Positions 1-64,000 of a DNA stretch of 64,000 bases are shown one piece after another. Location: NCBI RefSeq assembly GCF_036174265.1, contig NZ_CP108055.1, forward strand, positions 9,858,001 through 9,922,000, written 5' to 3'. Positions within the stretch are counted from its first letter, which is position 1, and every line of letters starts with the position of its first letter. The notes beneath the pieces were generated by a model. That model searched no databases, had not been told where the DNA came from, and was given only the letters and a program-made list of their open reading frames with translations. A program made the translations under genes and the position numbers. The DNA is from Streptomyces sp. NBC_00285. GTDB taxonomy: Bacteria; Actinomycetota; Actinomycetes; Streptomycetales; Streptomycetaceae.

Positions 1-2
1 TC

Positions 3-518
3 GCCCCGGGTTACGGCATGGCCGTCGCCCAGGCCCAGCATCCCGTCGCGGAGCTGACCCGGCAGTTGCGGGGGCGGGGCGTGGAGGTTCGCTTCGGCGT
101 CCATCCTGTCGCCGGGCGCCTGCCCGGTCACATGAACGTGCTGCTGGCCGAGGCGAAGGTGCCCTACGACATCGTCCTGGAGATGGACGAGATCAACGAC
201 GACTTCGCGGGCACCTCGGTCGTGCTGGTCATCGGCGCGAACGACACCGTCAACCCGTCCGCGACCGAGGACCCGGCGAGCCCGATCGCCGGGATGCCGG
301 TGCTGCGGGTCTGGGAAGCAGAGCAGGTTGTCGTCTTCAAACGCTCCATGGCCTCCGGTTATGCGGGTGTGCAGAACCCTCTCTTCTTCCGGGAGAACAG
401 CAGCATGCTGTTCGGCGACGCCAAACAGAGCGTGGAGGAAATCCTGCAGGCGCTGGGTGCCGACAGCCGGCGTGGCGCGGCGCCGATGGAGCAGCAGACG
501 ACCGTGTCCAGTCACTGA
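3..518 (+). CDS. pntB: NAD(P) transhydrogenase beta subunit, C-terminal part (5' end outside window)
   Basis: The reading frame is open from the window edge, so the gene starts upstream and only about 170 C-terminal residues are present. This part is the NADP(H)-binding domain III of proton-translocating transhydrogenase, which transfers hydride between NADH and NADP+ at the membrane. Visible family motifs are [11 protein letters not shown] at the very start, then [38 protein letters not shown] and MLFGDAK. A short variable tail follows. The pntA subunits would be expected upstream, outside the window. A strong hairpin follows the stop codon. The assignment is firm; the exact start cannot be given. 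Confidence 0.95.
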
Positions 519-669
519 CGGGTGGGTTCCTTCGCGTGCGCTGTGGCGCGGAGGTACCGATCCGGTCTGCGAGACCCGGCGCTCCAGGGCCGGCCCCTGA
601 CGGACGTCCCGAGAGGGGGCGTGGCCTCGTCCGCGACGGCGAACCAGGGGCCGAACTAGCCGACCGCAC

Positions 670-717
670 CGGGAGGGACGGTGAGCGGCTTTCGCGAGCC
701 GTTCCCCGTCCCTCCCG
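670..717. terminator. Bidirectional hairpin terminator between convergent genes
   Basis: A perfect 12-bp inverted repeat (CGGGAGGGACGG at 670-681, CCGTCCCTCCCG at 706-717) encloses an inner CGGCT/AGCCG stem. It lies between the stop of pntB (+) and the stop of the NLP gene (-). The position between convergent genes supports a shared terminator; there is no T-run, as is common in actinobacteria. Confidence 0.8.
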
Positions 718-738
718 TGCTTGGCCGACCGTCCGGCG

Positions 739-1494
739 TCACGCGTACGGATCGAAGCCGATCCCGGACGGCTTGGAGTGTGCGAGTGCGTACGAGAAGT
801 CGCCGTCGTCGATCTTCAGCGTGGCAGAGCCGAAGTCGGCGGCCACGAGCTTGTCGCGGTACCCGGCGGGATAGCCGTTCCAGCCGACCAGCCGCGGGAA
901 GAACCAGCCGCCGGTGGCGTTCTCCGGCGCCTCGTCGTTACCGCTCGCGAACCGGAAGCAGTGGGTCGAGACGCCGTCCTTGTGGTAGACGATCTTCGGA
1001 TGGGTGCCGTCGAACCGCACCGCTGAGCGCGCGGCCACCTGGTAGCCCGAGTGCTGGGACACCGACACGTACTGGACCAGGTTGTCGGAGACCCACACCA
1101 CGACGTGCTCCCAGTCGTGGGTGTGCCCGATGGCCGCGGGACCCAGCGTGGCCTGGTCCTTCTCGAAGTAGCTGGCGTACATCACGGCACACCAGCCGTT
1201 GTTGCACTTCGCCCGTGAGTACGTGTTGGCGTTGGCCAGTTGGGCGTAGTCGTGGCACTTGCCGTTGACGTCGCCGCCGAGCTTGAGGCCGGGGTTGAGC
1301 GTGCCGTCGGCCCCGATGGCGGCGGTCGCGTAGCAGCCGTCGCCGTCGTAGTCGTAGGCGGGGGAGTAGGTCTGCTCCAGGCTGTCGGCGTTCTGGGGGA
1401 GCAGGGTCAGGACGTTCGCGTGGGCGGTCGCGGGGATCGCCACGACGAGCGCCAGTGCGCCCAGAACCGTGGCCAGGGACTTCAACGTGCGCAT
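739..1494 (-). CDS. Secreted NPP1/NEP1-like (NLP) family protein
   Basis: The 251-residue protein has a signal peptide (hydrophobic residues 8-20, cleavage after AHA near residue 26). It carries the NLP hallmark heptapeptide as GHTHDWE at residues 123-129; the usual form is GHRHDWE. Four cysteines precede the motif, and the family jelly-roll region continues to HCFRFASGNDE. NLPs of fungi, oomycetes and some bacteria bind plant sphingolipids and can be cytolytic; whether this one is toxic is not known from sequence. The start follows an AGGAGG ribosome binding site at good spacing. The gene lies 13 bp downstream of the chitinase stop on the same strand, so the two are probably co-transcribed. 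Identification is confident, activity is not. Confidence 0.9.
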   Translation of the reverse strand: MRTLKSLATVLGALALVVAIPATAHANVLTLLPQNADSLEQTYSPAYDYDGDGCYATAAIGADGTLNPGLKLGGDVNGKCHDYAQLANANTYSRAKCNNGWCAVMYASYFEKDQATLGPAAIGHTHDWEHVVVWVSDNLVQYVSVSQHSGYQVAARSAVRFDGTHPKIVYHKDGVSTHCFRFASGNDEAPENATGGWFFPRLVGWNGYPAGYRDKLVAADFGSATLKIDDGDFSYALAHSKPSGIGFDPYA

Positions 1495-1507
1495 GATGTC
1501 CTCCTGT

Positions 1508-2623
1508 TCAGCAGTAGAGGTTGCCGCCGGGGCTCACCCCGAGGATCGACGTGAACCGGTTGTAGGCGTCGACGCGGCTCTGCACCTGGGCCGGGTTGCG
1601 GCCGTCGCACTCCAGGGAGCCGTTGATGGAGCGGATCGTCTGGCCGAAGCCGGCCTGGTTGACCATGGCGTTGTGCGGGGTCATGGTGCCGGGGCCGGAC
1701 TGGGTGTTCCAGTACCACAGGCCGGTCTTCCAGGCCACGGCCGAGTCGTTCTGCACCAGCCAGGGGTTGTTGAGCAGGTCGATCCCCAACGCGTCGCCCG
1801 CTGCCTTGTAGTTGAAGTTCCACGACAGCTGGATGGGGCCGCGACCGTAGTAGGCGGCCTGCCCGGCCGGGCAGCCGTAGGGCTGGTTCCAGTCGCAGTA
1901 CGTCGGGTAGTTGGCGGTGTTCTGCTCGACGACGTACACCAAACCGCCGGTCTCGTGGTTGACGTTGGCGAGGAAGGCCGCCGCCTCCTGCTTCCTGACC
2001 GTGTCGCTGCCCGTGGTGGCGAAGCCGGGGTAGGCGCTCAGCGCCGCGACCAGGCCGCTGTAGGTGTAGAAGGAGTTCCGGTTCGGGAACATCTGGTTGA
2101 ACTGCGCCTCGCTGACGACGAATCCGGAGGGCGTGCTTCCGCCTCCGCTCGCGGGCGCGTTCCACTTCTGGTTGGCGGTTCCGGCGCAGGTCCAGATCTG
2201 CAGCCGGGTGCCGTTGGCGCTGTTGTTGTCCCGGACGTCCAGGCACTTGTCGGCGGCCGGGTTGACGATGTCGCGCGCGGCGGAGACCACCCACTGCTGG
2301 TTGGTGCCGCCGGAGCAGTCCCACAGCTGTACGGCCGCCCCGTCGGCGGTGCTGCGGTCGGCGACGTCCAGACACTTGCCGAGCGCCCGCAGGGTCCCGT
2401 CACCTGAGTTGGACCAGATCTGCGCACCGGTGCCGTTGCAGTCGTAGAGCTGTACGGCCGTGCCGTTGGCGGTGCTCGCGCCCGCCACGTCGACGCACTT
2501 GCCGGCGAAGCCGGTGATGGTGCCGGAGGCGGCGTGTGCGGGTGTCACCGCGAGCAGTGCGGTGAGCACGGCCGCGAGGACGGCGAAGACCGCGAAGCGA
2601 CCTGCGCGGAGGGATGCGGACAT
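1508..2623 (-). CDS. Secreted chitinase, GH19 with N-terminal ricin-B lectin (CBM13) domain
   Basis: The protein has 371 residues: signal peptide 1-31 (AVTPAHA), a ricin-type beta-trefoil lectin at about 34-155 with repeated GKCVDV/GKCLDV and QxW units, a short GGGST linker, and a GH19 lysozyme-fold catalytic domain to the end. The catalytic Glu lies in HETGG (residue 224) and the probable second acid is Glu233. YYGRGPIQLSWNFNY is the conserved substrate-cleft segment. The domain hydrolyses beta-1,4-N-acetylglucosamine linkages of chitin outside the cell; the lectin probably aids polysaccharide binding. The ATG at 2623 is preferred over in-frame upstream starts because AAGGAG lies 11 nt before it and a signal peptide begins there. 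Confidence 0.95.
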   Translation of the reverse strand: MSASLRAGRFAVFAVLAAVLTALLAVTPAHAASGTITGFAGKCVDVAGASTANGTAVQLYDCNGTGAQIWSNSGDGTLRALGKCLDVADRSTADGAAVQLWDCSGGTNQQWVVSAARDIVNPAADKCLDVRDNNSANGTRLQIWTCAGTANQKWNAPASGGGSTPSGFVVSEAQFNQMFPNRNSFYTYSGLVAALSAYPGFATTGSDTVRKQEAAAFLANVNHETGGLVYVVEQNTANYPTYCDWNQPYGCPAGQAAYYGRGPIQLSWNFNYKAAGDALGIDLLNNPWLVQNDSAVAWKTGLWYWNTQSGPGTMTPHNAMVNQAGFGQTIRSINGSLECDGRNPAQVQSRVDAYNRFTSILGVSPGGNLYC

Positions 2624-2688
2624 GGGTGAGCACGCTCCTTGAGGGAATGGGTGGGCCCGGGAGGCCTCGGTCGATGACGGACGGAGGG

Positions 2689-3031
2689 TTACGGGTAGCC
2701 GGCCAGATTGGCCACGTTGGTCGCGGAGTTGGAGGGCCCGCCTGTGCCGTTGACGACGTGCCGGATGGTGCCGGTGCCGCCGAGGGAGACCGTCACCATG
2801 CTCGTGAAGCGCACGCCCCCACGCGTACTGCTGCACGACGGTGCCGTTGGCGGTGGCGGCCGACATGGCGTCCAGACAGCGCCCGATTGCCGCGTTCATG
2901 ACAGTCAAGAAGTCGGTGGGCAGCGCTGTGGCGGCGTGGGCGGGGGTGGGTAGGGACGTCAGGACAGATGCGGCGGCCGCCGTGACAGCCAGGGCGGCGC
3001 CGGATCTGCGGAGGCGCGTGGGGGTGGGCAT
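2689..3031 (-). pseudogene. Frameshifted secreted lectin-like remnant
   Basis: From the ATG at 3031 a signal peptide (LTSLPTPAHA) is followed by a ricin-lectin-like segment (GRCLDAMSAATANGTVVQQY). The frame is then lost near 2820. A second frame continues VRFTSMVTVSLGGTGTIRHV and ends NLAGYP at a stop at 2689. The two halves share codon usage, so they look like one gene split by an indel plus an internal deletion, or two fused fragments. The upstream position and similar lectin start suggest a decayed paralogue of the neighbouring chitinase; that is inference. Confidence 0.6.
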
Positions 3032-3149
3032 GCGCAGAACCCTTCGTGGGGGCGAGGTGTCTGGCTGACCTGTGAACCTAAAGGTCTGGACCAATTAGGT
3101 CAAGAGGTGAAGTAAGGTTTGAGTTAAGGGAGTTGGTGCGCGAGAGTGC

Positions 3150-3340
3150 GATGCGGATGTCGCGTCGGGCGAGGAGTTCGGCGGATTGGCCGGCGCACCG
3201 GTTCAGGTCGGTGCGATGCCGAGGGATCTTCGCTGCCTGGATCACGTGCGGGAATTCCAGGTCAGGGCTGGTGACCGTCAGTGTGCGCACCGAGCGTGTC
3301 TCGTACCGCCCGTGGCTGGCGTCACGGCCCTGGCGGCGGG
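3150..3340 (-). mobile_element. ISAs1-type transposase remnant
   Basis: A short minus-strand stretch contains SHGRYETRSVRTLTV followed by EFPHVIQAAKIPRHRTD. This is the pattern found just after the catalytic core of ISAs1/IS4-like DDE transposases (GHGRxETRxxKxLTV...FPHAxQAxxIxRxR). Flanking transposase sequence on both sides is missing and no terminal inverted repeats are recognisable. It is therefore a dead fragment, not a mobile element. Confidence 0.55.
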
Positions 3341-3698
3341 TGTTCGCCTCGGCAGAACAGGCGGCGGAGGCCTGGCGGCACATCAAGGATCCGGTTACGC
3401 AGGGCGACTTCGCAGGACTCGTTGTACCGGAGCCTCGTTGCTTGTGTGACGGTCGCCCGGCGCATCGTCACGCTGCGGTGACCGGGAACTTCTCACGAGA
3501 ACCGCAACTTTGAATCAGCCCTGACACCGCAGGTGTCTTGAGGTCCGATCACCAAGTCCGCGTCGCATGAAAGCGCCGACCTGCAGGGATCTCGTGGGCG
3601 TTCGGCTACTGCGCCGAAGGCGCGCACTGTTCAGGACTGGCCGGGATCGAGGCGCTCTTGGCTCGGGAGCGGCCGACGTCGATGGATGACGAGCTGAT

Positions 3699-3968
3699 CT
3701 AGGACTCCGTCGCAGCGGCCGCAGCGATCGCGGCGACTGCGTCGCGGACGAGGTCTTCGAGCGTCACGCGGTCGAGTTCGTCTTCGACGGCGCGCGCTGT
3801 GCGGCGCTCGAGGTCGGCGAGTGAGGAGTGCACCGACCGGCCGACGAGGCAGTCGGGGGCCGCGGCGTGCAGGGCGAGCACCGGATCGTTTCCCTGGATG
3901 GCCCGCCACACGTCGCCGAGGGTGATGTCGGCCGGGGCACGGGTGAGTGTCCAGCCGCCGTGCGGCCC
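3699..3968 (-). pseudogene. Rrf2-family regulator, C-terminal fragment
   Basis: The frame reads GVGPHGGWTLTRAPADITLGD and continues through a helical C-terminal half to a stop at 3699. This matches the wing and downstream region of Rrf2 (IscR/NsrR-like) winged-helix repressors, which normally have the DNA-reading helix and about 45 further residues before this point. Upstream of 3968 the frame runs into unrelated sequence, so the N-terminal DNA-binding half is absent. No Cys cluster for an Fe-S centre is recognisable. It is most likely non-functional. Confidence 0.6.
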
Positions 3969-4394
3969 CACGCCGTTGCTGCTGGTCGACGGCGGCCTGG
4001 CCGCCAGGATCCTGGGACCGTTCACCGGCGAGGGCGAGCTGGTCATCGGTGACACCGTGGCCTCCGGGGATGCGCTGCGCGCCGGTACGGCCCAGCCGGA
4101 GACCGACGGCGTCAGGCCCGCCGCTTCGTGGCCCGAACGGTCGTGACCGGCGGGACGCGCACCCCGCACCGTAAGGAGAAAGGCCGGATCCGTTCGATTC
4201 CGCGCGCGGTTCCTCTACGCTCAAGGAGGTCATCAACTACCGCATGGCATCTGCCCGGTGACGTAGTCGGCGTGGGGTGCGCGTCCCCGCTCCACGCCAC
4301 CACTGGACGGCTTCAGGCGCAGCCACGGGTCGGCACATCCGGACGCCGACGACCTCGTGTGGCGCGTCCCGCCGGGCGGCGAAAGGGATGCGTC

Positions 4395-5672
4395 GTGCCT
4401 TCGGCTTCGGCGAACTACCGCACGCTGCTGCGCACTTCGGGTGCCGCGGCCTTTTTCCTTCCGGCCGTAGTAGGGCGTCTGGGCATCGCCATGACGGGGA
4501 TCGGCATCGTCTGGCTGGTGCACGCGCGCACCGGGTCGTATGCCGCCGCGGGTCTCGTCACCGGCGCCTTCGCTGTCGCGGACGCCGTCGCCGGGCCCCA
4601 GATCGGGCGCCTCGTCGACCGGTTCGGGCAGGCGAGGGTGCTTTACTGCGCGCTGGTCGCACATGCCGGAGCCGTGGCACTGCTACTGGTCGGCGCCGTT
4701 CCGGACCTTGTCGCCGGAGCACTCGTCGGGGCAACGCTGCCCCAGCTCGGCGCCCTGTCCGCTGCTCGCTGGTCCGCTCTGCTGTTGGGCGAACGGGCTG
4801 CGGCGCTGCCCACCGCCTTCGCTCTGGAGGCTCTCGCCAACGGCGTGTCCTACCTGGCCGGCCCGGCCCTGGTGAGCGTCCTCGGTGCGGCGGGCCGCCC
4901 GGGCGCCGGGGTGCTGCTCGCCGCTGCGCTCGTCGTCGGCGGTGGGCTCGCCCTCGCTGCGCAGCGCCGCACCATGCCGCCCCTGACCGGCCGTGCCGAA
5001 CGCCGGCACGCCGGACGCGCCCTGTTCCGTTCCGCCTTCCTGCGGCAGGTCGCGCTCGTCCTCGCGCTCGGGGTGTTCTTCGGCGCGACGCAGGTGTCCG
5101 TCGCCGCGTACGCCGTCGGACGCGGCACGCCGGACGCGGCTGCACTGCTCTATTTCGCCGCCAACTGCACCAACGTGGTGGGTGGTTGGGCCTACGGGGC
5201 ACGGCGCCACGGCGGCTCGCTCCGGCGCCACCAGGTCACAGCAGCCGCCTGCCTCACCCTCGCGAGCCTCCCGCTGACCTTCCTCGACGCGCCCCTCGCG
5301 ATCGGTGCCACGCTTGCCCTGACCGGACTCGCCGTGCCGGTCCTCCTGATCCTCACCACCGTTCTCACCGAGTCGTCGGTCCCGCGCGCCGTCCTCACCC
5401 AGGCGTTCACCTGGGGCAACTCCGCAAGCGCGGCAGGAATAGCAGGTGCAGCGGCCATCGTGGGGCGGGTGGTGGACGCGGGCGATGCGCACGCCGGTTT
5501 CGGTGTGGCGGTGGCGGCCGGGGTGGCTATGACAGTCCTGTCGCTCGGCGGTCTGCGGACCTCATCACAGGACGTGCAGATGTCGCCCGCGCCCGCACAC
5601 ACCACGGCACCGAACCCGCCGGCCAGACGACGGGATGCGTCCACGAACCGCAAGGCACCCCGCATTCCATGA
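4395..5672 (+). CDS. MFS transporter
   Basis: The 425-residue hydrophobic protein has about 12 membrane segments, in two sets of six separated by a basic loop (QRRTMPP...ERRHAGR). The loop between segments 2 and 3 carries GRLVDRFGQARV, the MFS motif A. The family moves small molecules by proton antiport at the cytoplasmic membrane; the substrate cannot be read from sequence, and export of a drug or metabolite is the usual guess. The GTG at 4395 is chosen because GAAAGGGA precedes it and the hydrophobic domain begins soon after; the frame stays open well upstream in lower-quality sequence. The gene stands alone. An Rrf2 fragment on the opposite strand lies upstream. Confidence 0.85.
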   Translation: MPSASANYRTLLRTSGAAAFFLPAVVGRLGIAMTGIGIVWLVHARTGSYAAAGLVTGAFAVADAVAGPQIGRLVDRFGQARVLYCALVAHAGAVALLLVGAVPDLVAGALVGATLPQLGALSAARWSALLLGERAAALPTAFALEALANGVSYLAGPALVSVLGAAGRPGAGVLLAAALVVGGGLALAAQRRTMPPLTGRAERRHAGRALFRSAFLRQVALVLALGVFFGATQVSVAAYAVGRGTPDAAALLYFAANCTNVVGGWAYGARRHGGSLRRHQVTAAACLTLASLPLTFLDAPLAIGATLALTGLAVPVLLILTTVLTESSVPRAVLTQAFTWGNSASAAGIAGAAAIVGRVVDAGDAHAGFGVAVAAGVAMTVLSLGGLRTSSQDVQMSPAPAHTTAPNPPARRRDASTNRKAPRIP

Positions 5673-6026
5673 CCCTCACGGGGCGCCCGGACTGGATCTT
5701 CCGTCCTCCGCGCACCGCACACCGCACTCCGCACACCGAAGCGACGAAAGCGGCTCCATCCCCGCCCTGGCCCAGCACGTCTACGAACTCCTGGCCTGAG
5801 CGGCGATCTCACTCAGGAAGAGCTGCACCCACCCTCGGCGCGGGTGGGCCAGCTATCACCCCGGGGGCGCCGGACTCTGTGAACGAGGCGCCACCCGAGT
5901 GTCCCTCAAGGGGATCCGCACCCAAGCTTCATTGCGAGGCTTCCTTGCGGCAGACCATCGTCCGCCGATGGTGACTTCTGACGTGGGCGTGCCGTTGCAC
6001 AGGGCGTGGCTCGGGGGCGGTCCGGC
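5673..6026. other. Convergent intergenic region with hairpin (5828-5848)
   Basis: This 354-bp gap lies between convergent genes. No open frame looks like a protein. It contains the hairpin CCCACCC (5828-5834), loop TCGGCGC, GGGTGGG (5842-5848), which probably serves as the shared terminator. Otherwise I see nothing in it. Confidence 0.5.
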
Positions 6027-6650
6027 TCAGCCGAGAAATTCGGTGGCGCCGAGGGCGAAGTCCCAGTGCCCCGTCCCGTGGCGGGCGAGGCCCACTGTGA
6101 GCAGGCCTGCTCCTTCCAGCCAGTGCGCCATCTTCAGCGCGCCGACATCCAGCGGGCGCAGCCCGAGGCTCTTGACGAACGTCGCCACACCGGCCTTGGC
6201 CTGCGCACTGTCGCCTGCCATGAAGACGTCGGGCCGGCCGTTCTCCAGGACGTTGCGGAAGACGGTGTTGAACGCCTTCACCACGCTGGAGTCGGCCGGG
6301 GCCACCTTGGCGACTTCCTGCGCGATCGAGGTCTCGCCGTGGTGGGCCAGCCCGTCGAAGTCGGCGTTGAAGGGGTTGCTGATGTCGACGATGACCTTGC
6401 CCGCGAGGGCGTCTCCATACTGGGTGACGGTCGGAACGACACTGTCGAACAACAGTGCCACGATGACGATGTCCCCGGCCGGCACGGCGCCCCACTGTCC
6501 CGCGGTGGCGCCGCCGCCGAGAGCCTTGGCCAGGTCGGCGGCCTTGGACTGGTCGCGGCCCATGACCTCGACGGTGTTGCCGCCCGCCACCGCGAGCGTG
6601 CCGATGGTGCGGGCCATGTTCCCGGTGCCGATGATGCTGATACTGCTCAT
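6027..6650 (-). CDS. NADPH-dependent F420 reductase-like (NADP oxidoreductase, F420-dependent family)
   Basis: The 207-residue protein starts with the Rossmann motif SIIGTGNMARTIG (residues 3-15). It continues with the family pattern of a compact NADP-binding domain (VIVDISNPF; SSVVKAFNTVF) and a helical C-terminus. Archaeal Fno and actinobacterial relatives exchange hydride between F420H2 and NADP+, but many such proteins act on other substrates, so only the fold is certain. The ATG at 6650 follows an AGGAAG ribosome binding site. The gene stands alone, convergent with the MFS gene. Confidence 0.75.
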   Translation of the reverse strand: MSSISIIGTGNMARTIGTLAVAGGNTVEVMGRDQSKAADLAKALGGGATAGQWGAVPAGDIVIVALLFDSVVPTVTQYGDALAGKVIVDISNPFNADFDGLAHHGETSIAQEVAKVAPADSSVVKAFNTVFRNVLENGRPDVFMAGDSAQAKAGVATFVKSLGLRPLDVGALKMAHWLEGAGLLTVGLARHGTGHWDFALGATEFLG

Positions 6651-7277
6651 GGGGTGTGCTCTCTTCCTTGCTGTCGAGCTTTCGCTTCGTCGTGTGCGTG
6701 GTCGCGAGGGCTTCGTGACGCTCCGCCCGTGGTTCCGTGGGCTGCATACCGAGTAGCTGCGCAAGGTGCCACTGCATGACGTCGGCCGACGGCAGCGGGC
6801 GCCCGTAGTTGGTCACCTCGGAGGTCTTGCCGTCTTCGCCGCGCTGGACGCAGTCCGTGCCGTCGACCGCGATGTCTCGATCTGCGGCCAGGAGAACGCG
6901 GCGCGGTGGGTCCTGCCGCTGAGCACCTCGGTGCAGGTGAGGCCGCCACCGTGCTGACGGCCTGGATGCCCGCTGTGACGACCTCGCGGTCGATGAGTGG
7001 CTCATCACCGAGCGGGCCGACCGGTTCCGCGTTCGTGGCGAGTGCACAGGTGATGCCGTCTTTGCCGGCGCCGCCGTGCATGCAGTCGATGGCGGACTCG
7101 ATGGTGGCGATGTGCGGGGCGAACGTGGCCGTAGCTGCTTCTCGTCGGTAGGAGACCTGTCGTTGTGTGTGAGACGTGGTCGGCGCGCCCACCCGCGACT
7201 GCGGTCCCGCAGGGCGCGCCCGGCGGCACGGGCACCGCTGGACCCCAGGGGGTCCGGCCGGCTGCAGGCAGGTCAGG
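6651..7277. other. Long gap with degenerate coding debris, minus strand
   Basis: Protein-like stretches appear on the minus strand in shifting frames: IATIESAIDCMHGGAGKDG near 7080-7115, EPLIDREVVTAGIQAVSTV near 6950-7010, and EVTNYGRPLPSADVMQWHL near 6770-6830. None is a complete gene and I do not recognise the family. It is probably a decayed gene between the F420-type reductase and the SDR. Confidence 0.35.
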
Positions 7278-8012
7278 TCAGATGACGGTGGTGCCGCCGT
7301 CGGCGATCAGTTCCAGTCCGTTGACGTAGGTTGAGTCGTCGGAGGCGAGGAAGAGCGCGACGGAGGCGATCTCCTCGGGGCGGCCCATCTTTCCCCGGGG
7401 GATCAGGGATTCGAAGGCTTCCTTGGTGGCCTCGTCGAACACCTCTTCCTGCTTGGCCGTGGCGACCTGGCCCGGGGTGAGCACGTTGACGCGGATCCGG
7501 CGGTCCTTGAGCTCGTTGAGCCACACGCGGGCCCACGCCTGCTGTACGGCCTTGCTGCCGGCGTAGACGCTCCAGCCGGGGAAGCCGCGCAGGGAGGCGT
7601 TGGACCCGGTCATGAAGACCGAGGCGCCGTCGTTGAGCAGTGGCAGTGCCTTCTGCACGGTGAACAGGGTGCCGCGTGCGTTGAGCCAGAAGGCGCGGTC
7701 GAACTGTTCCTCGGTGATTTCGCCGAGCTTGCCCTGCTCGCCCATGCCGGCGCTGGCCCACAGGACGTCGATCGTGCCCTTTTCCTTCTTGACGGTCTCG
7801 TACAGACGGTCCAGGTCGTCCAGTTCGGCTGCGTCGCCGCGTACGGCGGTGACGTTGCGGCCGATCAGCTTGACGGCTTCGTCCAGCGTTTCCTGCCGCC
7901 GGCCCAGGATGAAGACGTGGGCTCCTTCGTCCACGAACAGCTGGGCTCCGGCCAGCGCCATGCCGGTTGACGCACCGGTGATCACCGCCACCTTGCCATC
8001 GAGCTTTCCCAT
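7278..8012 (-). CDS. SDR family oxidoreductase
   Basis: The classical short-chain dehydrogenase has 244 residues. The cofactor loop TGASTGMALA and the catalytic motif YAGSK (Tyr and Lys) are present, and GGTTVI closes the C-terminus. It should reduce or oxidise a carbonyl/hydroxyl group with NAD(P)(H); the substrate is unknown. The ATG at 8012 is preferred to the in-frame GTG at 8018 because GGAG lies 5 nt before the ATG. A TetR gene is divergent, and a GTACAC/GTGTAC inverted repeat lies between them, so repression by that TetR is likely. Confidence 0.85.
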   Translation of the reverse strand: MGKLDGKVAVITGASTGMALAGAQLFVDEGAHVFILGRRQETLDEAVKLIGRNVTAVRGDAAELDDLDRLYETVKKEKGTIDVLWASAGMGEQGKLGEITEEQFDRAFWLNARGTLFTVQKALPLLNDGASVFMTGSNASLRGFPGWSVYAGSKAVQQAWARVWLNELKDRRIRVNVLTPGQVATAKQEEVFDEATKEAFESLIPRGKMGRPEEIASVALFLASDDSTYVNGLELIADGGTTVI

Positions 8013-8058
8013 GATCACTCCATTGAAATGCGGGTATTCGGAACAGCCGGAATGTTAT

Positions 8059-8076
8059 GTACACCGGACTGTGTAC
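8059..8076. promoter_or_regulatory. Candidate TetR operator
   Basis: GTACAC (8059-8064) and GTGTAC (8071-8076) form a perfect inverted repeat with a 6-nt spacer. It lies between the divergent SDR and TetR genes. The extended half-site GTACACCGG recurs at 8113-8121, nearer the TetR start. Placement fits autoregulation and control of the SDR. Confidence 0.6.
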
Positions 8077-8150
8077 TTAACGTACGCGGCGGTCGACCTG
8101 GATGCAAGCTAAGTACACCGGGCGTTACCTGCGTGGGTTAAGCTGCAGGT

Positions 8151-8771
8151 ATGACGGAGATGGAGAAGGGACCCCAGGGCCTGCGCCGCGGCAGAGGCGC
8201 ACGCGAGCGCATCATGCTCGCGTCACAAAAGTTGTTCCGTGATCAAGGCATCAACCACACCGGCATGGACCAGCTGTGCACGGTGGCCCAGGTATCGAAG
8301 CGCACGGCCTACCAGCACTTCACCGGCAAGGACGAACTCGTCACCGAGTACCTGCGCCACTTCGATCCCGACGTCATGCCCGGAGTCTTCGACCGCACGG
8401 ACCTCACACCGCGGGAACGGCTCCTGGCGGCGTTCGACGTGCCCAAGACCGGGCCGCACAACCTCACGCCCATGTGCCCGTACATCGCGGCCTCCATCGA
8501 AATCAGCGACCCCGAACACCCCGCACGCCAATATGCGCACGACTACAAGCAAGCCATCGCCGCCCGGCTCACCGACACCGCCCGCGAAGCCGGCGCCACC
8601 GACCCCGACCAGCTCGGCGAACAACTGGCCCTGCTCCTCGACGGTGCCTCGGCCCGCACCCGGGTCCTCAACGCAGACGCCTTCCCCGCCGCCGCCGCCA
8701 TCGCCGCGGTACTTATCGACAACGCCGTTCCCGCCGCAACCCGGGGAAGCGACAACGCGACGGTGGGATAG
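8151..8771 (+). CDS. TetR/AcrR family transcriptional regulator
   Basis: The protein has 206 residues. The N-terminal TetR helix-turn-helix is clear (RERIMLASQKLFRDQGINHT, then VAQVSKRTAYQHFTGKDEL). A C-terminal ligand-binding domain of the type found with SDR targets follows (CPYIAASIEI, QLALLLDGASART). It most likely represses the divergent SDR and itself through the inverted repeat at 8059-8076. The effector is unknown. The start ATG is 30 nt past the second half-site, leaving room for a short or leaderless transcript. Confidence 0.88.
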   Translation: MTEMEKGPQGLRRGRGARERIMLASQKLFRDQGINHTGMDQLCTVAQVSKRTAYQHFTGKDELVTEYLRHFDPDVMPGVFDRTDLTPRERLLAAFDVPKTGPHNLTPMCPYIAASIEISDPEHPARQYAHDYKQAIAARLTDTAREAGATDPDQLGEQLALLLDGASARTRVLNADAFPAAAAIAAVLIDNAVPAATRGSDNATVG

Positions 8772-8919
8772 CGCGAGGGCGACCCGACTCGCGCCTTCGT
8801 TGCCGGGAATCCTGGTGCCGCTGTCCTGGACGTAGAGCTGGTCGGCGACCGGCAGCCAGCGACTGCGACCTGCGGCCGGCAGCCTGGAACCTGCTGCAAG
8901 TCCGGGACAACTGCGACCT

Positions 8920-9064
8920 GTTCGCTGGAGGCACAGTCGATCGCTGCCCCCTGGGCCGTACGGGTACCCCCGACGACTACGGCCCGTTTGTGACCTTCCT
9001 GGCTTTCGGCGACATGCGCTGGATCACCGGGGATGTCATCTCCGTTTCCGGAGGCATGCGTTGA
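8920..9064 (+). pseudogene. SDR C-terminal fragment
   Basis: The frame reads PLGRTGTPDDYGPFVTFLAF, then MRWITGDVISVSGGMR and stops at 9064. This is the typical SDR C-terminal pattern (G-R-x-G-x-P-x-D followed by GxVIxVxGG). Everything upstream, including the Rossmann motif and YxxxK, is missing. It is a dead remnant behind the TetR gene. Confidence 0.65.
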
Positions 9065-9237
9065 CGCCCTCTGCCTTCCCCTGTCGGCCGTCCCGAGGGC
9101 GCCCTGGGAGACACCTACGACCACCACCTCGACATGCCTGCGATCTGACGCACCGCCACACACGGCAGCGGCTCCAAAGGCAATCGCGGAGGACTTCCGG
9201 TGCCGACCATGAAGAGCCCCGCGCGGCGGCCAGGACG

Positions 9238-10077
9238 TCAGGGGGTGAGCTGCTGGTGCCCTATGACAGAGAGCAGTTCGAGTTTGCTGTGGCTCTCCGT
9301 GCCGGGGCGGGTGGTCAGCACCACCACGGTCTGGGCGCGGTTCTCGGTGTACAGGAGTTGGGCGTCGACGTCGATGCGGCCGAGTTCGGGATGGAGGACG
9401 GTCTTGCAGTCGTCGTAGCTCTGTGCGACTTCTTGAAGTTCCCACATGCGGACGAACTCGGGGCTGTGCGCCTGGAGTTCGGCGAGGATCCGGGCGGCTC
9501 GGGGAGTGTCGCTGCCGGCCGTCAGGGCGGCCCGCAGGCGTGCTGCCTGGGCGCGGCCGTGGCGTTCGTGGGATTCCTCGGGAACCATCAGACGTTCGGC
9601 GGGGTCCATGAACCAGCGGTAGTAGCCGCTGCGGGCCAGACCGGTGTGACGCATCTGGTCGCCGAGCAGGGCGACGGCCAAGGGGTTCATCGCGAGAGTG
9701 TCGAACAGATCGGTCTGCACCATCGCCGGGGAGTCGTCCAGGCGGTCCAGGACCCGCAGCAGCGTCGGGCTGACGTGTTCGGAGCGGTGGAAGCGGGCCG
9801 GGGCGTTGTGGCCGATGAGGACGAAGAGGTGGTCGCGTTCGTCGAGGGTCAGCCGCAGTGCCCGGGCAAGAGCCGAGGTGATCTCGACGGAGGGCTGCGG
9901 GGCGCGCTGCTGTTCCAGCCGGGCGTAGTAGTCGGTGGACATGCCGGCGAGCTGCGCGACCTCCTCGCGGCGCAGGCCCTGGGTACGCCTGCGCGGCCCG
10001 TCGACCAGCCCGACATCGCGGGGGCGCAAGGTCTCACGCCGGTGGCGCAGGAATTCCGCCAGTTCCTTTTTGTCCAT
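9238..10077 (-). CDS. Helix-turn-helix regulator with MmyB-like ligand domain
   Basis: The 279-residue protein has an XRE-type helix-turn-helix in residues 5-80 (EFLRHRRETLRP, RREEVAQLAGMSTDYYARLE). A C-terminal MmyB-like LBD follows (NPLAVALLGD, RYYRWF-like GYYRWFMDP, ELGRIDVD, HSKLELLSVIG). These two-domain regulators are abundant in Streptomyces; ligand and targets are seldom known. The ATG at 10077 is chosen since the family begins about ten residues before RRRETL; an in-frame start at 10149 would add a proline/cysteine-rich tail. No neighbouring partner gene is evident. Confidence 0.85.
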   Translation of the reverse strand: MDKKELAEFLRHRRETLRPRDVGLVDGPRRRTQGLRREEVAQLAGMSTDYYARLEQQRAPQPSVEITSALARALRLTLDERDHLFVLIGHNAPARFHRSEHVSPTLLRVLDRLDDSPAMVQTDLFDTLAMNPLAVALLGDQMRHTGLARSGYYRWFMDPAERLMVPEESHERHGRAQAARLRAALTAGSDTPRAARILAELQAHSPEFVRMWELQEVAQSYDDCKTVLHPELGRIDVDAQLLYTENRAQTVVVLTTRPGTESHSKLELLSVIGHQQLTP

Positions 10078-10467
10078 GTCCCCATCATCGCCGCATCCCG
10101 CGGGGCTATCCAGAGACTGCCGATCCATGGCTGGGCAGTCATCTCCCACGTCTGCGCAGGCGCCCCTGCGGCCGCGCCGAGGACGCTCGCAGCAAGACGG
10201 TCAATGGTTCCTTGGGCTGCACGAACCGCTGGGTAATCGCCGCCCGCCGGTAGGGAAAGCGGCCTGAGGCGACGGTCTCCCGTCGAGGACGCCCGACGCT
10301 TCGTACCGGCCCCGGGCCTGGCCGCCCGGCCTGGCCGATGTGACGATGTTCGTCGTGCGACGGGCGCTCGCGTGCCCGTCGACGCTCAGGACGGAGCAGG
10401 TCGCTTCCAGTGCGATGACCGGGGCCGGGGCGAAGCCCGAGGACGCTTCCCTACTGTTCCGCGCCGG
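10078..10467. other. Gap without recognisable gene
   Basis: This 390-bp stretch holds the upstream region of the HTH regulator and the downstream region of the next SDR. Short open frames on both strands look like composition shadows. I see no motif, repeat or RNA structure. Confidence 0.4.
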
Positions 10468-11217
10468 TCAGCTGCCGCTGATCATGGTGAGGACGTCGTC
10501 GTAGGAGCCGGTGGCCACCGCGTCGCGGATGAACCTGGCGCGCTCGACGACGATCTCCTTCGCGTCGGGCTTCTCGCGCAGCAGGTCCAGGGTCTCGGTG
10601 AGGAAGTCGTCCAAGGGCATGGCGTATTCGCTGTCCTCCTGGCCCAGCAGGGTCGTGCGCACGCCCGGCGGGACCACCTCGATCACCTGGATGCCTGCGT
10701 CGGCACCGGTGAGCTGGATGCGCAGGCTCTCGGAGAAGGAGTGCAGCGCGGCCTTGGTCGCGCTGTAGGTCGGGGTGCTCTGATACGGCACGAACGCCAG
10801 CGCGGAGGTGACGTTCACGACGACCGCGTCGTCCTTGCCCGCGAGCAGCGGCAGGAAGGCATACGTCATCCGGATCGTGCCGAGCAGATTGGTCGTGATG
10901 TGATCCTCGGCGACCTGAAGTCCGGCCGGGTCGAGGACACTCTCCAGTTGCATGATGCCCGCGTTGTTGACCAGGACGTTCAGCCCCGGGTGGCTCGCCG
11001 CCACGGTCTCACGGGCCCGGGCGATCGAGTCGCGGTCGGCGACGTCGAGGACGAGCGCGTCGATGCCCGGGTGCTCGGCCGTGATCTCGTCAAGGAGTTC
11101 CTTGCGCCGGCCGGCGACGATCACCTTGTTGCCGGCCTCGTGCAGGCGCAGGGCCAGACCGAGGCCGATGCCTGAGGTTCCGCCGGTGATCAGGATCGTG
11201 TTGCCGGTGATCTTCAT
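10468..11217 (-). CDS. SDR family oxidoreductase (DltE-like)
   Basis: The 249-residue SDR has TGGTSGIG (residues 10-17), LVNNAGIM and YSATK. The internal sequence LVLDVADRDSI and the C-terminal VVPPGVRTTLLGQ are typical of the DltE-like subgroup. NAD(P)-dependent redox of an unidentified substrate is expected. The start has AAGGAG upstream at normal spacing. It stands alone; the nearest regulator is the HTH gene downstream on the same strand. Confidence 0.85.
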   Translation of the reverse strand: MKITGNTILITGGTSGIGLGLALRLHEAGNKVIVAGRRKELLDEITAEHPGIDALVLDVADRDSIARARETVAASHPGLNVLVNNAGIMQLESVLDPAGLQVAEDHITTNLLGTIRMTYAFLPLLAGKDDAVVVNVTSALAFVPYQSTPTYSATKAALHSFSESLRIQLTGADAGIQVIEVVPPGVRTTLLGQEDSEYAMPLDDFLTETLDLLREKPDAKEIVVERARFIRDAVATGSYDDVLTMISGS

Positions 11218-11587
11218 GAGGGTGGTGCTCCTTCGGTACGGCGGGCCGGTGAGCGCCCGCAGCCTCGACCGTAGGGGCGCCCGCGCAGGAGCGGGAGAGG
11301 ACGGTTCATCCAAGGATCGGCGGTCCCTGGCTGAACAGTGGAAGACGCAACTGCCTGGTCAGCGCCCTCAGAGCAGGCCCAGCGAGCCGCCGGTGGGAGA
11401 ACCCGGTGGCTGGGATCACACTCCGTGCTGGGCAAAAGCGGATCCGTCGCAGAACCGCGCCACCAGCGCGCACCCCGGCCGGCTCCAGAGTCGAGAAAGG
11501 GGTCGTAGGGCTGCTGGAAGCAACGCGAGCTGTCGGGCCGCCTACCCTGCCCTGTACCCGCCTCGGCGAGACGAAGGGGTTCGGCGG
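11218..11587. other. Gap without recognisable gene
   Basis: This 370-bp stretch lies between the SDR promoter side and an Lrp-type fragment. No credible coding region is visible on either strand. It probably holds the SDR promoter, but I cannot place the elements. Confidence 0.35.
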
Positions 11588-11791
11588 TCAGCGGTTCGGT
11601 TCGTAGGTGAGCTGTTTGACGTGCCGCAGGGTCAGGGCAGTCTCCACGGTCTGCACGCCGTCGAGGCCGCCGATCCTTTCGCTGAGGTATGTGTAGAGCT
11701 CGCTCGTGCTCGAAGTGGTGACGGTGGCGACGAGGTCGGCCTGACCAGTGGTGGCGCCGGCGAAGCTGACCTCGTGGTGTTCTGTCGGCAA
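11588..11791 (-). pseudogene. Lrp/AsnC-type regulator, C-terminal fragment
   Basis: The 67-residue frame reads EVSFAGATTGQADLVATVTT, then LYTYLSERIGGLDGVQTVET and LRHVK. This is the second half of the AsnC ligand-binding (RAM) domain. The N-terminal helix-turn-helix and about 80 residues before this point are absent, although an ATG happens to open the frame. DNA binding is not possible in this form. Confidence 0.65.
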
Positions 11792-12112
11792 AAGCCGTGC
11801 GGAGGCGGGTGGACGCGGTGCCGTCCTGCCGATTCCCGACGACCTCAGACGAACTCATCGACCTCAGACGTCTTCTGACGTCCTCCGGCGTCCTGGATCG
11901 TGGCCGGCACGCATCACCGGCGGCCCGGATCGGTGTGAGGTGCAAACCTGACGATCATCGTTCGGCGCATAGGGCAACCGGTCATCTTTATCGAGCGCGA
12001 GATGAAACGCCTGGGTCATGGGACCACCGGGTACCTGCGCGACCACGGCATCCAGCTCGAACTTCTCGCCGGCATGGTTGATCGTGCAGCAGGGCCCGCA
12101 GTGTCATCCGGT
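11792..12112. other. Gap with unidentified plus-strand coding fragment
   Basis: Between 11950 and 12120 a plus-strand frame reads IGQPVIFIEREMKRLGHGT and GYLRDHGIQLELLAGMVD, ending at a TGA in the C-terminal end of the convergent TetR gene. It has no credible start and I do not recognise the family. It is probably another truncated gene. Confidence 0.3.
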
Positions 12113-12766
12113 TCAGCCTGAACCATTCCGGGGCGCCGCGCCCTGCCCCGAACTGAGCCCGTCCAGCAGGAGATCCCCGAGTTCGGAGAAGGCGTCGCCG
12201 GCGGTCAGGCCGGTGCTCTCCAGGAGGACCCCAGACTGGACCGCGTCGATGGTGACTGCCACGACCTGGGAGGCGAAGTGGCCGTTGAGGGCGCGGAAAA
12301 CGCCGCTCTGGACGCCCTCCTCGATCAGTTCATGGACCCGGTGCGCCGCGGCGGCGGAGTTCTTGCGGTAGATCTGCGCGGTCGGTTCGTAACCGACCAT
12401 GTCGTCGTAGAAGGCGTGGGAGTGCCGGCGCATGGCGGTGCCGACGCCGGCGAGATAGACCCTGATCCGCTGCCTTGGGTCCGGTTCGGCCTGCACAGCC
12501 TGCTCGATCTCGGCGGTCGCGTCCCGGAAGAAGGTGCGGGTGACCGCCAGGACCAGCTGTTCCTTCGTGGAGGCGAGGCTGTACAGCGTTGCCTTGGAGC
12601 ACTCCAGTCGCTGCGCGAGCTCATCCATGGTCACCGCGGTGAAGCCTTCGGTCAGGATGATCGCCTCGGCCTGGAGCAGCAGTTCGTCCCGTCGGCGTGT
12701 GTCGACGACCCGCCTGCGGGCCGTTCGGCGCGGGCGGCGGTCACGCGAGTCAGTTTGGGCCGTCAC
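12113..12766 (-). CDS. TetR/AcrR family regulator of the adjacent ester/acyl operon
   Basis: The 217-residue protein has an N-terminal basic arm, then the TetR helix-turn-helix (AEAIILTEGFTAVTMDELAQ, CSKATLYSLASTKEQL) and a helical ligand domain. The GTG at 12766 has GGGAGA 8 nt upstream. The gene follows the SDR-hydratase-ligase-CocE operon on the same strand after a 179-bp gap. A TetR-like inverted repeat (GGTACG-TT-CGTACC) lies upstream of cocE, so it probably represses that operon. The inducer may be the ester, the acid or its CoA thioester. Confidence 0.85.
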   Translation of the reverse strand: MTAQTDSRDRRPRRTARRRVVDTRRRDELLLQAEAIILTEGFTAVTMDELAQRLECSKATLYSLASTKEQLVLAVTRTFFRDATAEIEQAVQAEPDPRQRIRVYLAGVGTAMRRHSHAFYDDMVGYEPTAQIYRKNSAAAAHRVHELIEEGVQSGVFRALNGHFASQVVAVTIDAVQSGVLLESTGLTAGDAFSELGDLLLDGLSSGQGAAPRNGSG

Positions 12767-12945
12767 CGCAGCATTCTCCCATGGCGTCCCTGCCGGAAGC
12801 GGCGCGGTGGTCGTCCGGTCCGGGAGGCCGATCCTGACCGACGGCGAGCCTGCCGTCACTGTGTGATGGACAGGCCGGCGACAGCGCGCGGGTAGCGACA
12901 CCCTGATGCGGCGTCCGGTCACCTGGTCGTCCGCCGGGTTCGTGG

Positions 12946-13704
12946 CTACCGGATCGAGGATCCGATGGAGATGCCGCCGTCCACGTCGAGGACGATGCCG
13001 GTGATGTAGCCGGCGGCTTCGCCGGCGAGGAAGGCGGCGGCTTCGGCGATGTCCTCGGGTCGGCCGGTGTGGCGCATGGGGATCTTGTTGGTGAGCTTGT
13101 CGCGTGCGGGGCCGTTCATCGAGGCGAGCATGGGGGTCTCGATGAGGCCGGGGGCGATGGCGTTGGCGGTGATGCCGTGCCGGGCGCCTTCGAGTGCGAG
13201 GGTGCGGGTCATGCCGACGATGCCGGCCTTGGCGGCGACGTAGTTGGTCTGGCCGAAGTTCCCGCGCCATGACATGGAGGAGAAGCTGACGATACGTCCG
13301 TAGCCCTGGCGTTTCATGGGGGCGAACGCGGCGCGGGCGCAGTGGAAGCCGCCGGTGAGGCTGACGTCGATGACGGCGTGCCAGTCGTCGTCGGTGATGT
13401 CCTCGACGCGGTTGTCGCGGATGATGCCGGCGTTGTTGACCAGTACGTCGAGGCGGCCGAGATCCGTGGTGACGCCGGTGATCCAGGCGTTGACCTGGGC
13501 CGAGTCGGTCACGTCCACCACGTCGGTGCGCAGCTTCGCGTCGTGGGCGGTGGTGATGGTCCCGGCGGCGTCGGTGAGGGCCTGTTCGTTGACGTCGGCC
13601 AGGGCGACGGTGGCGCCCTCCGAGGCGAACCGGGTCGCCATGGCGAGGCCGAGACCTTGTCCGGCCCCGGTGATGGCGACGACGCGTCCCTGGTAGCGAT
13701 TCAC
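12946..13704 (-). CDS. SDR dehydrogenase, FabG/3-hydroxyacyl-CoA dehydrogenase type
   Basis: The 252-residue SDR has TGAGQGLG (residues 11-18), LVNNAGII, a serine region SFSSMS, and YVAAK. It is the last gene of a four-gene operon after an enoyl-CoA hydratase; its GTG start overlaps the hydratase stop by 4 bp (GTGA). In that context the likely reaction is NAD(P)-dependent oxidation of a 3-hydroxyacyl-CoA formed by the hydratase. No acyl-CoA dehydrogenase or thiolase is encoded here, so the pathway must continue elsewhere. Confidence 0.85.
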   Translation of the reverse strand: MNRYQGRVVAITGAGQGLGLAMATRFASEGATVALADVNEQALTDAAGTITTAHDAKLRTDVVDVTDSAQVNAWITGVTTDLGRLDVLVNNAGIIRDNRVEDITDDDWHAVIDVSLTGGFHCARAAFAPMKRQGYGRIVSFSSMSWRGNFGQTNYVAAKAGIVGMTRTLALEGARHGITANAIAPGLIETPMLASMNGPARDKLTNKIPMRHTGRPEDIAEAAAFLAGEAAGYITGIVLDVDGGISIGSSIR

Positions 13705-14495
13705 GTGGTGTCTGCTTTCGTGGTGTGGGGTGTGAGGAAGGCGCGCAGGGCGTCGGCGACCGAGCTGGCTTGCCAGTTGTCGGCGAAGGTGGCGAGTTCC
13801 TCCCGCAGGGCTTGTTCGGGGGTGGTGCCGTCGATGCGGTGCAGCAGCGTTTTGAGGTGGTGCTGGGCGGGGCTGTGGCGGTCGGCCAGTTGCCGGCTGA
13901 TGCGGGTGGCGGTGGCGTCGAGGTCCGGTTCGGGCACGATCTCCTGGATCCAGCCGGTGTGCGCGAACGCGGTGGCGGGCAGCAGTTCGCCGGTGAGCAG
14001 GAGCCAGCGCGACAGGCCGCGTCCGACCGCGCCGGGGAGGCGGACACTGGATCCGCCGGCCGGTACGAGCCGCCGCGTGACGTGGCCGTCGCCGATGAGG
14101 GTGGTGTCGGCGGCGACGACGACATCGCAGGCCAGGGCGAGTTCGAGGCCGCCGGCGACGGCGTGGCCGTGCAGGACGGCGACCCATGGTTTCGGGCTGG
14201 CCGCGATACGGGTGAAGCAGGCGGACACGTCGGCCAGGAATCCGACCGGGTGGACGCCGTTGTCGTCCAGCTCCAGAAATTGGTGGAAGTCTCCGCCGGC
14301 GCAGAAGCTCGGCCCGTTGCCTGCCACGACGATCACCGCTGTGTTGGGGTCGGCGTCGGCGCTGGTGATCTGTTTGTCCAGGGCTTCTATGAGGGGGATG
14401 TCGAGGGCGTTGCGTCGCTGGGGGCGGTTGAGCCGCAGCCATCGGACAGGGCCGCGTTGTTCGACGATGAGGGGGAGGGATTCGGTGTCGGTCAC
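13701..14495 (-). CDS. Enoyl-CoA hydratase/isomerase family protein
   Basis: The crotonase-fold protein has 264 residues. The first oxyanion-hole segment is AGNGPSFCAGGDF and the second is HGHAVAGGLELALACDVV. Where hydratases usually have their second catalytic Glu, this sequence reads PAGGSSVRLPGAVG, so activity may be isomerase, hydrolase or atypical hydratase. The start GTG overlaps the upstream ligase stop, as elsewhere in the operon. The expected substrate is the CoA thioester made by the ligase. Confidence 0.82.
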   Translation of the reverse strand: MTDTESLPLIVEQRGPVRWLRLNRPQRRNALDIPLIEALDKQITSADADPNTAVIVVAGNGPSFCAGGDFHQFLELDDNGVHPVGFLADVSACFTRIAASPKPWVAVLHGHAVAGGLELALACDVVVAADTTLIGDGHVTRRLVPAGGSSVRLPGAVGRGLSRWLLLTGELLPATAFAHTGWIQEIVPEPDLDATATRISRQLADRHSPAQHHLKTLLHRIDGTTPEQALREELATFADNWQASSVADALRAFLTPHTTKADTT

Positions 14496-16138
14496 GGTGT
14501 CTTTCGGGTGGTGAGTTCGGTGCGTCGGCGGTTGCGCAGCAGGTAGCGCTGGGTCTTGCCGCTGGGGGTTTTGGGCAGTGCGTCGATGAAGTGGATGGTG
14601 CGCGGGTAGGCGTGGGCGGCGTAGCGGGTTTTGACCAACTGCTGGAGTTCGGTGGCCAGTTCCGGTGAGGCGTCGTGGCCGTCGCGCGGGACGATGTAGG
14701 CCTCGATGACCTCGCCGCGCACCTCGTCGGGTGCGCCGATGACACTGCACTCGGCGACGGCGGGATGCTGGGCCAGGACGCTCTCGATCTCGAACGGGCC
14801 GATCCGGTAGCCGGCCATGATGATGACGTCGTCGTCGCGGGAGGAGAAGAAGAAGTCACCGTCGTCGTCGATACGTCCGGCGTCGCCGGTGAGGTAGTAG
14901 CGGCCGTCGGGGGTGAACTTGCCGTAACTCTGGCCTGCTGTCTGGTAGTCGCGGAAGGTCATCAGCGGGCTTGCCGATACGTCGATCGCGACCCGGCCGA
15001 GCACGCCTGGTCCGGCGGGTTCGTCCTTGTCGTCGGCCAGGACGGTGAGGCTCCAGCCGGGCAGCGGCCGGCCCATCGATCCGGTCTTGAGGGGGCGGGC
15101 GAGTTCCGGGTGGTGGTGGTTGGCCAACGGCATGCCGACCTCGGTCTGGCCGAAGTGATCGTGCACGGCCAGGCCCAGTACAGCGCCGGCCCACTCGTTG
15201 ACCTCGGGAGTCAGCGGCTCACCCGCGCTGGACGCGCGCTGCAGGCGCAGCCCGGTCGGCACTGGCACGGTCGAGGAGCGCAGGCCCCGGTACACGGTGG
15301 GGGCGGCGGTGAAGTCGGTGACCTGGTGGTCGGCGAGGGTGCGCCAGGTCGTCTCCGGGGAGAACCCGCCGGACAGCAGCAGGCTGGGGATGCCGGCGGC
15401 CAGCGGGGCGACGATGGCCGCGTACAGGCCGTAGGCCCAGCCGGGGTCGGCGGCGCACCAGTAACTGCTGCCCTCCTGGGGGATGCCGAGGCCGTACTCG
15501 AGGTAGATCTGCCATCCGGCGATGTAGGAGACAGGGTGGATGACGCCCTTGGGCTTGCCCGTGGTGCCGGAGGTGAACATGTGCACCAGCGGTCCGTCCC
15601 CGCTCGTGGTGACGGCGGGCACCGGCTCCGGTGACGCGGCCGCGACGTGGCCGGCCAGCGAGGTGTCACCGGGGGAGGCGGCGGTTCCGGTGACGACGAC
15701 ACGGCGCTGGGGGTCGTCCGGCATGTCGGGGCCAGGGTCGAGTTTGTGGCGCTGGTCCGGGTCGACGAGCACGACATGCGCACCCGAGCCCTCCAGGCGC
15801 AGGGCGATGGCCTGGGGCGCGAACGCGGTGAACAGCGGGACGTAGACGGCACCCAGCCGCCAGATCGCCAGGATCACGGTGACCAGGTCGGTGCTCTTGC
15901 CCATCAGGGTCGCCACCCGGTCACTCGGACCGACCCCAAGCCCCTGCAACGCCCGGGCATACCGGTGCGAGTCCGCGGCGAGCTCTCCGTAGGTGAGCGT
16001 GGAAGCCCCACCGGCTCCGTCTACGACAGTGAACGCGGTTCGATCAGCGGGGTGTTGGTCGCACAGCAACCAGGCCGCATTCAGTGAGGGAGCCGTGAAT
16101 CTCGCGGTCAGTTCGGCGACCCGGTCGTCGGCGCTCAT
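14492..16138 (-). CDS. Acyl-CoA synthetase, AMP-forming
   Basis: The 548-residue ANL-superfamily enzyme activates a carboxylic acid with ATP and transfers it to CoA. Motifs in order are HMFTSGTTGKPKGVIHP (ATP loop), HDHFGQTEVGMPLANHH, YLTGDAGRIDDDGDFFFSSR, DDVIIMAGYRIGPFEIESVL, and the catalytic lysine segment LPKTPSGKTQR near the C-terminus. The pattern resembles medium-chain/Acs-like synthetases rather than fatty-acid loading ligases. Its ATG overlaps the cocE stop (ATGA) and its end overlaps the hydratase start, so translation of the operon is coupled. Confidence 0.9.
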   Translation of the reverse strand: MSADDRVAELTARFTAPSLNAAWLLCDQHPADRTAFTVVDGAGGASTLTYGELAADSHRYARALQGLGVGPSDRVATLMGKSTDLVTVILAIWRLGAVYVPLFTAFAPQAIALRLEGSGAHVVLVDPDQRHKLDPGPDMPDDPQRRVVVTGTAASPGDTSLAGHVAAASPEPVPAVTTSGDGPLVHMFTSGTTGKPKGVIHPVSYIAGWQIYLEYGLGIPQEGSSYWCAADPGWAYGLYAAIVAPLAAGIPSLLLSGGFSPETTWRTLADHQVTDFTAAPTVYRGLRSSTVPVPTGLRLQRASSAGEPLTPEVNEWAGAVLGLAVHDHFGQTEVGMPLANHHHPELARPLKTGSMGRPLPGWSLTVLADDKDEPAGPGVLGRVAIDVSASPLMTFRDYQTAGQSYGKFTPDGRYYLTGDAGRIDDDGDFFFSSRDDDVIIMAGYRIGPFEIESVLAQHPAVAECSVIGAPDEVRGEVIEAYIVPRDGHDASPELATELQQLVKTRYAAHAYPRTIHFIDALPKTPSGKTQRYLLRNRRRTELTTRKTP

Positions 16139-17886
16139 GCCTGGTCCTTGCGGTCGATGACCGGCAGGACCAGACGGCTGGGGTGGTTCGGCCCGTGGTG
16201 GATGTGGTTGATCGCGGGGATCATCTGCTCCTCGCTCTCGTGGGCGATGACGCCGCCGGTGTTGGTGTTGCGGTCGTAGCGGGGGAAGTTGCTGCTGGAC
16301 ACGTCCACGCGGATGCGGTGACCGGGCAGGAACACGTTGGAGGTGCCTGTCATGTCGACGGTGATTTCGTAGACCGTGCCCGGCTCCATCAGCTCTTGCG
16401 TGGCGAGGCCGTTCCGGTAGCGGGTGCGCAGGATGCCGTCGCACAGGTTGATCGCCTTGCCGTCGGGGAAGACGTCGACGAGCTTGGCGGTGAAGTCGGT
16501 GTCCACCGCCGACGAGGACACGAACAGCGTCAGGCTGACCGGGCCCGTCACTTCGACCGCCTCCTCCAGTACGGGCGTGGCGAAGCACAGCACGTCCTCG
16601 CGGGCGGCGACTGTGCGCTGGTCGACCGGGCCGCAGAACCCCGGCGTCGTCGGCATCGAGGCCCCGCCGGCCGAGGGAACCGGGCGGCGCGGGTCGTAGA
16701 GGTAGGTCTCGTGCCCGGCATCGGTCGGCGCCTGGGTGGTCAACACGCCGTCGCCGTCAGCGGTGTTGGCGTGCCCGGTGCTCGCGAGGTGGAAGTCGGC
16801 CCACCGCGTGTCGGGCAGCGGCCACTCCTGCTCGTCGCGCCACTGGTCGATGCCCATCACGAAGATCTTCACCGGTGCCACGCCGTCCAGCGCGGTGGTG
16901 TCACCGCGCAGCCAGCGGTCGAAGAACTTCACATGCAGGTCGGACAGGCCCATCAACCGGGCGCTGGCCAGCGGGCCGAAGGACCGGTCGCGGTAGACGC
17001 CGTCCCCGGCGGCTCCGTGGTCCCACGGCCCGATGATCAGGCGCTGCCCCTCGCGCGCCTGGGCGGTGCCCGCCTTCTGGCGGGCGGTGGTGTAGGTGCG
17101 CAAGGTCTGGCCGATGTAGAGGTCGTACCAGCCGCCGATGTTGAGCGCCGGGACGGTGACGTTCTTGAGCTCGGACGTGAGCTCCATGGCATCCCAGTAC
17201 CCGTCGTGGGACGGGTGGGCCATCCACTCGTCCCACCACTTCCCGTACTCCCTGAGGACCGGAACGTCCGCCGTCGGCAGCACCTCGTTGAGAGCCTCGG
17301 GGGACAGCAGCGCCTGCCCCAGCTCCTGCACCTGCGACAAGGTGTCCTCACTCGTCGCCAGGGACCGCTGCGCGTCGGCCGCGTACATTATGGCGTTCCA
17401 CAGTGTGACCAGGCTCAGTGAGAGCGCACCACCCGGGCCGTACCAGGGCGCCTCATAGTTGTCGATCGAGGTGACGGCCGGTGCGATCGCCTTGAGGCCC
17501 GGGGCACCGGTCACGGCGGTCTCCCACTGGACCATCCCGAGGTAGGAGCCTCCGTACATGCCCACCGTGCCGTCGGACCAGGGCTGCTCGGCGATCCAGG
17601 CGACGGTGTCCTCGCCATCGTTGCGGTCGGCCATGTGCGGAACGAACTCGCCCTCCGAGCGGTGGGTGCCCCGGCAGTCCTGCACCACCAACGCGTACCC
17701 GGCCTCCAGCAGGGCCTGAATGTCGGGCATGAGCGCGTGGCCGACGCCCATCATGGCGTCCTTGCCGTACGGCAGACGCACGAGCAGCGTCGGTGCCTTC
17801 CCCTCCGTCGGATGCCACACGTTGGCGGCGAGGGCCACGCTGTCGCGCATCGGAACCCGGACGTCTATCTCATACAGGTGCTGCAT
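16135..17886 (-). CDS. CocE/NonD family hydrolase (X-Pro dipeptidyl-peptidase-like esterase)
   Basis: The 583-residue protein has the CocE architecture. An N-terminal alpha/beta-hydrolase domain contains the nucleophile motif GMYGGSYLGM. A helical cap follows, then a C-terminal jelly-roll XPD domain (from about residue 400) ending HRIRVDVSSSNFPRYDRN. Family members hydrolyse esters (cocaine esterase, cephalosporin acylases) or N-terminal dipeptides. Being first in an operon with an acyl-CoA ligase, it probably releases a carboxylic acid from an ester or amide. It has no signal peptide. GAGGAG precedes the ATG, and an inverted repeat upstream is a likely repressor site. Confidence 0.9.
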   Translation of the reverse strand: MQHLYEIDVRVPMRDSVALAANVWHPTEGKAPTLLVRLPYGKDAMMGVGHALMPDIQALLEAGYALVVQDCRGTHRSEGEFVPHMADRNDGEDTVAWIAEQPWSDGTVGMYGGSYLGMVQWETAVTGAPGLKAIAPAVTSIDNYEAPWYGPGGALSLSLVTLWNAIMYAADAQRSLATSEDTLSQVQELGQALLSPEALNEVLPTADVPVLREYGKWWDEWMAHPSHDGYWDAMELTSELKNVTVPALNIGGWYDLYIGQTLRTYTTARQKAGTAQAREGQRLIIGPWDHGAAGDGVYRDRSFGPLASARLMGLSDLHVKFFDRWLRGDTTALDGVAPVKIFVMGIDQWRDEQEWPLPDTRWADFHLASTGHANTADGDGVLTTQAPTDAGHETYLYDPRRPVPSAGGASMPTTPGFCGPVDQRTVAAREDVLCFATPVLEEAVEVTGPVSLTLFVSSSAVDTDFTAKLVDVFPDGKAINLCDGILRTRYRNGLATQELMEPGTVYEITVDMTGTSNVFLPGHRIRVDVSSSNFPRYDRNTNTGGVIAHESEEQMIPAINHIHHGPNHPSRLVLPVIDRKDQA

Positions 17887-17937
17887 CGTGCTCCTCGTTG
17901 AGCTGACGGCATCGCCTCGGATGTGGGTACGTTAAAA

Positions 17938-17951
17938 GGTACGTTCGTACC
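17938..17951. promoter_or_regulatory. Candidate TetR operator upstream of cocE operon
   Basis: GGTACG-TT-CGTACC is a perfect inverted repeat, flanked by another GGTACG-like half (GGGTACGTTA at 17925-17934). It lies about 50 bp before the cocE start. Its form fits the TetR encoded at 12113-12766 at the other end of the operon. Confidence 0.6.
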
Positions 17952-18084
17952 CTGTCAATTACCGGGACGGGTCGACCTCCTGCGATTCACCTGCGAGAGT
18001 TCCTCCGCCTGAGCTGACGGAAAGACCGCCTGACCACGGGGAACCCGGCGTGGGCCCTCATGCCCGCGAGGCTTGTCGGCGGGC

Positions 18085-19030
18085 TCAGCCGTGACCGCTG
18101 CGGGCGCCCGGCGGTGGGCGCGTCCGGCGATGGGGTGGCAGTCGGCTGTGCAGGGCGTGCACCACCTTGTGGAAGGCGGCCTTGCTCTCGAAGCCGATGC
18201 CGGGGGTGTCGGTCAGGCCGACGCGGCTCTTCTCGACGACGACGGCGACGGCGACGTCGGTGAAGCCGCGGGTGGGCTGGAACTCGGCCGGGCAGCACTC
18301 GTTGTCGCCGAGCTTGAGGGCGGACGCGATGTGCAGGGAGAACTGGTGCCCGCCGTGCGGGATGCAGCGCCTCGATGACCGGCCGTGCTGACGGAGCAAG
18401 TCCTGGATGCGCAGGTACTCCACCAGGCTGTGGGAGAGCGCGGGGTCGACCTTGACGGTGTCGCGGTCGGAGCGCAGGCCGCCGTAGCGGATCAGGTTGC
18501 GGGCGTCCTGGAGGGAGAGGAGGTTCTCGCCCGTGGCGATGGAGCCGGTGCAATGCTCGGCGACGGTGGCGTTGAGGTGGTCGTCGAGCGGGTCGCCGAT
18601 CTCCTCGTACCGGAACAGCCCGTGGGGCTCGATCGCCCGCCGTGCTCCAGGGCCGTGTTGAGGTCGAAGCGGCCGTTGATGTCGACGGCCGGCTGGGAGC
18701 CGTCGCCTTCCAGGACGTCGATGACTGCCTCGATACGGCGCAGGTCATCCGCCAGGTCGGCGCCGCCGATCTGCATCTTGACGACGTCGTAGCCCGGGTC
18801 GAGGAAGCCGCGCTCTTCGTCCTGAAGGTCGGGGAGGGTCCTGCCGGGGGAGTAGTAGCCGCTGCGGTGTGGACGAAGACGGAGTCGTCGGGCTGCCCGT
18901 CGCCGTAGCGCTCGGAAGGTACCGGTACAGCGGCTTGCCCTCGATCTTGGAGGCCAGGTCGAACAGGGCCGTGTCCACCGCCGGCCGGCCTCGTCGGCTC
19001 CGCCGAGTGCGGTGGCGCGCCGATGTCCGG
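18085..19030 (-). pseudogene. Enolase-superfamily dehydratase, D(-)-tartrate dehydratase-like, multiply frameshifted
   Basis: Segments in at least three frames line up in order with tartrate-dehydratase-like enolase-superfamily members. They are AVDTALFDLASKIEGKPLYR (about 18910-18985), DEERGFLDPGYDVVKMQIGG with AVDINGRFDLNTALEHG (about 18650-18830), SARNLIRYGGLRSDRD-like sequence near 18480, and RRCIPHGGHQFSLHIASALKL to DTPGIGFESK (18170-18370). The N-terminal capping domain is missing and several indels separate the pieces. The metal-binding region and the final HGGH are still readable, so decay is fairly recent. Confidence 0.75.
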
Positions 19031-19061
19031 CTCGCACGCACAGCGGAACCAAGGACGGCTG

Positions 19062-19856
19062 CTACCGCGCGGGGGAGGGGGCGTCGGCCATGGACCGTGC
19101 GGGAGTGGCCTGGTCCCAGTTGTCGTCGCCGAGCATCAGGTCGGGGTCGAACATGACGATCACGGCGGCGACGAGGAGGACGGAGAGAGGGCCGGCCAGC
19201 ATGAGGAGAAGGAACGAGAGCAGGCTGGTGGAGGACTGGGCGACGGCGGACTGGCCCGTGAGGTGGACGGATACGGCGGCCATGCCGGTGTAGTGCATCC
19301 CGGTCACGGCCACGCCCATCACCAGGCTGGCGCCGAGGCTGGCCCACAGGGCGTGGATGGAGACCGCTGCCCACAGAGCGGCCGTGGCGGCCGCGATGGC
19401 GATGGCGACGGACAGCACCACCGTGGGTGTGTCGTACCGGAGGGCGCCGTTGGTGTGGATGGCGGCCATCCCGAGGTAGTGCATGGCGGCAACCCCGAGT
19501 CCGGTGACCGTGCCGGCCGTCGCCAGGGTCGTCGGGGAGCCGCCCCGGTAACCGACGAGGAACACGCCGACGGCGACGACGGCGATCGCGACGACGAGGC
19601 TGAGCAGCGTCTTCGTCGCGTCGTAGTCGACCAGTGCGCCCTGGACGCTGAAGCCGATCATGGCGATGAAGTGCATGGTCCAGATGCCGCACCCGATCGA
19701 TATGGCGCCCAGTGCAAGCCACCCGGCTCTTCGGTGCGGACGGCGAAGGGAACGCGTCGTGCAGCGCAGCCCGAGGCCGGCACCGAGGCAGGCCATCAGA
19801 TAGGCGGCGACGGGGGTCACGGCGCCGTAGTAGAAGTTGGAGACGTTGACGGTCAT
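19062..19856 (-). CDS. MHYT-domain integral membrane sensor
   Basis: The 264-residue protein has seven predicted membrane helices and three MHYT-type repeats: TMHFIAM (residue 60), AMHYLGM (125) and GMHYTGM (187). The family is proposed to bind copper through the Met/His residues and to sense oxygen, CO or NO. In many bacteria it is fused to GGDEF/EAL or kinase domains; here only the membrane domain and a short soluble tail exist, as in other Streptomyces versions. The ATG at 19856 has AAAGGGG upstream. It stands alone, next to a dehydratase pseudogene. Signalling partners are not evident. Confidence 0.88.
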   Translation of the reverse strand: MTVNVSNFYYGAVTPVAAYLMACLGAGLGLRCTTRSLRRPHRRAGWLALGAISIGCGIWTMHFIAMIGFSVQGALVDYDATKTLLSLVVAIAVVAVGVFLVGYRGGSPTTLATAGTVTGLGVAAMHYLGMAAIHTNGALRYDTPTVVLSVAIAIAAATAALWAAVSIHALWASLGASLVMGVAVTGMHYTGMAAVSVHLTGQSAVAQSSTSLLSFLLLMLAGPLSVLLVAAVIVMFDPDLMLGDDNWDQATPARSMADAPSPAR

Positions 19857-20461
19857 AGGGGCCCTTTCGCATGTGTGACGGCGGGCGGAACCACATGTGC
19901 GGTGTGCCGGCACGGTGTTGCGGCGCACGCCTCGCCCGGCTGTATGGGCGGACGTTTCCGGACAGGGCCTTCCTGCTGATGTCGTGCGTGCGCTGAGGCT
20001 CGGCCCGGGGGCATGAACGGAGTGCACGGCAGTCCTGCCCGCCTGAAACGGGCCATGGGGATCCGGTCGGTAAGTTCAAGCCACTTGGCCGAGTAGTACG
20101 CAATTCAATCACGCCTTCCACGCATTTCCTACACAACTCGGGTGAGCGTTCGCCGAATCGATACTCCGGCACTCTTCGCCGTAAAACGGCACACCGTTGG
20201 CGCCTCGGTGGCGTGGCGGCTCGCATCCGTGCGCCGGCCTCGGTCGATCCTCGCCGTCTGCACCCGACCGAGACTCGCCCGCCAACTCGCCGTCGACCGG
20301 CGGCACTCCCGGAGGAACCGTCAATTCTTGTGGACCGGGCGCTGGTGTCGGGGCGTCTCGGACCCAGCGAGGCCTGTCCACATCACCCCGGGCTCCTCAC
20401 CCGCCAGTGCCCGCGTAGGGTCTCGCGCACCAGCAACCGCTGAGAAACCCGAGGGCCCGAC
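19857..20461. other. Divergent intergenic region
   Basis: This 605-bp gap lies between the MHYT gene and a membrane-protein gene transcribed away from each other, so both promoters should be here. The stretch 20070-20150 is relatively AT-rich for this genome (GTAAGTTCAAG, GCAATTCAATC). I cannot name precise promoter elements, and no gene is credible. Confidence 0.4.
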
Positions 20462-21061
20462 GTGCAGATCGACAACGAGAATGACCCCGTGCCCACACCG
20501 GACAGCAAGGGGATCCCACCCGTGGCAGCGAGCCAGGGAACCATCGAACTGACAAGGGTCCAGGACGGATACCGGGACTTCCTCCGCAGTTACGCCGTGC
20601 TGATCGACGAAGTCCCGGTGGGCAAGATCCGTCGCGGGCAGACCCTGCACCTTGAGGTCCCCGCAAGCAGCCACCAGCTGCGATTGACGATCGCTTGGTG
20701 TTCCAGCGCCTCGATGACTGCCGATGTCGAGGCCGGGACGCCGACCTGCTTCGTCTGTGCCCCGGGCAATCAGCCGTCCGCAATCACCGCCGTCACCGCC
20801 GGGGCGAACGACTACATCGCGCTCTGGCGGACACCGGAGGCCGCAGCCGCACCGGCTGGGACCCGCATCGACGGGCTCACCCGGTTCCGCCTCGGCATCG
20901 CGTTCGCGTTCTTCGGCGGAGCCGTGACCCTCATCGGAGCCGGGATCTGGCACCTGACCGGTGCCGCCCCCGGCGCGGACAATCTCGTCACCGGCGTCGG
21001 CCTGGCCGTCACCGTGGCCAGTATGGTCGCCTTCCGTATCAGTCGGCGCCGCCGGCGATGA
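20462..21061 (+). CDS. Hypothetical membrane-anchored protein
   Basis: The 199-residue protein is not recognised by name. Residues 1-135 are soluble and beta-rich (TIELTRVQDGYRDFLRSYAV; VGKIRRGQTLHLEVP; HQLRLTI), resembling a PEGA-like or carbohydrate-type beta fold. Two adjacent membrane helices follow (about 148-168 and 176-192), then a stop-transfer tail of arginines. The N-terminal domain therefore probably faces the cytoplasm. The GTG at 20462 has weak GAGGG upstream; GTGs at 20489 and 20522 are possible alternatives. The composition is normal for a real gene. Confidence 0.65.
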   Translation: MQIDNENDPVPTPDSKGIPPVAASQGTIELTRVQDGYRDFLRSYAVLIDEVPVGKIRRGQTLHLEVPASSHQLRLTIAWCSSASMTADVEAGTPTCFVCAPGNQPSAITAVTAGANDYIALWRTPEAAAAPAGTRIDGLTRFRLGIAFAFFGGAVTLIGAGIWHLTGAAPGADNLVTGVGLAVTVASMVAFRISRRRRR

Positions 21062-21131
21062 CCGCTTCCTCCAACCCCCGCGCCGACGGCGACCGTCGGA
21101 GTCATCGCCAACTCCGGCGGATCGTGCGGCC

Positions 21132-21577
21132 TTATGGCTCCTCGGTCGTCCTCGGGTGAGACGCGTCGAGCTGTGTGCGTAGGCGTCTGGTTTCGTCGAT
21201 GAGGCGGGGGACCCTCTGGCGGGCGGAGGCGATGAACTGGGCGTTCCCGTCCCAGCGTTCGTCTGCCGTGTCGGCGTAGCGGGGCCGCTGGACGAGGGGT
21301 GCCGCCACGATCTCGTGGTAGTTGAAGTGCGGTGATCTCGCGCCGAGTCCGGTGACGGGCACGGTGGTGACGGCCACCGCGTAGTGCGGCACCCCCCCGC
21401 GTCGCCACGAAGTCCGCCACCGGGCCGGCGGAGGTGGGGGTGCGGTGGTCGAGGACCTCGCGGGGCCCTGCCAGGCAGAACGCGGGCAGGTCGGGGCGGA
21501 TGACGTCGTACGACTGCCAAAGCAGACCCGCCGCACGAGGCGAGGCCGTCCTGCCCCGCAGACGAGGGTCCGGACGG
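21132..21577 (-). pseudogene. Hypothetical protein with single-base frameshift in a G7 run
   Basis: An N-terminal part in one frame (LLWQSYDVIRPDLPAFC, GPREVLDHRTPTSAGPVAD) joins a C-terminal part in another (VPHYAVAVTTVPVTGLG, NYHEIVAAPLVQRPRYADT, NAQFIASARQRVPRLIDET). The join is a run of seven C on the plus strand (21392-21398). Six would restore one frame (VATRG-VPHYAV). The ending resembles Streptomyces hypothetical proteins ending in (N/D)AxFIAxAR...VPxLLxEVxRLR. Function is unknown. The indel may be a sequencing error. Confidence 0.55.
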
Positions 21578-21584
21578 CCTCCGG

Positions 21585-22534
21585 CTATTGCGGTGCGATG
21601 GCTTTGATCCAGTCATCGACGGCGACGACATCTGCCCACTGCGGAAACAGCTTCTCGGTCAGCAGGGTGTGCACGTCGGGGTCGGTGTCGAGGCAGGCAT
21701 CGACGGCTGTGTCCTCGCGGGCCGAGCCCTGCATCTCGGTGATGCGGTCCAGCGCGGTGTCCAGGGCGGCGGCCATGGCGCGGTGGACCGTCGCCGGGTC
21801 GTCGCCGGTGACGTGGATCGGCTCGTGGCCGTAGCCCCGCAGCAGGGCGTCGAGTTCGTGCTCGGGGAGGCGGGACAGGACGGCCGGGTTGGCGATCTTG
21901 TAGCCGTTGAGGTGCAGGATGGGCAGGACCGCGCCGTCGTGGACGGGGTCGAGGAACTTGTCGGAGTGCCAGGAGGCGGCCAGCGGTCCGGTCTCGGCCT
22001 CGCCGTCTCCGATCACGCAGGCGACCAGCAGGTCGGGGTTGTCGAGGGCGGCGCCGTAGGCGTGGGACAACGAATATCCCAGCTCTCCGCCCTCGTGGAT
22101 GGAGCCGGGCGTCTCCGGGGCGACATGGCTGGGCACCCCGCCGGGGAAGGAGAACTGCCGGAACAGCCGCGCCATCCCCTCCCCGTCGCGCGGCACGTCC
22201 GGGTAGGTCTCGCTGTAGCTGCCCTCCAGCCAGGAGTTGGCGAGCACCGACGGGCCGCCGTGCCCCGGCCCCACACGCACAATGCGTCCAGGGCCCGCGC
22301 CCTGATCACCCGGTTGAGGTGGGTGTACACGAGGTTGAGGCCGGGCGAGGTGCCCCAGTGCCCGAGCAGCCGCGGCTTGATGTGCTCGGGCCCAAGGGGC
22401 TTGGTCAGCAGCGGGTTCACCATGAGGTAGATCTGGCCCGCGGCGAGGTGGTTGGCGGCCCGACAGTGGGCGTCCAGGGTGCGCAGTTCGTCGTCGGAAA
22501 GTACGGTGTCGTCCAGGCGTTCGACCTTCGCCAT
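21585..22534 (-). pseudogene. Phosphoketolase, frameshifted and C-terminally truncated
   Basis: The gene starts [18 protein letters not shown], with [12 protein letters not shown] and the conserved [19 protein letters not shown]. The frame breaks in a G-rich run at about 22262-22272, where one missing base separates ALCVWG from [18 protein letters not shown]. The second frame retains [20 protein letters not shown], the ThDP-region [16 protein letters not shown] and ILHLNGYKI. It ends after about 315 residues in unrelated sequence, where phosphoketolases run to about 790. The transketolase-like PP domain and C-terminal domain are gone. Xylulose-5-phosphate cleavage is impossible even if the frameshift is an artefact. 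Confidence 0.9.
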
Positions 22535-22575
22535 GGGGTGGCTCCCTGAGTGGGTCGTCGGAGGGTGGAGGCGGC

Positions 22576-23379
22576 ATGGCCGAGAAGGGCGTGGCGAGGC
22601 TGCCGCGGAAGGCGTACGAGAAGGAACTGCTGCGCCTGCAGACGGAGTTGGTGAAACTCCAGGAGTGGGTACGGGCCGAGGGCACCCGGCTGGTCGTGGT
22701 CTTCGAGGGCCGGGACGCGGCGGGCAAGGGCGGCACGATCAAACGGGTCGCCGAGCACCTCAACCCGCGTGTCGCGCGGATCGCGGCGCTTGCGAAGCCC
22801 ACCGAGCGTGAGCGCACGCAGTGGTACTTCCAGCGGTACGTCGAGCATCTGCCGGCCGCGGGCGAGATCGTGCTGTTCGACCGCAGTTGGTACAACCGGG
22901 CCGGTGTCGAGCACGTGATGGGTTTCTGCAGCAAGGAGGAGTACCAGCTGTTCCTCCGGCAGTGTCCGCTCTTCGAGCGGATGCTGGTCGAGGCCGGGAT
23001 CGTGCTGCGCAAGTACTGGTTCTCGGTGAGCGACACCGAACAGCAGGAGCGGTTCAGGCGCCGCCTGGAGGATCCGCTGCGGCGCTGGAAGCTGTCCCCG
23101 ATGGATCTGGAGTCGATCAGCCACTGGGAGGCGTACTCCCGGGCCAAGGACGAGATGCTGGTGCACACGGACATCTCGGAGGCGCCGTGGTACGTCGTGG
23201 AGAGTGACGACAAGCGACGGGCCCGTCTGAACATGATCGCGCACCTGCTCGGCTCGGTGCCCTACGACGACGTCCCGCCACCGGTGCTGGAGCTGCCCGT
23301 GCGCCCGCCGTCGACCGGCTACCAGCGTCCGCCGCGTGATCTGCAGACCTACGTCCCCGACCACGCGGCGAGCCTCTGA
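22576..23379 (+). CDS. ppk2: Polyphosphate kinase 2
   Basis: The 267-residue single-domain PPK2 uses polyphosphate to phosphorylate nucleotides (class I enzymes act mainly on ADP/GDP). The Walker A loop is [11 protein letters not shown] (43-53), the lid/Walker B region [11 protein letters not shown] (102-112), and conserved PTxxERxQWYFQRY lies between. FWFSV-like [15 protein letters not shown] and the [19 protein letters not shown] segment complete the family pattern. The start has GGAGG upstream. It is divergent from the phosphoketolase remnant with only 41 bp between them, and its end overlaps a universal-stress fragment. PPK2, phosphoketolase and stress-protein genes together suggest an original low-energy or hypoxia response cluster. 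Confidence 0.93.
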
Positions 23380-23458
23380 GCAGCAGGCGGGCCGCCCACT
23401 CGGCGGCGGCCAGACCCTCGCTCGAACCGACGAGGCCGACGGTGATGGTGCGGGTCAT
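23378..23458 (-). pseudogene. Universal stress protein, N-terminal fragment
   Basis: From an ATG with GGTGGAG upstream the frame reads MTRTITVGLVGSSEGLAAAE and then WAARLLL. This is the first strand and helix of a UspA domain. After about 27 residues it runs into the end of ppk2 on the other strand. The ATP-binding GxxGS(S/T) part is missing. The intact start and ribosome binding site show a deletion that joined it to ppk2. Confidence 0.65.
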
Positions 23459-23864
23459 GATCTCCACCTCTTGGATCGGGGGCTCCGACACGAGCCTCGT
23501 CAAAGGACGAGGCCCCTGGCACGGGCCGCAGGTCCCTGCCAAGGGCCGACCGGCCCCATCGGCCGGAACTTCGGGGCGGCGGACCCGCGCCCGCTCAGGA
23601 CCCGCCGCTCCTCCCGCGGTCAGCGCAGCCTGCGGCCGCCGCGGACGAGCGGGAGTTTCGCCCGCAGCCGGCCGAGGCCGAGGGTGTCGCCGCCGGAGGT
23701 GGCGGTCAGGGCGATCAGAGGACGGCGCACACGACGTGGTGCTCGGCGAGCCGTCGCAGAGGTGCCGGGCAGGCGGCCACTCCGCGACCCACCTGGAACG
23801 GGCTGCCTCTCGCCAACGCGGAGCAGCCGGTGGATCATGAGCCCTGACGGAAGAAGGGTGACTC
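23459..23864. other. Gap between ppk2 and the SulP gene
   Basis: This 406-bp stretch contains the upstream side of the stress-protein fragment and the presumed promoter of the SulP gene. No frame resembles a known protein, though several short frames are open because of GC content. I see no repeat or RNA. Confidence 0.4.
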
Positions 23865-25577
23865 ATGGCACGCGGCACGGTCGGGTGGGTGGAGAGGGCG
23901 CGTCACCTGGCGCCCGGAGCGGCCGTCCTCCTCGGCTACCGGCGTGCCTGGCTGCGGGGCGACCTGCTGGCCGGCTTCACCGTGGCCGCCTACCTCGTCC
24001 CGCAGGTCATGGCGTACGCGGGCGTGGCCGGACTGCCCCCGGTAGCCGGGCTGTGGGCGATCCTGCCCGCCCTCGCCCTGTACGCCCTGCTCGGCTCCGC
24101 GCGCCTCCTGTCAGTGGGCCCGGAGTCCACGACCGCACTGATGACGGCCACCGTGGTCGCCCCGCTCGCCGTCGGCGACCCCGGCCGCTACGCCACCCTG
24201 GCGGCCACCCTCGCCGTCACGGTCGGCCTGCTGTGCCTGGTCGCACGAGTCGTACGTCTGGGCTTCCTCGCGGACCTGCTCTCCCGGCCCGTCCTGATCG
24301 GGTACATGACGGGCGTGGCGCTGATCATGATGGTGGACCAGCTGCCGAAACTCACGGGAGTCGCGACGACGGGAAGCGAGTTCTTCCCGCAGCTGTGGTC
24401 CTTCCTGCGGCACCTGCCCGACGCGCACACGGCCACCGTCGTCTTCTCCGCCGCCGTGCTCGTCCTCCTCTTCACCGTCATGAGATACGGCCGGGCCGTT
24501 CCCGGCCCGCTGCTCGCCGTGGTCCTCGGCACGGCCGCCGCGGCGGCCTTCGACCTCGACGGCCGGTACGGCGTCCCGGTGATCGGCGACGTTCCCTCCG
24601 GCCTGCCCGGCCTCGCGTGGCCGGAGTTCGGCGAGGTACCGGAACTCGTGCTGCCGGCCCTCGGCGTACTCCTGGTCGCGTACACGGACTTCGTCCTCAC
24701 CGCGCGGGCGTTCAACACCGAGGGCCCCGGGCTCGACGCCAACCAGGAGTTCCTGGCCCTGGGCGCGGCCAACCTCGGCGCGGGCCTCCTGCACGGCTTC
24801 CCCGTCAGCAGCAGTGCCAGCCGCACGGCACTCGCCTCCTCCGCGGGCGCCCGCAGCCAGGCCTACTCCCTGGTCGCCGGAGCCGTCGTGCTCGCCGTCC
24901 TGCTCTTCCTCGGCCAGCTGCTCACCCGCATGCCCTCCGCCGTCCTCGGTGCGCTCGTCGTCTACGCGGCCGTCCGCATGATCGACCTCGCGGGCTTCCG
25001 CCGCCTGGCGTCCTTCCGCCGCCGCGAACTCCTGCTCGCCCTCGGCTGCCTGGCCGGAGTGCTGGCCCTGGACATCCTGTACGGCGTCCTCGTGGCGGTA
25101 GGCCTGTCGGTGGCGGAGCTGCTGATCCGGGTGGCCCGCCCGCACGACGCCGTGGAGGGACTCGTACCCGGGGTCGCCGGCATGCACGACATCGACGACT
25201 ACCCGGCGGCCCGCACCATCCCCGGCCTGTTGGTCTACCGCTACGACTCCCCGCTCTTCTTCGCCAACGCCGAGAACTTCCACCGCCGTGCCCTGGCCGC
25301 CGTCGACGAACAGACCGGCCCTGTCCACTGGTTCGTCCTCAACACCGAGGCCAACGTCGAGGTCGACATCACCGCGCTCGACGCCGTGGACGAACTGCGC
25401 CGCGAACTCGCCGACCGGGGGATCGTGTTCGCCCTGGCCCGAGTCAAGACGGACCTCATGAACGACCTCAAGGCGTACGGCCTCGCCGACTCCGTCGGGG
25501 CGGACCTGATCTTTCCGACCCTGCCGACGGCGGTGGTCTCCTATCACGAGTGGTGCCGCGACAGGGAGCAGACGTAA
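23865..25577 (+). CDS. SulP family anion transporter with STAS domain
   Basis: The 570-residue SLC26/SulP protein has 10-14 membrane segments in residues 20-420, opening with the family signature DLLAGFTVAAYLVPQVMAYA and GLPPVAGLW. A cytoplasmic STAS domain (about 455-560) contains YRYDSPLFFANAENFHRR and LNTEANVEVDITALDAVDEL. Family members import sulfate, bicarbonate or dicarboxylates by sodium or proton coupling. The substrate here is not determined. The usual SulP length is 500-600 residues, so the gene is complete. The ATG follows GAAGAAGGGTG. It is a single gene. Confidence 0.92.
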   Translation: MARGTVGWVERARHLAPGAAVLLGYRRAWLRGDLLAGFTVAAYLVPQVMAYAGVAGLPPVAGLWAILPALALYALLGSARLLSVGPESTTALMTATVVAPLAVGDPGRYATLAATLAVTVGLLCLVARVVRLGFLADLLSRPVLIGYMTGVALIMMVDQLPKLTGVATTGSEFFPQLWSFLRHLPDAHTATVVFSAAVLVLLFTVMRYGRAVPGPLLAVVLGTAAAAAFDLDGRYGVPVIGDVPSGLPGLAWPEFGEVPELVLPALGVLLVAYTDFVLTARAFNTEGPGLDANQEFLALGAANLGAGLLHGFPVSSSASRTALASSAGARSQAYSLVAGAVVLAVLLFLGQLLTRMPSAVLGALVVYAAVRMIDLAGFRRLASFRRRELLLALGCLAGVLALDILYGVLVAVGLSVAELLIRVARPHDAVEGLVPGVAGMHDIDDYPAARTIPGLLVYRYDSPLFFANAENFHRRALAAVDEQTGPVHWFVLNTEANVEVDITALDAVDELRRELADRGIVFALARVKTDLMNDLKAYGLADSVGADLIFPTLPTAVVSYHEWCRDREQT

Positions 25578-25826
25578 CCAGTACCCGGCCGACCCCTGAG
25601 CCCGGAACCGGGCGCGGACGCGGACGCGTTCGATCAGGTCGGGGGCGGGGAACGGGATGCCGGGGCCTTGTACTTCACGGCGCCGAACTCGTGCAACGGC
25701 AGGACGTCCACCCGGTCGACCGAGGTCCGGGCCGGACGAGGATCTTCGTGTCCGGTGGCGGGGTGAATCGTTCTTGGCGCAGTGGCGGCCACCCAGGACC
25801 GTCCTTCACGGAGGGATCCCCTGCTG

Positions 25827-26762
25827 ATGACCCAGCCTGTCCGCGTCGTCTTCCGTTCTGCTTCGCGCGTGGCACCCGCTCTCGGTGAAGGCTTGCGGGT
25901 GGCCCTCTACCAGGGGCAGGGCCCGGTCGGCAGCCGGCAGGCGGTGGAGCAGAACCTGGAGCGCCTGGTCGAGGTGAGCGCGCTGGCGGCGGACTACGAC
26001 TGCCAGGTGGTGGTGTTCCCGGAGAAGTACACCACCGGCTACGCCATCGGCCCCGGGCAGTGCCGTGAGCTGGCCGAGCACCGCGAGGGCCCCTCCATCG
26101 AGCGTGCGCGGCTGGCGGCCAAGGAGAACGGCCTGGCCGTGGTCCTGCCTTATCCCGAACGCGACGGAACCGACTTCTACGACTCGATCAGCGTGATCAC
26201 GGCCGACGGGCTGGTGGAGGCGAACTACCGCAAGACTCACCTGTACGGGGCCGCCGAGCGGCGCAACTATTCCTTCGGGCAGGACCTGCCGCCCGTGGTC
26301 AGCCTGAACGGCATCGCGGTGGGCGTGCTCAACTGCTACGAGTGCGAGTTCCCGCCGCTGTACCAGTACCTGGCCGAACGCGGCGCCCAGGTCGTCCTCG
26401 GGCCCACCGCCGCCGACGGGCACTTCCGCCTGGCCGACGGCACCATGAGCCAGGTCCCCTACCAGGACGCCACCCGCCACATCATCCCCGCCATGGCCAG
26501 TATCTGGCGTCTCTTCGTCGCCTACGCCAACCGCCGCGGCTGGGAACAGGTCCCCGCCGGAGCATGGCAGTACCAGGGCAACTCCGGTATCTGGGCCCCC
26601 GACGGCGAACCCCTGATCGCCGCCACCGCCGAAGACCGCCACCACGACTGCCTGTTCATCGCCGACTGCCTCCCCTCGACCGTCCCGCCCTTCAGCCCCG
26701 AAGGCCACCACCCCACCGACAACCGCCTCACCCTCAACACCACCCTGAAGCCCACAAGTTGA
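25827..26762 (+). CDS. Carbon-nitrogen hydrolase (nitrilase superfamily)
   Basis: The 311-residue enzyme has the complete Glu-Lys-Cys triad: Glu66 in VVVFPEKYTTGY, Lys136 in YRKTHLY and Cys170 in GVLNCYECEFPP. The superfamily hydrolyses nitriles, amides or carbamoyl compounds. The pattern with LPY-E-D and an aliphatic-amidase-like tail fits an amidohydrolase, but the substrate is open. About 20 extra N-terminal residues precede the first strand. The ATG at 25827 follows GGAGG at 11 nt; an in-frame start further upstream would add unlikely sequence. No operon partner is visible. Confidence 0.9.
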   Translation: MTQPVRVVFRSASRVAPALGEGLRVALYQGQGPVGSRQAVEQNLERLVEVSALAADYDCQVVVFPEKYTTGYAIGPGQCRELAEHREGPSIERARLAAKENGLAVVLPYPERDGTDFYDSISVITADGLVEANYRKTHLYGAAERRNYSFGQDLPPVVSLNGIAVGVLNCYECEFPPLYQYLAERGAQVVLGPTAADGHFRLADGTMSQVPYQDATRHIIPAMASIWRLFVAYANRRGWEQVPAGAWQYQGNSGIWAPDGEPLIAATAEDRHHDCLFIADCLPSTVPPFSPEGHHPTDNRLTLNTTLKPTS

Positions 26763-26987
26763 CGCCTACCACTGGGCAGCACGGAAGGACAGCCCGGCGC
26801 TCGACCGGGCTTGGTACTGGTGGACGCGGCTGTTCAGCTCTCGGCTGTTCAACTGTCGGCGTTTCGAAGAGGAGTTCAACCAGCTGGTGACCTTGTGCGA
26901 TCGCCGACGGCGTACGGCTCGCGGTCCCGCTGATCTCCTTCGTCGACCACGGCCCGCGGCCTTCGAGTCCGCTGATAGATTCCAGCG

Positions 26988-27629
26988 GTGAGCGAGCAAC
27001 TGCCCAGCGGCGGCATCGAGTTGACACCTGACGAGATCGAAGCCCTCCACACCAGGTGGTCTTCCTGCTGGACCCCGAGTGAGGTCGCGCAGCAGTTGGC
27101 CGGGATCGGCACGCCCTGGTGTGTGGCCGCGGGCTGGGCGCTGGACCTGTTCCGCGGCAGGCAGACGCGCGCTCACGGGGACATCGAGATCGCGATTCCG
27201 GCCGCGGGGTTTTCCGAGGTCCGCCACCGCTTCCCCGGATACGTCTTCGACGGGGCGGGCGGTGGCCGGATCTGGGAGGACGCCACCCCGGAGGTGCTGG
27301 CCGCCGTACATCAGACGTGGCTGCGCGAGCCGGCCACCGGCAACTACCTGCTCGACGTGTTCCGTGAACCGCACGACGGCGACACCTGGATCTGCCGACG
27401 CGACGAGAGGATCCGGTTTCCCTACAGCGACATCATCCACCGCACCCAAGACGGTATCCCGTATCTGGCGCCCGAACTGGTCCTGCTGTTCAAGGCCAAG
27501 CACGCCCGCCGAAAGGATCAGTCGGACTTCGACGCGACCGTCCCGCACATGTCCCCGGCTCAGCGCGGAACCTTGGCCGAGCTCCTCGACCGCGTGCACC
27601 CGGGGCATCCCTGGACTGGGGATCTGTAG
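26988..27629 (+). CDS. Nucleotidyltransferase-fold protein (aminoglycoside adenylyltransferase-like)
   Basis: The 213-residue protein has the pattern CVAAGWALDLFRGRQTRAHGD-IE-A, with the acidic pair in HGDIEIAI. This is typical of the Aminoglyc_resit / ANT(2'')-like nucleotidyltransferase group. A later TWICRRDERIRFPYSDI and LAPELVLLFKAKHARRKDQ, DFDATV complete the family. The classical GG(W)xxD motif appears as GW-LDLF followed by HGDIE, so metal binding is plausible. Chromosomal members in Streptomyces usually have no proven resistance role. It starts at GTG with no strong ribosome binding site. Confidence 0.8.
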   Translation: MSEQLPSGGIELTPDEIEALHTRWSSCWTPSEVAQQLAGIGTPWCVAAGWALDLFRGRQTRAHGDIEIAIPAAGFSEVRHRFPGYVFDGAGGGRIWEDATPEVLAAVHQTWLREPATGNYLLDVFREPHDGDTWICRRDERIRFPYSDIIHRTQDGIPYLAPELVLLFKAKHARRKDQSDFDATVPHMSPAQRGTLAELLDRVHPGHPWTGDL

Positions 27630-28105
27630 CCGGCTACGGGTGCGCGCGGGTGTCCGGCTGTGGCTGGCTCCCTGAGGAAGCCAGCCTGTCGGTGACCTTA
27701 CCTGATCTCCGGGGGCGTGCCGGTTCGATGCCCCGCCGGTCTCTCTGATGAGACGGCTGGTGGTGTTGCCGTGGCAGCCGCCGAGCGCGTCCGCGACGAC
27801 GACAGGCCGGATGGTTCGAGGAGTTGCTGCCGCATGGCGGCGAAACAGGGCAGTGACGGCAGGGTTCTCCACAGCGACGGCCGGGTTCCCCACACTGATC
27901 CGTCACTCTCTGCACGCTGTCGAACCTTGCCTGCAAGGCACAGGGCTTCCAGGGCCGTTCGCCCGGCCGGACGACCTTTGCGCTGTCCGGAGTAGGCCGC
28001 CGAGGCCGCCCGCACTCTTCGCTTCCAAGTGCACGACCCCCGACCACCTGTCCGCGCGCCTGAACGAGGGCCCGGGCTGAGAGCCTTGTCCCGCTGGGAG
28101 CCGAC
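27630..28105. other. Gap, nothing recognised
   Basis: This 476-bp stretch lies between the nucleotidyltransferase and the repeat protein. Minus-strand frames contain protein-like stretches (PAVTALFRRHAAATPRTIRP), but none is identifiable and none has a good start. The repeat-protein promoter should lie at its right end. Confidence 0.35.
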
Positions 28106-30040
28106 GTGGATCATGACCGCGTGCCACACCCAGAGAATCTCCACGAACTACTTGCACACGCCGGACTCACGGTCGTCGAGGACGTGCCCTCGGGCAGCCT
28201 GTTCCCGCCGGAGGCCGGCTGGCGGATCGCGCGGGGGATCGCGGCACCGGACGGTGCGGCCCGCCAAGCGCTCGATGCCGCGTGGTGGCGCCGTCTTTGC
28301 GATGTCGAAGGGGAGTTCCTGGTGGCCGTCCTGAGGCACCGGATCGGCGGCAACGACTCCTTGTGGACCCGGGTTCGGCATGCCGGGAGCGGCGGTCCGC
28401 AGTTGACCGGCACCCCTGGGTTCGTGGCGCTCTCCCTCGACGGGCAGGTACTGCTGGCGGAGGTGCCCGGCGCGGACGGGCCTCGGGTGACGGCCCTCGA
28501 CCGACTGCCGGAGCGTTTGGAGGAGGCTGCCGAGGCCGCCGGGCGCGAGACCGAGGTCGAGCGCGCCGAGGTGTGGGCGGCGGTGCCCGGCCGGGACCCG
28601 TGGCCTCTGCACTGGGCGGCGGGGATCGGGTCCAACCCGGCCGCGACGGACGAACTGCTGATCCGACTGCTGGATGTGGAGGACGGCTTCCTGCACGGAT
28701 GCGACCGGTCCGCCGTCCTCGACGCCGCCTTGGCGCACCCCGATCCGCGGGTGCGGTCAAGGCCCGCCGACACCTTCCGGCCCAAACTCACGTCCGATCA
28801 GTGGGTACGCCTGGTGCGCGCAGAGCCGTCGCCGGATCGACGCGTGCTCTGGGCGGAGCACGCCTGCGGCTGGGGCGCCCAACTCCCCGAGGACCTGTAC
28901 GACGACCTCCTCGCCGGCCCGTCCCGCGCTGGGGCGGCCGAACTCCCGGGGCTCCCCGCACGACACCTGCCTGACCTCGCGGCCGACGCCGATCCCCGGG
29001 TGCGGGCGGCGGCCTGTGCCCGGTGGGAGGACCTCGCCGCACCGTTGCGGGAGCGGCTGCTGGCCGACACCGACGACGCGGTGCGAACGGTTGCGCTGCT
29101 CGCCCATCACACCCGCGTACCCATGCCTCGCGAGGTTTTCGCCGCGCTGCCCGACCCGCTGCGGGCGCTCGAACGGTGCCGCCTCGCGCCCGAGTTGGAG
29201 ACCGAGCTGGTCCGGGACGGCGACGCGAAGGTACGTCGGACGCTGGCCGCCAACCCGGGCCTGGGCGAGCACGGCGTCGCCGTGCTGGCGGAGGACCCGC
29301 AGGACGACATCCGCTCCACGGTGGCGCTGCGCCCCGACCTCACCGAGGAGCAACGTGCCGCGGTGCGCCACGACTTCGACCCGGCATTGATGTCGCACAC
29401 CCTTCCCTGGGTCAAGGACCTGCACGGCGACGCCGACGTGATGCGCCGTCTCGCCGCGTCCTCCCACCCGCTGGTCCGTCGTAGCGTGGCCCGCGCCCGG
29501 CGCCTCCCGCCGGATGTCGTGGCGCTCCTGGCGCGGGACGAGGACCGGGTGGTCCGTCTGTTCCTCGCCGAATCGTGCGAGGACGCGCCGACCGACATGC
29601 TGCTGGAGGTCTGGCGCTGGTGGGACGGCAGTCTCAGCCACCCCGACGGGCCCCGCAGCCACCCCAACTTTCCCCGTACGGGCCTGCTGCGTCATACCGC
29701 CGACCCCAGCGGGCGGATGCGCCGCCTGGCCCTGGACGATCCGGAGTCCACACCGGCCGACGTCGCACGCCTGGCCCGGGATCCCGAGGCAGAGGTGCGC
29801 CGCCGCGCGGCTGAGGACCACCGGCTGTCACCGGCCGACGCGGTGCGGCTGCTGAACGACCCGAAGTCCTACGTCCGCGGCACCGCGGTACGCAATCCGC
29901 GGCTGCCGGCCCGCGTCCTGGCGGGGCTGCTCCACGACCGCGACACGGCATGCGCGGCGGTCACCAACCCGGCGATCCCGGTCCCCGTTCTGTACCGCAT
30001 CCTGGCCGCGGCCGAGATTGCCGTGGCAGCCCTGCGCTGA
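28106..30040 (+). CDS. Large repeat protein, leucine-rich-variant/HEAT-like
   Basis: The 644-residue soluble protein has no signal peptide. From about residue 170 to the end it contains degenerate helical repeats of roughly 22-25 residues with the recurring pattern (H/D)PDxxVRxxxA: HPDPRVRSRPA, DADPRVRAAAC, DTDDAVRTVAL, DGDAKVRRTLAANP, ASSHPLVRRSVA, DEDRVVRLFLA, DPEAEVRRRAAED, DPKSYVRGTAVRNP. This matches LRV-type alpha-solenoids, which bind other proteins. The N-terminal 165 residues are a distinct domain that I do not recognise. The GTG at 28106 has GGGAG 5 nt upstream. Function is unknown; similar Streptomyces paralogues occur as single genes. Confidence 0.8.
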   Translation: MDHDRVPHPENLHELLAHAGLTVVEDVPSGSLFPPEAGWRIARGIAAPDGAARQALDAAWWRRLCDVEGEFLVAVLRHRIGGNDSLWTRVRHAGSGGPQLTGTPGFVALSLDGQVLLAEVPGADGPRVTALDRLPERLEEAAEAAGRETEVERAEVWAAVPGRDPWPLHWAAGIGSNPAATDELLIRLLDVEDGFLHGCDRSAVLDAALAHPDPRVRSRPADTFRPKLTSDQWVRLVRAEPSPDRRVLWAEHACGWGAQLPEDLYDDLLAGPSRAGAAELPGLPARHLPDLAADADPRVRAAACARWEDLAAPLRERLLADTDDAVRTVALLAHHTRVPMPREVFAALPDPLRALERCRLAPELETELVRDGDAKVRRTLAANPGLGEHGVAVLAEDPQDDIRSTVALRPDLTEEQRAAVRHDFDPALMSHTLPWVKDLHGDADVMRRLAASSHPLVRRSVARARRLPPDVVALLARDEDRVVRLFLAESCEDAPTDMLLEVWRWWDGSLSHPDGPRSHPNFPRTGLLRHTADPSGRMRRLALDDPESTPADVARLARDPEAEVRRRAAEDHRLSPADAVRLLNDPKSYVRGTAVRNPRLPARVLAGLLHDRDTACAAVTNPAIPVPVLYRILAAAEIAVAALR

Positions 30041-30140
30041 AGCCGGCCGGTGCGGTGTGACGTCCTCCGCGCGACAAGGGTCACGCCAGGTGGCGCGGTA
30101 TTGGCCATGTTCCCGTCAGGCGGTATCGTCACCTGGATAT

Positions 30141-30243
30141 CGATGACGGCAAAACGGAAGCCGGTGGGAATCCGGAACGGTCGCGCCACTGTGTGCCACC
30201 ACCTCGTATGAGGCGGCGGCGAGTCAGACCCGTAGCCGTCGTC
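30141..30243 (+). ncRNA. Cobalamin riboswitch upstream of cbtBA
   Basis: Conserved cobalamin-riboswitch elements appear in order: AAAACGGAAGCCGGTGGGAA, TCCGG, GCGCCACTGTG and GAGTCAGACCC. The closing P1 stem is formed by GATGACGGC (30142-30150) and GCCGTCGTC (30235-30243). It ends 47 nt before the cbtB start, where it can control translation or termination. B12 binding would be expected to turn off the cobalt uptake genes. Confidence 0.9.
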
Positions 30244-30290
30244 ATGTGCACCACCGAGATGGGACGCGAGCTCCCAGAGGAGGCCCTGCC

Positions 30291-30512
30291 ATGGCGCAGC
30301 ATGTCGCACCGCCGATCGCCACCACCCCCGCTCTCCCCGCCAAACTGCCGATCGGGGCGATCGCCCCGTGGGCGGTCTTCTTCGGCATCCTGATGCTGGT
30401 CCTGCTGTACTTCGTCGGCGCCGAGCAGGGGGCTACGTCCGTGGTCTCCGGCGAGGGCGTCCACGAGTGGGTGCACGACGCCCGTCACCTGCTCGGCTTC
30501 CCCTGCCACTGA
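30291..30512 (+). CDS. cbtB: Cobalt transporter subunit CbtB
   Basis: The 73-residue protein has one membrane helix (about 24-43) and the CbtB signature C-terminus HEWVHDARHLLGFPCH, rich in metal-binding His and ending in Cys-His. CbtB works with CbtA in a putative cobalt uptake system typically found under B12 riboswitches. The ATG at 30291 has AGAGGAGG upstream. It is the first gene after the riboswitch at 30141-30243, 23 bp before cbtA. Its size is normal for the family. Confidence 0.93.
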   Translation: MAQHVAPPIATTPALPAKLPIGAIAPWAVFFGILMLVLLYFVGAEQGATSVVSGEGVHEWVHDARHLLGFPCH

Positions 30513-30535
30513 CCCGAGGGGAAACCAGCACACCC

Positions 30536-31294
30536 ATGAACTCCGCAACGGTGAGAAACCTTCTCGTGCGGGGCATGCTCGCCGGCCTCGGTGCCGGCGT
30601 GCTCGCCCTGATCGTCGCCTATTTTCTCGGTGAACCGAACGTGGACAAGGCGATCGGCTTCGAGGGGGCCCACGCTCCAGCGCACGAGCACGAGGTCGAA
30701 CTCGTCTCCCGCAGCCTGCAGTCCACCGCCGGCCTGGCCACCGGCGTCCTCATCTACGGCGTCGCGTTCGGCGGCATCGCCGCCCTCGCCTACTGCTTCG
30801 CGCTCGGCCGGGTGGGTCGCTTCACCCCGCGAGCAACCGCGCTGTTGCTGTCCGGTTGCGCGCTCCTCGCGGTCTATGTCGTGCCGTTCCTGAAGTACCC
30901 GGCCAACCCGCCGGCGGTCGGCAACGGCGACACCATCGGCAAGCGGACCACGCTGTACCTCCTGATGATGCTGCTCAGTGTGCTTCTCGCGATCGCCGCT
31001 GTCATCCTGGGCAAGCGGCTCGCGCCGCGCCTGGGCACCTGGTGGGCGACCGTCACCGCGTTGGCCGCGTTCACCCTGGTGATCGGGCTTGCCTACGCGT
31101 TCCTGCCGGTCATCAACGAGGTGCCGAGCGACTTCCCGGCCACTGTCCTGTGGCGGTTCCGGCTCTCCGCCCTGGCCATACAGGTCACGCTGTGGGGAGG
31201 CTTCGGCCTCGTCTTCGGGGAACTGGCCGAGCGGCTGCTGAATCCGAAGCCCGCCACCGCGGCCCCGGCCTCGGCGGTCGCCGCCCCCGGCTGA
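30536..31294 (+). CDS. cbtA: Cobalt transporter subunit CbtA
   Basis: The 252-residue membrane protein has about six helices. The first is followed by a His-containing loop HAPAHEHEVE (residues 46-55), a probable metal site. The order cbtB-cbtA and the B12 riboswitch are the standard arrangement for this predicted cobalt permease. Hydrophobic segments include GVLIYGVAFGGIAALAY, LLLSGCALLAVYVVPFLKYP and the conserved KYPxNPPAVG region. The start is the ATG at 30536 with GAGGGGAA upstream. Regulation should be shared with cbtB. Confidence 0.93.
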   Translation: MNSATVRNLLVRGMLAGLGAGVLALIVAYFLGEPNVDKAIGFEGAHAPAHEHEVELVSRSLQSTAGLATGVLIYGVAFGGIAALAYCFALGRVGRFTPRATALLLSGCALLAVYVVPFLKYPANPPAVGNGDTIGKRTTLYLLMMLLSVLLAIAAVILGKRLAPRLGTWWATVTALAAFTLVIGLAYAFLPVINEVPSDFPATVLWRFRLSALAIQVTLWGGFGLVFGELAERLLNPKPATAAPASAVAAPG

Positions 31295-31473
31295 CCGTGA
31301 TCCGACCATGAGTGAGGGCCCGCGGAACCAGGCGAGTTCCGGGGGCCCTCTCGTGTTCTTCGGACACCCGACGGGCCCGGACCACGGGCATGACCTATCC
31401 ACCCCGGCCCGACGCAACAGGCCCGCCCGACCGATTGGCCGAGGCCGGAGAAGGCGAGCAGCGGAGGAGCCGA

Positions 31474-31812
31474 GTGGCCAGACGACCCCAGCCCCGCCAT
31501 ATCACCCTGGGCGGCCGGGAGGCCGTCGCCCTGACCGTCGAGGAGTACGAGCAACTGCTCGCCAGCCGACGGCAGATCGGCGGCCAGAGCGCCCGTGTGC
31601 GGGTACTCGCCCTGGAGGCCAAGCGGACCGAGCAACTCCTGCGGAACCTGGAGACTCTGGTCGGGACTTCGGACGGGGGGTGCGGTGCCTCGGCAGGTGC
31701 GGCGAGGTCGGAGGAGTGCCCGACCGTGTGCGTCGCCGGGGCCCTCGATGCCGACTGCCTGCGGTGCGCCATCGCGGAACTGCTGCGCCGGCACCGGGAT
31801 ACGGCCGCCTGA
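31474..31812 (+). CDS. Small hypothetical protein with C-terminal cysteine cluster
   Basis: The 112-residue protein begins with a basic segment and HITLGGREAVALTVEEYEQL, which resembles the beta-strand and helix of Phd/YefM-like antitoxins but is too short to assign. A helical middle follows. The tail contains CPTVC and DCLRC, a possible four-cysteine metal site. The GTG at 31474 is preferred because AGGAG lies 4 nt before it; an in-frame ATG at 31390 would add 28 low-complexity residues. It follows cbtA by 179 bp on the same strand. A link to cobalt or B12 is conjecture. Confidence 0.6.
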   Translation: MARRPQPRHITLGGREAVALTVEEYEQLLASRRQIGGQSARVRVLALEAKRTEQLLRNLETLVGTSDGGCGASAGAARSEECPTVCVAGALDADCLRCAIAELLRRHRDTAA

Positions 31813-31841
31813 ACCGGATCCGCCGGGAGTGCCGGTGGCGC

Positions 31842-32417
31842 TCATGGGTGCAGGGTGTGCCCCAACCGCAGATTCCAGCGCTCGCCCTGACCGCTGATCT
31901 CGGTGGCGGTCAGCGGCCGAACGTCGGCACGCCAGAAGGCCGTCACGGGCGCTCCCAGTACGTGTACCACCGCGGCTCGCACGACATCGGGTTCCACCAC
32001 GGCCAGGGTGAGGCCGTCGGACTCCGTCACGGTGTCCAGCCAGCGGGCGACTCGCAGGCACAGGTCCTGCACCGACTCGCCGCCGTGGGGTGCGGAGGCG
32101 GGGTCGGCGAGCCACTGTGTCAACGCCTCCGGTTCGTCCCGGCCGACTTCGTCGAGCGTACGGCCCCGCCAGCGGCCCGCGTCAAGACCGGCCGGTCCGG
32201 CATCGGCTGTCTCCACGGCGAGGCCGAGCGCGGCGGCGGTCTCCCGGCAGCGCGTGCTCGGCGAGGTGACGAGACCGGCGCCCGAGGGCAGCGAACCCCT
32301 TGCCGAACGGGCTTGCAGGGCACCGGAGTTGTCCAGGGACGTCGTGCCGTCGTCGAAGCGGGCCTGGCGGAGGGACGGGTTCGTCGCGGGTGAGACGAGG
32401 GTGACGCGGTGGGTCAC
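31842..32417 (-). CDS. Histidine-phosphatase-fold protein lacking catalytic histidines
   Basis: The 191-residue protein follows the branch-1 histidine phosphatase (CobC/phosphoglycerate-mutase-like) pattern. The diagnostic LVRHGxT near the start reads LVSPATN, and the second histidine region (V-S-H-G) reads VVEPDVVRAA. The arginine in TSPSTRCRETAAAL and the LDAGRWRGRTLDEV helix are kept. A missing phosphohistidine implies no phosphatase activity, so a binding or regulatory role is more likely. Its GTG start overlaps the stop of the folP-like remnant (GTGA). It thus sits at the end of the riboswitch-metE transcription unit. Canonical relatives include the B12-pathway alpha-ribazole phosphatase. 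Confidence 0.75.
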   Translation of the reverse strand: MTHRVTLVSPATNPSLRQARFDDGTTSLDNSGALQARSARGSLPSGAGLVTSPSTRCRETAAALGLAVETADAGPAGLDAGRWRGRTLDEVGRDEPEALTQWLADPASAPHGGESVQDLCLRVARWLDTVTESDGLTLAVVEPDVVRAAVVHVLGAPVTAFWRADVRPLTATEISGQGERWNLRLGHTLHP

Positions 32418-32740
32418 GAGTGTGCTCCTACGGGCTGTGTCATGGGTTGCGGTTCTCCACCGGACAGGGCACGGACGTACGCCGGTCGGGGTCGACGGCG
32501 CGTAGTCCTCCGGCTGGGGTGGACGCCCTCGCCGACCAGTTGGTCGATGACACCGTCCAACCGTCTCATCTCCTCGTCGGTGCGCACCCGCTGTGCTCCC
32601 GGATGGCTTGCGGCAGGCCCGAGTTCGATGATGTCAGCCCCCTCCGAGCGCAGCCGTTGGGCGTGCGCCACAGCTGGGGTCAGGAAGCGGTTCCCGTCGG
32701 AGAACGAGTCCGCGGTTCCCGACTCCCCGACGATGCTGAC
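32414..32740 (-). pseudogene. Dihydropteroate-synthase-like (FolP) fragment
   Basis: The frame reads SIVGESGTADSFSDGNRFLT, then AQRLRSEGADIIELGPAASH and PGAQRVRTDEEMRRLDGVID. This corresponds to the first beta-alpha units of the pterin-binding TIM barrel (N-(I/V)T-x-DSFSDG; GADIIxxGxxSxxPG). The sequence then degenerates and stops at 32414 after about 110 residues of the usual 280. It overlaps the next gene start by GTGA, a trace of former translational coupling. Confidence 0.7.
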
Positions 32741-32779
32741 CGGTTCGGCGGCGGCGTACCGGATCCCCTGCGGATGTCC

Positions 32780-32977
32780 GGATGTCCGGATGCCTCGGCC
32801 AGGGGCCGAGCGGATCACCGAGCGGGTCTCCGCGCAGGGCGAGAACGTTGTGCACGCCCTGGGCGGCGTAGTGGTGGAGACGAACGTGGGGATCAGTGCC
32901 TCCAGTCGGCGGATCACGGTCCGGAGACCGGCTTCGGCCGCCGTGGTGCGTGGCGACATGAACTCGAAGAGCCATGG
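32780..32977 (-). pseudogene. Methylenetetrahydrofolate reductase-like (MetF) remnant
   Basis: Reading PWLFEFMSPRTTAAEAGLRT and RRLEALIPTFVSTT matches the N-terminus of MTHFR (FEFxPP/SPRT; PxFVSVT). After an internal deletion and frame change the next recognisable piece is YAAQGVHNVLALRGDPLGDP, the conserved I/V-x-N-(I/V)-LALRGDPP region. The rest of the barrel is absent. It lies directly behind metE, as an intact metF often does. Confidence 0.7.
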
Positions 32978-33057
32978 GCGGGTGCTTTCTCCCGAGCCGG
33001 GGCCGGGGCCGGGAGAGCGCGGCGGGCGCGTCCTCCCCCGGCCGGCCGGGCTTTCGG

Positions 33058-35382
33058 TCAGGACGTGGAGAGTTCCGCGCGGACCGTGCGGGCGGCGGTG
33101 ACAAGGTTCTCCAGGCAGGCGCGGGTCTCGGGCCAGCCGCGGGTCTTCAGGCCGCAGTCGGGGTTGACCCACAGCCGCTCGGCGGGGATGGCCTTCAGGC
33201 CGGTGCGCAGCAGTTCGGCGGCTTCCTGCGCGCTCGGCACGCGAGGGGAGTGAATGTCGTACACACCGGGTCCGGCCTCCCGCGGATAGCCGTGTGCGGC
33301 GAGCTCACGCGCCACCTGCATGCGGGAGCGGGCGGCCTCCAGGCTGATCACGTCGGCGTCGAGGTCATCGATGGCCTGGATGATGTCACCGAACTCGGCG
33401 TAGCACATGTGCGTGTGGATCTGAGTGTCCGGCCGCACTCCGCTGGTGCTGAGCCTGAACGCCTCGGTTGCCCACGCCAGATACCCGGCGTGGTCGGCGG
33501 CCCGCAGCGGCAGTGTCTCGCGCAGGGCCGGCTCGTCGACCTGGATGACCGAAGTGCCTGCCGTTTCAAGGTCGTTGACCTCGTCACGCAGGGCGAGGGC
33601 GACCTGCCGTGCGGTCTTGGCGAGGGGCTGGTCGTCGCGGACGAAGGACCAGGCGAGCATGGTGACCGGGCCGGTGAGCATGCCCTTGACCGGGCGGTCG
33701 GTGAGGGACTGTGCGTACGTCGTCCAGCGCACCGTCATCGGCCCGGGCCGCGAGATGTCGCCGGCCAGGATCGGCGGGCGGACGTAGCGGGTGCCGTAGG
33801 ACTGGACCCAGCCGTGCTGGGTGGCCAGATAGCCGGTGAGCTGTTCGGCGAAGTACTGGACCATGTCGTTGCGTTCAGGCTCGCCGTGTACGAGGACGTC
33901 CAGGCCGGCCTTCTCCTGGAAGGTGACCACATCCTGGATCTCCGCCTTGATGCGCTCCTCGTAACCGGCCGTGTCGATTCGTCCTGCCCGCAAGTCGGCG
34001 CGGGCGACGCGGAGTTCACCGGTCTGGGGGAACGACCCGATGGTGGTCGTCGGCAGCAGCGGCAGCCCCAGATGGGCGCGCTGGGCGGTGGCGCGTGCGG
34101 CGTACGGCTGGGAGCGGCGGGCGTCGGTGTCGGTGACTGCCTCGGCACGGGCGCGGACGGTTGAGTCGTTGGTGATCGGCGAACTGGCGCGGGAGGCCAG
34201 GTCTGCGCGGTTGGCGGCCAATTCGGCGCTGATGGTGTCGGTGCCCTGGGACAGGCCCTTGGCGAGGGTGACGATCTCGGCGGTCTTCTGCCTTGCGAAG
34301 GCCAGCCAGCGCAGGATCTGAGGCTCGGTGTCCCGCTCGGCCTTCGCGTCCAGCGGGACGTGGAGAAGGGAACAGGAGGCGGCCACGTCGACCCGGTCGG
34401 CGAGCCCGAGAAGGGTGCCGAGGGTGGACAGGGACTTCGACAGGTCGTTGATCCAGATGTTGCGTCCGTTGACGACGCCGGCGACCAGGCGCTTGCCGGG
34501 TAGTCCGCCCACGGCCGCCAGGGCGTCCAGGTTGGCTGCCGCCGCCTCGGTGAAGTCCATGGCCAGCCCCTCGACCGGGGCCTTGGCCAGCACCGGCAGG
34601 GCGTCGCCGAGCCGGTCGAAGTAGGAGGCGACCAGCAGCTTGGGGCGGTTGGTGAGGGCGCCGAGATCGCGGTAGGCGCGGGTGGCGGCGTTCAGCTCGG
34701 CCGGTGTGCGGTCCTGCACCAGGGCGGGCTCGTCCAGCTGCACCCACTCGGCACCGGCCGCGCGCAGGTCGGCGAGGACCTCGGCGTACACCGGGAGCAG
34801 TCGGTCCAGGAGGGTGAGCGGCTCGAAGTCCGCGGGCACGCCCGGTGCGGCCTTGGCCAGGAGGAGGTAGGTGACGGGGCCGACCAGGACCGGCCGGGCG
34901 GACAGACCGAGGGCCAGGGCCTCCTTCAGCTCCGCGACCTGCTTGGCGGAGTTCGCGGTGAAAGCCGTGTCAGGGCTCAACTCGGGTACCAGGTAGTGGT
35001 AGTTGGTGTCGAACCACTTGGTCATCTCCAACGGGGCGGTGTCCTGGGTGCCGCGGGCCATGGCGAAGTAGCCGTCGAGGGCGTCGGCGTCCACGGCCAC
35101 CGCCACCCGGTGGCGGGCGGGGATCGCGCCGACCATGACAGTGGTGTCCAGGACGTGGTCGTAGTACGAGAAGTCACCGGTGGGCACCTCGTGGATGCCG
35201 GCCTCGGCGAGCCGGCGCCAGTTGGCGGCGCGCAGGTCGGCCGCGGTCGCGCGGAGGGTGCCGGCGGTGACGCGGCCCTTCCAGTAGCCCTCGACGGCCT
35301 TCTTCAGTTCTCGGTTCGCGCCCTGGCGGGGGTGGCCGTACACGGTGGCGCGTGCTGCCGCGGCTGCGGTCTTGGTGGTCAC
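33058..35382 (-). CDS. metE: Cobalamin-independent methionine synthase
   Basis: The 774-residue enzyme transfers a methyl group from 5-methyltetrahydropteroyl-triglutamate to homocysteine without B12. Two (beta/alpha)8 domains are present. The C-terminal domain begins TTTIGSFPQTGELR and holds the zinc ligands in HTHMCYAEF, E-rich VHGEPERNDMV, and NPDCGLKTRGW near the end. The N-terminal domain shows HYLVPELSPDTAF and VQLDEPALV. Length is normal for the family. The GTG at 35382 follows AAGGAGATCTCC. A cobalamin riboswitch lies upstream, so expression should fall when B12 allows MetH to work. Confidence 0.97.
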   Translation of the reverse strand: MTTKTAAAAARATVYGHPRQGANRELKKAVEGYWKGRVTAGTLRATAADLRAANWRRLAEAGIHEVPTGDFSYYDHVLDTTVMVGAIPARHRVAVAVDADALDGYFAMARGTQDTAPLEMTKWFDTNYHYLVPELSPDTAFTANSAKQVAELKEALALGLSARPVLVGPVTYLLLAKAAPGVPADFEPLTLLDRLLPVYAEVLADLRAAGAEWVQLDEPALVQDRTPAELNAATRAYRDLGALTNRPKLLVASYFDRLGDALPVLAKAPVEGLAMDFTEAAAANLDALAAVGGLPGKRLVAGVVNGRNIWINDLSKSLSTLGTLLGLADRVDVAASCSLLHVPLDAKAERDTEPQILRWLAFARQKTAEIVTLAKGLSQGTDTISAELAANRADLASRASSPITNDSTVRARAEAVTDTDARRSQPYAARATAQRAHLGLPLLPTTTIGSFPQTGELRVARADLRAGRIDTAGYEERIKAEIQDVVTFQEKAGLDVLVHGEPERNDMVQYFAEQLTGYLATQHGWVQSYGTRYVRPPILAGDISRPGPMTVRWTTYAQSLTDRPVKGMLTGPVTMLAWSFVRDDQPLAKTARQVALALRDEVNDLETAGTSVIQVDEPALRETLPLRAADHAGYLAWATEAFRLSTSGVRPDTQIHTHMCYAEFGDIIQAIDDLDADVISLEAARSRMQVARELAAHGYPREAGPGVYDIHSPRVPSAQEAAELLRTGLKAIPAERLWVNPDCGLKTRGWPETRACLENLVTAARTVRAELSTS

Positions 35383-35547
35383 GGAGATCTCCTTCGCGAG
35401 ATGAATCCCTGAGATCCCGGAGACGGGACGAGAGCGCGAAGGTGTGACGAACCGGACGGAAACGGCCCACGGCCGTCCGCTCGATATGCACGTCGACCCG
35501 CCCACGAGGTCACCGGGATGTCCGTGCCCGGAGTTGTCCGCACACGG

Positions 35548-35748
35548 GCAGTTGGCAGGTCTTCGGACTCGTGGGCACGCCCTCCTGTACGGAGGACATC
35601 TACTGGCCGTCGCTTCCCGGACCCGGTACGTCGGGTCCAGTGCGTATGACGGCGGTCGTTCCCACTCACCGCTGCGGGGCAGTCCCGGATTCCCACCGGG
35701 TTCCCTCTTGCGACGCATCCCGCCTGGCGGACGGGGCGAACCAGCTGC
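35548..35748 (-). ncRNA. Cobalamin riboswitch upstream of metE
   Basis: On the minus strand the conserved elements run AAGAGGGAACCCGGTGGGAA, TCCGGGACTGCCCCGC, CAGCGGTGAG, a long variable arm, and GAGTCCGAAGACCTGCC (B12-box end). P1 pairs GCAGCTGG (35748-35741) with CCAACTGC (35555-35548). It ends 165 nt before the metE start. B12 binding is expected to repress metE, the standard use of this RNA in Streptomyces. Confidence 0.96.
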
Positions 35749-35939
35749 ACCAGCCAGCGTAAGGGGACGGTTCTGAGTCCGGAGGGTTGCTTCCATCATT
35801 CGGACGGTGAGCAGGCACACGCGGGTGAGCAGGTGTGAAACGGGCCAAGGGTGGGCAGCGCGGACAAGGCTCCTCAGCGACCCGCGGGATCACCCTGCAC
35901 TGCTGCGGCTGGGGCGAACCCGGCAAGACTTCCGCCACC

Positions 35940-36095
35940 GCCACCGCCGTCGGCTGCCAGATCCGTTACGCCCACCACCTCGTCCGCTCCGACGGCCTCG
36001 ATCTCGCCAGTGCCTCCGCCGCCACCCCCATCGGCATGGGCCGCCGCGTCTGCGAACGCCTCGACTGCCCCCAGCGCGTGCGCTTCCATGCGGTC
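35940..36095 (+). pseudogene. ScfR-type XRE regulator, C-terminal fragment
   Basis: A short frame reads GCQIRYAHHLVRSDGLDLAS and PIGMGRRVCERLDCPQR. This is the end of the DUF2083 domain of XRE-type short-chain fatty acyl regulators (Y-x-DGLDLxxxxAxxPIGxxCRxCxRxxCPQR). The helix-turn-helix and most of the sensor domain are missing, and the flanking frames are broken. It lies between two riboswitches and is unlikely to be functional. Confidence 0.6.
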
Positions 36096-36192
36096 AGCCG
36101 CTGCGGATCGACCAGAACACCAGCACGTTCGTGCCGTATCCCGTGACCGGCCACACGACTTGCCCCGGCGATTACTGCGATAGCCTCATCGG

Positions 36193-36339
36193 GCCAGTCG
36201 AGCCACAACCGAGGCCAGGGAATCCGGTGCGAACCCGGAACTGACGCGCAGCGGTGAGGGGGACGGGCGGGGCACGACGCCACTGGGAGACCGGGAAGGC
36301 GCCCCGGCCGGACGAACCCGAGTCCGAAGACCTGCTGGC
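36193..36339 (+). ncRNA. Cobalamin riboswitch upstream of the btuFCD-like operon
   Basis: Elements appear in order: AGGGAATCCGGTGCGAACCC, GGAACTGACGCGCAGCGGTG, CACTGGGAGACC, and CGAGTCCGAAGACCTGC. P1 pairs GCCAG (36193-36197) with CTGGC (36335-36339). It ends about 70 nt before the substrate-binding protein start. This is the third such RNA within 6.2 kb and supports a B12 or corrinoid substrate for the transporter. Confidence 0.95.
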
Positions 36340-36408
36340 ACCGCCGCGCCCCGGCGCGGAGGAACGTCCGTAGGCCAGGCTCCGCGTACGAGCCCCGACC
36401 CCAAAGGC

Positions 36409-37455
36409 ATGCCCGTGCTCCGCACCGTTCACCGTATTCCGGCGCTTCTGATGGCGTCGGCCCTGCTGCTCACCGCCTGTGGCTCCTCCGGCGGCGGAGA
36501 CGTGAAGTCACAGAAGACCTCAGCCGTCGGCTACCCGGTCACCATCGACGACTGTGGCCGGAAGGTCACCCTCAAGTCGGCCCCGAAGCGGGCCGTCTCC
36601 CTCAACCAGGGCACCACCGAGATCCTGCTCTCCCTGGGCCTGGCCGGCCGTATGGCGGGTACGGCGACATGGACCGATCCGGTGATGAAGGGCCTTGGGA
36701 AGGCCAACGCGTCCGTGCCGAGGCTCGCGGACAACGCGCCTTCGTTCGAGAAGGTCCTGGATGCCGAACCCGACTTCGTGACCGCCTCGTTCGTCTCCAC
36801 TCTGGGCAAGGGCGGGGTCGCCACCCGCGAGCAGTTCGAGAAGCTCGGCGTGCCCACGTACGTCTCGCCGTCCGACTGCTCCGCGGGCAAGGACAACGAC
36901 AGCGGCGGCGACGGATCGCGCAGCGAGCCGCTCACCCTCGACGCCGTTTACGGCGAGATACGGGACCTGGCCCGGGCGTTCGGAGTAGGAGAGCGCGGTG
37001 AGAAGCTCGTCGCCTCGCTGAAGCAGCGGGTGGGGACGGCCACCGCCGGACTGCGCGCTTCGGACGTCTCCCTGATGTACTGGTTCGCCAACTCCCAGTC
37101 CCCGTACCTGGCCGGCTGCTGCGGCGCGCCGGGCGCCATCACCCGTGCCGTCGGTGCGAGGAACGCCTTCGCCGACACCCACGACGAATGGCCGCAGATC
37201 GGCTGGGAGACCGTCGCCGACCGTGACCCCGACGTCATCGTGATCGGTGACCTGACCCGCAAGCAGCAGACCGCGGAGACCGCAGCGGCCAAGATCCGCT
37301 TCCTGGAGACCAACCCCGCCACCCGCAACCTGACCGCTGTGAAGAAGAAGCGATACGTCCTGCTGTCCGGCCAGGCGATGAACCCGTCCATCCGAACGAT
37401 CGAGGGGATCGAGGAGGTCGCGGCCGGTCTGCGGGACTTCGGACTGGACAAGTGA
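36409..37455 (+). CDS. btuF: Cobalamin-type ABC transporter substrate-binding lipoprotein
   Basis: The 348-residue lipoprotein has a signal peptide ending LLTACGSS, Cys24 being the lipidation site. A class III periplasmic-binding fold follows (VTIDDCGRKVTLKSAPKRAV, NQGTTEILLSLGLAGRMAGT, DVIVIGDLT). The family carries siderophores, haem or B12; the upstream riboswitch and neighbouring cobalt genes favour B12 or a precursor such as cobinamide. A negatively charged insertion (CSAGKDNDSGGDGSRSEP) lies mid-protein. The start ATG lacks an obvious strong ribosome binding site. The stop overlaps the permease GTG by 4 bp. Confidence 0.88.
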   Translation: MPVLRTVHRIPALLMASALLLTACGSSGGGDVKSQKTSAVGYPVTIDDCGRKVTLKSAPKRAVSLNQGTTEILLSLGLAGRMAGTATWTDPVMKGLGKANASVPRLADNAPSFEKVLDAEPDFVTASFVSTLGKGGVATREQFEKLGVPTYVSPSDCSAGKDNDSGGDGSRSEPLTLDAVYGEIRDLARAFGVGERGEKLVASLKQRVGTATAGLRASDVSLMYWFANSQSPYLAGCCGAPGAITRAVGARNAFADTHDEWPQIGWETVADRDPDVIVIGDLTRKQQTAETAAAKIRFLETNPATRNLTAVKKKRYVLLSGQAMNPSIRTIEGIEEVAAGLRDFGLDK

Positions 37456-38474
37456 GCCAAGTGAGCGTCCGTACACCGCTGTTGACGGGCGCCGGGCTGG
37501 CCGCACTGCTCGCGTCGATCGCCGTTGCCGTGACCATCGGCCCGGCGGACATCTCCACGGGAGACGTCTGGGCGTCGGTCGCGGCCCATCTCGGCCTCGG
37601 CGAGGGCAGGTTGGCGCCGCTGCGGGACGGCATCGTGTGGAACCTGCGCATGCCACGCACGCTCCTCGCCGCCGTCTGCGGAGCCGGGCTGGCCGTGTGC
37701 GGGGCGGTGATGCAGTCGCTGCTGCGCAACCCCCTGGCTGATCCCTTCGTACTCGGAGTCTCCTCCGGCGCCTCCACGGGAGCGGTCGCCGTGGTCGTGC
37801 TGGGGGTGGGCGGGGGAGTGGTGTCCCTGTCGGCGGGCGCCTTCCTCGGTGCGTTGCTCTCCTTTGCCCTGGTGCTGCTGCTCAGCCACACCCTGGGCGC
37901 CGGCACCGACCGGGTGGTGCTGTCCGGGGTGGCTGCCATGCAGCTGTTCTCCGCGTTGACCTCGTTCATCGTCCTGACCTCGGCCGACGCGGAGACCACC
38001 CGGGGCGTGCTGTTCTGGCTGCTGGGCTCGCTCACCGGTGCCGACTGGGGACAGGTGCTGCTGTGCACGGCGGTCCTCGCCGTCGTCCTGACCGTCTGCC
38101 TCGGGCACGCCCGCACACTCGACGCGTTCGCCTTCGGCGACGAGGCCGCAGCAGGACTCGGCGTCCGGGTCACCCGCACCCGCCTGGTCCTGCTCTGCGC
38201 AACCGCGCTGCTCACCGCCGCCCTGGTGAGCTGCGCCGGCGCGATCGGCTTTGTCGGCCTGGTCCTGCCGCACGCCACCCGCGTGTTGACCGGTGCCGGC
38301 CACGCTCGCCTGCTGCCGGTGACTGCGCTGACCGGCGCCGTCTTTCTGGTGTGGGTCGACACCCTCGCCCGTACCGCCCTCGACCCCCAGGAGGTCCCGG
38401 TGGGCGTGGTGACGTCCCTCATCGGCGTCCCCGCGTTCGTCGTCGTGCTCTACCGCGGACGGAGAACGGCATGA
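37452..38474 (+). CDS. btuC: FecCD/BtuC-type ABC permease
   Basis: The 340-residue permease has about ten membrane helices and the FecCD family landmarks: RMPRTLLAAVCGAGLAVCGA, QSLLRNPLADPFVLGVSSGAS, and the coupling helix region near FGDEAAAGLGV. GAIGFVGLVLPHATRVLTG is the conserved segment before the last helices. It starts at GTG inside the upstream stop and its stop overlaps the ATPase ATG, so the three genes are translationally coupled. It forms the channel for the B12-type importer at the membrane. Confidence 0.93.
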   Translation: MSQVSVRTPLLTGAGLAALLASIAVAVTIGPADISTGDVWASVAAHLGLGEGRLAPLRDGIVWNLRMPRTLLAAVCGAGLAVCGAVMQSLLRNPLADPFVLGVSSGASTGAVAVVVLGVGGGVVSLSAGAFLGALLSFALVLLLSHTLGAGTDRVVLSGVAAMQLFSALTSFIVLTSADAETTRGVLFWLLGSLTGADWGQVLLCTAVLAVVLTVCLGHARTLDAFAFGDEAAAGLGVRVTRTRLVLLCATALLTAALVSCAGAIGFVGLVLPHATRVLTGAGHARLLPVTALTGAVFLVWVDTLARTALDPQEVPVGVVTSLIGVPAFVVVLYRGRRTA

Positions 38475-39292
38475 TCAGCCTGCACACCGACCGCGTCGTA
38501 CGGCACCTCGCGGACAAGGTCGTCGTCGACGACGTCACCCTCACCCTGCGCCCCGGCGAGACCGTCGGGTTGCTCGGCCCCAACGGCTCCGGAAAATCAA
38601 CTCTGTTGAGACTGCTGGCCGGGGTCCTCGCGCCCACGGCCGGAGTGGTGACCCTGGACGGGCGCCCGCTGGCCGAGGTCGGCCGCCGGGCCACCGCCCG
38701 CCGTATCGCCACCGTTGAACAGCACGCCCACACCCAGACCGAGCTGACCGTGCAGGACGTCGTCGCCCTGGGCCGCATCCCGCACCGCCGCGCCTGGACC
38801 CCGCCGACGGCGGCCGACGCCGCGGCCGTCACTGAAGCACTGGCCCGCACCGGACTGACCGACCGGGCCGCCCAGTCCTGGCACACCCTCTCCGGCGGTG
38901 AACGCCAACGCACCCAGATCGCCCGCGCGCTCGCCCAGGAACCCCGCGAACTCCTCCTCGACGAACCCACCAATCACCTGGACATCCAGCACCAGTTGGA
39001 CCTGCTGGCGCTCGTCGTGAGCCTGCCGGTCACCACGGTGATCGCCCTGCACGACCTCAACCTCGCCGCGATGTACTGCGACCGCCTGCTCGTCCTGCGC
39101 GAGGGCCGCGCCATCGCGGAGGGCACCCCGGCCGAGGTCCTGACACCCGCCCTCATCGAGCGGGTCTACGGCGTCCGCGCCGAGGTCACCCACGAACCCG
39201 GCCACCCCGCGATCCGCTTCCTGCGCCCCGCCGCCCCGGCTCCGCCGAACCCGAAGAGGGGCGTGACGGGTGAGGTCCCGACAGCGAACTGA
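38471..39292 (+). CDS. btuD: ABC transporter ATP-binding protein (BtuD/FepC type)
   Basis: The 273-residue ATPase has Walker A GPNGSGKST (36-44), Q-loop VEQHAHTQ near 82, signature LSGGERQR (140-147), Walker B ELLLDEPTNHLD (160-171) and the H-switch histidine in IALHDLNLAA. This is the compact form typical of siderophore/B12 importers. It powers the BtuC-like permease encoded just upstream. Start ATG overlaps the permease stop. The operon ends here; no clear hairpin follows. Confidence 0.95.
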   Translation: MISLHTDRVVRHLADKVVVDDVTLTLRPGETVGLLGPNGSGKSTLLRLLAGVLAPTAGVVTLDGRPLAEVGRRATARRIATVEQHAHTQTELTVQDVVALGRIPHRRAWTPPTAADAAAVTEALARTGLTDRAAQSWHTLSGGERQRTQIARALAQEPRELLLDEPTNHLDIQHQLDLLALVVSLPVTTVIALHDLNLAAMYCDRLLVLREGRAIAEGTPAEVLTPALIERVYGVRAEVTHEPGHPAIRFLRPAAPAPPNPKRGVTGEVPTAN

Positions 39293-39665
39293 ATCAGTGG
39301 CCACGGAGCAAACCTCCACCGCAACGGCACCGTGCCGCGTTGCCGTCTGCCGGGACTGCCGCTGTGGAACCCGAGGATCATCAGCGTGGATGCCGCACCC
39401 CTCCTGGATCCGCCAAGTAGCGGGTCACACGAGGTGTGGCGGTCACCTCGTGTCAAGTCCCGGTCCCGATGCGACTCATCAACGGCAGCCGGTCCCAACT
39501 TGAACGCGACAGGGCTCCGGTGTCGTCGCACGATCACGGACCGGACGTCCTGCGACTACGCCGAAGCTCCTTGACCGGGGATCCGGTTGATCCCTCAGCG
39601 TGATGGACGAAAGTGCAGGGCAGCGAATGGGGTGTGGGTGCCGTAGTCACTTCGGGGCGCAGGGC
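39293..39665. other. Convergent gap, nothing recognised
   Basis: This 373-bp region lies between the end of the B12 importer operon and the end of the convergent TetR gene. Short open frames have no family resemblance. A terminator is expected here but I find no convincing long stem. Confidence 0.4.
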
Positions 39666-40331
39666 TCAGCCCTCGGAGGCGTTCCACAGGTCGCTGAGTT
39701 CCGCCCAGTCCGGAGCCGGGCTCTGCAACGCGGTGTGCCCGTCAGTGGTCGACGTGCGCAGTCCGGCGAGGACCAGGTCCAGGTACCGCAGGTGGAGCGT
39801 GGTGGCGCGTTCGTCGGTGACGGGGATCCGCGCGGTGAGGTGTTCGAGCAGCAAGGGGACGTCGGCGGAGGTGAAGTCGGCACGCAGTACGCCTGCGCGG
39901 TGGGCGCCGTCCACCAGGTCGTCGAGGGCGGCCCGGAGCAGGCGTGAGGCGGCCGCGATCTCGTCGGTGGCCGGCAGCCGGCCGCCGAGCAGCGGGAGCA
40001 GCGGGCCGACTGCACCCTGGGCCGAAAGCGCGTTCCGCAGGAAGCGGGTGAAGGCCGCCCAGGGGTCCGACTCCTCGGCGAGGGCTGTGCGGGCCTGGGC
40101 GACGAGCTGCTCCATCCCCATGACGCGCATCCGCTGGGCCAGCAGTTCCTTGCTGGGATAGCGGCGGTAGAGGCTGCCCATGCCGATGCCGGCCCGGCGG
40201 GCGATCTCCGAGACGGGGGCGTCCCAGCCGAGCTCGGCGAAGACTTCGCGCGCAGCCTGCATGAGGCGGGCGTCGTTGCGGTCTGCCTCCCGCCGACGGC
40301 CGCGGGGTCTGCCGGTCTGCGTGTCACCCAT
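39666..40331 (-). CDS. TetR/AcrR family regulator
   Basis: The 221-residue protein has a basic N-terminus (GRPRGRRREADRND), then the helix-turn-helix (LMQAAREVFAELGWDAPVSE, GIGMGSLYRRYPSKELL). The C-terminal domain is a TetR ligand-binding domain of the SetR/KijR-like type (ALDDLVDGAHRAGVLRADFT, LLLEHLTARIPV). It lies 16 bp behind the SDR gene on the same strand, so the two form one unit. The 18-bp palindrome at 41152-41169 in the divergent promoter region is the obvious operator candidate. Confidence 0.88.
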   Translation of the reverse strand: MGDTQTGRPRGRRREADRNDARLMQAAREVFAELGWDAPVSEIARRAGIGMGSLYRRYPSKELLAQRMRVMGMEQLVAQARTALAEESDPWAAFTRFLRNALSAQGAVGPLLPLLGGRLPATDEIAAASRLLRAALDDLVDGAHRAGVLRADFTSADVPLLLEHLTARIPVTDERATTLHLRYLDLVLAGLRTSTTDGHTALQSPAPDWAELSDLWNASEG

Positions 40332-40347
40332 GGACAGGCATTCTCCT

Positions 40348-41106
40348 CTACCGGCGTGCCACGCCGTACCCACCGTCGACGGTGAGCACCTCGCCGGTGA
40401 CGAAGCCGGCCTCCTCGCCGACGAGCATCGCGATGAGCCCAGCCACGTCCTGCGGCTCCGCGACACGGCCCAGGGGGGTGTTCTCCGCCAGCCGCCGCTG
40501 GAACTCCTGCGGCATGCACGCGCTGCTATCGGTGCGGACAAAACCCGGCGCCACGACGTTGACGTTGATGCCGAGCGGACCGGCCTCGTAGGCAACGAAG
40601 CGCGCGAAGGTGTTGAGGGCGGCCTTGGCGGTGCCATGGGCGGCCATGCCGGGGGCGGGCGGGCCGTCGGCCACGGCGCTGGAGACATACACGATGCGGC
40701 CCTGGCCCTGGGTGCCCATCAGCCCCAGTGCCCCCTGGGTGAGCGTGTAGACGGATGCCAGCTCGTCCGTCACCTTCGTCCTGAAGTCGTCCCAGGCGAG
40801 GGCGCGAACCGGGGTGGGAATGAAGCGGGCGCCGGCGTTGCAGACAAGAACGTCCAAGCGCCCGTCGACCGCGGAGCGCTCCAGCAGTTCGGCAGCCTGG
40901 GTGGGGTCGTACACGTCGGCCTGTACGGCGAAGGCTTCCCCGCCGTCGGCCTTGATGCCCTTGACCACCTGGTCGGCTGCCTCACGGTTCGAGAAGTAGT
41001 TGACAGCCACGCGGTAGCCGCGAGCCGCCAGTTCCCGCGACGTGGCAGCGCCGATTCCCCGACTGCCGCCGGTCACCAGGGCCGTCGGCTGGGTCGTGGT
41101 GTTCAT
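40348..41106 (-). CDS. SDR family protein with histidine replacing the catalytic tyrosine
   Basis: The 252-residue SDR has TGGSRGIG (14-21), LVCNAGAR, a serine in VSSAVADG and the C-terminal TVDGGYG. The catalytic YxxxK position reads HGTAK, with His instead of Tyr and the Lys kept. This variant is seen in some actinobacterial SDRs; it may lower or alter activity. AGGAGG precedes the ATG. It is co-transcribed with the TetR gene downstream and divergent from a quinone-oxidoreductase gene. Confidence 0.85.
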   Translation of the reverse strand: MNTTTQPTALVTGGSRGIGAATSRELAARGYRVAVNYFSNREAADQVVKGIKADGGEAFAVQADVYDPTQAAELLERSAVDGRLDVLVCNAGARFIPTPVRALAWDDFRTKVTDELASVYTLTQGALGLMGTQGQGRIVYVSSAVADGPPAPGMAAHGTAKAALNTFARFVAYEAGPLGINVNVVAPGFVRTDSSACMPQEFQRRLAENTPLGRVAEPQDVAGLIAMLVGEEAGFVTGEVLTVDGGYGVARR

Positions 41107-41151
41107 GTGTCCTCCTGAGTCGGCGTGATTCGTCTCCAACCTATCCGAGCG

Positions 41152-41169
41152 GAGCGGAGCGCTCCGCTC
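41152..41169. promoter_or_regulatory. 18-bp perfect palindrome, likely operator
   Basis: GAGCGGAGCGCTCCGCTC is a perfect 18-bp palindrome, preceded by an overlapping direct copy of GAGCG (41147). It sits between the divergent SDR-TetR unit and the oxidoreductase gene, 46 bp from one start and 56 bp from the other. It is the best candidate site for the TetR at 39666-40331. Confidence 0.7.
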
Positions 41170-41224
41170 AAAAAATTACCCACGAGGGGGAATCGGCCCC
41201 TCCGGCACCGCGTTGACTACCGAC

Positions 41225-42172
41225 ATGAGCGAAGCAGTAGTAGCGCGTGCCTATGGTGGTCCCGAGGTGCTGTCGGTGACCGATGTCGCCGTGGCGGAGC
41301 CCGGGCCGGGTCAGGTGCGCATCGAGGTCCGTGCCGCCGGCGTCAACCCTTTTGATCACAAGATGTACAGCGGCGCCTTCGGAACCGATCCGGCGAACCT
41401 TCCGATGCGGCTCGGTGCCGAAGCGGCCGGTGTGGTGACCGCTGTCGGTGCCGACGCGACCGGCCCCGCCGGTCCGATCCGGATCGGCGACGAGGTGATC
41501 GCGTACCGAGCGCCCGGCGCGTACGCCGCCGAACTCGTCGTCCCGGCGTCCGCAGTGGTGCCCAAACCCGCCGCTCTCTCCTGGGAGCAGGCCGGGGGAC
41601 TGATGGTCACGGGCGTCACCGCTGTGCACGTCCTCGAAGCGATCGGCCTGCGCGAGAACGACTCGGTGCTGATCCACGGCGCCGCGGGTGGCGTCGGCCT
41701 GCTGGCCGTGCAACTGGCTGTCGAGCGCGGAGCCACGGTGCTGGGGACGGCGAGCCCGGCCAAGCACGACGTACTGCGCGACCTGGGGGCGATTCCGATC
41801 GCGTACGGGCCGGGTCTGGCGGACCGGGTGCGCGCGGCAGCACCGCAGGGAGTCCACGCGGCCGCCGACCTGGTGGGCAGCGACGAGGCGGTGGACGTCT
41901 CGGTGGAGCTGGTGGCGGACCGGTCCCGCATCGCGACCGTCGCCGGGTTCGAACGCGGGGCCAGAGCCGGAATCAAGCTCCTGGGCGGCGGCCCCGGCGC
42001 GGACCCCGGCACAGCAGTCCGCGCCGCCGCGCGCCTGCAGCTCACCGAAGCCGCGGGGGCCGGGCGACTGCGCGTCCTGATCGCCGCAAGCCATCCGCTG
42101 CGCGAAGCCGCCGCGGCGCATCGGCAGAGCATGACCGGGCATACGACGGGGAAGATCGTCCTGGTCCCGTGA
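41225..42172 (+). CDS. Zinc-free quinone oxidoreductase-like NADP-dependent enzyme (MDR family)
   Basis: The 315-residue medium-chain reductase has an N-terminal GroES-like domain (AGVNPFDHKMYSGAF, LGAEAAGVVTAVG) and a Rossmann domain with IHGAAGGVGLLAVQLA. Structural zinc cysteines are absent, as in quinone oxidoreductases and enoyl reductases. It probably reduces a quinone or an alpha,beta-unsaturated carbonyl with NADPH. The gene is divergent from an SDR-TetR unit and shares its palindromic control region. The ribosome binding site is poor, so a very short leader is possible. Confidence 0.88.
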   Translation: MSEAVVARAYGGPEVLSVTDVAVAEPGPGQVRIEVRAAGVNPFDHKMYSGAFGTDPANLPMRLGAEAAGVVTAVGADATGPAGPIRIGDEVIAYRAPGAYAAELVVPASAVVPKPAALSWEQAGGLMVTGVTAVHVLEAIGLRENDSVLIHGAAGGVGLLAVQLAVERGATVLGTASPAKHDVLRDLGAIPIAYGPGLADRVRAAAPQGVHAAADLVGSDEAVDVSVELVADRSRIATVAGFERGARAGIKLLGGGPGADPGTAVRAAARLQLTEAAGAGRLRVLIAASHPLREAAAAHRQSMTGHTTGKIVLVP

Positions 42173-42566
42173 CCCGGCCCCTGACCGCACCGGCCACTTC
42201 GTTCTGATGACCGTGCCGGCCGGCGCACGGGCCCCGACGGTGATGTAGCCGTGACGTCATGGCGTCGCCGTGAGAACGCACGAGGCAGTGTCCAAGGCGG
42301 AAGCGGTGGCCAAGAGCTCTGCTCCTTGCCGCGCGGTGGCGGGTACCGCAGGGATCGGCGGCACGCACCTGCTTCAGGTGGCAGGCGCGCGCCGCTCAGG
42401 GTCCGTGCCGCCGTGCACACCCACCGTCCCGTGCGGCGGCACCCGGTGAGCTGCATACCAGACTTCGGGGACGCCGGCGTCCGAAGCAGTCGTCACACGG
42501 CGGGCTGCCGCCCGGCTGATGAACGGACACCGGCTGTGGCGCACCGCGGCGGTTTAGGATCCTGGC
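42173..42566. other. Gap with probable leaderless promoter at its right end
   Basis: This 394-bp region holds no recognisable gene. Just before the sigma-factor ATG is TAGGAT (42555-42560), a good -10 hexamer only 6 nt from the start codon. That suggests a leaderless transcript. I cannot define a -35 box with confidence. Confidence 0.45.
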
Positions 42567-43592
42567 ATGGCCCTGTTTCTGAGTGACGTGGACCGGTTCG
42601 AGGCGACCAGGCCGCGTCTTGAGGCCATCGCCTACCGCATGCTCGGCTCGGCGAGCGAGGCGGAAGACGCCGTGCAGGAGACCTACCTTCGCTGGCAGGC
42701 CACCGATGTCGGGCGTATCGAGGTACCCGAGGCCTGGCTGACCAAGGTGCTCACCAACCTCTGCCTGAACCAGCTCACCTCCGCCCGTGCGCGCCGAGAG
42801 ACCTACGTCGGCCAGTGGCTGCCCGAACCGCTGCTCGAAGGGGACCCGATGTTGGGCCCTGCGGAGACCGCCGAACAGCGCGAGTCGGTGTCGTACGCCG
42901 TAATGGTGCTGTTGGAGCGGCTCACGCCGAACGAGCGTGCGGTGTACGTTCTGCGTGAGGCGTTCGCGTACTCCCACCGGGAGATCGCCGAGATCCTGGA
43001 CCTCAGCGAGGCGGCGAGCCAGCAGATCTTCCATCGGGCGAAGAAGCATGTGGCGCAGGGCAAGCCGCTGTTGGCTTCCGGCTCAGATGGTGCCAGTGCT
43101 GCCCGTTCCGGGGAGGCTGTCCTCGGCGGTGTTTCCGACGGGGCGCGGAGCGAGATCGATGAGGCTGCCGTGCGCCGGATCGTGGAGGAGTTTCTCGCCG
43201 CGGCAACCAGCGGTCGGACCGAGCCGCTGATCAAGCTGCTCACCTCGGACGCCATCGCGGTCGGCGACGGCGGCGGCAAGGTGCCGGCCCGGGCCAGTGC
43301 CTTCGAGGGCGCACGCGCGGTGGCCAAGTTCCTGCGCGGACTGTTCAAGCCGGCTCAGGCCAAACGGGATCTGTTGGGCGGATCACCCGACCTCTACGCC
43401 ACTACGGTCAACGGCGGCCCCGCGGTCGTGGCGGTCGTCGACGGGCGGGTCTTCGGCATCATGTGCCTGGAGCGCACGCAGGAGGGCATTGCCGCGATCC
43501 GCAGTCAGGTCAACCCCGACAAGCTGGAGCGCGCCACACAGCGGTGGGCGGCGGGCGATTTCGGTCCGCCAGTTCTCGCCGAAGCCCTCTGA
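42567..43592 (+). CDS. sigJ: ECF sigma factor, ECF41 group (SigJ type)
   Basis: The 341-residue protein has sigma-2 (RLEAIAYRMLGSASEAEDAV, ETYLRW) and sigma-4 (LTPNERAVYVLREAFAYSHREIAEIL) regions. A C-terminal SnoaL-like domain from about residue 205 is the hallmark of ECF41. The linker motif WLPEPL (84-89) and the C-terminal DGGGK and NPDK motifs, all ECF41 landmarks, are present. In this group the C-terminal domain, rather than a separate anti-sigma factor, controls activity. The partner is commonly an adjacent oxidoreductase or decarboxylase; here it is the FAD enzyme 115 bp downstream. Confidence 0.93.
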   Translation: MALFLSDVDRFEATRPRLEAIAYRMLGSASEAEDAVQETYLRWQATDVGRIEVPEAWLTKVLTNLCLNQLTSARARRETYVGQWLPEPLLEGDPMLGPAETAEQRESVSYAVMVLLERLTPNERAVYVLREAFAYSHREIAEILDLSEAASQQIFHRAKKHVAQGKPLLASGSDGASAARSGEAVLGGVSDGARSEIDEAAVRRIVEEFLAAATSGRTEPLIKLLTSDAIAVGDGGGKVPARASAFEGARAVAKFLRGLFKPAQAKRDLLGGSPDLYATTVNGGPAVVAVVDGRVFGIMCLERTQEGIAAIRSQVNPDKLERATQRWAAGDFGPPVLAEAL

Positions 43593-43706
43593 ACCGTCGT
43601 GTGACGCAGACCACTCGCTGCTCCTGTCAGGAATCCGCGGCCTGCCCGGTTCAAGGGGCGTGACCGGGCCAGCAGGCACCGGACCCGCACAGACAGGAGC
43701 AGCAGA

Positions 43707-44903
43707 ATGCAGCACCGGATCATCGTCCTCGGGGCCGGATACAGCGGAGCGATCGCGGCAGGCCGTCTCGCCAAGCGGCTGCGGCGTGAGGACGTCGCCA
43801 TCACCCTCGTCAACGCCGAGCCCGACTTCGTCGAGCGGGTCCGGATGCACCAGCTGGCCGTCGGCCAGGACCTCAGGCCGCGCCCGCTGCGCGAGATGTT
43901 CACCGACACGGGCGTCGAGCTGAAGCTCGCAAAGGTCACGTCGATCGACGTGGACCTCAAGACCGTCGCGGTGGAGAGCGCCGAGGGCACGGCGGAACTG
44001 CCGTACGACACCCTCGTCTACGCCCTCGGCAGCGCCGGGAACGACCACGGTGTCCCGGGCGTCACCGAGCACGCCCACCAGATCGCGAGCCGCCCCGGCG
44101 CACTCCGGCTGCGCGAGCGGCTGTCCAGGCTGGCCGAGGGCGAGACGGTCCTCGTCGTGGGCGGCGGCCTGACCGGCCTGGAGTTCGCAACGGAGCTGGC
44201 CGAGGCCCGTCCCGACCTCGACGTCACGCTCGCCACGCGCGCCGAACCGGGCGACTGGCTCTCTCCGAAAGGCCGCGCCTACCTGCGCAAGGTCATCGGC
44301 AGGCTCGGCATCACCGTGCACGAGAACGCCACCGTGACCGCGGTCGAGGCGGACCAGGTCACGACCGCGGACGGTCGGGTCCTCCCGGCCGCTGTCACCG
44401 TCTGGACGACAGGCTTCGCGGTCCACCCGCTGACCGCAGGCACCGGCCTCGAACTCGCCGACACCGGCCGCATCGTGGTCGACGCGACGATGCGTTCGAC
44501 CTCGCACCCGGATGTGTACGCGATCGGCGACGCCGGCCACGCCCTCGGCGCCGGCGACAAGCCACTGCGCATGTCCTGCGCCTCGGGCACCCCCATGGCC
44601 TGGCAGGCCGCCGACTCCATCGCCGCCCGCCTGACGGACGGCAAGCTGCCGCACGCTCCGCTGCGCTACTTCAACCAGTGCATTTCCCTCGGCCGCCAGG
44701 CGGGCCTGATCCAATTCGTCACCGCCGACGACCGCGCCGTGGACCATGCCCTGACCGGACGCTTCGCCGCCCGCTACAAGGAGTTGATCTGCAAGGGCGC
44801 CGCCTGGGGCGTCGCCAACCCGACGATGGGCATTCCGGTGCGGCGGCGGGCGGCAACGATTCGCGTGGCGACGGAGGGGACGGCGCCGGTGGCGCGGCGG
44901 TGA
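43707..44903 (+). CDS. FAD-dependent NAD(P)-oxidoreductase (NDH-2-like)
   Basis: The 398-residue pyridine-nucleotide-disulfide-type flavoprotein has an N-terminal FAD loop IIVLGAGYSGAIAAGRLA (4-21) and a second dinucleotide loop VLVVGGGLTGLEFATEL. The C-terminal FAD contact is DVYAIGDAGHALG. No redox-active CxxC is visible, as in type II NADH dehydrogenases and their relatives. It may oxidise NADH with a quinone. The ATG has AGGAGC upstream. The gene directly follows the ECF41 sigma gene and is the likely target of that sigma factor. A long hairpin overlaps its stop. Confidence 0.88.
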   Translation: MQHRIIVLGAGYSGAIAAGRLAKRLRREDVAITLVNAEPDFVERVRMHQLAVGQDLRPRPLREMFTDTGVELKLAKVTSIDVDLKTVAVESAEGTAELPYDTLVYALGSAGNDHGVPGVTEHAHQIASRPGALRLRERLSRLAEGETVLVVGGGLTGLEFATELAEARPDLDVTLATRAEPGDWLSPKGRAYLRKVIGRLGITVHENATVTAVEADQVTTADGRVLPAAVTVWTTGFAVHPLTAGTGLELADTGRIVVDATMRSTSHPDVYAIGDAGHALGAGDKPLRMSCASGTPMAWQAADSIAARLTDGKLPHAPLRYFNQCISLGRQAGLIQFVTADDRAVDHALTGRFAARYKELICKGAAWGVANPTMGIPVRRRAATIRVATEGTAPVARR

Positions 44904-44937
44904 CTTCTCTCCCGGCTCCAGCAGGGAGAGAAATCAC
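44900..44937. terminator. Long hairpin terminator
   Basis: GTGACTTCTCTCCC (44900-44913) and GGGAGAGAAATCAC (44924-44937) pair over 14 bp with one mismatch and a 10-nt loop. It overlaps the stop codon of the FAD oxidoreductase and lies 71 bp before the stop of the convergent hydrolase. It should work on both strands. Confidence 0.8.
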
Positions 44938-45008
44938 CGTGGCCGGTGCGCGAACGTCCCCATCGTGACCGGATCCCGCCTGGCGCGTCACACAGTGCCG
45001 GCGGCGTA

Positions 45009-45740
45009 TCAGCCGAGGTGTCGCTCGAAGAACCGCAGAGTGCTGTCTGTCTCGAAGGCCGGGACCCCACCATGCTTGCCGGGGTTGGCGTGCAGGGTCT
45101 TCTCGGTTGAGGCGAAGGCGTCGAACAGTGCCAGGCTCTGGGCCCGCGGTACTCGCTCGTCGTCCCACTGCATGAGGAACTCCACCGGGACGGTGATCCG
45201 CGCGGCGGCCTCGCACGGTACCTCGGCACCTCCCAGGCCCAGCACCGCCGCCCGGATCCGGGGTTCGGCGGCAGTGAGCGGGACGCCGATCACACAGCCC
45301 AATGACACGCCCCAGTAGCCGATGGGGCCGGTGCCGACATGGCCGAGCTTCTGGACCGCGGTGAGGACTCTCTGCCATTCCGGCACGATCTGGCGCCCGA
45401 CGAGTGCCTGGAAGTCGGCGATCAACGGAGCCAGTTCCTCAGCGGCGTCGAGCCGGGCCTCGTACTCGGTCGCGATGCGGGTGAACTCCTCATGGTCCGG
45501 CCGGTCACCGTGGCTGGGCGCGTCGATCGCCACTACGGCGAAACCGCATTCGGTCACGAAGCGGTGCGCAAGGTCCGTGACGTCAGGGGCCTTCTTGTGC
45601 TCTCCGCCGCCGTGGCCCATGGCGATCAGCGGGCGGGTCCCGTCGGCACCTTGGGGAGACCAGAGCACGCCGGGGATGTCACCGAGGAGGAAGAGCTGTT
45701 CCACGATGGCGTCGGAGGACGTCTGGGAGGTGAAGCGCAT
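45009..45740 (-). CDS. Alpha/beta hydrolase (dienelactone-hydrolase-like)
   Basis: The 243-residue protein has the fold landmarks PLIAMGHGGGEHKKAPD (oxyanion-hole strand), VAIDAPSHGDRP, the nucleophile elbow GYWGVSLGCVIG (Ser) and a late QWDDERVPR (Asp). A final His is in PGKHGG. Members hydrolyse esters or lactones; no substrate is indicated. The start is an ATG with GGAGGTG upstream at about 5 nt. It stands alone and ends convergent with the FAD oxidoreductase. Confidence 0.82.
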   Translation of the reverse strand: MRFTSQTSSDAIVEQLFLLGDIPGVLWSPQGADGTRPLIAMGHGGGEHKKAPDVTDLAHRFVTECGFAVVAIDAPSHGDRPDHEEFTRIATEYEARLDAAEELAPLIADFQALVGRQIVPEWQRVLTAVQKLGHVGTGPIGYWGVSLGCVIGVPLTAAEPRIRAAVLGLGGAEVPCEAAARITVPVEFLMQWDDERVPRAQSLALFDAFASTEKTLHANPGKHGGVPAFETDSTLRFFERHLG

Positions 45741-46071
45741 GACGTTCGGGACCTTTCGGGAGCCTGCTTCTGGCGTTTTCCACGCTACCGACGTCCAGGC
45801 CGTCCACGACGTGCTCGTCGCCGACGGCAAGGGGACAGTGCTCGTGGGCGATCAGTGAGCGGAGGACGGCTTGTCCGGTGGCGCCGTTGTGCCGGATCGC
45901 GGCGGTCGGCGGGACGGTGCGTGGTATGACGCGGGCCATGGCCCCTCCGGGTGCGCGCCCTGGGTGCCGATCGAGGTCAAGCTGTCCCATGAAGGTCTCG
46001 TTGATCGATTCGAAGACCTGCTTCGCGTCTCCTCAGGCGCACCCCTTGGACCACACCACCAGGAGGAACCG
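45741..46071. other. Divergent gap
   Basis: This 331-bp region lies between the hydrolase and the next plus-strand gene. It probably carries both promoters. No recognisable coding sequence or RNA is present. Confidence 0.4.
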
Positions 46072-46461
46072 GTGTCATACCCGCAACCGCTCACCCCCGA
46101 GGAGAAACTCGCCGACGCGAAGAAGGAGTTGAGCCTCCCGCCCATTGTCGTGATCTGCGGCTCCACCCGTTTCATGACCGAGATGACGGAGGCCGATCTG
46201 CGGGAGACCAAAGCCGGAAAGATCGTTGTCAAGCCGGGTTTCGACATGAAGGCGCCGCACGAACTCTGGTCCGATCCTGCCGAGGCCGGGGCGCTGAAGG
46301 TTCGACTCGGCGAACTGCACCGGGCGAAGATCCGACTCGCTGATGAGGTGCTCGTAGTCGGCGACTACATCGGAGACAGCACCCGAGCCGAAATCGCCTA
46401 CGCGCGGTCGCTGGGCAAGCCCGTGGGGTTCACGCACCCCGAAGTCGACCCTGACGCCTGA
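46072..46461 (+). CDS. Small Rossmann-like protein, nucleoside 2-deoxyribosyltransferase-like
   Basis: The 129-residue protein contains VVICGSTRFMTEM near residue 27, then KIVVKPGFDMKAPHELW and KIRLADEVLVVGDYIGDSTR, EIAYARSLGKPVGF. This ordering (strand with GSTR, D-E-V-L-V, E-x-x-x-A) is shared with nucleoside 2-deoxyribosyltransferase-like and DUF4406-type proteins. Such proteins are common in actinobacteria and their phages; activity is not established. The GTG is placed by a perfect AGGAGG five nt upstream. It stands alone. Confidence 0.72.
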   Translation: MSYPQPLTPEEKLADAKKELSLPPIVVICGSTRFMTEMTEADLRETKAGKIVVKPGFDMKAPHELWSDPAEAGALKVRLGELHRAKIRLADEVLVVGDYIGDSTRAEIAYARSLGKPVGFTHPEVDPDA

Positions 46462-46944
46462 CCGCCCACCCCCACACCTTCCGCAGGCATCTCTTGGATC
46501 GGGTCAACCAGGCGGGCGGTGGAAGCGGTTGGCCTTTGCGTTGGTCGGGGCCGCCAGGGATGTGTCCAGCGCGGGCCGATGCCGTTTCGTGGCGGTTCGC
46601 GTGCCTGGTGTTCTTCGTTCAGGCTCAGGCGTTGTCGGTCAGCGCGCGTTCGACGGTGACCCGTGGGCGGCGAACCAAGCGGTGGTCCGAACCGGAAGGG
46701 CAGCGCAGGTAGGGACCGGTTTCATCAACGAGCCACTCGGTGCAGGTGAGGCGGGAGCGGCTGCCGCGGGTAGGGGTAGGGCGGGCTGTGACCGTGGCCG
46801 TCTTGGGGCCGCGGGTCGGCCGTGGACGCAGACCTGGCCGTCCGTGGTGGGCCTCTCGTGCCGGGGGTTGCACCAGGCCGGTCCGACCCCCACGGCGACG
46901 GGTACTGGCAGCCGTCCTCAGGGGGCGGATCCCCGGAGGACGGC
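46462..46944. other. Convergent gap, nothing firmly recognised
   Basis: This 483-bp region lies before the stop of the DUF1152 gene. A minus-strand frame ending at 46625 reads CTEWLVDETGPYLRCPSGSD and RLVRRPRVTVERALTDNA, which is protein-like but has no clear start or family. It may be the tail of a broken small gene. Confidence 0.35.
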
Positions 46945-47913
46945 TCAGTGCGGGAAGGCCCGCGGCGGGCGCTGACGGGGCAGCGTGGTGCGGAACTCCT
47001 CGATCACGGAACTCACCTGCCGCATCAGCGAGGTCCGTTCCAACAGGTCGAGGTAGAGATTGCGGCGGGCCAGTCCGGGCAGGTCCACGCAGAAGTACAG
47101 TGCCATCAGCGGGTTGATGAACAACTCGCTGTTCTTGGTCCTTTCCGTGAACCGGACGTCGCCGAAGTCGCCGCGCACTGCGGCGGCGACGGATCCGTTC
47201 ACGATGCTCGGGTGGCTCATGGTGTGGCGCTGTGCGTGGGCGACCGCGTCGAGATAGAGCAGCGCGCCCTCCCGCGCCGCGCCGAGCAGCGAGAACGCCC
47301 CGAGGTAGGCGCCGTCCCGGTCCAGGGCGGCCAGGTTCTCCAGTACGAGCGAGTGGTTCACGCCGTGATAGGCGTCCACTCCGAAGCCGAGGCAGGCCAC
47401 CAGCCGGTGCGGGACCTCCTCCAGCCCGTTCACGGCGGCCAGGCTCGCCATGTCCTCCTCCGGGGTGCCCAGACCGTGTTCGTCGCCGCGCATCAGGATG
47501 TCGGTGCCGCCGTCCACCAGCACGACCGCGTCGACACCGCCGAGATGCGTGATCAGTGTTCGGTAGGCCGCCCGCAGCGGACGAACTCCGATGCTGGGGA
47601 ACGCGTACACGGTCGACGGCAGATCCTGCGTCACCAGCCACTGGGCGAGCGTGCGTTCGGGGAAGTAGTCGCCGCGCAATGGGGTGTCGGGACCGATGGC
47701 CGCGACATCCTCGTCCACCCATGTGTCGAGGTCCAGGCCGTACAGGTTGGCGAAGGACAAGTTCGCGAGGTGCACCTCCTTGCCTGCGGACCGCAGCGCG
47801 ATTGCGAGCGGGAGTCCGGCGTACACGTCGAAGCCGCCGCCTGCACCGGCGATGAGTACCCGTTGCGCGTCGCGCAGGCGGGTGAAGAACGCAGGTTCCC
47901 CCAGAGTGATCAC
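46945..47913 (-). CDS. DUF1152 family protein
   Basis: The 322-residue protein begins with a Rossmann-like RVLIAGAGGGFDVYAGLPLA. It has the DUF1152 layout: HLANLSFANLYGLD, a metal/nucleotide-type acidic VLVDGGTDILMRGDE, then LGFGVDAYHGVNHSLVLENL. Function of this family is unknown. It starts at GTG without a strong ribosome binding site. Length is normal. It is convergent with the gene at 46072 and divergent from the ROK gene. Confidence 0.85.
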   Translation of the reverse strand: MITLGEPAFFTRLRDAQRVLIAGAGGGFDVYAGLPLAIALRSAGKEVHLANLSFANLYGLDLDTWVDEDVAAIGPDTPLRGDYFPERTLAQWLVTQDLPSTVYAFPSIGVRPLRAAYRTLITHLGGVDAVVLVDGGTDILMRGDEHGLGTPEEDMASLAAVNGLEEVPHRLVACLGFGVDAYHGVNHSLVLENLAALDRDGAYLGAFSLLGAAREGALLYLDAVAHAQRHTMSHPSIVNGSVAAAVRGDFGDVRFTERTKNSELFINPLMALYFCVDLPGLARRNLYLDLLERTSLMRQVSSVIEEFRTTLPRQRPPRAFPH

Positions 47914-48232
47914 CGCAGGACGCTACTGCACTTGATCGGGCGATGCGGGGTGATCGCCTGACAGGTGAGGATCGATTCCGGGGCGGGGCGGCCCGTCGGC
48001 CCTGTCGGCTCCAGGTTCCGAGGAACGGTCTGCAGGTCGGCGGCCGTGGCAGTCCCCGCAGGCTTCTCGGCGACCAATGAGCTTTGTCCTGTGGGTGGAT
48101 AAAGAAGTGCCCTACCCGTGCGTAAGTACTTCCCACTCCGGAAAATCATTGTTACGTTCCTCTCCGACGGCCTGACGACGCAGTCAGTGCAGACAGGCGT
48201 CCGATACCCGGTCGTGGGTGAGGGGAGGGATC
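47914..48232. other. Divergent promoter region between DUF1152 and ROK genes
   Basis: This 319-bp region should hold both promoters. It contains a short palindrome AAGTACTT (48123-48130) and an AT-richer stretch around 48140-48160 (GAAAATCATTGTTACG). No gene is credible. A ROK operator may be here but I cannot define one. Confidence 0.4.
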
Positions 48233-49423
48233 GTGCGACGGATGACTGCTCGACCTGAGAACGCCCATCAGGCGCGGTTGCTTCGTCTGCTGCGTGACAA
48301 CGGTTCCAACTCCCGTGCCCAGCTGGGTGATCTGGTGGACCTGTCCCGTTCGAAGCTGGCGGTCGAGGTTGACCGGCTGCTGGAGACGGGGCTGGTCGTG
48401 GCGGACGGCCTGGCCCCCTCCCGGGGCGGCCGTCGGTCGCACAACATCCGTCTCGCGCCGACGCTGCGTTTCCTCGGCGTCGACATCGGTGCCACGTCGA
48501 TCGGTGTCGCCGTGACGAATGCGGAGTTGGAGGTCCTGGGGCATCTGAACCAGCCGATGGACGTCCGGGAAGGTCCGGTCGCGGTCTTCGAGCAAGTCCT
48601 GTCCATGGCAGCGAAGTTGAGGGCCTCCGGGCTCGCGGAGGGGTTCGACGGCGCCGGCATCGGCGTCCCGGGACCGGTCCGCTTTCCCGAGGGTGTCCCG
48701 GTGGCTCCGCCGATCATGCCCGGCTGGGACGGCTTCCCCGTGCGGGAGGCGCTCAGTCAGGAACTCGGCTGCCCGGTCATGGTCGACAACGACGTGAACC
48801 TGATGGCGATGGGGGAGCAGCACGCCGGTGTCGCACGCTCCGTGGACGACTTCCTCTGCGTCAAGATCGGTACCGGCATCGGTTGCGGCATCGTCGCAGG
48901 CGGGGAGGTCCATCGCGGGGTGACCGGCAGCGCTGGCGACATCGGGCACATCCAGGTGGAACCGGAGGGCCGCGCGTGCGTGTGTGGCAACCGGGGTTGC
49001 CTGGAAGCCCACTTCAGCGGTGCCGCGCTGGCCGGTGACGCGGAGCAGGCCGCGCGTGAGGGCCGCTCGGCACACCTCGCCGCCCGGCTGGAGACAGCCG
49101 GACGTCTGACGGCCGAGGATGTGTCGGCCGCCGCGGCTGCCGGGGACCCGGTCGCTCTGGAACTGATCCGCGAGGGTGGGAAACGCCTGGGGCAGGTCAT
49201 CGCGGGGCTCGTCAGTTTCTTCAATCCGGGACTGGTGGTGATCGGTGGCGGTGTGACCGGGCTCGGACACACGTTGCTGGCCAGTGTCCGGACCCAGGTG
49301 TACCGGCAGTCGTTGCCGCTGGCCACGGGCAACCTGCCGATCGTGCTGGGGGAGTTGGGGCCGGCTGCCGGAGCCATCGGCGCGGCCAGGCTCATCAGCG
49401 ACCACGTCTTCTCGCCGGCCTGA
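48233..49423 (+). CDS. ROK family transcriptional repressor
   Basis: The 396-residue protein has an N-terminal winged helix (HQARLLRLLRDNGSNSRAQL, LSRSKLAVEVDRLLETGLV) and a sugar-kinase-type ROK domain (GVDIGATSIGVAVT; VDNDVNLMA; IGTGIGCGIVAGG). The zinc motif GHIQVEPEGRACVCGNRGC is complete. Such proteins release operators on binding a sugar or sugar phosphate. It directly precedes an RbsA/RbsC-type importer on the same strand, so that operon is its probable target. The GTG at 48233 is preferred because GGGAGGG lies 4-5 nt upstream. Confidence 0.92.
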   Translation: MRRMTARPENAHQARLLRLLRDNGSNSRAQLGDLVDLSRSKLAVEVDRLLETGLVVADGLAPSRGGRRSHNIRLAPTLRFLGVDIGATSIGVAVTNAELEVLGHLNQPMDVREGPVAVFEQVLSMAAKLRASGLAEGFDGAGIGVPGPVRFPEGVPVAPPIMPGWDGFPVREALSQELGCPVMVDNDVNLMAMGEQHAGVARSVDDFLCVKIGTGIGCGIVAGGEVHRGVTGSAGDIGHIQVEPEGRACVCGNRGCLEAHFSGAALAGDAEQAAREGRSAHLAARLETAGRLTAEDVSAAAAAGDPVALELIREGGKRLGQVIAGLVSFFNPGLVVIGGGVTGLGHTLLASVRTQVYRQSLPLATGNLPIVLGELGPAAGAIGAARLISDHVFSPA

Positions 49424-49528
49424 CCGCTGGCCACCCCTGTCGGCAGCGGATCACCACACGCGCCGGTGCAACCCGGCGGCGCCAACCAATCAAACGCCAA
49501 CCAGTCAATCACCGCCCAACGAGACGCC

Positions 49529-49558
49529 CACCGAACCAGGCGCCACCGAACCAGGCGC
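49529..49558. repeat. Tandem 15-bp direct repeat, two copies
   Basis: CACCGAACCAGGCGC occurs twice without a gap (49529-49543 and 49544-49558). It lies upstream of the sugar ABC operon. The copies are identical. Confidence 0.85.
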
Positions 49559-49657
49559 TGCCACCAAGCGTCAGCGCCACTTCCTGCGCGATCCTGCACA
49601 CCACCCGGCGCGCTGCGGCAACCCCGTGACGCCCAGGCGGCATCAACAGGCTCAGCA

Positions 49658-49725
49658 GCGCACCCGTAGCGCCACCACGACAGCCGCAGGCCCACCGGCG
49701 CACCCGTAGGGCCACCGCAACAGCC
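49658..49725. repeat. 28-bp direct repeat, two copies, 40-bp period
   Basis: GCGCACCCGTAG followed by (C/G)GCCACC and an (A/G)C(G/A)ACAGCC tail occurs at 49658-49685 and 49698-49725, with about 25 of 28 positions identical. This suggests local slippage duplication or multiple protein sites. Confidence 0.7.
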
Positions 49726-49942
49726 CCAGCACCGCCGTATCCGCCCATGAAGCGTCGGCGGCCGCCACCCTCTGGAAGGTCGCCGGGCGATCAAGCCTGC
49801 CCTGCCCTTCCCGGCCGCCGCGCCGGCCCGGCGCACACCGCACTCGACGCCAGGGCTCCATGCCGCCCACGCCGCCCACGCAATCGAGACATCCAGCCCA
49901 GCCCTGCCCACTCACGGCCCGTATCCGCCGAGGGGATTCCTC

Positions 49943-51466
49943 ATGGCACCGCAACCGCCCCTGCTCACCATGTCCGGCATCACCAAGTCGTTCCCGGGCG
50001 TTCGCGCCCTGGACGGCGTGGATCTCGAGGTCCACGCCGGTGAGGTCCACTGCCTGCTCGGCCAGAACGGGGCCGGCAAGTCCACTCTGATCAAAGTGCT
50101 CGCCGGGGCTCACCAGCCGGACAGTGGTGAGATCACCTGGCGAAGTGAGCCCGTGACCCTGGGGTCGCCGATCGCCGCCATGCGGCTGGGCATCGCCACC
50201 ATCTACCAGGAACTCGATCTGATCGAAGGGCTGTCCGTCGCGGAGAACGTCTTCCTCGGGCATGAACCCACCTCGGCCGGGTTCGTGGTGCGCGGTTCCG
50301 CAGCCCGTACGGCGACCGCGGAGCTGCTGAAACGTCTGGGGCACTCGGAGGTCGATCCGACGCGGCTGGTCGGTGACCTGTCCGCGGCGCAGCAGCAGAT
50401 CGTCTCGATGGCCCGCGCGCTGTCCCACGAGGTGCGGTTGATCGTGATGGACGAGCCGTCGGCGGCGCTCGACCCCGAAGAGGTGGACAACCTGTTCAGG
50501 ATCGTCGGCGATCTGACGGCCGACGGCGTCGCCGTCATCTACATCTCCCACCGCCTTGAGGAGATCCGCCGCATCGGCGACCGGGTCACGGTCCTGAAGG
50601 AGGGCCGTTCGGTCGCGGGCGGCCTGCCCGCCAAGTCCACACCGACCCATGAGGTCGTGACCCTGATGACCGGGCGGAACGTGGAGTACGTCTTCCCCGA
50701 GCGGCCCGAGGCCGGGTTCGCCGCGAAGCGGGAGCCGGTGCTGAAGGTCGAAGGGCTGAGCAGGCGAGGGGAGTTCGCCCCTGTCGATTTGGAGCTGCGG
50801 CCCGGGGAGATCGTCGGCCTGGCCGGGCTCGTCGGCTCAGGGCGCAGCGAGATCCTGGAGACGATCTACGGGGCTCGCAAGCCCGACGAAGGCCGTGTCC
50901 TCGTCGACGGCACGCCCCTGCGCCCCGGAAGTGTCCGCGCCGCCGTCAGCGCCGGTATCGGTCTGGCGCCCGAGGAACGCAAGGCGCAGGGCCTGCTGAT
51001 GCTGGAGTCCGTCAGCAGCAACGTCTCGATCTCCACGCTGTCGCGGTTCGCCCGCGCGGGCTGGCTCGACCGCCGTACCGAACGGGCCGCGACGCACCAG
51101 GCGGTGCGGGAACTGTCCCTGCGGCCGGACAATCCCGACGCCGCGATCAGGACCCTGTCCGGCGGCAACCAGCAGAAGGCCGTGCTCGCACGCTGGCTGT
51201 TGCGCGGCTGCAAGGTGCTGTTGCTGGACGAGCCCACCAGGGGTGTCGACATCGGCGCCCGGGCGGAGCTCTACGCAGTGATTCGCAGGCTGGCCGACGA
51301 GGGCCTGGCCGTACTTCTCGTGTCCAGTGAGGTGCCCGAGGTCCTGGGGCTCGCCGACCGGGTGCTGGTGCTCCGTGAAGGCAGCGTCGTGCACACGGCG
51401 GACGCCCGGGAGCTCGACGAGCACCGAGTACTCGATCTTGTGATGGAAGGGAGCCCGACGCCATGA
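49943..51466 (+). CDS. Sugar ABC transporter ATP-binding protein (RbsA/MglA type)
   Basis: The 507-residue protein is a double ATPase. The first half has Walker A GQNGAGKST near residue 37 and the ISHRLEEI H-loop, but its signature is LSAAQQQ. The second half has a degenerate Walker A (GLVGSGRSE), signature LSGGNQQK and LLLDEPTRGVD. This asymmetry is normal for CUT2 importers. It energises uptake of a monosaccharide or polyol. The stop overlaps the permease ATG by 4 bp. The upstream ROK regulator presumably controls it. Confidence 0.93.
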   Translation: MAPQPPLLTMSGITKSFPGVRALDGVDLEVHAGEVHCLLGQNGAGKSTLIKVLAGAHQPDSGEITWRSEPVTLGSPIAAMRLGIATIYQELDLIEGLSVAENVFLGHEPTSAGFVVRGSAARTATAELLKRLGHSEVDPTRLVGDLSAAQQQIVSMARALSHEVRLIVMDEPSAALDPEEVDNLFRIVGDLTADGVAVIYISHRLEEIRRIGDRVTVLKEGRSVAGGLPAKSTPTHEVVTLMTGRNVEYVFPERPEAGFAAKREPVLKVEGLSRRGEFAPVDLELRPGEIVGLAGLVGSGRSEILETIYGARKPDEGRVLVDGTPLRPGSVRAAVSAGIGLAPEERKAQGLLMLESVSSNVSISTLSRFARAGWLDRRTERAATHQAVRELSLRPDNPDAAIRTLSGGNQQKAVLARWLLRGCKVLLLDEPTRGVDIGARAELYAVIRRLADEGLAVLLVSSEVPEVLGLADRVLVLREGSVVHTADARELDEHRVLDLVMEGSPTP

Positions 51467-52491
51467 CGCAGCCGGCCACCGCGGCGCACGAGGATGCGCC
51501 GACACCCGCGGCCAAGTCCGCGGGGGAGCAAGGGAGTTCGCGTCGATCGGGTCCGCGCTGGGACGTGCGCACCCTGTCCTTGCTCGGAGTCCTCGCCGTC
51601 CTCGTCGCGGTCGGTGGGATCACCGCACCGGACGAGTTCCTCGCGACGAGCAATCTGCAGCTCGTCCTCACCCAGGCCTCCGTGATCGGTGTCGTCACCG
51701 TCGGCATGACGTTCGTCATCACCTCTGGCGGCATCGACCTGTCGGTCGGCGCGATCGTGGCGCTCGCCTCGGTGTGGGCGACGACCGTGGCCACCCAGGA
51801 GTTCGGCTTCGCGGGCATTCTGTTCACCGCGGTGATCGTCGGTGTGGGCTGTGGTCTCGTCAACGGTCTGCTGATCGCCTACGGCAGGATGGTGCCGTTC
51901 ATCGCGACGCTGGCCATGCTCGCCTCCGCCCGGGGGCTCGCACTGCAGATCACGGACGGCAGCACGCAGATCGTGAGCATCGCGTCGGTGCTCGACCTGG
52001 GCGCCAGGGACTCCTACATCCTCGGCATCCCGCCCCTTGTCCTGATCTTCGCCGCGGTCACCGTCATCGGCTGGCTGGTCCTCAACCGCACCACCTTCGG
52101 CCGCCGCACCGTCGCGGTCGGCGGCAACGCGGAAGCGGCCCGCCTCGCCGGTATCGACGTACGCCGCCAGCGCCTGTACCTGTACCTGCTGTCCGGGCTG
52201 TGCTGCGGGATCGCCGCGTTCATGCTGATCGTGCTCGCCGGCTCGGGGCAGAACACCAACGGCAACCTCTACGAGCTGGACGCCATCGCTGCGGCGATCA
52301 TCGGCGGCACCCTGCTCAGCGGCGGCCGCGGCACCATCATCGGCTCCGTCCTCGGCGTTCTGGTCTTCACCACGATCACCAACATCTTCGCCCTGAACAA
52401 CCTCGAGACCGCTGTCCAGCAGATCGCGAAGGGCGCCATCATCGTCGCCGCCGTCCTGGTCCAGCGCCGCTCGCTGCACGGCGACACCTGA
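51463..52491 (+). CDS. Sugar ABC transporter permease (RbsC type)
   Basis: The 342-residue CUT2 permease has about eight to ten helices and the family segments GMTFVITSGGIDLSVGAIVALAS and VGGNAEAARLAGIDV. These give the coupling-helix region, and AAAIIGGTLLSGGRGTIIGS follows. It has a 40-residue hydrophilic N-terminal extension. It forms the membrane channel with the RbsA-like ATPase, whose stop it overlaps. A strong hairpin and repeats follow before the lipoprotein gene. Confidence 0.93.
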   Translation: MTQPATAAHEDAPTPAAKSAGEQGSSRRSGPRWDVRTLSLLGVLAVLVAVGGITAPDEFLATSNLQLVLTQASVIGVVTVGMTFVITSGGIDLSVGAIVALASVWATTVATQEFGFAGILFTAVIVGVGCGLVNGLLIAYGRMVPFIATLAMLASARGLALQITDGSTQIVSIASVLDLGARDSYILGIPPLVLIFAAVTVIGWLVLNRTTFGRRTVAVGGNAEAARLAGIDVRRQRLYLYLLSGLCCGIAAFMLIVLAGSGQNTNGNLYELDAIAAAIIGGTLLSGGRGTIIGSVLGVLVFTTITNIFALNNLETAVQQIAKGAIIVAAVLVQRRSLHGDT

Positions 52492-52507
52492 CACCGTGCG
52501 GCACAGG

Positions 52508-52538
52508 CCGGACGGCGGCCCCTGACACCGCCGTCCGG
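52508..52538. terminator. Intra-operon hairpin after permease
   Basis: CCGGACGGCGG (52508-52518) pairs perfectly with CCGCCGTCCGG (52528-52538), loop 9 nt. It begins 17 bp after the permease stop and precedes the substrate-binding protein gene. It may end part of the transcripts or stabilise the upstream mRNA. Confidence 0.65.
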
Positions 52539-52555
52539 CACCCCACCTCCTCCAT

Positions 52556-52637
52556 CGGACGCCCACCACCCGCCAGTTGGACTCCGTCGAACCCCACAGC
52601 ACCGGCCAGTCGGACTCCGTCGGACGCCCACCACCCG
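52556..52637. repeat. Interleaved direct repeats before the lipoprotein gene
   Basis: CGGACGCCCACCACCCG occurs at 52556-52572 and 52621-52637 (65-bp period), and CCAGT(T/C)GGACTCCGTCG at 52573-52589 and 52606-52622. Further degraded copies (CCGGACTCCATCG) follow to about 52655. The repeats fill the gap between the permease and the lipoprotein gene. Confidence 0.8.
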
Positions 52638-52685
52638 GCCGGACTCCATCGCTCGCACACCGCCCAGTCGAAGGGTCGATCCGCC

Positions 52686-53735
52686 ATGCCCAAAACCCCC
52701 GCCACCAGCCGCAGAGCACTGCTGTTCGGCACCGCCGCCGTCTCCGCCGGTGCGCTGATGACGGCCTGCACCAGCAATGAGTCCAAGGACCGGGCGCAGG
52801 CCGCGGACAACGCCGCCCCGGTCGCGGACGACAAGCCGGGCAAGGCCGTCACCATCGGGTTCGCCGGTCCCCAGGCCGACCACGGCTGGCTCAACGCCAT
52901 CAACTCCAACGCCAAGTCGCGAGCGAAGAAGTACTCGGACGTCACCCTGGAGATCACCGAAGGCTCCAACGACACCGCCCAGCAGATCGGCCAGGTCCAG
53001 ACGCTGATCAACAAGAAGGTCGACGTCCTGGTGATCCTGCCCGCCGACGGCAAGGCACTCACCCAGGTCGGCCTGCAGGCCATGAGGGCGGGTATCCCCG
53101 TCGTCAACCTGGACCGCGTGTTCGCCTCCCCGCAGGCGTACCGCTGCTGGATCGGCGGCGACAACTACGGCATGGGCCTCAACGCCGGCCACTACATCGG
53201 CGAACAGCTCAAGGGCAAGAAGAACGCCAAGGTCGTCGAACTCGCCGGCCTCGACAACCTCGAACTGACCCAGCAGCGCACCAAGGGCTTCGACGACGCC
53301 CTGAAGAACTACCCCAACATCCGCAAGGTGGCCCGCCAGGCGGCCGACTTCACGGTCGAGTCCGGACAGGCCAAGATGGCCCAACTCCTGCAGGCCCAAT
53401 CGGGCTTCGACGCGCTGTGGAACCACGACGACGACCAGGGCGTGGGCGCGCTGCGCGCCATCGACCAGGCCGGACGCGACGACTTCCTCATGGTCGGCGG
53501 CGCCGGCGCCAAGTCCGCGATGGACGCCATCAAGGCCGGCGACAGCGTGCTGAAGGCGACCGTCCTGTACCCGCCGACCATGGCCGCCTCCGCCATCGAC
53601 CTCGCCCGGGCGCTCGGGCAGGCCAAGGGCATCGGAGGTCTCGCCGAGTTCGAGATCCCGTCCTCGCTGACCCTCTACTCGGCCGTGGTCACCAAGGACA
53701 ACGTCGACCAGTACCTGCCGACCGGCTTCATCTGA
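52686..53735 (+). CDS. Sugar ABC transporter substrate-binding lipoprotein
   Basis: The 349-residue protein has a Tat-like lipoprotein signal (SRRALLFG... ALMTACTS, Cys28 lipidated). It has the class I periplasmic-binding fold of ribose/inositol-type proteins (VTIGFAGPQADHGWLNAIN, VDVLVILPADGKALTQV, GDNYGMGLNAGHYIG). It captures the sugar outside the membrane for the RbsA/RbsC pair. It is separated from the permease by a hairpin and repeats, so it may be expressed at a different level. The ATG has no strong ribosome binding site nearby (GGGTCGATCCGCC). Confidence 0.92.
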   Translation: MPKTPATSRRALLFGTAAVSAGALMTACTSNESKDRAQAADNAAPVADDKPGKAVTIGFAGPQADHGWLNAINSNAKSRAKKYSDVTLEITEGSNDTAQQIGQVQTLINKKVDVLVILPADGKALTQVGLQAMRAGIPVVNLDRVFASPQAYRCWIGGDNYGMGLNAGHYIGEQLKGKKNAKVVELAGLDNLELTQQRTKGFDDALKNYPNIRKVARQAADFTVESGQAKMAQLLQAQSGFDALWNHDDDQGVGALRAIDQAGRDDFLMVGGAGAKSAMDAIKAGDSVLKATVLYPPTMAASAIDLARALGQAKGIGGLAEFEIPSSLTLYSAVVTKDNVDQYLPTGFI

Positions 53736-53803
53736 CCGGACCGGGCCGCAGGCCCCGCGCACACCACGATGAGTCAGTGACACTCCGACCAGGAGGAATC
53801 CGT

Positions 53804-55018
53804 ATGGAACAGAGGGACAGTCGGACCGCACCGCCGACACTCGGCGTGGGCATGGTCGGCTACGCGTTCATGGGCGCCGCGCACTCACAAGGGTGGCGCA
53901 CCGTAGGGCACGCGTTCGACCTGCCCCTGCGGCCGGTCCTGGCCGCGATCGCCGGCCGCGACGCGCACGGTGTGCGGGCAGCGGCCGACAAGCACGGCTG
54001 GGCCGCGGCGGAGACCGACTGGCGTGCCCTCATAGCCCGCGACGACGTGCAGCTCGTCGACATCTGCACACCGGGCGACAGCCATGCGGAGATCGCGATC
54101 GCAGCGCTGGAGGCGGGCAAGCACGTGCTGTGCGAGAAACCGCTGGCGAACTCGGTGGCCGAGGCCGAGGCCATGGTCGCAGCCGCCGAAGCGGCCCGCT
54201 CACGCGGCCAGTTGTCCATGGTGGGCTTCAACTACCGGCGGGTGCCCGCCCTCACCTTCGCGCGCGGGCTCATCGCGGACGGCAGGCTCGGCACGCTGCG
54301 CCACGTACGGGTCAGCTACCTCCAGGACTGGCTGGTCGACCCCGACTTCCCGCTGACCTGGCGGCTGCAGCGGGAGCACGCGGGATCGGGGGCGCTCGGC
54401 GACCTCGGCGCGCACATCGTCGACCTGGCCCAGTACCTGACCGGTGAGGTCCTGGTCGGCGTCTCCGCCCAGATGGAGACCTTCGTCGAGGAACGCCCCC
54501 TCCTCGACGGCGCCTCCAACGGACTGACCGCGTCCGGCGGCCCCCGGCGCGGGCCGGTGACGGTCGACGACGCGGCCGTCTTCACGGGCCGGCTCGCCTC
54601 GGGAGCGCTCGCCGCGTTCGAGGCGACCCGGATGGCGACAGGGCGCAAGAACGCCCTGCGTCTGGAGATCAACGGTGAGTCCGGTTCGCTCGCCTTCGAC
54701 CTGGAGCGGCTCAACGAGCTGTCCTTCCACGACCATCGGGAGCCCGCCGCCACGGCGGGGTTCCGCAGGATCGTCGTCACCGAGGCCGAGCACCCCTACC
54801 TTGAGGGCTGGTGGCCGCCCGGCCACGTGCTCGGCTACGAGCACACCTTCGTCCACCAGGCCCGCGACCTCGTCGAGGCCATCGCGTCCGGCACCGACCC
54901 GAGGCCGTCGTTCGCCGACGGTCTGCAGGTCCAGCGTGTACTCGCCGCGGTGGAGGAGAGTGCGCAGAAGAACTCCGTCTACACCCCCGTCCAGGCCGTC
55001 GCGGCCGAAGTCCGGTAG
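53804..55018 (+). CDS. Gfo/Idh/MocA family oxidoreductase
   Basis: The 404-residue NAD(P)-dependent sugar/polyol dehydrogenase has a Rossmann motif [18 protein letters not shown], the family lysine in [11 protein letters not shown], and the (beta)-sheet domain with [14 protein letters not shown] (substrate Asp/His). Members oxidise a hydroxyl of a ring sugar or inositol. It is preceded by AGGAGGAAT and lies 68 bp behind the lipoprotein gene. It is followed by a TIM-barrel isomerase. This importer/dehydrogenase/isomerase order suggests oxidation of the imported sugar, then isomerisation or cleavage. Confidence 0.92.
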
Positions 55019-55049
55019 AGAGCCGGCAAGGAACCCGCTCGGAGGCACC

Positions 55050-56057
<1,008 letters not shown>

Positions 56058-56518
56058 ACGCTCCGCAGCAGGAGGCGCAAACCGGCCGGGGGCTGACAAA
56101 CCGTAACGGGGAAGCAGCCTGGCTGGTCCGGGCTGCCCGTCTACGTCTTTGTCCTGATCCTGGAAGAAGTTCGCCGTTTCCCTGCGCGAGGGGTTCCGGC
56201 CAAGGACGAACGGGGCTACGGTCCCCTCGTGCACAGGAACCACACAGTGGTTCGGAACTGACGACGCGTTAGGGCCGTAGGGCGTATCCCTCGTCCGACC
56301 GGCCAACCGAGGACGGCCCTGCACAGCGCAGGGCCGAGGGATCCTCAGGCACCGCGAACCTCTCAGCGGCGGCCCATTGCCGCCCCCTCGCACGCCGCAA
56401 CCGCGCGCATCACGGAGCAGACCTCCAGGCCCGCGGCCAAAGCCGTCCCAATGCCGACGGTCGGCGGGAGGCCCTCGAGCCCCTGCCCACCGTCCTCCAA
56501 CCACATCGGAACATCGAC
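56058..56518. other. Gap with hairpin (56324-56346)
   Basis: This 461-bp region contains no recognisable gene. A perfect 9-bp stem CGGCCCTGC/GCAGGGCCG with a 5-nt loop lies at 56324-56346. It may terminate transcription from the isomerase gene. The promoter of the inositol-phosphate-synthase gene should lie at the right end. Confidence 0.5.
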
Positions 56519-57688
56519 ATGGCAGGGAGGCAGCCCGTGAACCACGACGGGAACGCATCGGAGCCCCAGACCGGCGGGCGGACCGCACGCACCGGTGTCT
56601 GGTTCGTCGGAGCCCGCGGATCGGTTGCCACCACAGCCGTCGCCGGATGCGCGGCGGTCACCGCCGGGCTGCGGCCGCCGACCGGCATGGTGACCGAGAC
56701 CGCACCCTTCGACGGCACCGGCCTGCCGCCTTTGCCCGCACTCGTCTTCGGCGGCCACGACACCGCCCACTGCCCGCTGCCCAAGCGGGCCGAACACCTC
56801 ACCGAGGCGGGCGTCCTGCCGCACGGGCTCGCCCCCGCCGTACGCGCCGAACTCCAGGCCGCGGACGAGGAGATACGACTCGGCGGCCCGCTCCCGGACG
56901 ACACGCGAAGCGACGAGGAACTCATCGCGGACTTCGCGGCCGACCTCACCTCGTTCCGCGTGCGCAACGCACTGGCGCGGGTGGTCGTCGTCAACGTCTC
57001 CTCCACCGAGCCGCTGCCCGCGCCCGACGCCGTACGACTGCCACCCAGCTCCCTCTACGCGGCCGCCGCCGTGCGAGCCGGCTGCCCCTACGTCAACTTC
57101 ACGCCGTCCACCGGGCTGCGCATCCCGGCCCTCACGGACGCCGCCGCGGCTGGCGCACTGCCCCACGCGGGACGGGACGGCAAGACCGGCCAGACCCTGC
57201 TGCGCGCCGCGCTCGCCCCGATGTTCGTCCAGCGCGCCATCGAGGTCCGCGCCTGGTCCGGCACCAATCTGCTGGGCGGCGGCGACGGGGCGGCCCTCGC
57301 CGATCCGGGCGCGGCAGCGGCGAAGAACGCCGGCAAGGAACGCGTCCTGGCCGACACCCTCGGGCACACACCGCAGGGCGAGGTGCACATCGACGACGTA
57401 CCCGTGCTCGGCGACTGGAAGACCGCCTGGGACCACATCGCCTTCGAGGGCTTCCTCGGCTCGCGCATGATCCTGCAGACCATCTGGCAGGGGTGCGACT
57501 CGGCCCTGGCCGCACCGCTCGTCCTGGACCTGGCCCGCCTGGTCGCCCGCGCCCACGAGGCGGGCATGTCCGGCCCGCTCACGGAACTGGGCTTCTACTT
57601 CAAGGACCCCGACGCGGGTCCGGCGGGTCTCTCGGAGCAGTACACCGCCCTGTTGTCGTTCGCCGACCGGCTGCGGGAGGCGCGATGA
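56519..57688 (+). CDS. Myo-inositol-1-phosphate synthase-like protein
   Basis: The 389-residue protein has the NAD loop VWFVGARGSVATTAVAG near residue 27 and the MIPS-type core VVVNVSSTEP, YVNFTPSTGLRIPAL, DGKTGQTLLRAALAPMF and WSGTNLLGGGDGAAL. It should isomerise glucose 6-phosphate to inositol 3-phosphate, or act on a related substrate; an orthologous role is uncertain because housekeeping Ino1 is usually a different gene. It overlaps the following UbiA gene (ATGA). MIPS-like, UbiA-like and TIM-barrel genes together resemble actinobacterial Ebo-type clusters. Confidence 0.85.
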   Translation: MAGRQPVNHDGNASEPQTGGRTARTGVWFVGARGSVATTAVAGCAAVTAGLRPPTGMVTETAPFDGTGLPPLPALVFGGHDTAHCPLPKRAEHLTEAGVLPHGLAPAVRAELQAADEEIRLGGPLPDDTRSDEELIADFAADLTSFRVRNALARVVVVNVSSTEPLPAPDAVRLPPSSLYAAAAVRAGCPYVNFTPSTGLRIPALTDAAAAGALPHAGRDGKTGQTLLRAALAPMFVQRAIEVRAWSGTNLLGGGDGAALADPGAAAAKNAGKERVLADTLGHTPQGEVHIDDVPVLGDWKTAWDHIAFEGFLGSRMILQTIWQGCDSALAAPLVLDLARLVARAHEAGMSGPLTELGFYFKDPDAGPAGLSEQYTALLSFADRLREAR

Positions 57689-58824
57689 TCCGCTCCCTCC
57701 TGGCCGCCTTCGCCCCACCCGCAGCGGCGCGCACCCGAAAGTCCGCCCGCGCCGACAGCGACCAGAACCCGGCGGGTGCCCGCGCGGGGCGGGGGAGACG
57801 GGCACGGCTGCGAGACTGGGCCGAACTGCTGCGCGTCTCCGCGCTGTTCACTGTGCCCGGCGACGCGCTCGCCGGTGCCGCCGCCACCGGTCTGCGGCCC
57901 GGCCGGGGCACGGCGTACGCGGCGGGCGCCTCGCTCTGCCTGTACGAGGCGGGCATGGCGCTCAACGACTGGGCCGACCGCGACGAGGACGCCGTCGAGC
58001 GCCCTCATCGGCCCATCCCCTCCGGCCGCATCTCTCCTGCGGCGGCGCTGACCGCGGCCGGGCTGCTGACCGCGGCCGGACTCACGTTCGCCGCCCGCGC
58101 CGGCCGCCCCGCACTCGCGGTGGCAGCGGCGCTGACCGCCACCGTCTGGGCGTACGACCTCCGCCTGAAGCACACCCCCGCGGCCCCGGCGGCGATGGCC
58201 ACGGCCCGGGCCCTGGACCTGGTCCTCGGAGCGACGGCCACCATGCCGGGACCGGGCGCGGCGCCCTCCGGGCAGAAGGCAGCCGGCACGGCACCGCCCG
58301 CCGGCAGCCTGCTGCCGAGCCGTCCGCTGCCGAGCCGCCCGGTGGCCGGGAGGCCGGATCCGAAGTCCCTGATGCCACGTCAGGACCCGGGTGCGAGGGC
58401 TTCCGGCACACCCGGAACCGCTCTCCGCGTCGGGGCCCCCGCCCTCGCCCTGGCCGCCCACACCTACGCCGTGACCGCCGTCTCCAGGCATGAGGCGTAC
58501 GGCGGTTCCGCGCTCACGCCCCTCGCCGCCCTCGGCGCGACGACCGTGCTCGGCCTGCTGCTGGCACGTACACGCCCAACAGAAGGGCCCCTCGCAGCGC
58601 TGACGGCCGCCGCCTACGTCCGTACCGCCGCCCTTCCCTGCCTGCACGCCGCCCTCAACCCGTCCGCGCCGCTCACGCAGCGGGCCGTCGGCGGCGGGAT
58701 CCGCGCCATGATCCCGCTCCAGGCCGCGCTCGCCGCCAGGTCCGGTGCGCGTGTGACCCCTGTGGCCGTGCTGGGGCTCGCACCCGTGGCCCGCGCGCTC
58801 GCACGGAAGGTGAGCCCGACATGA
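57685..58824 (+). CDS. UbiA-type prenyltransferase (EboC-like)
   Basis: The 379-residue membrane protein has about eight helices and the UbiA acidic motif NDWADRDED (94-102) followed by RPHRPIPSG. The second acidic motif is weaker (YDLRLKHTP, ATARALDLVLGA). A hydrophilic insert of about 60 residues (from ATMPGPGAAPS to TPGTALRV) interrupts the middle. UbiA enzymes attach polyprenyl groups to aromatic or cyclitol acceptors. The overlap with the inositol-phosphate-synthase gene hints at a cyclitol-type substrate, as proposed for Ebo systems. Confidence in fold is high, in substrate low. Confidence 0.82.
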   Translation: MIRSLLAAFAPPAAARTRKSARADSDQNPAGARAGRGRRARLRDWAELLRVSALFTVPGDALAGAAATGLRPGRGTAYAAGASLCLYEAGMALNDWADRDEDAVERPHRPIPSGRISPAAALTAAGLLTAAGLTFAARAGRPALAVAAALTATVWAYDLRLKHTPAAPAAMATARALDLVLGATATMPGPGAAPSGQKAAGTAPPAGSLLPSRPLPSRPVAGRPDPKSLMPRQDPGARASGTPGTALRVGAPALALAAHTYAVTAVSRHEAYGGSALTPLAALGATTVLGLLLARTRPTEGPLAALTAAAYVRTAALPCLHAALNPSAPLTQRAVGGGIRAMIPLQAALAARSGARVTPVAVLGLAPVARALARKVSPT

Positions 58825-58980
58825 GCGGCCACCTGCGACTCGGCCTCGGTACCGGCGGCGTGACCGTGCTCCCTCCCGGCGACGCCCTCGGCCTCCTCGC
58901 GGACCTCGGCCACGACGGCGTCGGACTCACGCTCGACCACCCGCACCTCGACCTGGGCACGCCAGATCCGGCGACCCGCT
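58821..58980 (+). pseudogene. Sugar isomerase/epimerase, N-terminal fragment
   Basis: An ATG overlapping the UbiA stop opens GHLRLGLGTGGVTVLPPGDA and LLADLGHDGVGLTLDHPHLD. This is the first beta-alpha unit of a TIM-barrel isomerase of the type that follows ubiA in Ebo-type clusters. After about 52 residues the family resemblance ends; the frame runs on to 59147 in unlike sequence. More than 200 residues are missing. Confidence 0.65.
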
Positions 58981-59284
58981 GTCAGTCCCGCCAGACCCCC
59001 ACCTCAAGGTCCGGGCGGTTTCCGCGCCCGCCCGCGAGAAAGACCGCCTGCGTTGCCGTAGGGCGCTCGGGCCCCTCGACCCGTCACCTGTTCGAGGCAG
59101 CCGCGGCTGCCTCCCCACGAGCGTCGACGACCGTCCGCTCGTCCTGAAATCCACCCCCCCGCGCAGTATCCGGCCGTGGAGCGGCCACCGAAGTGAAGTC
59201 CCTTCTGCTGCGGCATGCCGGCCTCGCTGGCGGCGCACGCCGCAAGGCACCCGCAGCACCGCGACGACGAAAGAGAGAACCACT

Positions 59285-60448
59285 GTGACCGCGTTCAACG
59301 ACGAAGCCGTCACCGGCGACGCCCTGCGTCGCGCACTCGGCGTCAACCGCCGCCGCTTCCTCAGCACCTGCACGGCCGTCACCGGGGCGGCGATCGCAGC
59401 CCCGGTCTTCGGCGCCGCGCCCGCCCTGGCGCAGAACAGAACGGCAGCCGGCGGCCATGACCGGGGCGGTTCCGCCCTGGTCCCGCCGCACAAGCGCGGC
59501 ATCATCCTCTACACCGTCCGGGACGCGGTCGGCCGCGACCCGCTGGCCTCCGACCTGCCCTCCGGCTTCCGTGAGGTGTTCAAGCAGCTGTCGCGCTTCG
59601 GCTATCGCCAGGTGGAGTTCGCCGGTTACGGCCAGCACGCCAACGCACCCGGCGGCGCCGATCTGGGCACGGTCCAGGGCGCGAAGCTGCTGCGCTCCTG
59701 GCTCGACGAGTACGGGCTGCGGGCGCAGGGCAGCCACGGCTACATCCCGCCGTCCTGGCCGCTGACGTCGTCCGACCGGGACACCTTCAAGCGCTGGCTG
59801 GAGATCGCCAACATCCTCGGCATGGAGCACATGGGCACCGGCGCCGACCCCACCAACACCCCCTACCGGGCCGACTGGGACGTCGCCGCGCAGAAGTGGA
59901 ACACCCTGGGCTCCCTCGCCTGCCGCGCGGGCATCAAGCTCTACACCCACAACCACGACGCGGCCTACGACTTCCTGCTCGACGGCGGCCCGCTCGACGC
60001 ACAGGGGCGGCCCACCCGCAGCTCCGGAATCCGCAAGCTGGAGTACTTCCTGAAGGTGACGGACCGCAAGAGCGTCTACCTGGAGCTGGACGTCTTCTGG
60101 GCGCACGTGGCCCAGTACAAGTTCCACACGTACACCGCCCATGACGGCTCCCAGCGCGAGCGCGTCTTCGACCCGGCCGCACTCGTCGAGCGCAACAGCA
60201 CCCGGTTCCCGCTGTTCCACGCCAAGGACGGCGTGGTCAACACCCAGAGCGGCATGGGCTACGACATGGTGCCGTTCGGCACCGGTGACATCGACTACCG
60301 GCGGTTCTTCACCCGGGTGGGAGCGAAGAACTACCGCAACCCGATGGTCGAGCAGGACACCGCACCCAGCACGACCGTGCCCGGCCAGTCCCTGGACTTC
60401 GCCCGCATCGGCTACGACAATCTCGCGGCCCTGCGCGCCCGCCACTGA
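59285..60448 (+). CDS. Tat-exported sugar phosphate isomerase/epimerase-like TIM barrel
   Basis: The 387-residue protein has a Tat signal (NRRRFLSTCTAVTG at 21-34, cleavage near APALAQ). A TIM barrel follows: GIILYTVRD, FGYRQVEFAGYGQH, KLYTHNHDAAYDFL, VYLELDVFWAHVA, and HAKDG. Metal ligands are probably the Glu, His/Asp and Asp in these strands. Secreted members may act as 3-keto-glycoside hydrolases or lyases rather than isomerases. The GTG start has GAGAG upstream. A hairpin follows, and the secreted PQQ-type dehydrogenase is next. The two may act together outside the cell. Confidence 0.87.
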   Translation: MTAFNDEAVTGDALRRALGVNRRRFLSTCTAVTGAAIAAPVFGAAPALAQNRTAAGGHDRGGSALVPPHKRGIILYTVRDAVGRDPLASDLPSGFREVFKQLSRFGYRQVEFAGYGQHANAPGGADLGTVQGAKLLRSWLDEYGLRAQGSHGYIPPSWPLTSSDRDTFKRWLEIANILGMEHMGTGADPTNTPYRADWDVAAQKWNTLGSLACRAGIKLYTHNHDAAYDFLLDGGPLDAQGRPTRSSGIRKLEYFLKVTDRKSVYLELDVFWAHVAQYKFHTYTAHDGSQRERVFDPAALVERNSTRFPLFHAKDGVVNTQSGMGYDMVPFGTGDIDYRRFFTRVGAKNYRNPMVEQDTAPSTTVPGQSLDFARIGYDNLAALRARH

Positions 60449-60470
60449 CGGAGTGTCACCCGTGGTGCCT

Positions 60471-60492
60471 GCCCGGCGTCCTGGCGCCGGGC
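60471..60492. terminator. Hairpin terminator
   Basis: GCCCGGCG (60471-60478) and CGCCGGGC (60485-60492) form a perfect 8-bp stem with loop TCCTGG, 22 bp after the stop of the TIM-barrel gene. It separates that gene from the next promoter. Confidence 0.75.
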
Positions 60493-60530
60493 GGGTCTCC
60501 CCGTGATGCCCGAAAAGACCGGAAACAACG

Positions 60531-60566
60531 GGACAAACTTTCCTTGAGATTATTGAAACTTTGTCC
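60531..60566. promoter_or_regulatory. Inverted-repeat operator overlapping promoter
   Basis: GGACAAACTTT (60531-60541) and AAACTTTGTCC (60556-60566) are near-perfect inverted repeats (10 of 11) with a 14-nt spacer. They abut the -35 box of the next gene. The AT-rich form is unusual in this window and fits a repressor or activator site; the ROK protein is one candidate. Confidence 0.6.
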
Positions 60567-60596
60567 TTGACGAGTTGAAAGTGGGCGCCCTAGCGT
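60567..60596 (+). promoter_or_regulatory. Sigma-70-type promoter for the sugar dehydrogenase gene
   Basis: TTGACG (60567-60572) and TAGCGT (60591-60596) are 18 nt apart and match the Streptomyces HrdB consensus TTGACN/TAGNNT. They lie about 58 nt upstream of the GTG start, and the inverted repeat at 60531-60566 borders the -35 box. Confidence 0.7.
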
Positions 60597-60653
60597 CCAA
60601 CTCACGCATTCCGCCTGGCTCTTCACCCGCCGGCCAGACCAAAGGAGTTCTGA

Positions 60654-62774
60654 GTGCGCAACAGACGGATCGTCACCCTCATGGGGGCGGCTGCGCTGGC
60701 AGGAGCCGTCGGGCTCCTGCCCCTCTCCACAGCGCAGGCCGCCAAACCGGACCCTGCACCGCCGACTTCGTCGGACTTCCAGAAGGTCACCCTCAACGAC
60801 CGTCCGGGCGAGCCCATGGCCCTCGCCGTCCTTCCCGACCGGCGGGTGCTGCACACGGCACGCACGGGAGAGGTCCGCGTCCATGACCCCAAGAGCGGCG
60901 TGAACTTCCTTGCCGCCGACATGAAGAAGAGCCCCGCGGGGCTCTACCAGCACGACGAAGAAGGCGTACAGGGCATCGCGGTCGACCCCGGCTTCGCCAA
61001 GAACCACTGGGTCTACCTCTACTACTCGCCCCGCCTCGCCACCCCCATGGACGACCCGGCCACCCCGGGAGTCAACGAAGGGGACGCCCCGCAGTTCGGC
61101 ACGGACGCGGACTTCGCCAAGTACAAGGGCGTCACCCGCCTGTCGCGGTTCAAACTCGTGGGCAACAAGCTCGACTTCGCCACCGAACAGAAGGTCATCG
61201 AGGTACCGGCCGACCGCGGCATCTGCTGCCATGTCGGCGGCAAGATCGACTTCGACGGCAAGGGCAACCTGTTCCTGTCGACCGGCGACGACTCCAACCC
61301 GTTCTCCTCCGACGGCTACGCCCCGCTCGACGACCGCCCCGACCGCAACCCTGCCTACGACGCGCGGCGCACCGCGGGCAACACCAACGACCTGCGCGGC
61401 AAGGTCCTGCGCATCCAGGCCAAGCCCGGCGGCGGATACCAGATACCGCGCGGCAACCTCTTCGCGCCGGGCACCGCCAAGACCCGCCCCGAGATCTACG
61501 CCATGGGTCTGCGCAACCCCTTCCGCTTCGGCGTCGACGACAAGACCGGCGAGGTCTACGTCGGCGACTACTCGCCCGACGCCCAGAGCGCCAACCCCGA
61601 CCGCGGCCCCGCCGGCCAGGGACGCTGGATGGTCATCGACCGCCCCGCCAACTACGGCTGGCCCTTCTGCGTGACCCAGGACATCCCCTACCAGGACTAC
61701 GACTTCGCCACCCAGAAGTCGAGCGGCGCCTTCGACTGCGCCAAGCCCGTCAACGACTCCCGCAACAACACCGGCCGCAGCGTGCTGCCCCCGGTCGAGA
61801 ACGCGGAGATCGTGTACGGCTACGGGGCCTCGGTGGAGTTCCCGGAACTCGGCACCGGCGGCATCGGCCCCATGGGCGGCCCGGTCTACCAGTACGACAA
61901 GCGCAACAAAGCCCAGAACCGCTGGCCTCAGTACTTCGACGGCAAGCCGCTCTTCTACGAGTGGACCCGCGACCAGATGAAGGCCATCACCCTCGGAAAG
62001 AAGAACCAGGTCCTCAAGATCGAGGACGCGATCCCCACGATCAAGACGGACGGCCCGATCGACGCCGAGTTCGGCCCCGACGGCGCGCTGTACGTCCTGG
62101 AGTACGGCACCGGGTACTTCGCGGAACTGCCCGAGGCCCAGCTCTCCCGCATCGACTTCACCCGCGGCAACCGCACCCCGGAGCCCAAGGTCGCCGCGGA
62201 CCTCGTCAACGGCACCAGCCCGCTGACCGTCCAGTTCTCCAGCGCCGGCACGAAGGACGCCGACGGCGACGCCCTGCGCTACGCGTGGGACTTCGACGCC
62301 GACGGCACGGTCGACTCCAGGGAGGCGAACCCGAAGCACACGTTCACCGACAACGCGGTCTACGACGCCACGCTGAAGGTCACCGACAGCACCGGGCGTT
62401 CGGCCTCCGCGTCCGTCCCCGTCGTCGTCGGCAACAAGGCGCCGGTCGTCGCGCTCACCACCGACCCGGCACCGCACGGTGGCACCCCCTTCCACTGGGG
62501 TGACACGGTCACCTGGCAGGTCACCGTCACCGACGACCAGCCGGTGGACTGCGCGAAGGTCAGCGTCTCGTTCATCCTCGGCCACGACTCGCACGGACAC
62601 CCGCTGTCGACGAGCAACGGCTGCTCCGGATCGTTCAAGACGTTCCTGGACGGCGGGCACTCCGGTTCGGACAACCTCAAGGCGGTCTTCAACGCCACCT
62701 ACACGGACACGCCCCCGGACGGCCTGCCGTCCCTCTCGGGCAGCGCCGAGGTCGCGCTGACACCGGCCGACTGA
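60654..62774 (+). CDS. Secreted PQQ-type glucose/sorbosone dehydrogenase with PKD domain
   Basis: The 706-residue protein has a signal peptide (cleavage after STAQA near 29). A six-bladed beta-propeller of the GSDH family follows (VTLNDRPGEPMALAVLPDRR, GVQGIAVDPGF, RGICCHVGGKIDFDGKGNLF, ALYVLEYGTGYF). A PKD domain comes next (about 525-610: LRYAWDFDADGTVDS, NPKHTFTDNAVYDATLKVTD), then a final beta domain. It would oxidise sugars outside the cell with PQQ or another cofactor. AAAGGAG precedes the GTG. No PQQ synthesis genes are present in the window. The promoter and inverted repeat just upstream imply regulated expression. Confidence 0.93.
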   Translation: MRNRRIVTLMGAAALAGAVGLLPLSTAQAAKPDPAPPTSSDFQKVTLNDRPGEPMALAVLPDRRVLHTARTGEVRVHDPKSGVNFLAADMKKSPAGLYQHDEEGVQGIAVDPGFAKNHWVYLYYSPRLATPMDDPATPGVNEGDAPQFGTDADFAKYKGVTRLSRFKLVGNKLDFATEQKVIEVPADRGICCHVGGKIDFDGKGNLFLSTGDDSNPFSSDGYAPLDDRPDRNPAYDARRTAGNTNDLRGKVLRIQAKPGGGYQIPRGNLFAPGTAKTRPEIYAMGLRNPFRFGVDDKTGEVYVGDYSPDAQSANPDRGPAGQGRWMVIDRPANYGWPFCVTQDIPYQDYDFATQKSSGAFDCAKPVNDSRNNTGRSVLPPVENAEIVYGYGASVEFPELGTGGIGPMGGPVYQYDKRNKAQNRWPQYFDGKPLFYEWTRDQMKAITLGKKNQVLKIEDAIPTIKTDGPIDAEFGPDGALYVLEYGTGYFAELPEAQLSRIDFTRGNRTPEPKVAADLVNGTSPLTVQFSSAGTKDADGDALRYAWDFDADGTVDSREANPKHTFTDNAVYDATLKVTDSTGRSASASVPVVVGNKAPVVALTTDPAPHGGTPFHWGDTVTWQVTVTDDQPVDCAKVSVSFILGHDSHGHPLSTSNGCSGSFKTFLDGGHSGSDNLKAVFNATYTDTPPDGLPSLSGSAEVALTPAD

Positions 62775-62794
62775 CCGGCAACGACGACACCGCG

Positions 62795-62821
62795 ACGGGG
62801 CGTCTCTCGGGGGCGCCCCGT
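62795..62821. terminator. Hairpin terminator
   Basis: ACGGGGCG (62795-62802) and CGCCCCGT (62814-62821) form a perfect 8-bp stem with an 11-nt loop, 21 bp after the stop of the sugar dehydrogenase. The following TGTCG has no T-run. Confidence 0.7.
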
Positions 62822-63496
62822 TGTCGTACGGGGACACACCGCGACCGATGCCGGAAAGCCCCCTGTCCGCGGCTACCACCGCGCTACGGATACTCCGCCG
62901 GCAGCTTGGCGCATGCCCTGGTCGCCCATTGCTCGCGAGCGGCGGGCCGGACCGCGACCATCAGGCGCCCACGACGAGTCGACCCGGTCGCCACCCAACA
63001 CGGCTGGCCCCTCTCGCACCTCCTCCGGCTGCTGACCCACCCGACAACGTCACACCAGCCCCGTGACCCGCCCCTTCAAGAAGGCGGCAACTCAGTGTTC
63101 ACGGGTGGGCGTCGACATTCTGAGGAGGAACAGGCCATGTTGGTGACCCGCGCGGCACGGACGCTCCATCCTCCTGGGGGTGTTCTCGTGGGCGGCGGTG
63201 AACCTCTCACCGCCCGGGGTCCGCAAGGATCGGCACTGGCTTGACCTGGGTGTCGAGCTGGACTGGGCCGGTGAACGGCTTCAGGAGCGGATCTACGAAA
63301 TTGACGGTGCGAACGGCACCGCCGAGCAGTAGAGCGGGAAGTCACTCAACACCGGAGATCCGAGCGGACGCGAGCAGCCGTGCGGGACTTCACGATCTAT
63401 TCGCCTGAGTAAGAAGGTCCGTCCGGACCCTCGCACGTGGCGCTGGGCCATGAGAATTCGCTGGTCGGCAGAGGGCCGGTACGGGATGCTGCACGC
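62822..63496. other. Gap with an unidentified short frame
   Basis: This 675-bp region contains one protein-like plus-strand frame, about 63150-63332, reading SILLGVFSWAAVNLSPPGV, then RHWLDLGVELDWAGERLQER and ending NGTAEQ. It has an upstream stop close by and no good start, so it may be a truncated gene. I do not recognise it. Confidence 0.35.
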
Positions 63497-64000
63497 ATGA
63501 TCGAGCAGGAAGCCGCCGGTCGGGCCGTCGAAGAGCTGCTGGAGCGCGACTATCAGCAGTGGCGTGCTGTGAGCGCGGACGCGGTGAGGATGGCTGTGGT
63601 ACGTGTCGAGGAGCACGAGCTGGTGTGGATCGTCTCCTGGCAGTCCGAAAAGTTCGTACGCACACGGAACTCGAAGTACGCACTGATTGGCAATGGGCCG
63701 TATCTGGTCGACCGTGTCGACGGGGGACTGCATCAGATCGGCGTCGTCTCCGCGGTAACCGGGGAGTGGGAGGCCGACTACCGGGCTCGGATACGCGGCC
63801 TGCCGGTCCGCACTGCAGTGGACGATCTACACGATGCGCTCCGCGGGGTGGCCGCTACGCGCGGACGCATGCATGCTGTGCGGACACTGCGCCAAAGGCT
63901 GTCTGTGCTCTCGCCTGCGGAGGCCATCGAATACGTGAGCGCGTTGCTGGAGGGTGACGCGCCGGCGCGCCTCGTGGCCGTCGCTGCAAAGGAACTGGTG
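63497..64000 (+). CDS. YrhB/Imm35-like protein (3' end outside window)
   Basis: The frame from ATG 63497 stays open to the window edge (168 codons). Residues 35-85 read VVRVEEHELVWIVSWQSEKF, then GNGPYLVDRVDGGLHQIG, the pattern of the YrhB domain / immunity protein 35 (HELGWLVxW...GxGPYLVDRxDGxxHxI). A helical C-terminal part follows. Such proteins serve as immunity factors beside polymorphic toxins, but also occur alone. The neighbour needed to decide is outside the window. No strong ribosome binding site is evident. Confidence 0.7.
   Translation, partial: MIEQEAAGRAVEELLERDYQQWRAVSADAVRMAVVRVEEHELVWIVSWQSEKFVRTRNSKYALIGNGPYLVDRVDGGLHQIGVVSAVTGEWEADYRARIRGLPVRTAVDDLHDALRGVAATRGRMHAVRTLRQRLSVLSPAEAIEYVSALLEGDAPARLVAVAAKELV

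Follow-up and report, generated by a model that had tools for sequence, protein, structure and literature searches.

Three cobalamin riboswitches precede cbtBA, metE and a putative corrinoid importer within 6.2 kb of a Streptomyces genome

Introduction

According to PMC4991794, as excerpted, nine B12 riboswitches are described in Streptomyces coelicolor (Borovok 2006), and one of them is linked to SCO7217, which belongs to an ABC importer operon. In the same species, a riboswitch is predicted at -155 to -382 in the metE leader and B12-dependent transcription termination at -155 is reported; the legend for that claim gives the data as not shown and names an RNA-seq supplementary figure (PMC4365011, as excerpted). 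Class IIb cobalamin riboswitches follow two rules, GGAA at J3/4 and UCU at J6/3, and Mycobacterium tuberculosis has two B12 riboswitches of proposed different class that differ in isoform preference (PMC11260477, as excerpted).

Here, we examine a window of 64,000 nt (the whole stretch of DNA analysed) in which three such elements lie together. The cluster is very probably part of the known Streptomyces B12 regulon, with three separate cobalamin OFF-riboswitches lying together by happenstance. Neither the switches nor the genes are of a new kind, and similar clusters exist in some related species. A search of the open-licence literature found no paper on the three-unit cluster, which is weak evidence.

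Three riboswitches of two structural types

The whole window was scanned with Rfam 15 at gathering thresholds, the cut-off for RF00174 (Cobalamin) being 31.5 bits. This yielded exactly three matches, all to RF00174 and all above the gathering score, and laxer filters recovered the identical three. The match in the metE leader covers 35537-35760 on the minus strand (92.1 bits, E 1.5e-21), that in the importer leader is aligned over 36217-36333 on the plus strand (74.6 bits, E 1.5e-16, model positions 45-169), and that in the cbtBA leader covers 30104-30254 on the plus strand (32.8 bits, E 0.00014). An earlier note on this DNA had proposed three genuine cobalamin riboswitches, each preceding a different B12- or cobalt-linked unit (cbtBA, metE and the importer). 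The covariance scan bears this out, and the coordinates given there deviate by no more than about 40 nt, with P1 pairing explaining the importer interval of 36193-36339.

All three share the aptamer core and L5 of the RF00174 family. The metE and importer aptamers are of the full class I type: the model's inner part, from just past position 89 to roughly position 151, is aligned in both and is read here as the P8-P12 extension. P1 and P2 of the importer aptamer (36193-36339, plus strand) are unaligned by the model, and by inspection GCCAG at 36193-36197 pairs with CTGGC at 36335-36339. In the short cbtBA aptamer, 19 nt stand in for 62 consecutive model positions that we read as the P8-P12 region. 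The lack of this extension and the presence of GGAA at J3/4 (CGGAAGCC; junction placed by our own reading) agree with class II. The class IIb mark UCU at J6/3 is absent, with GAGUCAGACCCG in its place, and the cbtBA aptamer is class II-like only; UCU is likewise missing from the ppe2 switch of M. tuberculosis, which is presented as a variant (PMC11260477, as excerpted). Because the riboswitches fall into two structural types and each leader matches orthologues elsewhere, found in other species before its own gene, recent duplication is ruled out, in agreement with the earlier note.

In sequence, the three leaders differ in their aptamer type and in how P13 is positioned with respect to the ribosome-binding site. 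P13 adjoins this site at cbtBA and the importer, and is far from it at metE. The putative P13 of cbtBA (TGGGA-CGCGAGC-TCCCA, 30260-30276, plus strand) has a CGCGA loop complementary to L5 TCGCG (30181-30185) and is followed directly on its 3' side by the Shine-Dalgarno sequence GAGGAGG (30277-30283). A P13 hairpin with this loop is present in 16 of 31 cbt leaders; as it was not found in the other 15, the CGCGA detail may not be general. At the importer, P13 (GGCTC-CGCGTAC-GAGCC, 36378-36394, plus strand) has a loop CGCGU complementary to L5 ACGCG, and a Shine-Dalgarno-like AAAGG lies at 36403-36407. A P13 with a loop complementary to L5 occurs in 30/30 importer leaders, in a search that required stem pairing, and its stem letters covary (C-G to T-A in L144; T-A to C-G in L140, L142 and L149). 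The automatic longest-hairpin pick differed in five of these 30 (L106, L133, L136, L139 and L140), and a separate importer search was used. Thermodynamic folding of leader pieces gave structures no better than those of shuffles (z -0.86 to 1.12), and a scan for intrinsic terminators placed none in the three leaders and gave no excess over shuffles (two found vs 2.1 expected).

The metE leader

The metE gene (33058-35382, minus strand, GTG start at 35382) belongs to PF08267 and PF01717 and encodes a B12-independent methionine synthase scoring above the equivalog cut-off (TIGR01371, 1040.6 vs 929.95). Its aptamer spans -155 to -378 from the GTG start codon, agreeing in gene and position with the S. 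coelicolor leader (-155 to -382; PMC4365011, as excerpted); unlike that leader, it sits in a three-riboswitch cluster. The riboswitch is present in 14/14 metE loci of one set and 19/20 of a second, the pattern being missing from L171. A P13 candidate (TGACCT-CGTGGGC-GGGTCG, 35494-35512, minus strand) precedes the Shine-Dalgarno sequence by about 100 nt, and GGG of its loop can pair with L5 CCCCG (35675-35679), a kissing pair of only 3-4 bp by eye. A P13-like pattern occurs in 32/32 metE leaders, all pre-selected as riboswitch-bearing; a separate metE search was used here, the automatic longest-hairpin pick having differed in four of the 32 (the window, L156, L166 and L169).

An inverted repeat at 35391-35442 on the minus strand, with arms CCTTCGCG (35435-35442) and CGCGAAGG (35391-35398), can cover the metE Shine-Dalgarno sequence, and both arms are kept in 26/32 leaders. 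The repeat is absent from the minimum-energy fold of a 71-nt piece that was cut into the outer arm. A short upstream ORF running from GTG 35513 to the metE start was set aside, as by eye it seemed to lie in another frame in L092.

Proposed regulation and the genes between cbtBA and metE

In the proposed mechanism, plentiful adenosyl- or other cobalamin would be bound by each aptamer, and the L5-L13 kissing loop would then form. At cbtBA and the importer, with P13 at or just before the ribosome-binding site, less translation of the cobalt uptake and corrinoid import genes would be expected. At metE, where some 100 nt separate P13 from the start, the S. coelicolor precedent suggests B12-caused transcription termination; methionine synthesis would then be left to B12-dependent MetH, a family encoded in the window genome (MetH-domain match over its cut-off). 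Judged by this analysis, high B12 would most likely lower methionine synthesis by the B12-independent route, the uptake of cobalt and the import of corrinoids.

The proposed cobalt transporter subunits are encoded by cbtB (30291-30512, plus strand; PF09489, 38.6 bits vs 27) and cbtA (30536-31294, plus strand; PF09490, 243.5 bits vs 30.7), both above their Pfam cut-offs. CbtB falls below the NCBIfam cut-off of TIGR02459 (20.2 vs 64.4), and CbtA has no NCBIfam match. On the 3' side of cbtA, a gene at 31474-31812 (plus strand) encodes a conserved protein of 112 aa with a DCLRCAI motif near its C-terminus. It has 179 relatives, with homologues at the same place in L092-L094, L096, L097 and L178 and none found in L095 or L100-L103. 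No NCBIfam model matches it, and Pfam gives only Phd/YefM antitoxin (E 0.09, 13 bits vs 29.8). Its sources here are all of Streptomyces type. Next comes a CobC-like histidine phosphatase (31842-32417, minus strand; PF00300, 78.4 bits vs 21.7), which scores below the CobC (alpha-ribazole phosphatase) cut-off (TIGR03162, 70.8 vs 162.9) and adjoins cbtBA in many relatives. A supposed metF/folP-like remnant at about 32440-33050 was discarded, as tblastn matched only across the end of metE and the bases that immediately follow.

A more elaborate reading would make the locus a two-class B12-sensing circuit, in which the class II-like switch sets cobalt uptake and the two class I switches set corrinoid import and metE, with differing isoform preference and control level (translation vs transcription), and in which the small protein at 31474-31812 is an unrecognised cobalt- or B12-handling component. 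We consider this circuit unlikely.

Clustering across the genome and the genus

The window genome (10.3 Mb) has seven RF00174 matches, three of which share 6.2 kb, compared with the nine riboswitches of the S. coelicolor regulon (PMC4991794, as excerpted), and riboswitch clustering in this genome is beyond chance. The other four matches precede a gene for a NicO-family nickel/cobalt transporter, cobD (with cobN further on), the gene for a ribonucleotide reductase large subunit, and that for a toroid-fold protein, behind which a CbiQ-type protein is encoded. Six of the seven precede genes with a known or riboswitch-based link to B12, cobalt or ribonucleotide reductase; the seventh is the toroid-fold/CbiQ-type locus. 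This resembles the S. coelicolor regulon, where nrdAB, cob genes, the ABC importer and cobalt transport are under B12 riboswitches (PMC4991794, as excerpted). The idea that the three units respond as one regulon is reasonable, with the amendment that the island is only a part of it, given the four further matches elsewhere.

The exact combination of cbtBA, metE and importer occurs in one of 121 genomes, the window's own, and each pairwise neighbourhood recurs in relatives: cbt-phosphatase-metE in L092-L094, L096 and L097, cbt-phosphatase-importer in L100-L103, and a divergent metE-importer pair in L012, L099 and L172. A clustering test covered 21 genus genomes and 150 of 152 RF00174 matches, 19 of the 150 being below cut-off, with the expected number of pairs calculated as if matches fell uniformly on a single 9-Mb molecule in each genome. 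Pairs within 10 kb numbered 22 against 1.2 expected (19 vs 1.1 without the window genome), and 13 against 0.9 with over-cut-off matches only (10 vs 0.85 without the window genome).

Three matches within 10 kb occur in four of the 21 genomes, or in the window's alone if only over-cut-off matches are counted. The others are G012, G015 and G016, in each of which one match falls just below cut-off (30.1, 31.2 and 29.4 bits, respectively); G016 differs in gene content, with metE, cbtBA and a CRDCCCG-motif gene. S. alboflavus (L014) has three over-cut-off RF00174 matches and one RF01482 match in 8.8 kb; its gene content differs again, metE being accompanied by a small unknown gene and by nrdI/nrdE/nrdF-like genes (the last named by eye). 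The view of the cluster as special is half right: it holds for the exact composition, whereas riboswitch pairs and some triples recur.

Such clustering could mean that selection holds the units together since their switches differ in ligand or threshold, giving a staged response (e.g. cobalt uptake, then import, then metE). The side-by-side placement of class I-type and class II-like aptamers, the two layouts with P13 near or far from the ribosome-binding site, the differing isoform preference of the M. tuberculosis switches of proposed different class (PMC11260477, as excerpted), and clustering in the genus far above chance, even without the window's genome, all favour this idea. However, the form of each switch is unchanged where the genes lie elsewhere in a genome, and therefore form follows the gene rather than the island; moreover, the exact triple is confined to a single genome, and functionally linked genes can cluster without tuning. 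We judge selection for staged control to be improbable, and retain the reading of separate OFF-riboswitches within the known regulon that lie together by happenstance.

For this happenstance, a change of gene neighbourhood offers a probable route, with cbtBA-phosphatase-metE and regulator-riboswitch-importer as separate recurrent modules. Between metE and the importer lies a 3' remnant of an ScfR-type (PF09856) regulator gene (35883-36154, plus strand). In tblastn it matches the C-terminus of the regulator that is intact in L014 at 55% identity (E 1e-18), and a further fragment matches in a different reading frame (59%, E 0.001). In L177 and L178 the order is metE, isocitrate lyase, regulator, riboswitch, and this order is likely older than that of the window. 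A deletion probably made the metE-importer junction: the loss of isocitrate lyase together with the greater part of the regulator gene would have joined the second riboswitch pair.

The importer and its substrate

Open reading frames at 36409-39292 encode PF01497, FecCD and ABC proteins: a BtuF-like substrate-binding lipoprotein (36415-37455; PF01497, 107.9 bits vs 27.5), a BtuC-like FecCD-family permease (37452-38474; PF01032, 295.1 bits vs 26.5) and a BtuD-like ABC ATPase (38471-39292; PF00005, 128.9 bits vs 25), all on the plus strand. All 10 of the closest leaders, that of the window among them, keep GTG 36415, and 7 of them keep ATG 36409; GTG 36415 is thus the likelier start. The description of this importer as BtuFCD-like stands in a broad sense only, as all three proteins are well below the NCBIfam cut-offs (BtuF, 30.5 vs 234; two BtuC models, 226.7 vs 334 and 240.2 vs 461; BtuD, 127.3 vs 281).

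It is mainly the riboswitch that supports the assignment to corrinoids. If the substrate were instead a siderophore or a coenzyme F420 precursor, for example, the third unit would not be a B12 gene, and the closest NCBIfam models, EitA (siderophore) and those of a putative F420-0 importer (TIGR03868, TIGR03869 and TIGR03873), point that way, although all score below cut-off. On the other hand, a cobalamin riboswitch lies upstream in 30/30 orthologous loci examined (window included), and the neighbourhood is shared with cbtBA or metE in several genomes. A non-corrinoid substrate therefore appears rather improbable, and we keep the importer among the B12-controlled units. An importer-type riboswitch also occurs in L174 and L177, there in front of a different small gene; leader and gene are therefore separable.

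Conservation of the cbtBA leader

The cbtBA match exceeds the Rfam cut-off by only 1.3 bits. The aptamer core CGGTCGCGCCACTGT is kept in 31/31 cbt leaders examined (window included); a strict leader pattern retrieved 8/20 and the looser core 20/20. Other cbt leaders score 31.6 to 38.1 bits (L092, L093, L095, L097, L100 and L103), orthologous leaders in G004, G013, G015 and G016 fall just under the cut-off (28.6 to 29.9 bits), and those of L094, L096, L101 and L102 gave no RF00174 match over it. A chance Rfam match at cbtBA, which would leave only two real riboswitches, might be suspected from the score of 32.8 against 31.5 bits and the orthologues below cut-off, but it is scarcely credible given E 2.8e-5 in a 13-kb search, the core shared by all 31 leaders examined and the other scoring leaders, and the homologous leaders rule it out.

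Implications for B12 control in Streptomyces

Taken as part of the known regulon, the locus indicates that riboswitch and gene mostly travel together in Streptomyces, and that B12-controlled units in this genus cluster far above chance. The scar at the metE-importer junction records how two of these units probably came to face each other. In tracing the importer's substrate, the constant riboswitch is a better guide than the names of protein families. Finally, the three adjacent leaders form a convenient natural set in which the B12 response levels of class I and class II could be compared in one cell.

Three cobalamin riboswitches of two structural types

A covariance-model scan (Rfam 15), the check named beforehand in the earlier note, gave three above-threshold hits across the 64-kb window and none to any family but the Cobalamin riboswitch model RF00174: one preceding metE (35537–35760, minus strand; 92.1 bits), one preceding the binding-protein-dependent importer (36217–36333, plus strand; 74.6 bits) and one preceding cbtBA (30104–30254, plus strand; 32.8 bits versus a gathering score of 31.5). 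The proposal of three cobalamin riboswitches, each ahead of a different unit, is thus borne out. A laxer search of 28000–41000 recovered the same three, the remainder being unrelated families below threshold. In the Rfam alignments, the metE and importer aptamers both occupy the model's inner section, P8–P12 in our reading, and the cbtBA aptamer has 19 nt where the model has 62 positions. Following the rules in PMC11260477, the metE and importer aptamers are assigned as class I-type, and that of cbtBA as class II-like, with GGAA at J3/4 but without UCU at J6/3. The presence of two structural types agrees with the earlier view that these elements are not recent duplicates.

Seven RF00174 matches were found genome-wide, including the three in the window, which lies at 9.86–9.92 Mb on the 10.26-Mb contig. 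Outside the window, one stands ahead of a NicO-family transporter, one ahead of cobD (cobN lies farther on), one ahead of the large subunit of a ribonucleotide reductase and one ahead of a toroid-fold protein, behind which comes a CbiQ-type protein. The last of these riboswitches is weak (3919–4022 of L011, a locus of the same genome at C1:3244000–3256000; 32.1 bits), and the ORFs behind it (4168–5343 and 5701–7104) encode the toroid-fold protein, which looks secreted and in Pfam resembles squalene-hopene cyclase, and the CbiQ-type transport protein. We take the toroid fold to be reminiscent of animal intrinsic factor and transcobalamin, and from this likeness the protein may serve to capture corrinoids in bacteria. 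In locus L175, a riboswitch core is likewise followed by a protein that looks alike by eye. By comparison with S. coelicolor in PMC4991794, the reductase subunit is class Ia nrdA.

Expression platforms and predicted levels of control

The loop of the importer P13 hairpin begins CGCG, complementary to ACGCG in L5, in all 30 leaders compared in a search that demanded a paired stem; an L5–L13 kissing loop is described in PMC9600662. The stem letters covary, C-G becoming T-A in L144 and T-A becoming C-G in L140, L142 and L149, T-G pairs occurring as intermediates. The window has a Shine-Dalgarno-like AAAGG 8 nt past this hairpin; among the 10 closest leaders, the GTG at 36415 is always kept and the ATG at 36409 is missing in three. 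At cbtBA, P13 (30260–30276) presents a CGCGA loop versus TCGCG in L5 and directly abuts the Shine-Dalgarno sequence GAGGAGG; this form, CGCGA loop included, was found in 16 of 31 cbt leaders and not found in 15.

At metE, a P13-like hairpin occurs in 32 of 32 leaders, approximately 100 nt upstream of the ribosome-binding site. The metE Shine-Dalgarno sequence could also be masked by an 8-bp inverted repeat (35391–35442, minus strand) that lies far from the aptamer; both of its arms are present in 26 of the 32 leaders, and it may act as a further layer of control or belong to the switch itself. A scan for U-tract terminators found none in any of the three leaders, and none of four leader pieces tested had unusual folding energy. 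According to PMC4365011, the S. coelicolor metE riboswitch spans −382 to −155 (−378 to −155 for the window aptamer), with B12-dependent termination at −155, for which the legend states data not shown and an RNA-seq supplementary figure is named; the small RNA scr5239 additionally represses metE translation. From the platform layouts and this report, control is predicted to be likely at termination for metE, as published for this relative, and, in our judgement, likely at translation for cbtBA and the importer.

Conservation and gene neighbourhoods

RF00174 matches occur in all 295 genus genomes searched. The importer leader is kept in all 10 close loci, the window among them, and in all 20 others picked from the 43 genomes with the binding protein; for the cbt core the figures are 11 of 11 close loci, again counting the window, and 20 of 20 others picked from 75 genomes. 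Rfam places the metE riboswitch in 14 of 14 named loci, and a strict pattern recovers it from 19 of another 20 leaders, picked from 77 genomes; the sole miss is L171. As befits a Streptomyces, the window's MetE shares 80–89% identity with the MetE of 14 loci, of which 13 are titled Streptomyces and one Actinobacteria bacterium OV320.

Among 121 genus genomes, CbtA was present in 75 (threshold 1e-40), the importer binding protein in 43 (1e-80) and MetE in 77 (1e-200); comparison of the coordinates by eye puts cbtA, metE and the importer together within ~12 kb in no genome but the window's, and spreads CbtA, binding protein and MetE over ~80 kb in G096. Partial arrangements recur: cbtBA, small gene, histidine phosphatase (31842–32417, minus strand in the window) and metE in L092–L094, L096 and L097; cbtBA, phosphatase and importer in L100–L103; and metE facing the importer in L099, L012 and L172. 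Locus L095 reads cbtBA, phosphatase, tetrapyrrole methylase, nrdR-like gene (named by eye), metE. Rfam detects both metE and cbt riboswitches in L092, L093, L095 and L097, both cbt and importer riboswitches in L100, L103 and L104, and both metE and importer riboswitches in L099 and L012; the cbt leader falls below the cut-off in L094, L096, L101 and L102.

A second set of 21 genomes was compared; of the 20 besides the window's, 9 contain one or more riboswitch pairs within 10 kb (8 with over-cut-off matches only). Three matches within 10 kb occur in four of the 21: the window's genome, G012, G015 and G016. Since the latter three each have one match just below the cut-off (30.1, 31.2 and 29.4 bits), the window's genome holds the sole over-cut-off triple of these 21. 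S. alboflavus (L014) carries three over-cut-off RF00174 matches and one RF01482 match in 8.8 kb. The parts of the island are common; their combination is rare, though of a known kind.

The fragment between the facing metE and importer riboswitches matches, in two frames, the C-terminus of a ScfR-type regulator (PF09856). Relatives keep the regulator intact: L178 has metE, isocitrate lyase, regulator, riboswitch and cbtBA in that order, L173 has regulator, riboswitch and importer, and in L174 and L177 isocitrate lyase and regulator are followed by an importer-type riboswitch and a small CRDCCCG-motif gene, with metE on the far side of isocitrate lyase in L177. These orders indicate that several riboswitch-controlled units make use of the site behind the regulator. 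We infer from them that metE and the importer would have come to face each other once isocitrate lyase and most of the regulator gene were lost. Searched as DNA, the junction matched 95 of 392 genomes, for the most part through the stretch containing the regulator remnant; G367 alone among the others matched both ends, and the 20 kb fetched from it contain metE and the importer and no cbtBA.

Further riboswitch-linked genes

A 112-amino acid protein (31474–31812, plus strand) comes after cbtA in the window and several other genomes. It has 179 relatives; the 120 listed lack any precomputed Pfam domain, and those with an organism given are from Streptomyces or Streptomycetaceae. The protein itself has no NCBIfam match and, in Pfam, only a sub-cut-off match to Phd/YefM antitoxin (E 0.09). 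Because a distant homologue in S. alboflavus (L014:17737–18081) sits behind its own cobalamin riboswitch (17350–17547), this may be an unrecognised B12-regulon gene. In the same S. alboflavus region (L014:17114–22223), a riboswitch at 18143–18368 lies ahead of nrdI, nrdE and nrdF-like genes (class Ib ribonucleotide reductase, named by eye) and adjoins two more cobalamin-type aptamers, one being RF01482 AdoCbl on the opposite strand (50.3 bits versus 50).

The small CRDCCCG(S/T)PKVTGVDHA protein lies behind cobalamin-type riboswitches in L174 (7037–7606), L177 (minus strand, below 7810) and L096 (minus strand, below 13440); its leader is nearly identical to the importer's in L174 and L177 and has a different aptamer in L096. 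It had no Pfam match and, by eye, is probably 2Fe-2S ferredoxin-like. Tetrapyrrole methylases (cobF-like by eye) lie near metE in two other Streptomyces loci, L095 (6389–7234; PF00590) and L013 (8146–8970), adding more B12 genes to the metE hub.

Function of the regulon

The importer's family names point to F420-0 and siderophores (NCBIfam), not corrinoids; among its eight PDB matches generic or iron/heme binding proteins prevail, and a vitamin B12-binding protein is the weakest. Despite these names, the constant riboswitch and S. coelicolor SCO7216–7218, a FecCD-type operon with a B12-riboswitch-controlled importer gene in PMC4991794 and a possible orthologue, point to corrinoids. CbtAB is a predicted cobalt transporter in PMC2667541. 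As lower-ligand selectivity is reported in PMC9600662 to follow taxonomy, and not strongly target-gene function, different behaviour of the three riboswitches should not be assumed from their target genes alone. The single B12 regulon proposed earlier is well founded on knowledge of the riboswitch family; the graded thresholds suggested with it are hypothetical. A MetH-domain match is present in the genome; at high B12, metE would be turned down, leaving MetH to make methionine, and cobalt uptake and corrinoid import would be turned down along with it.
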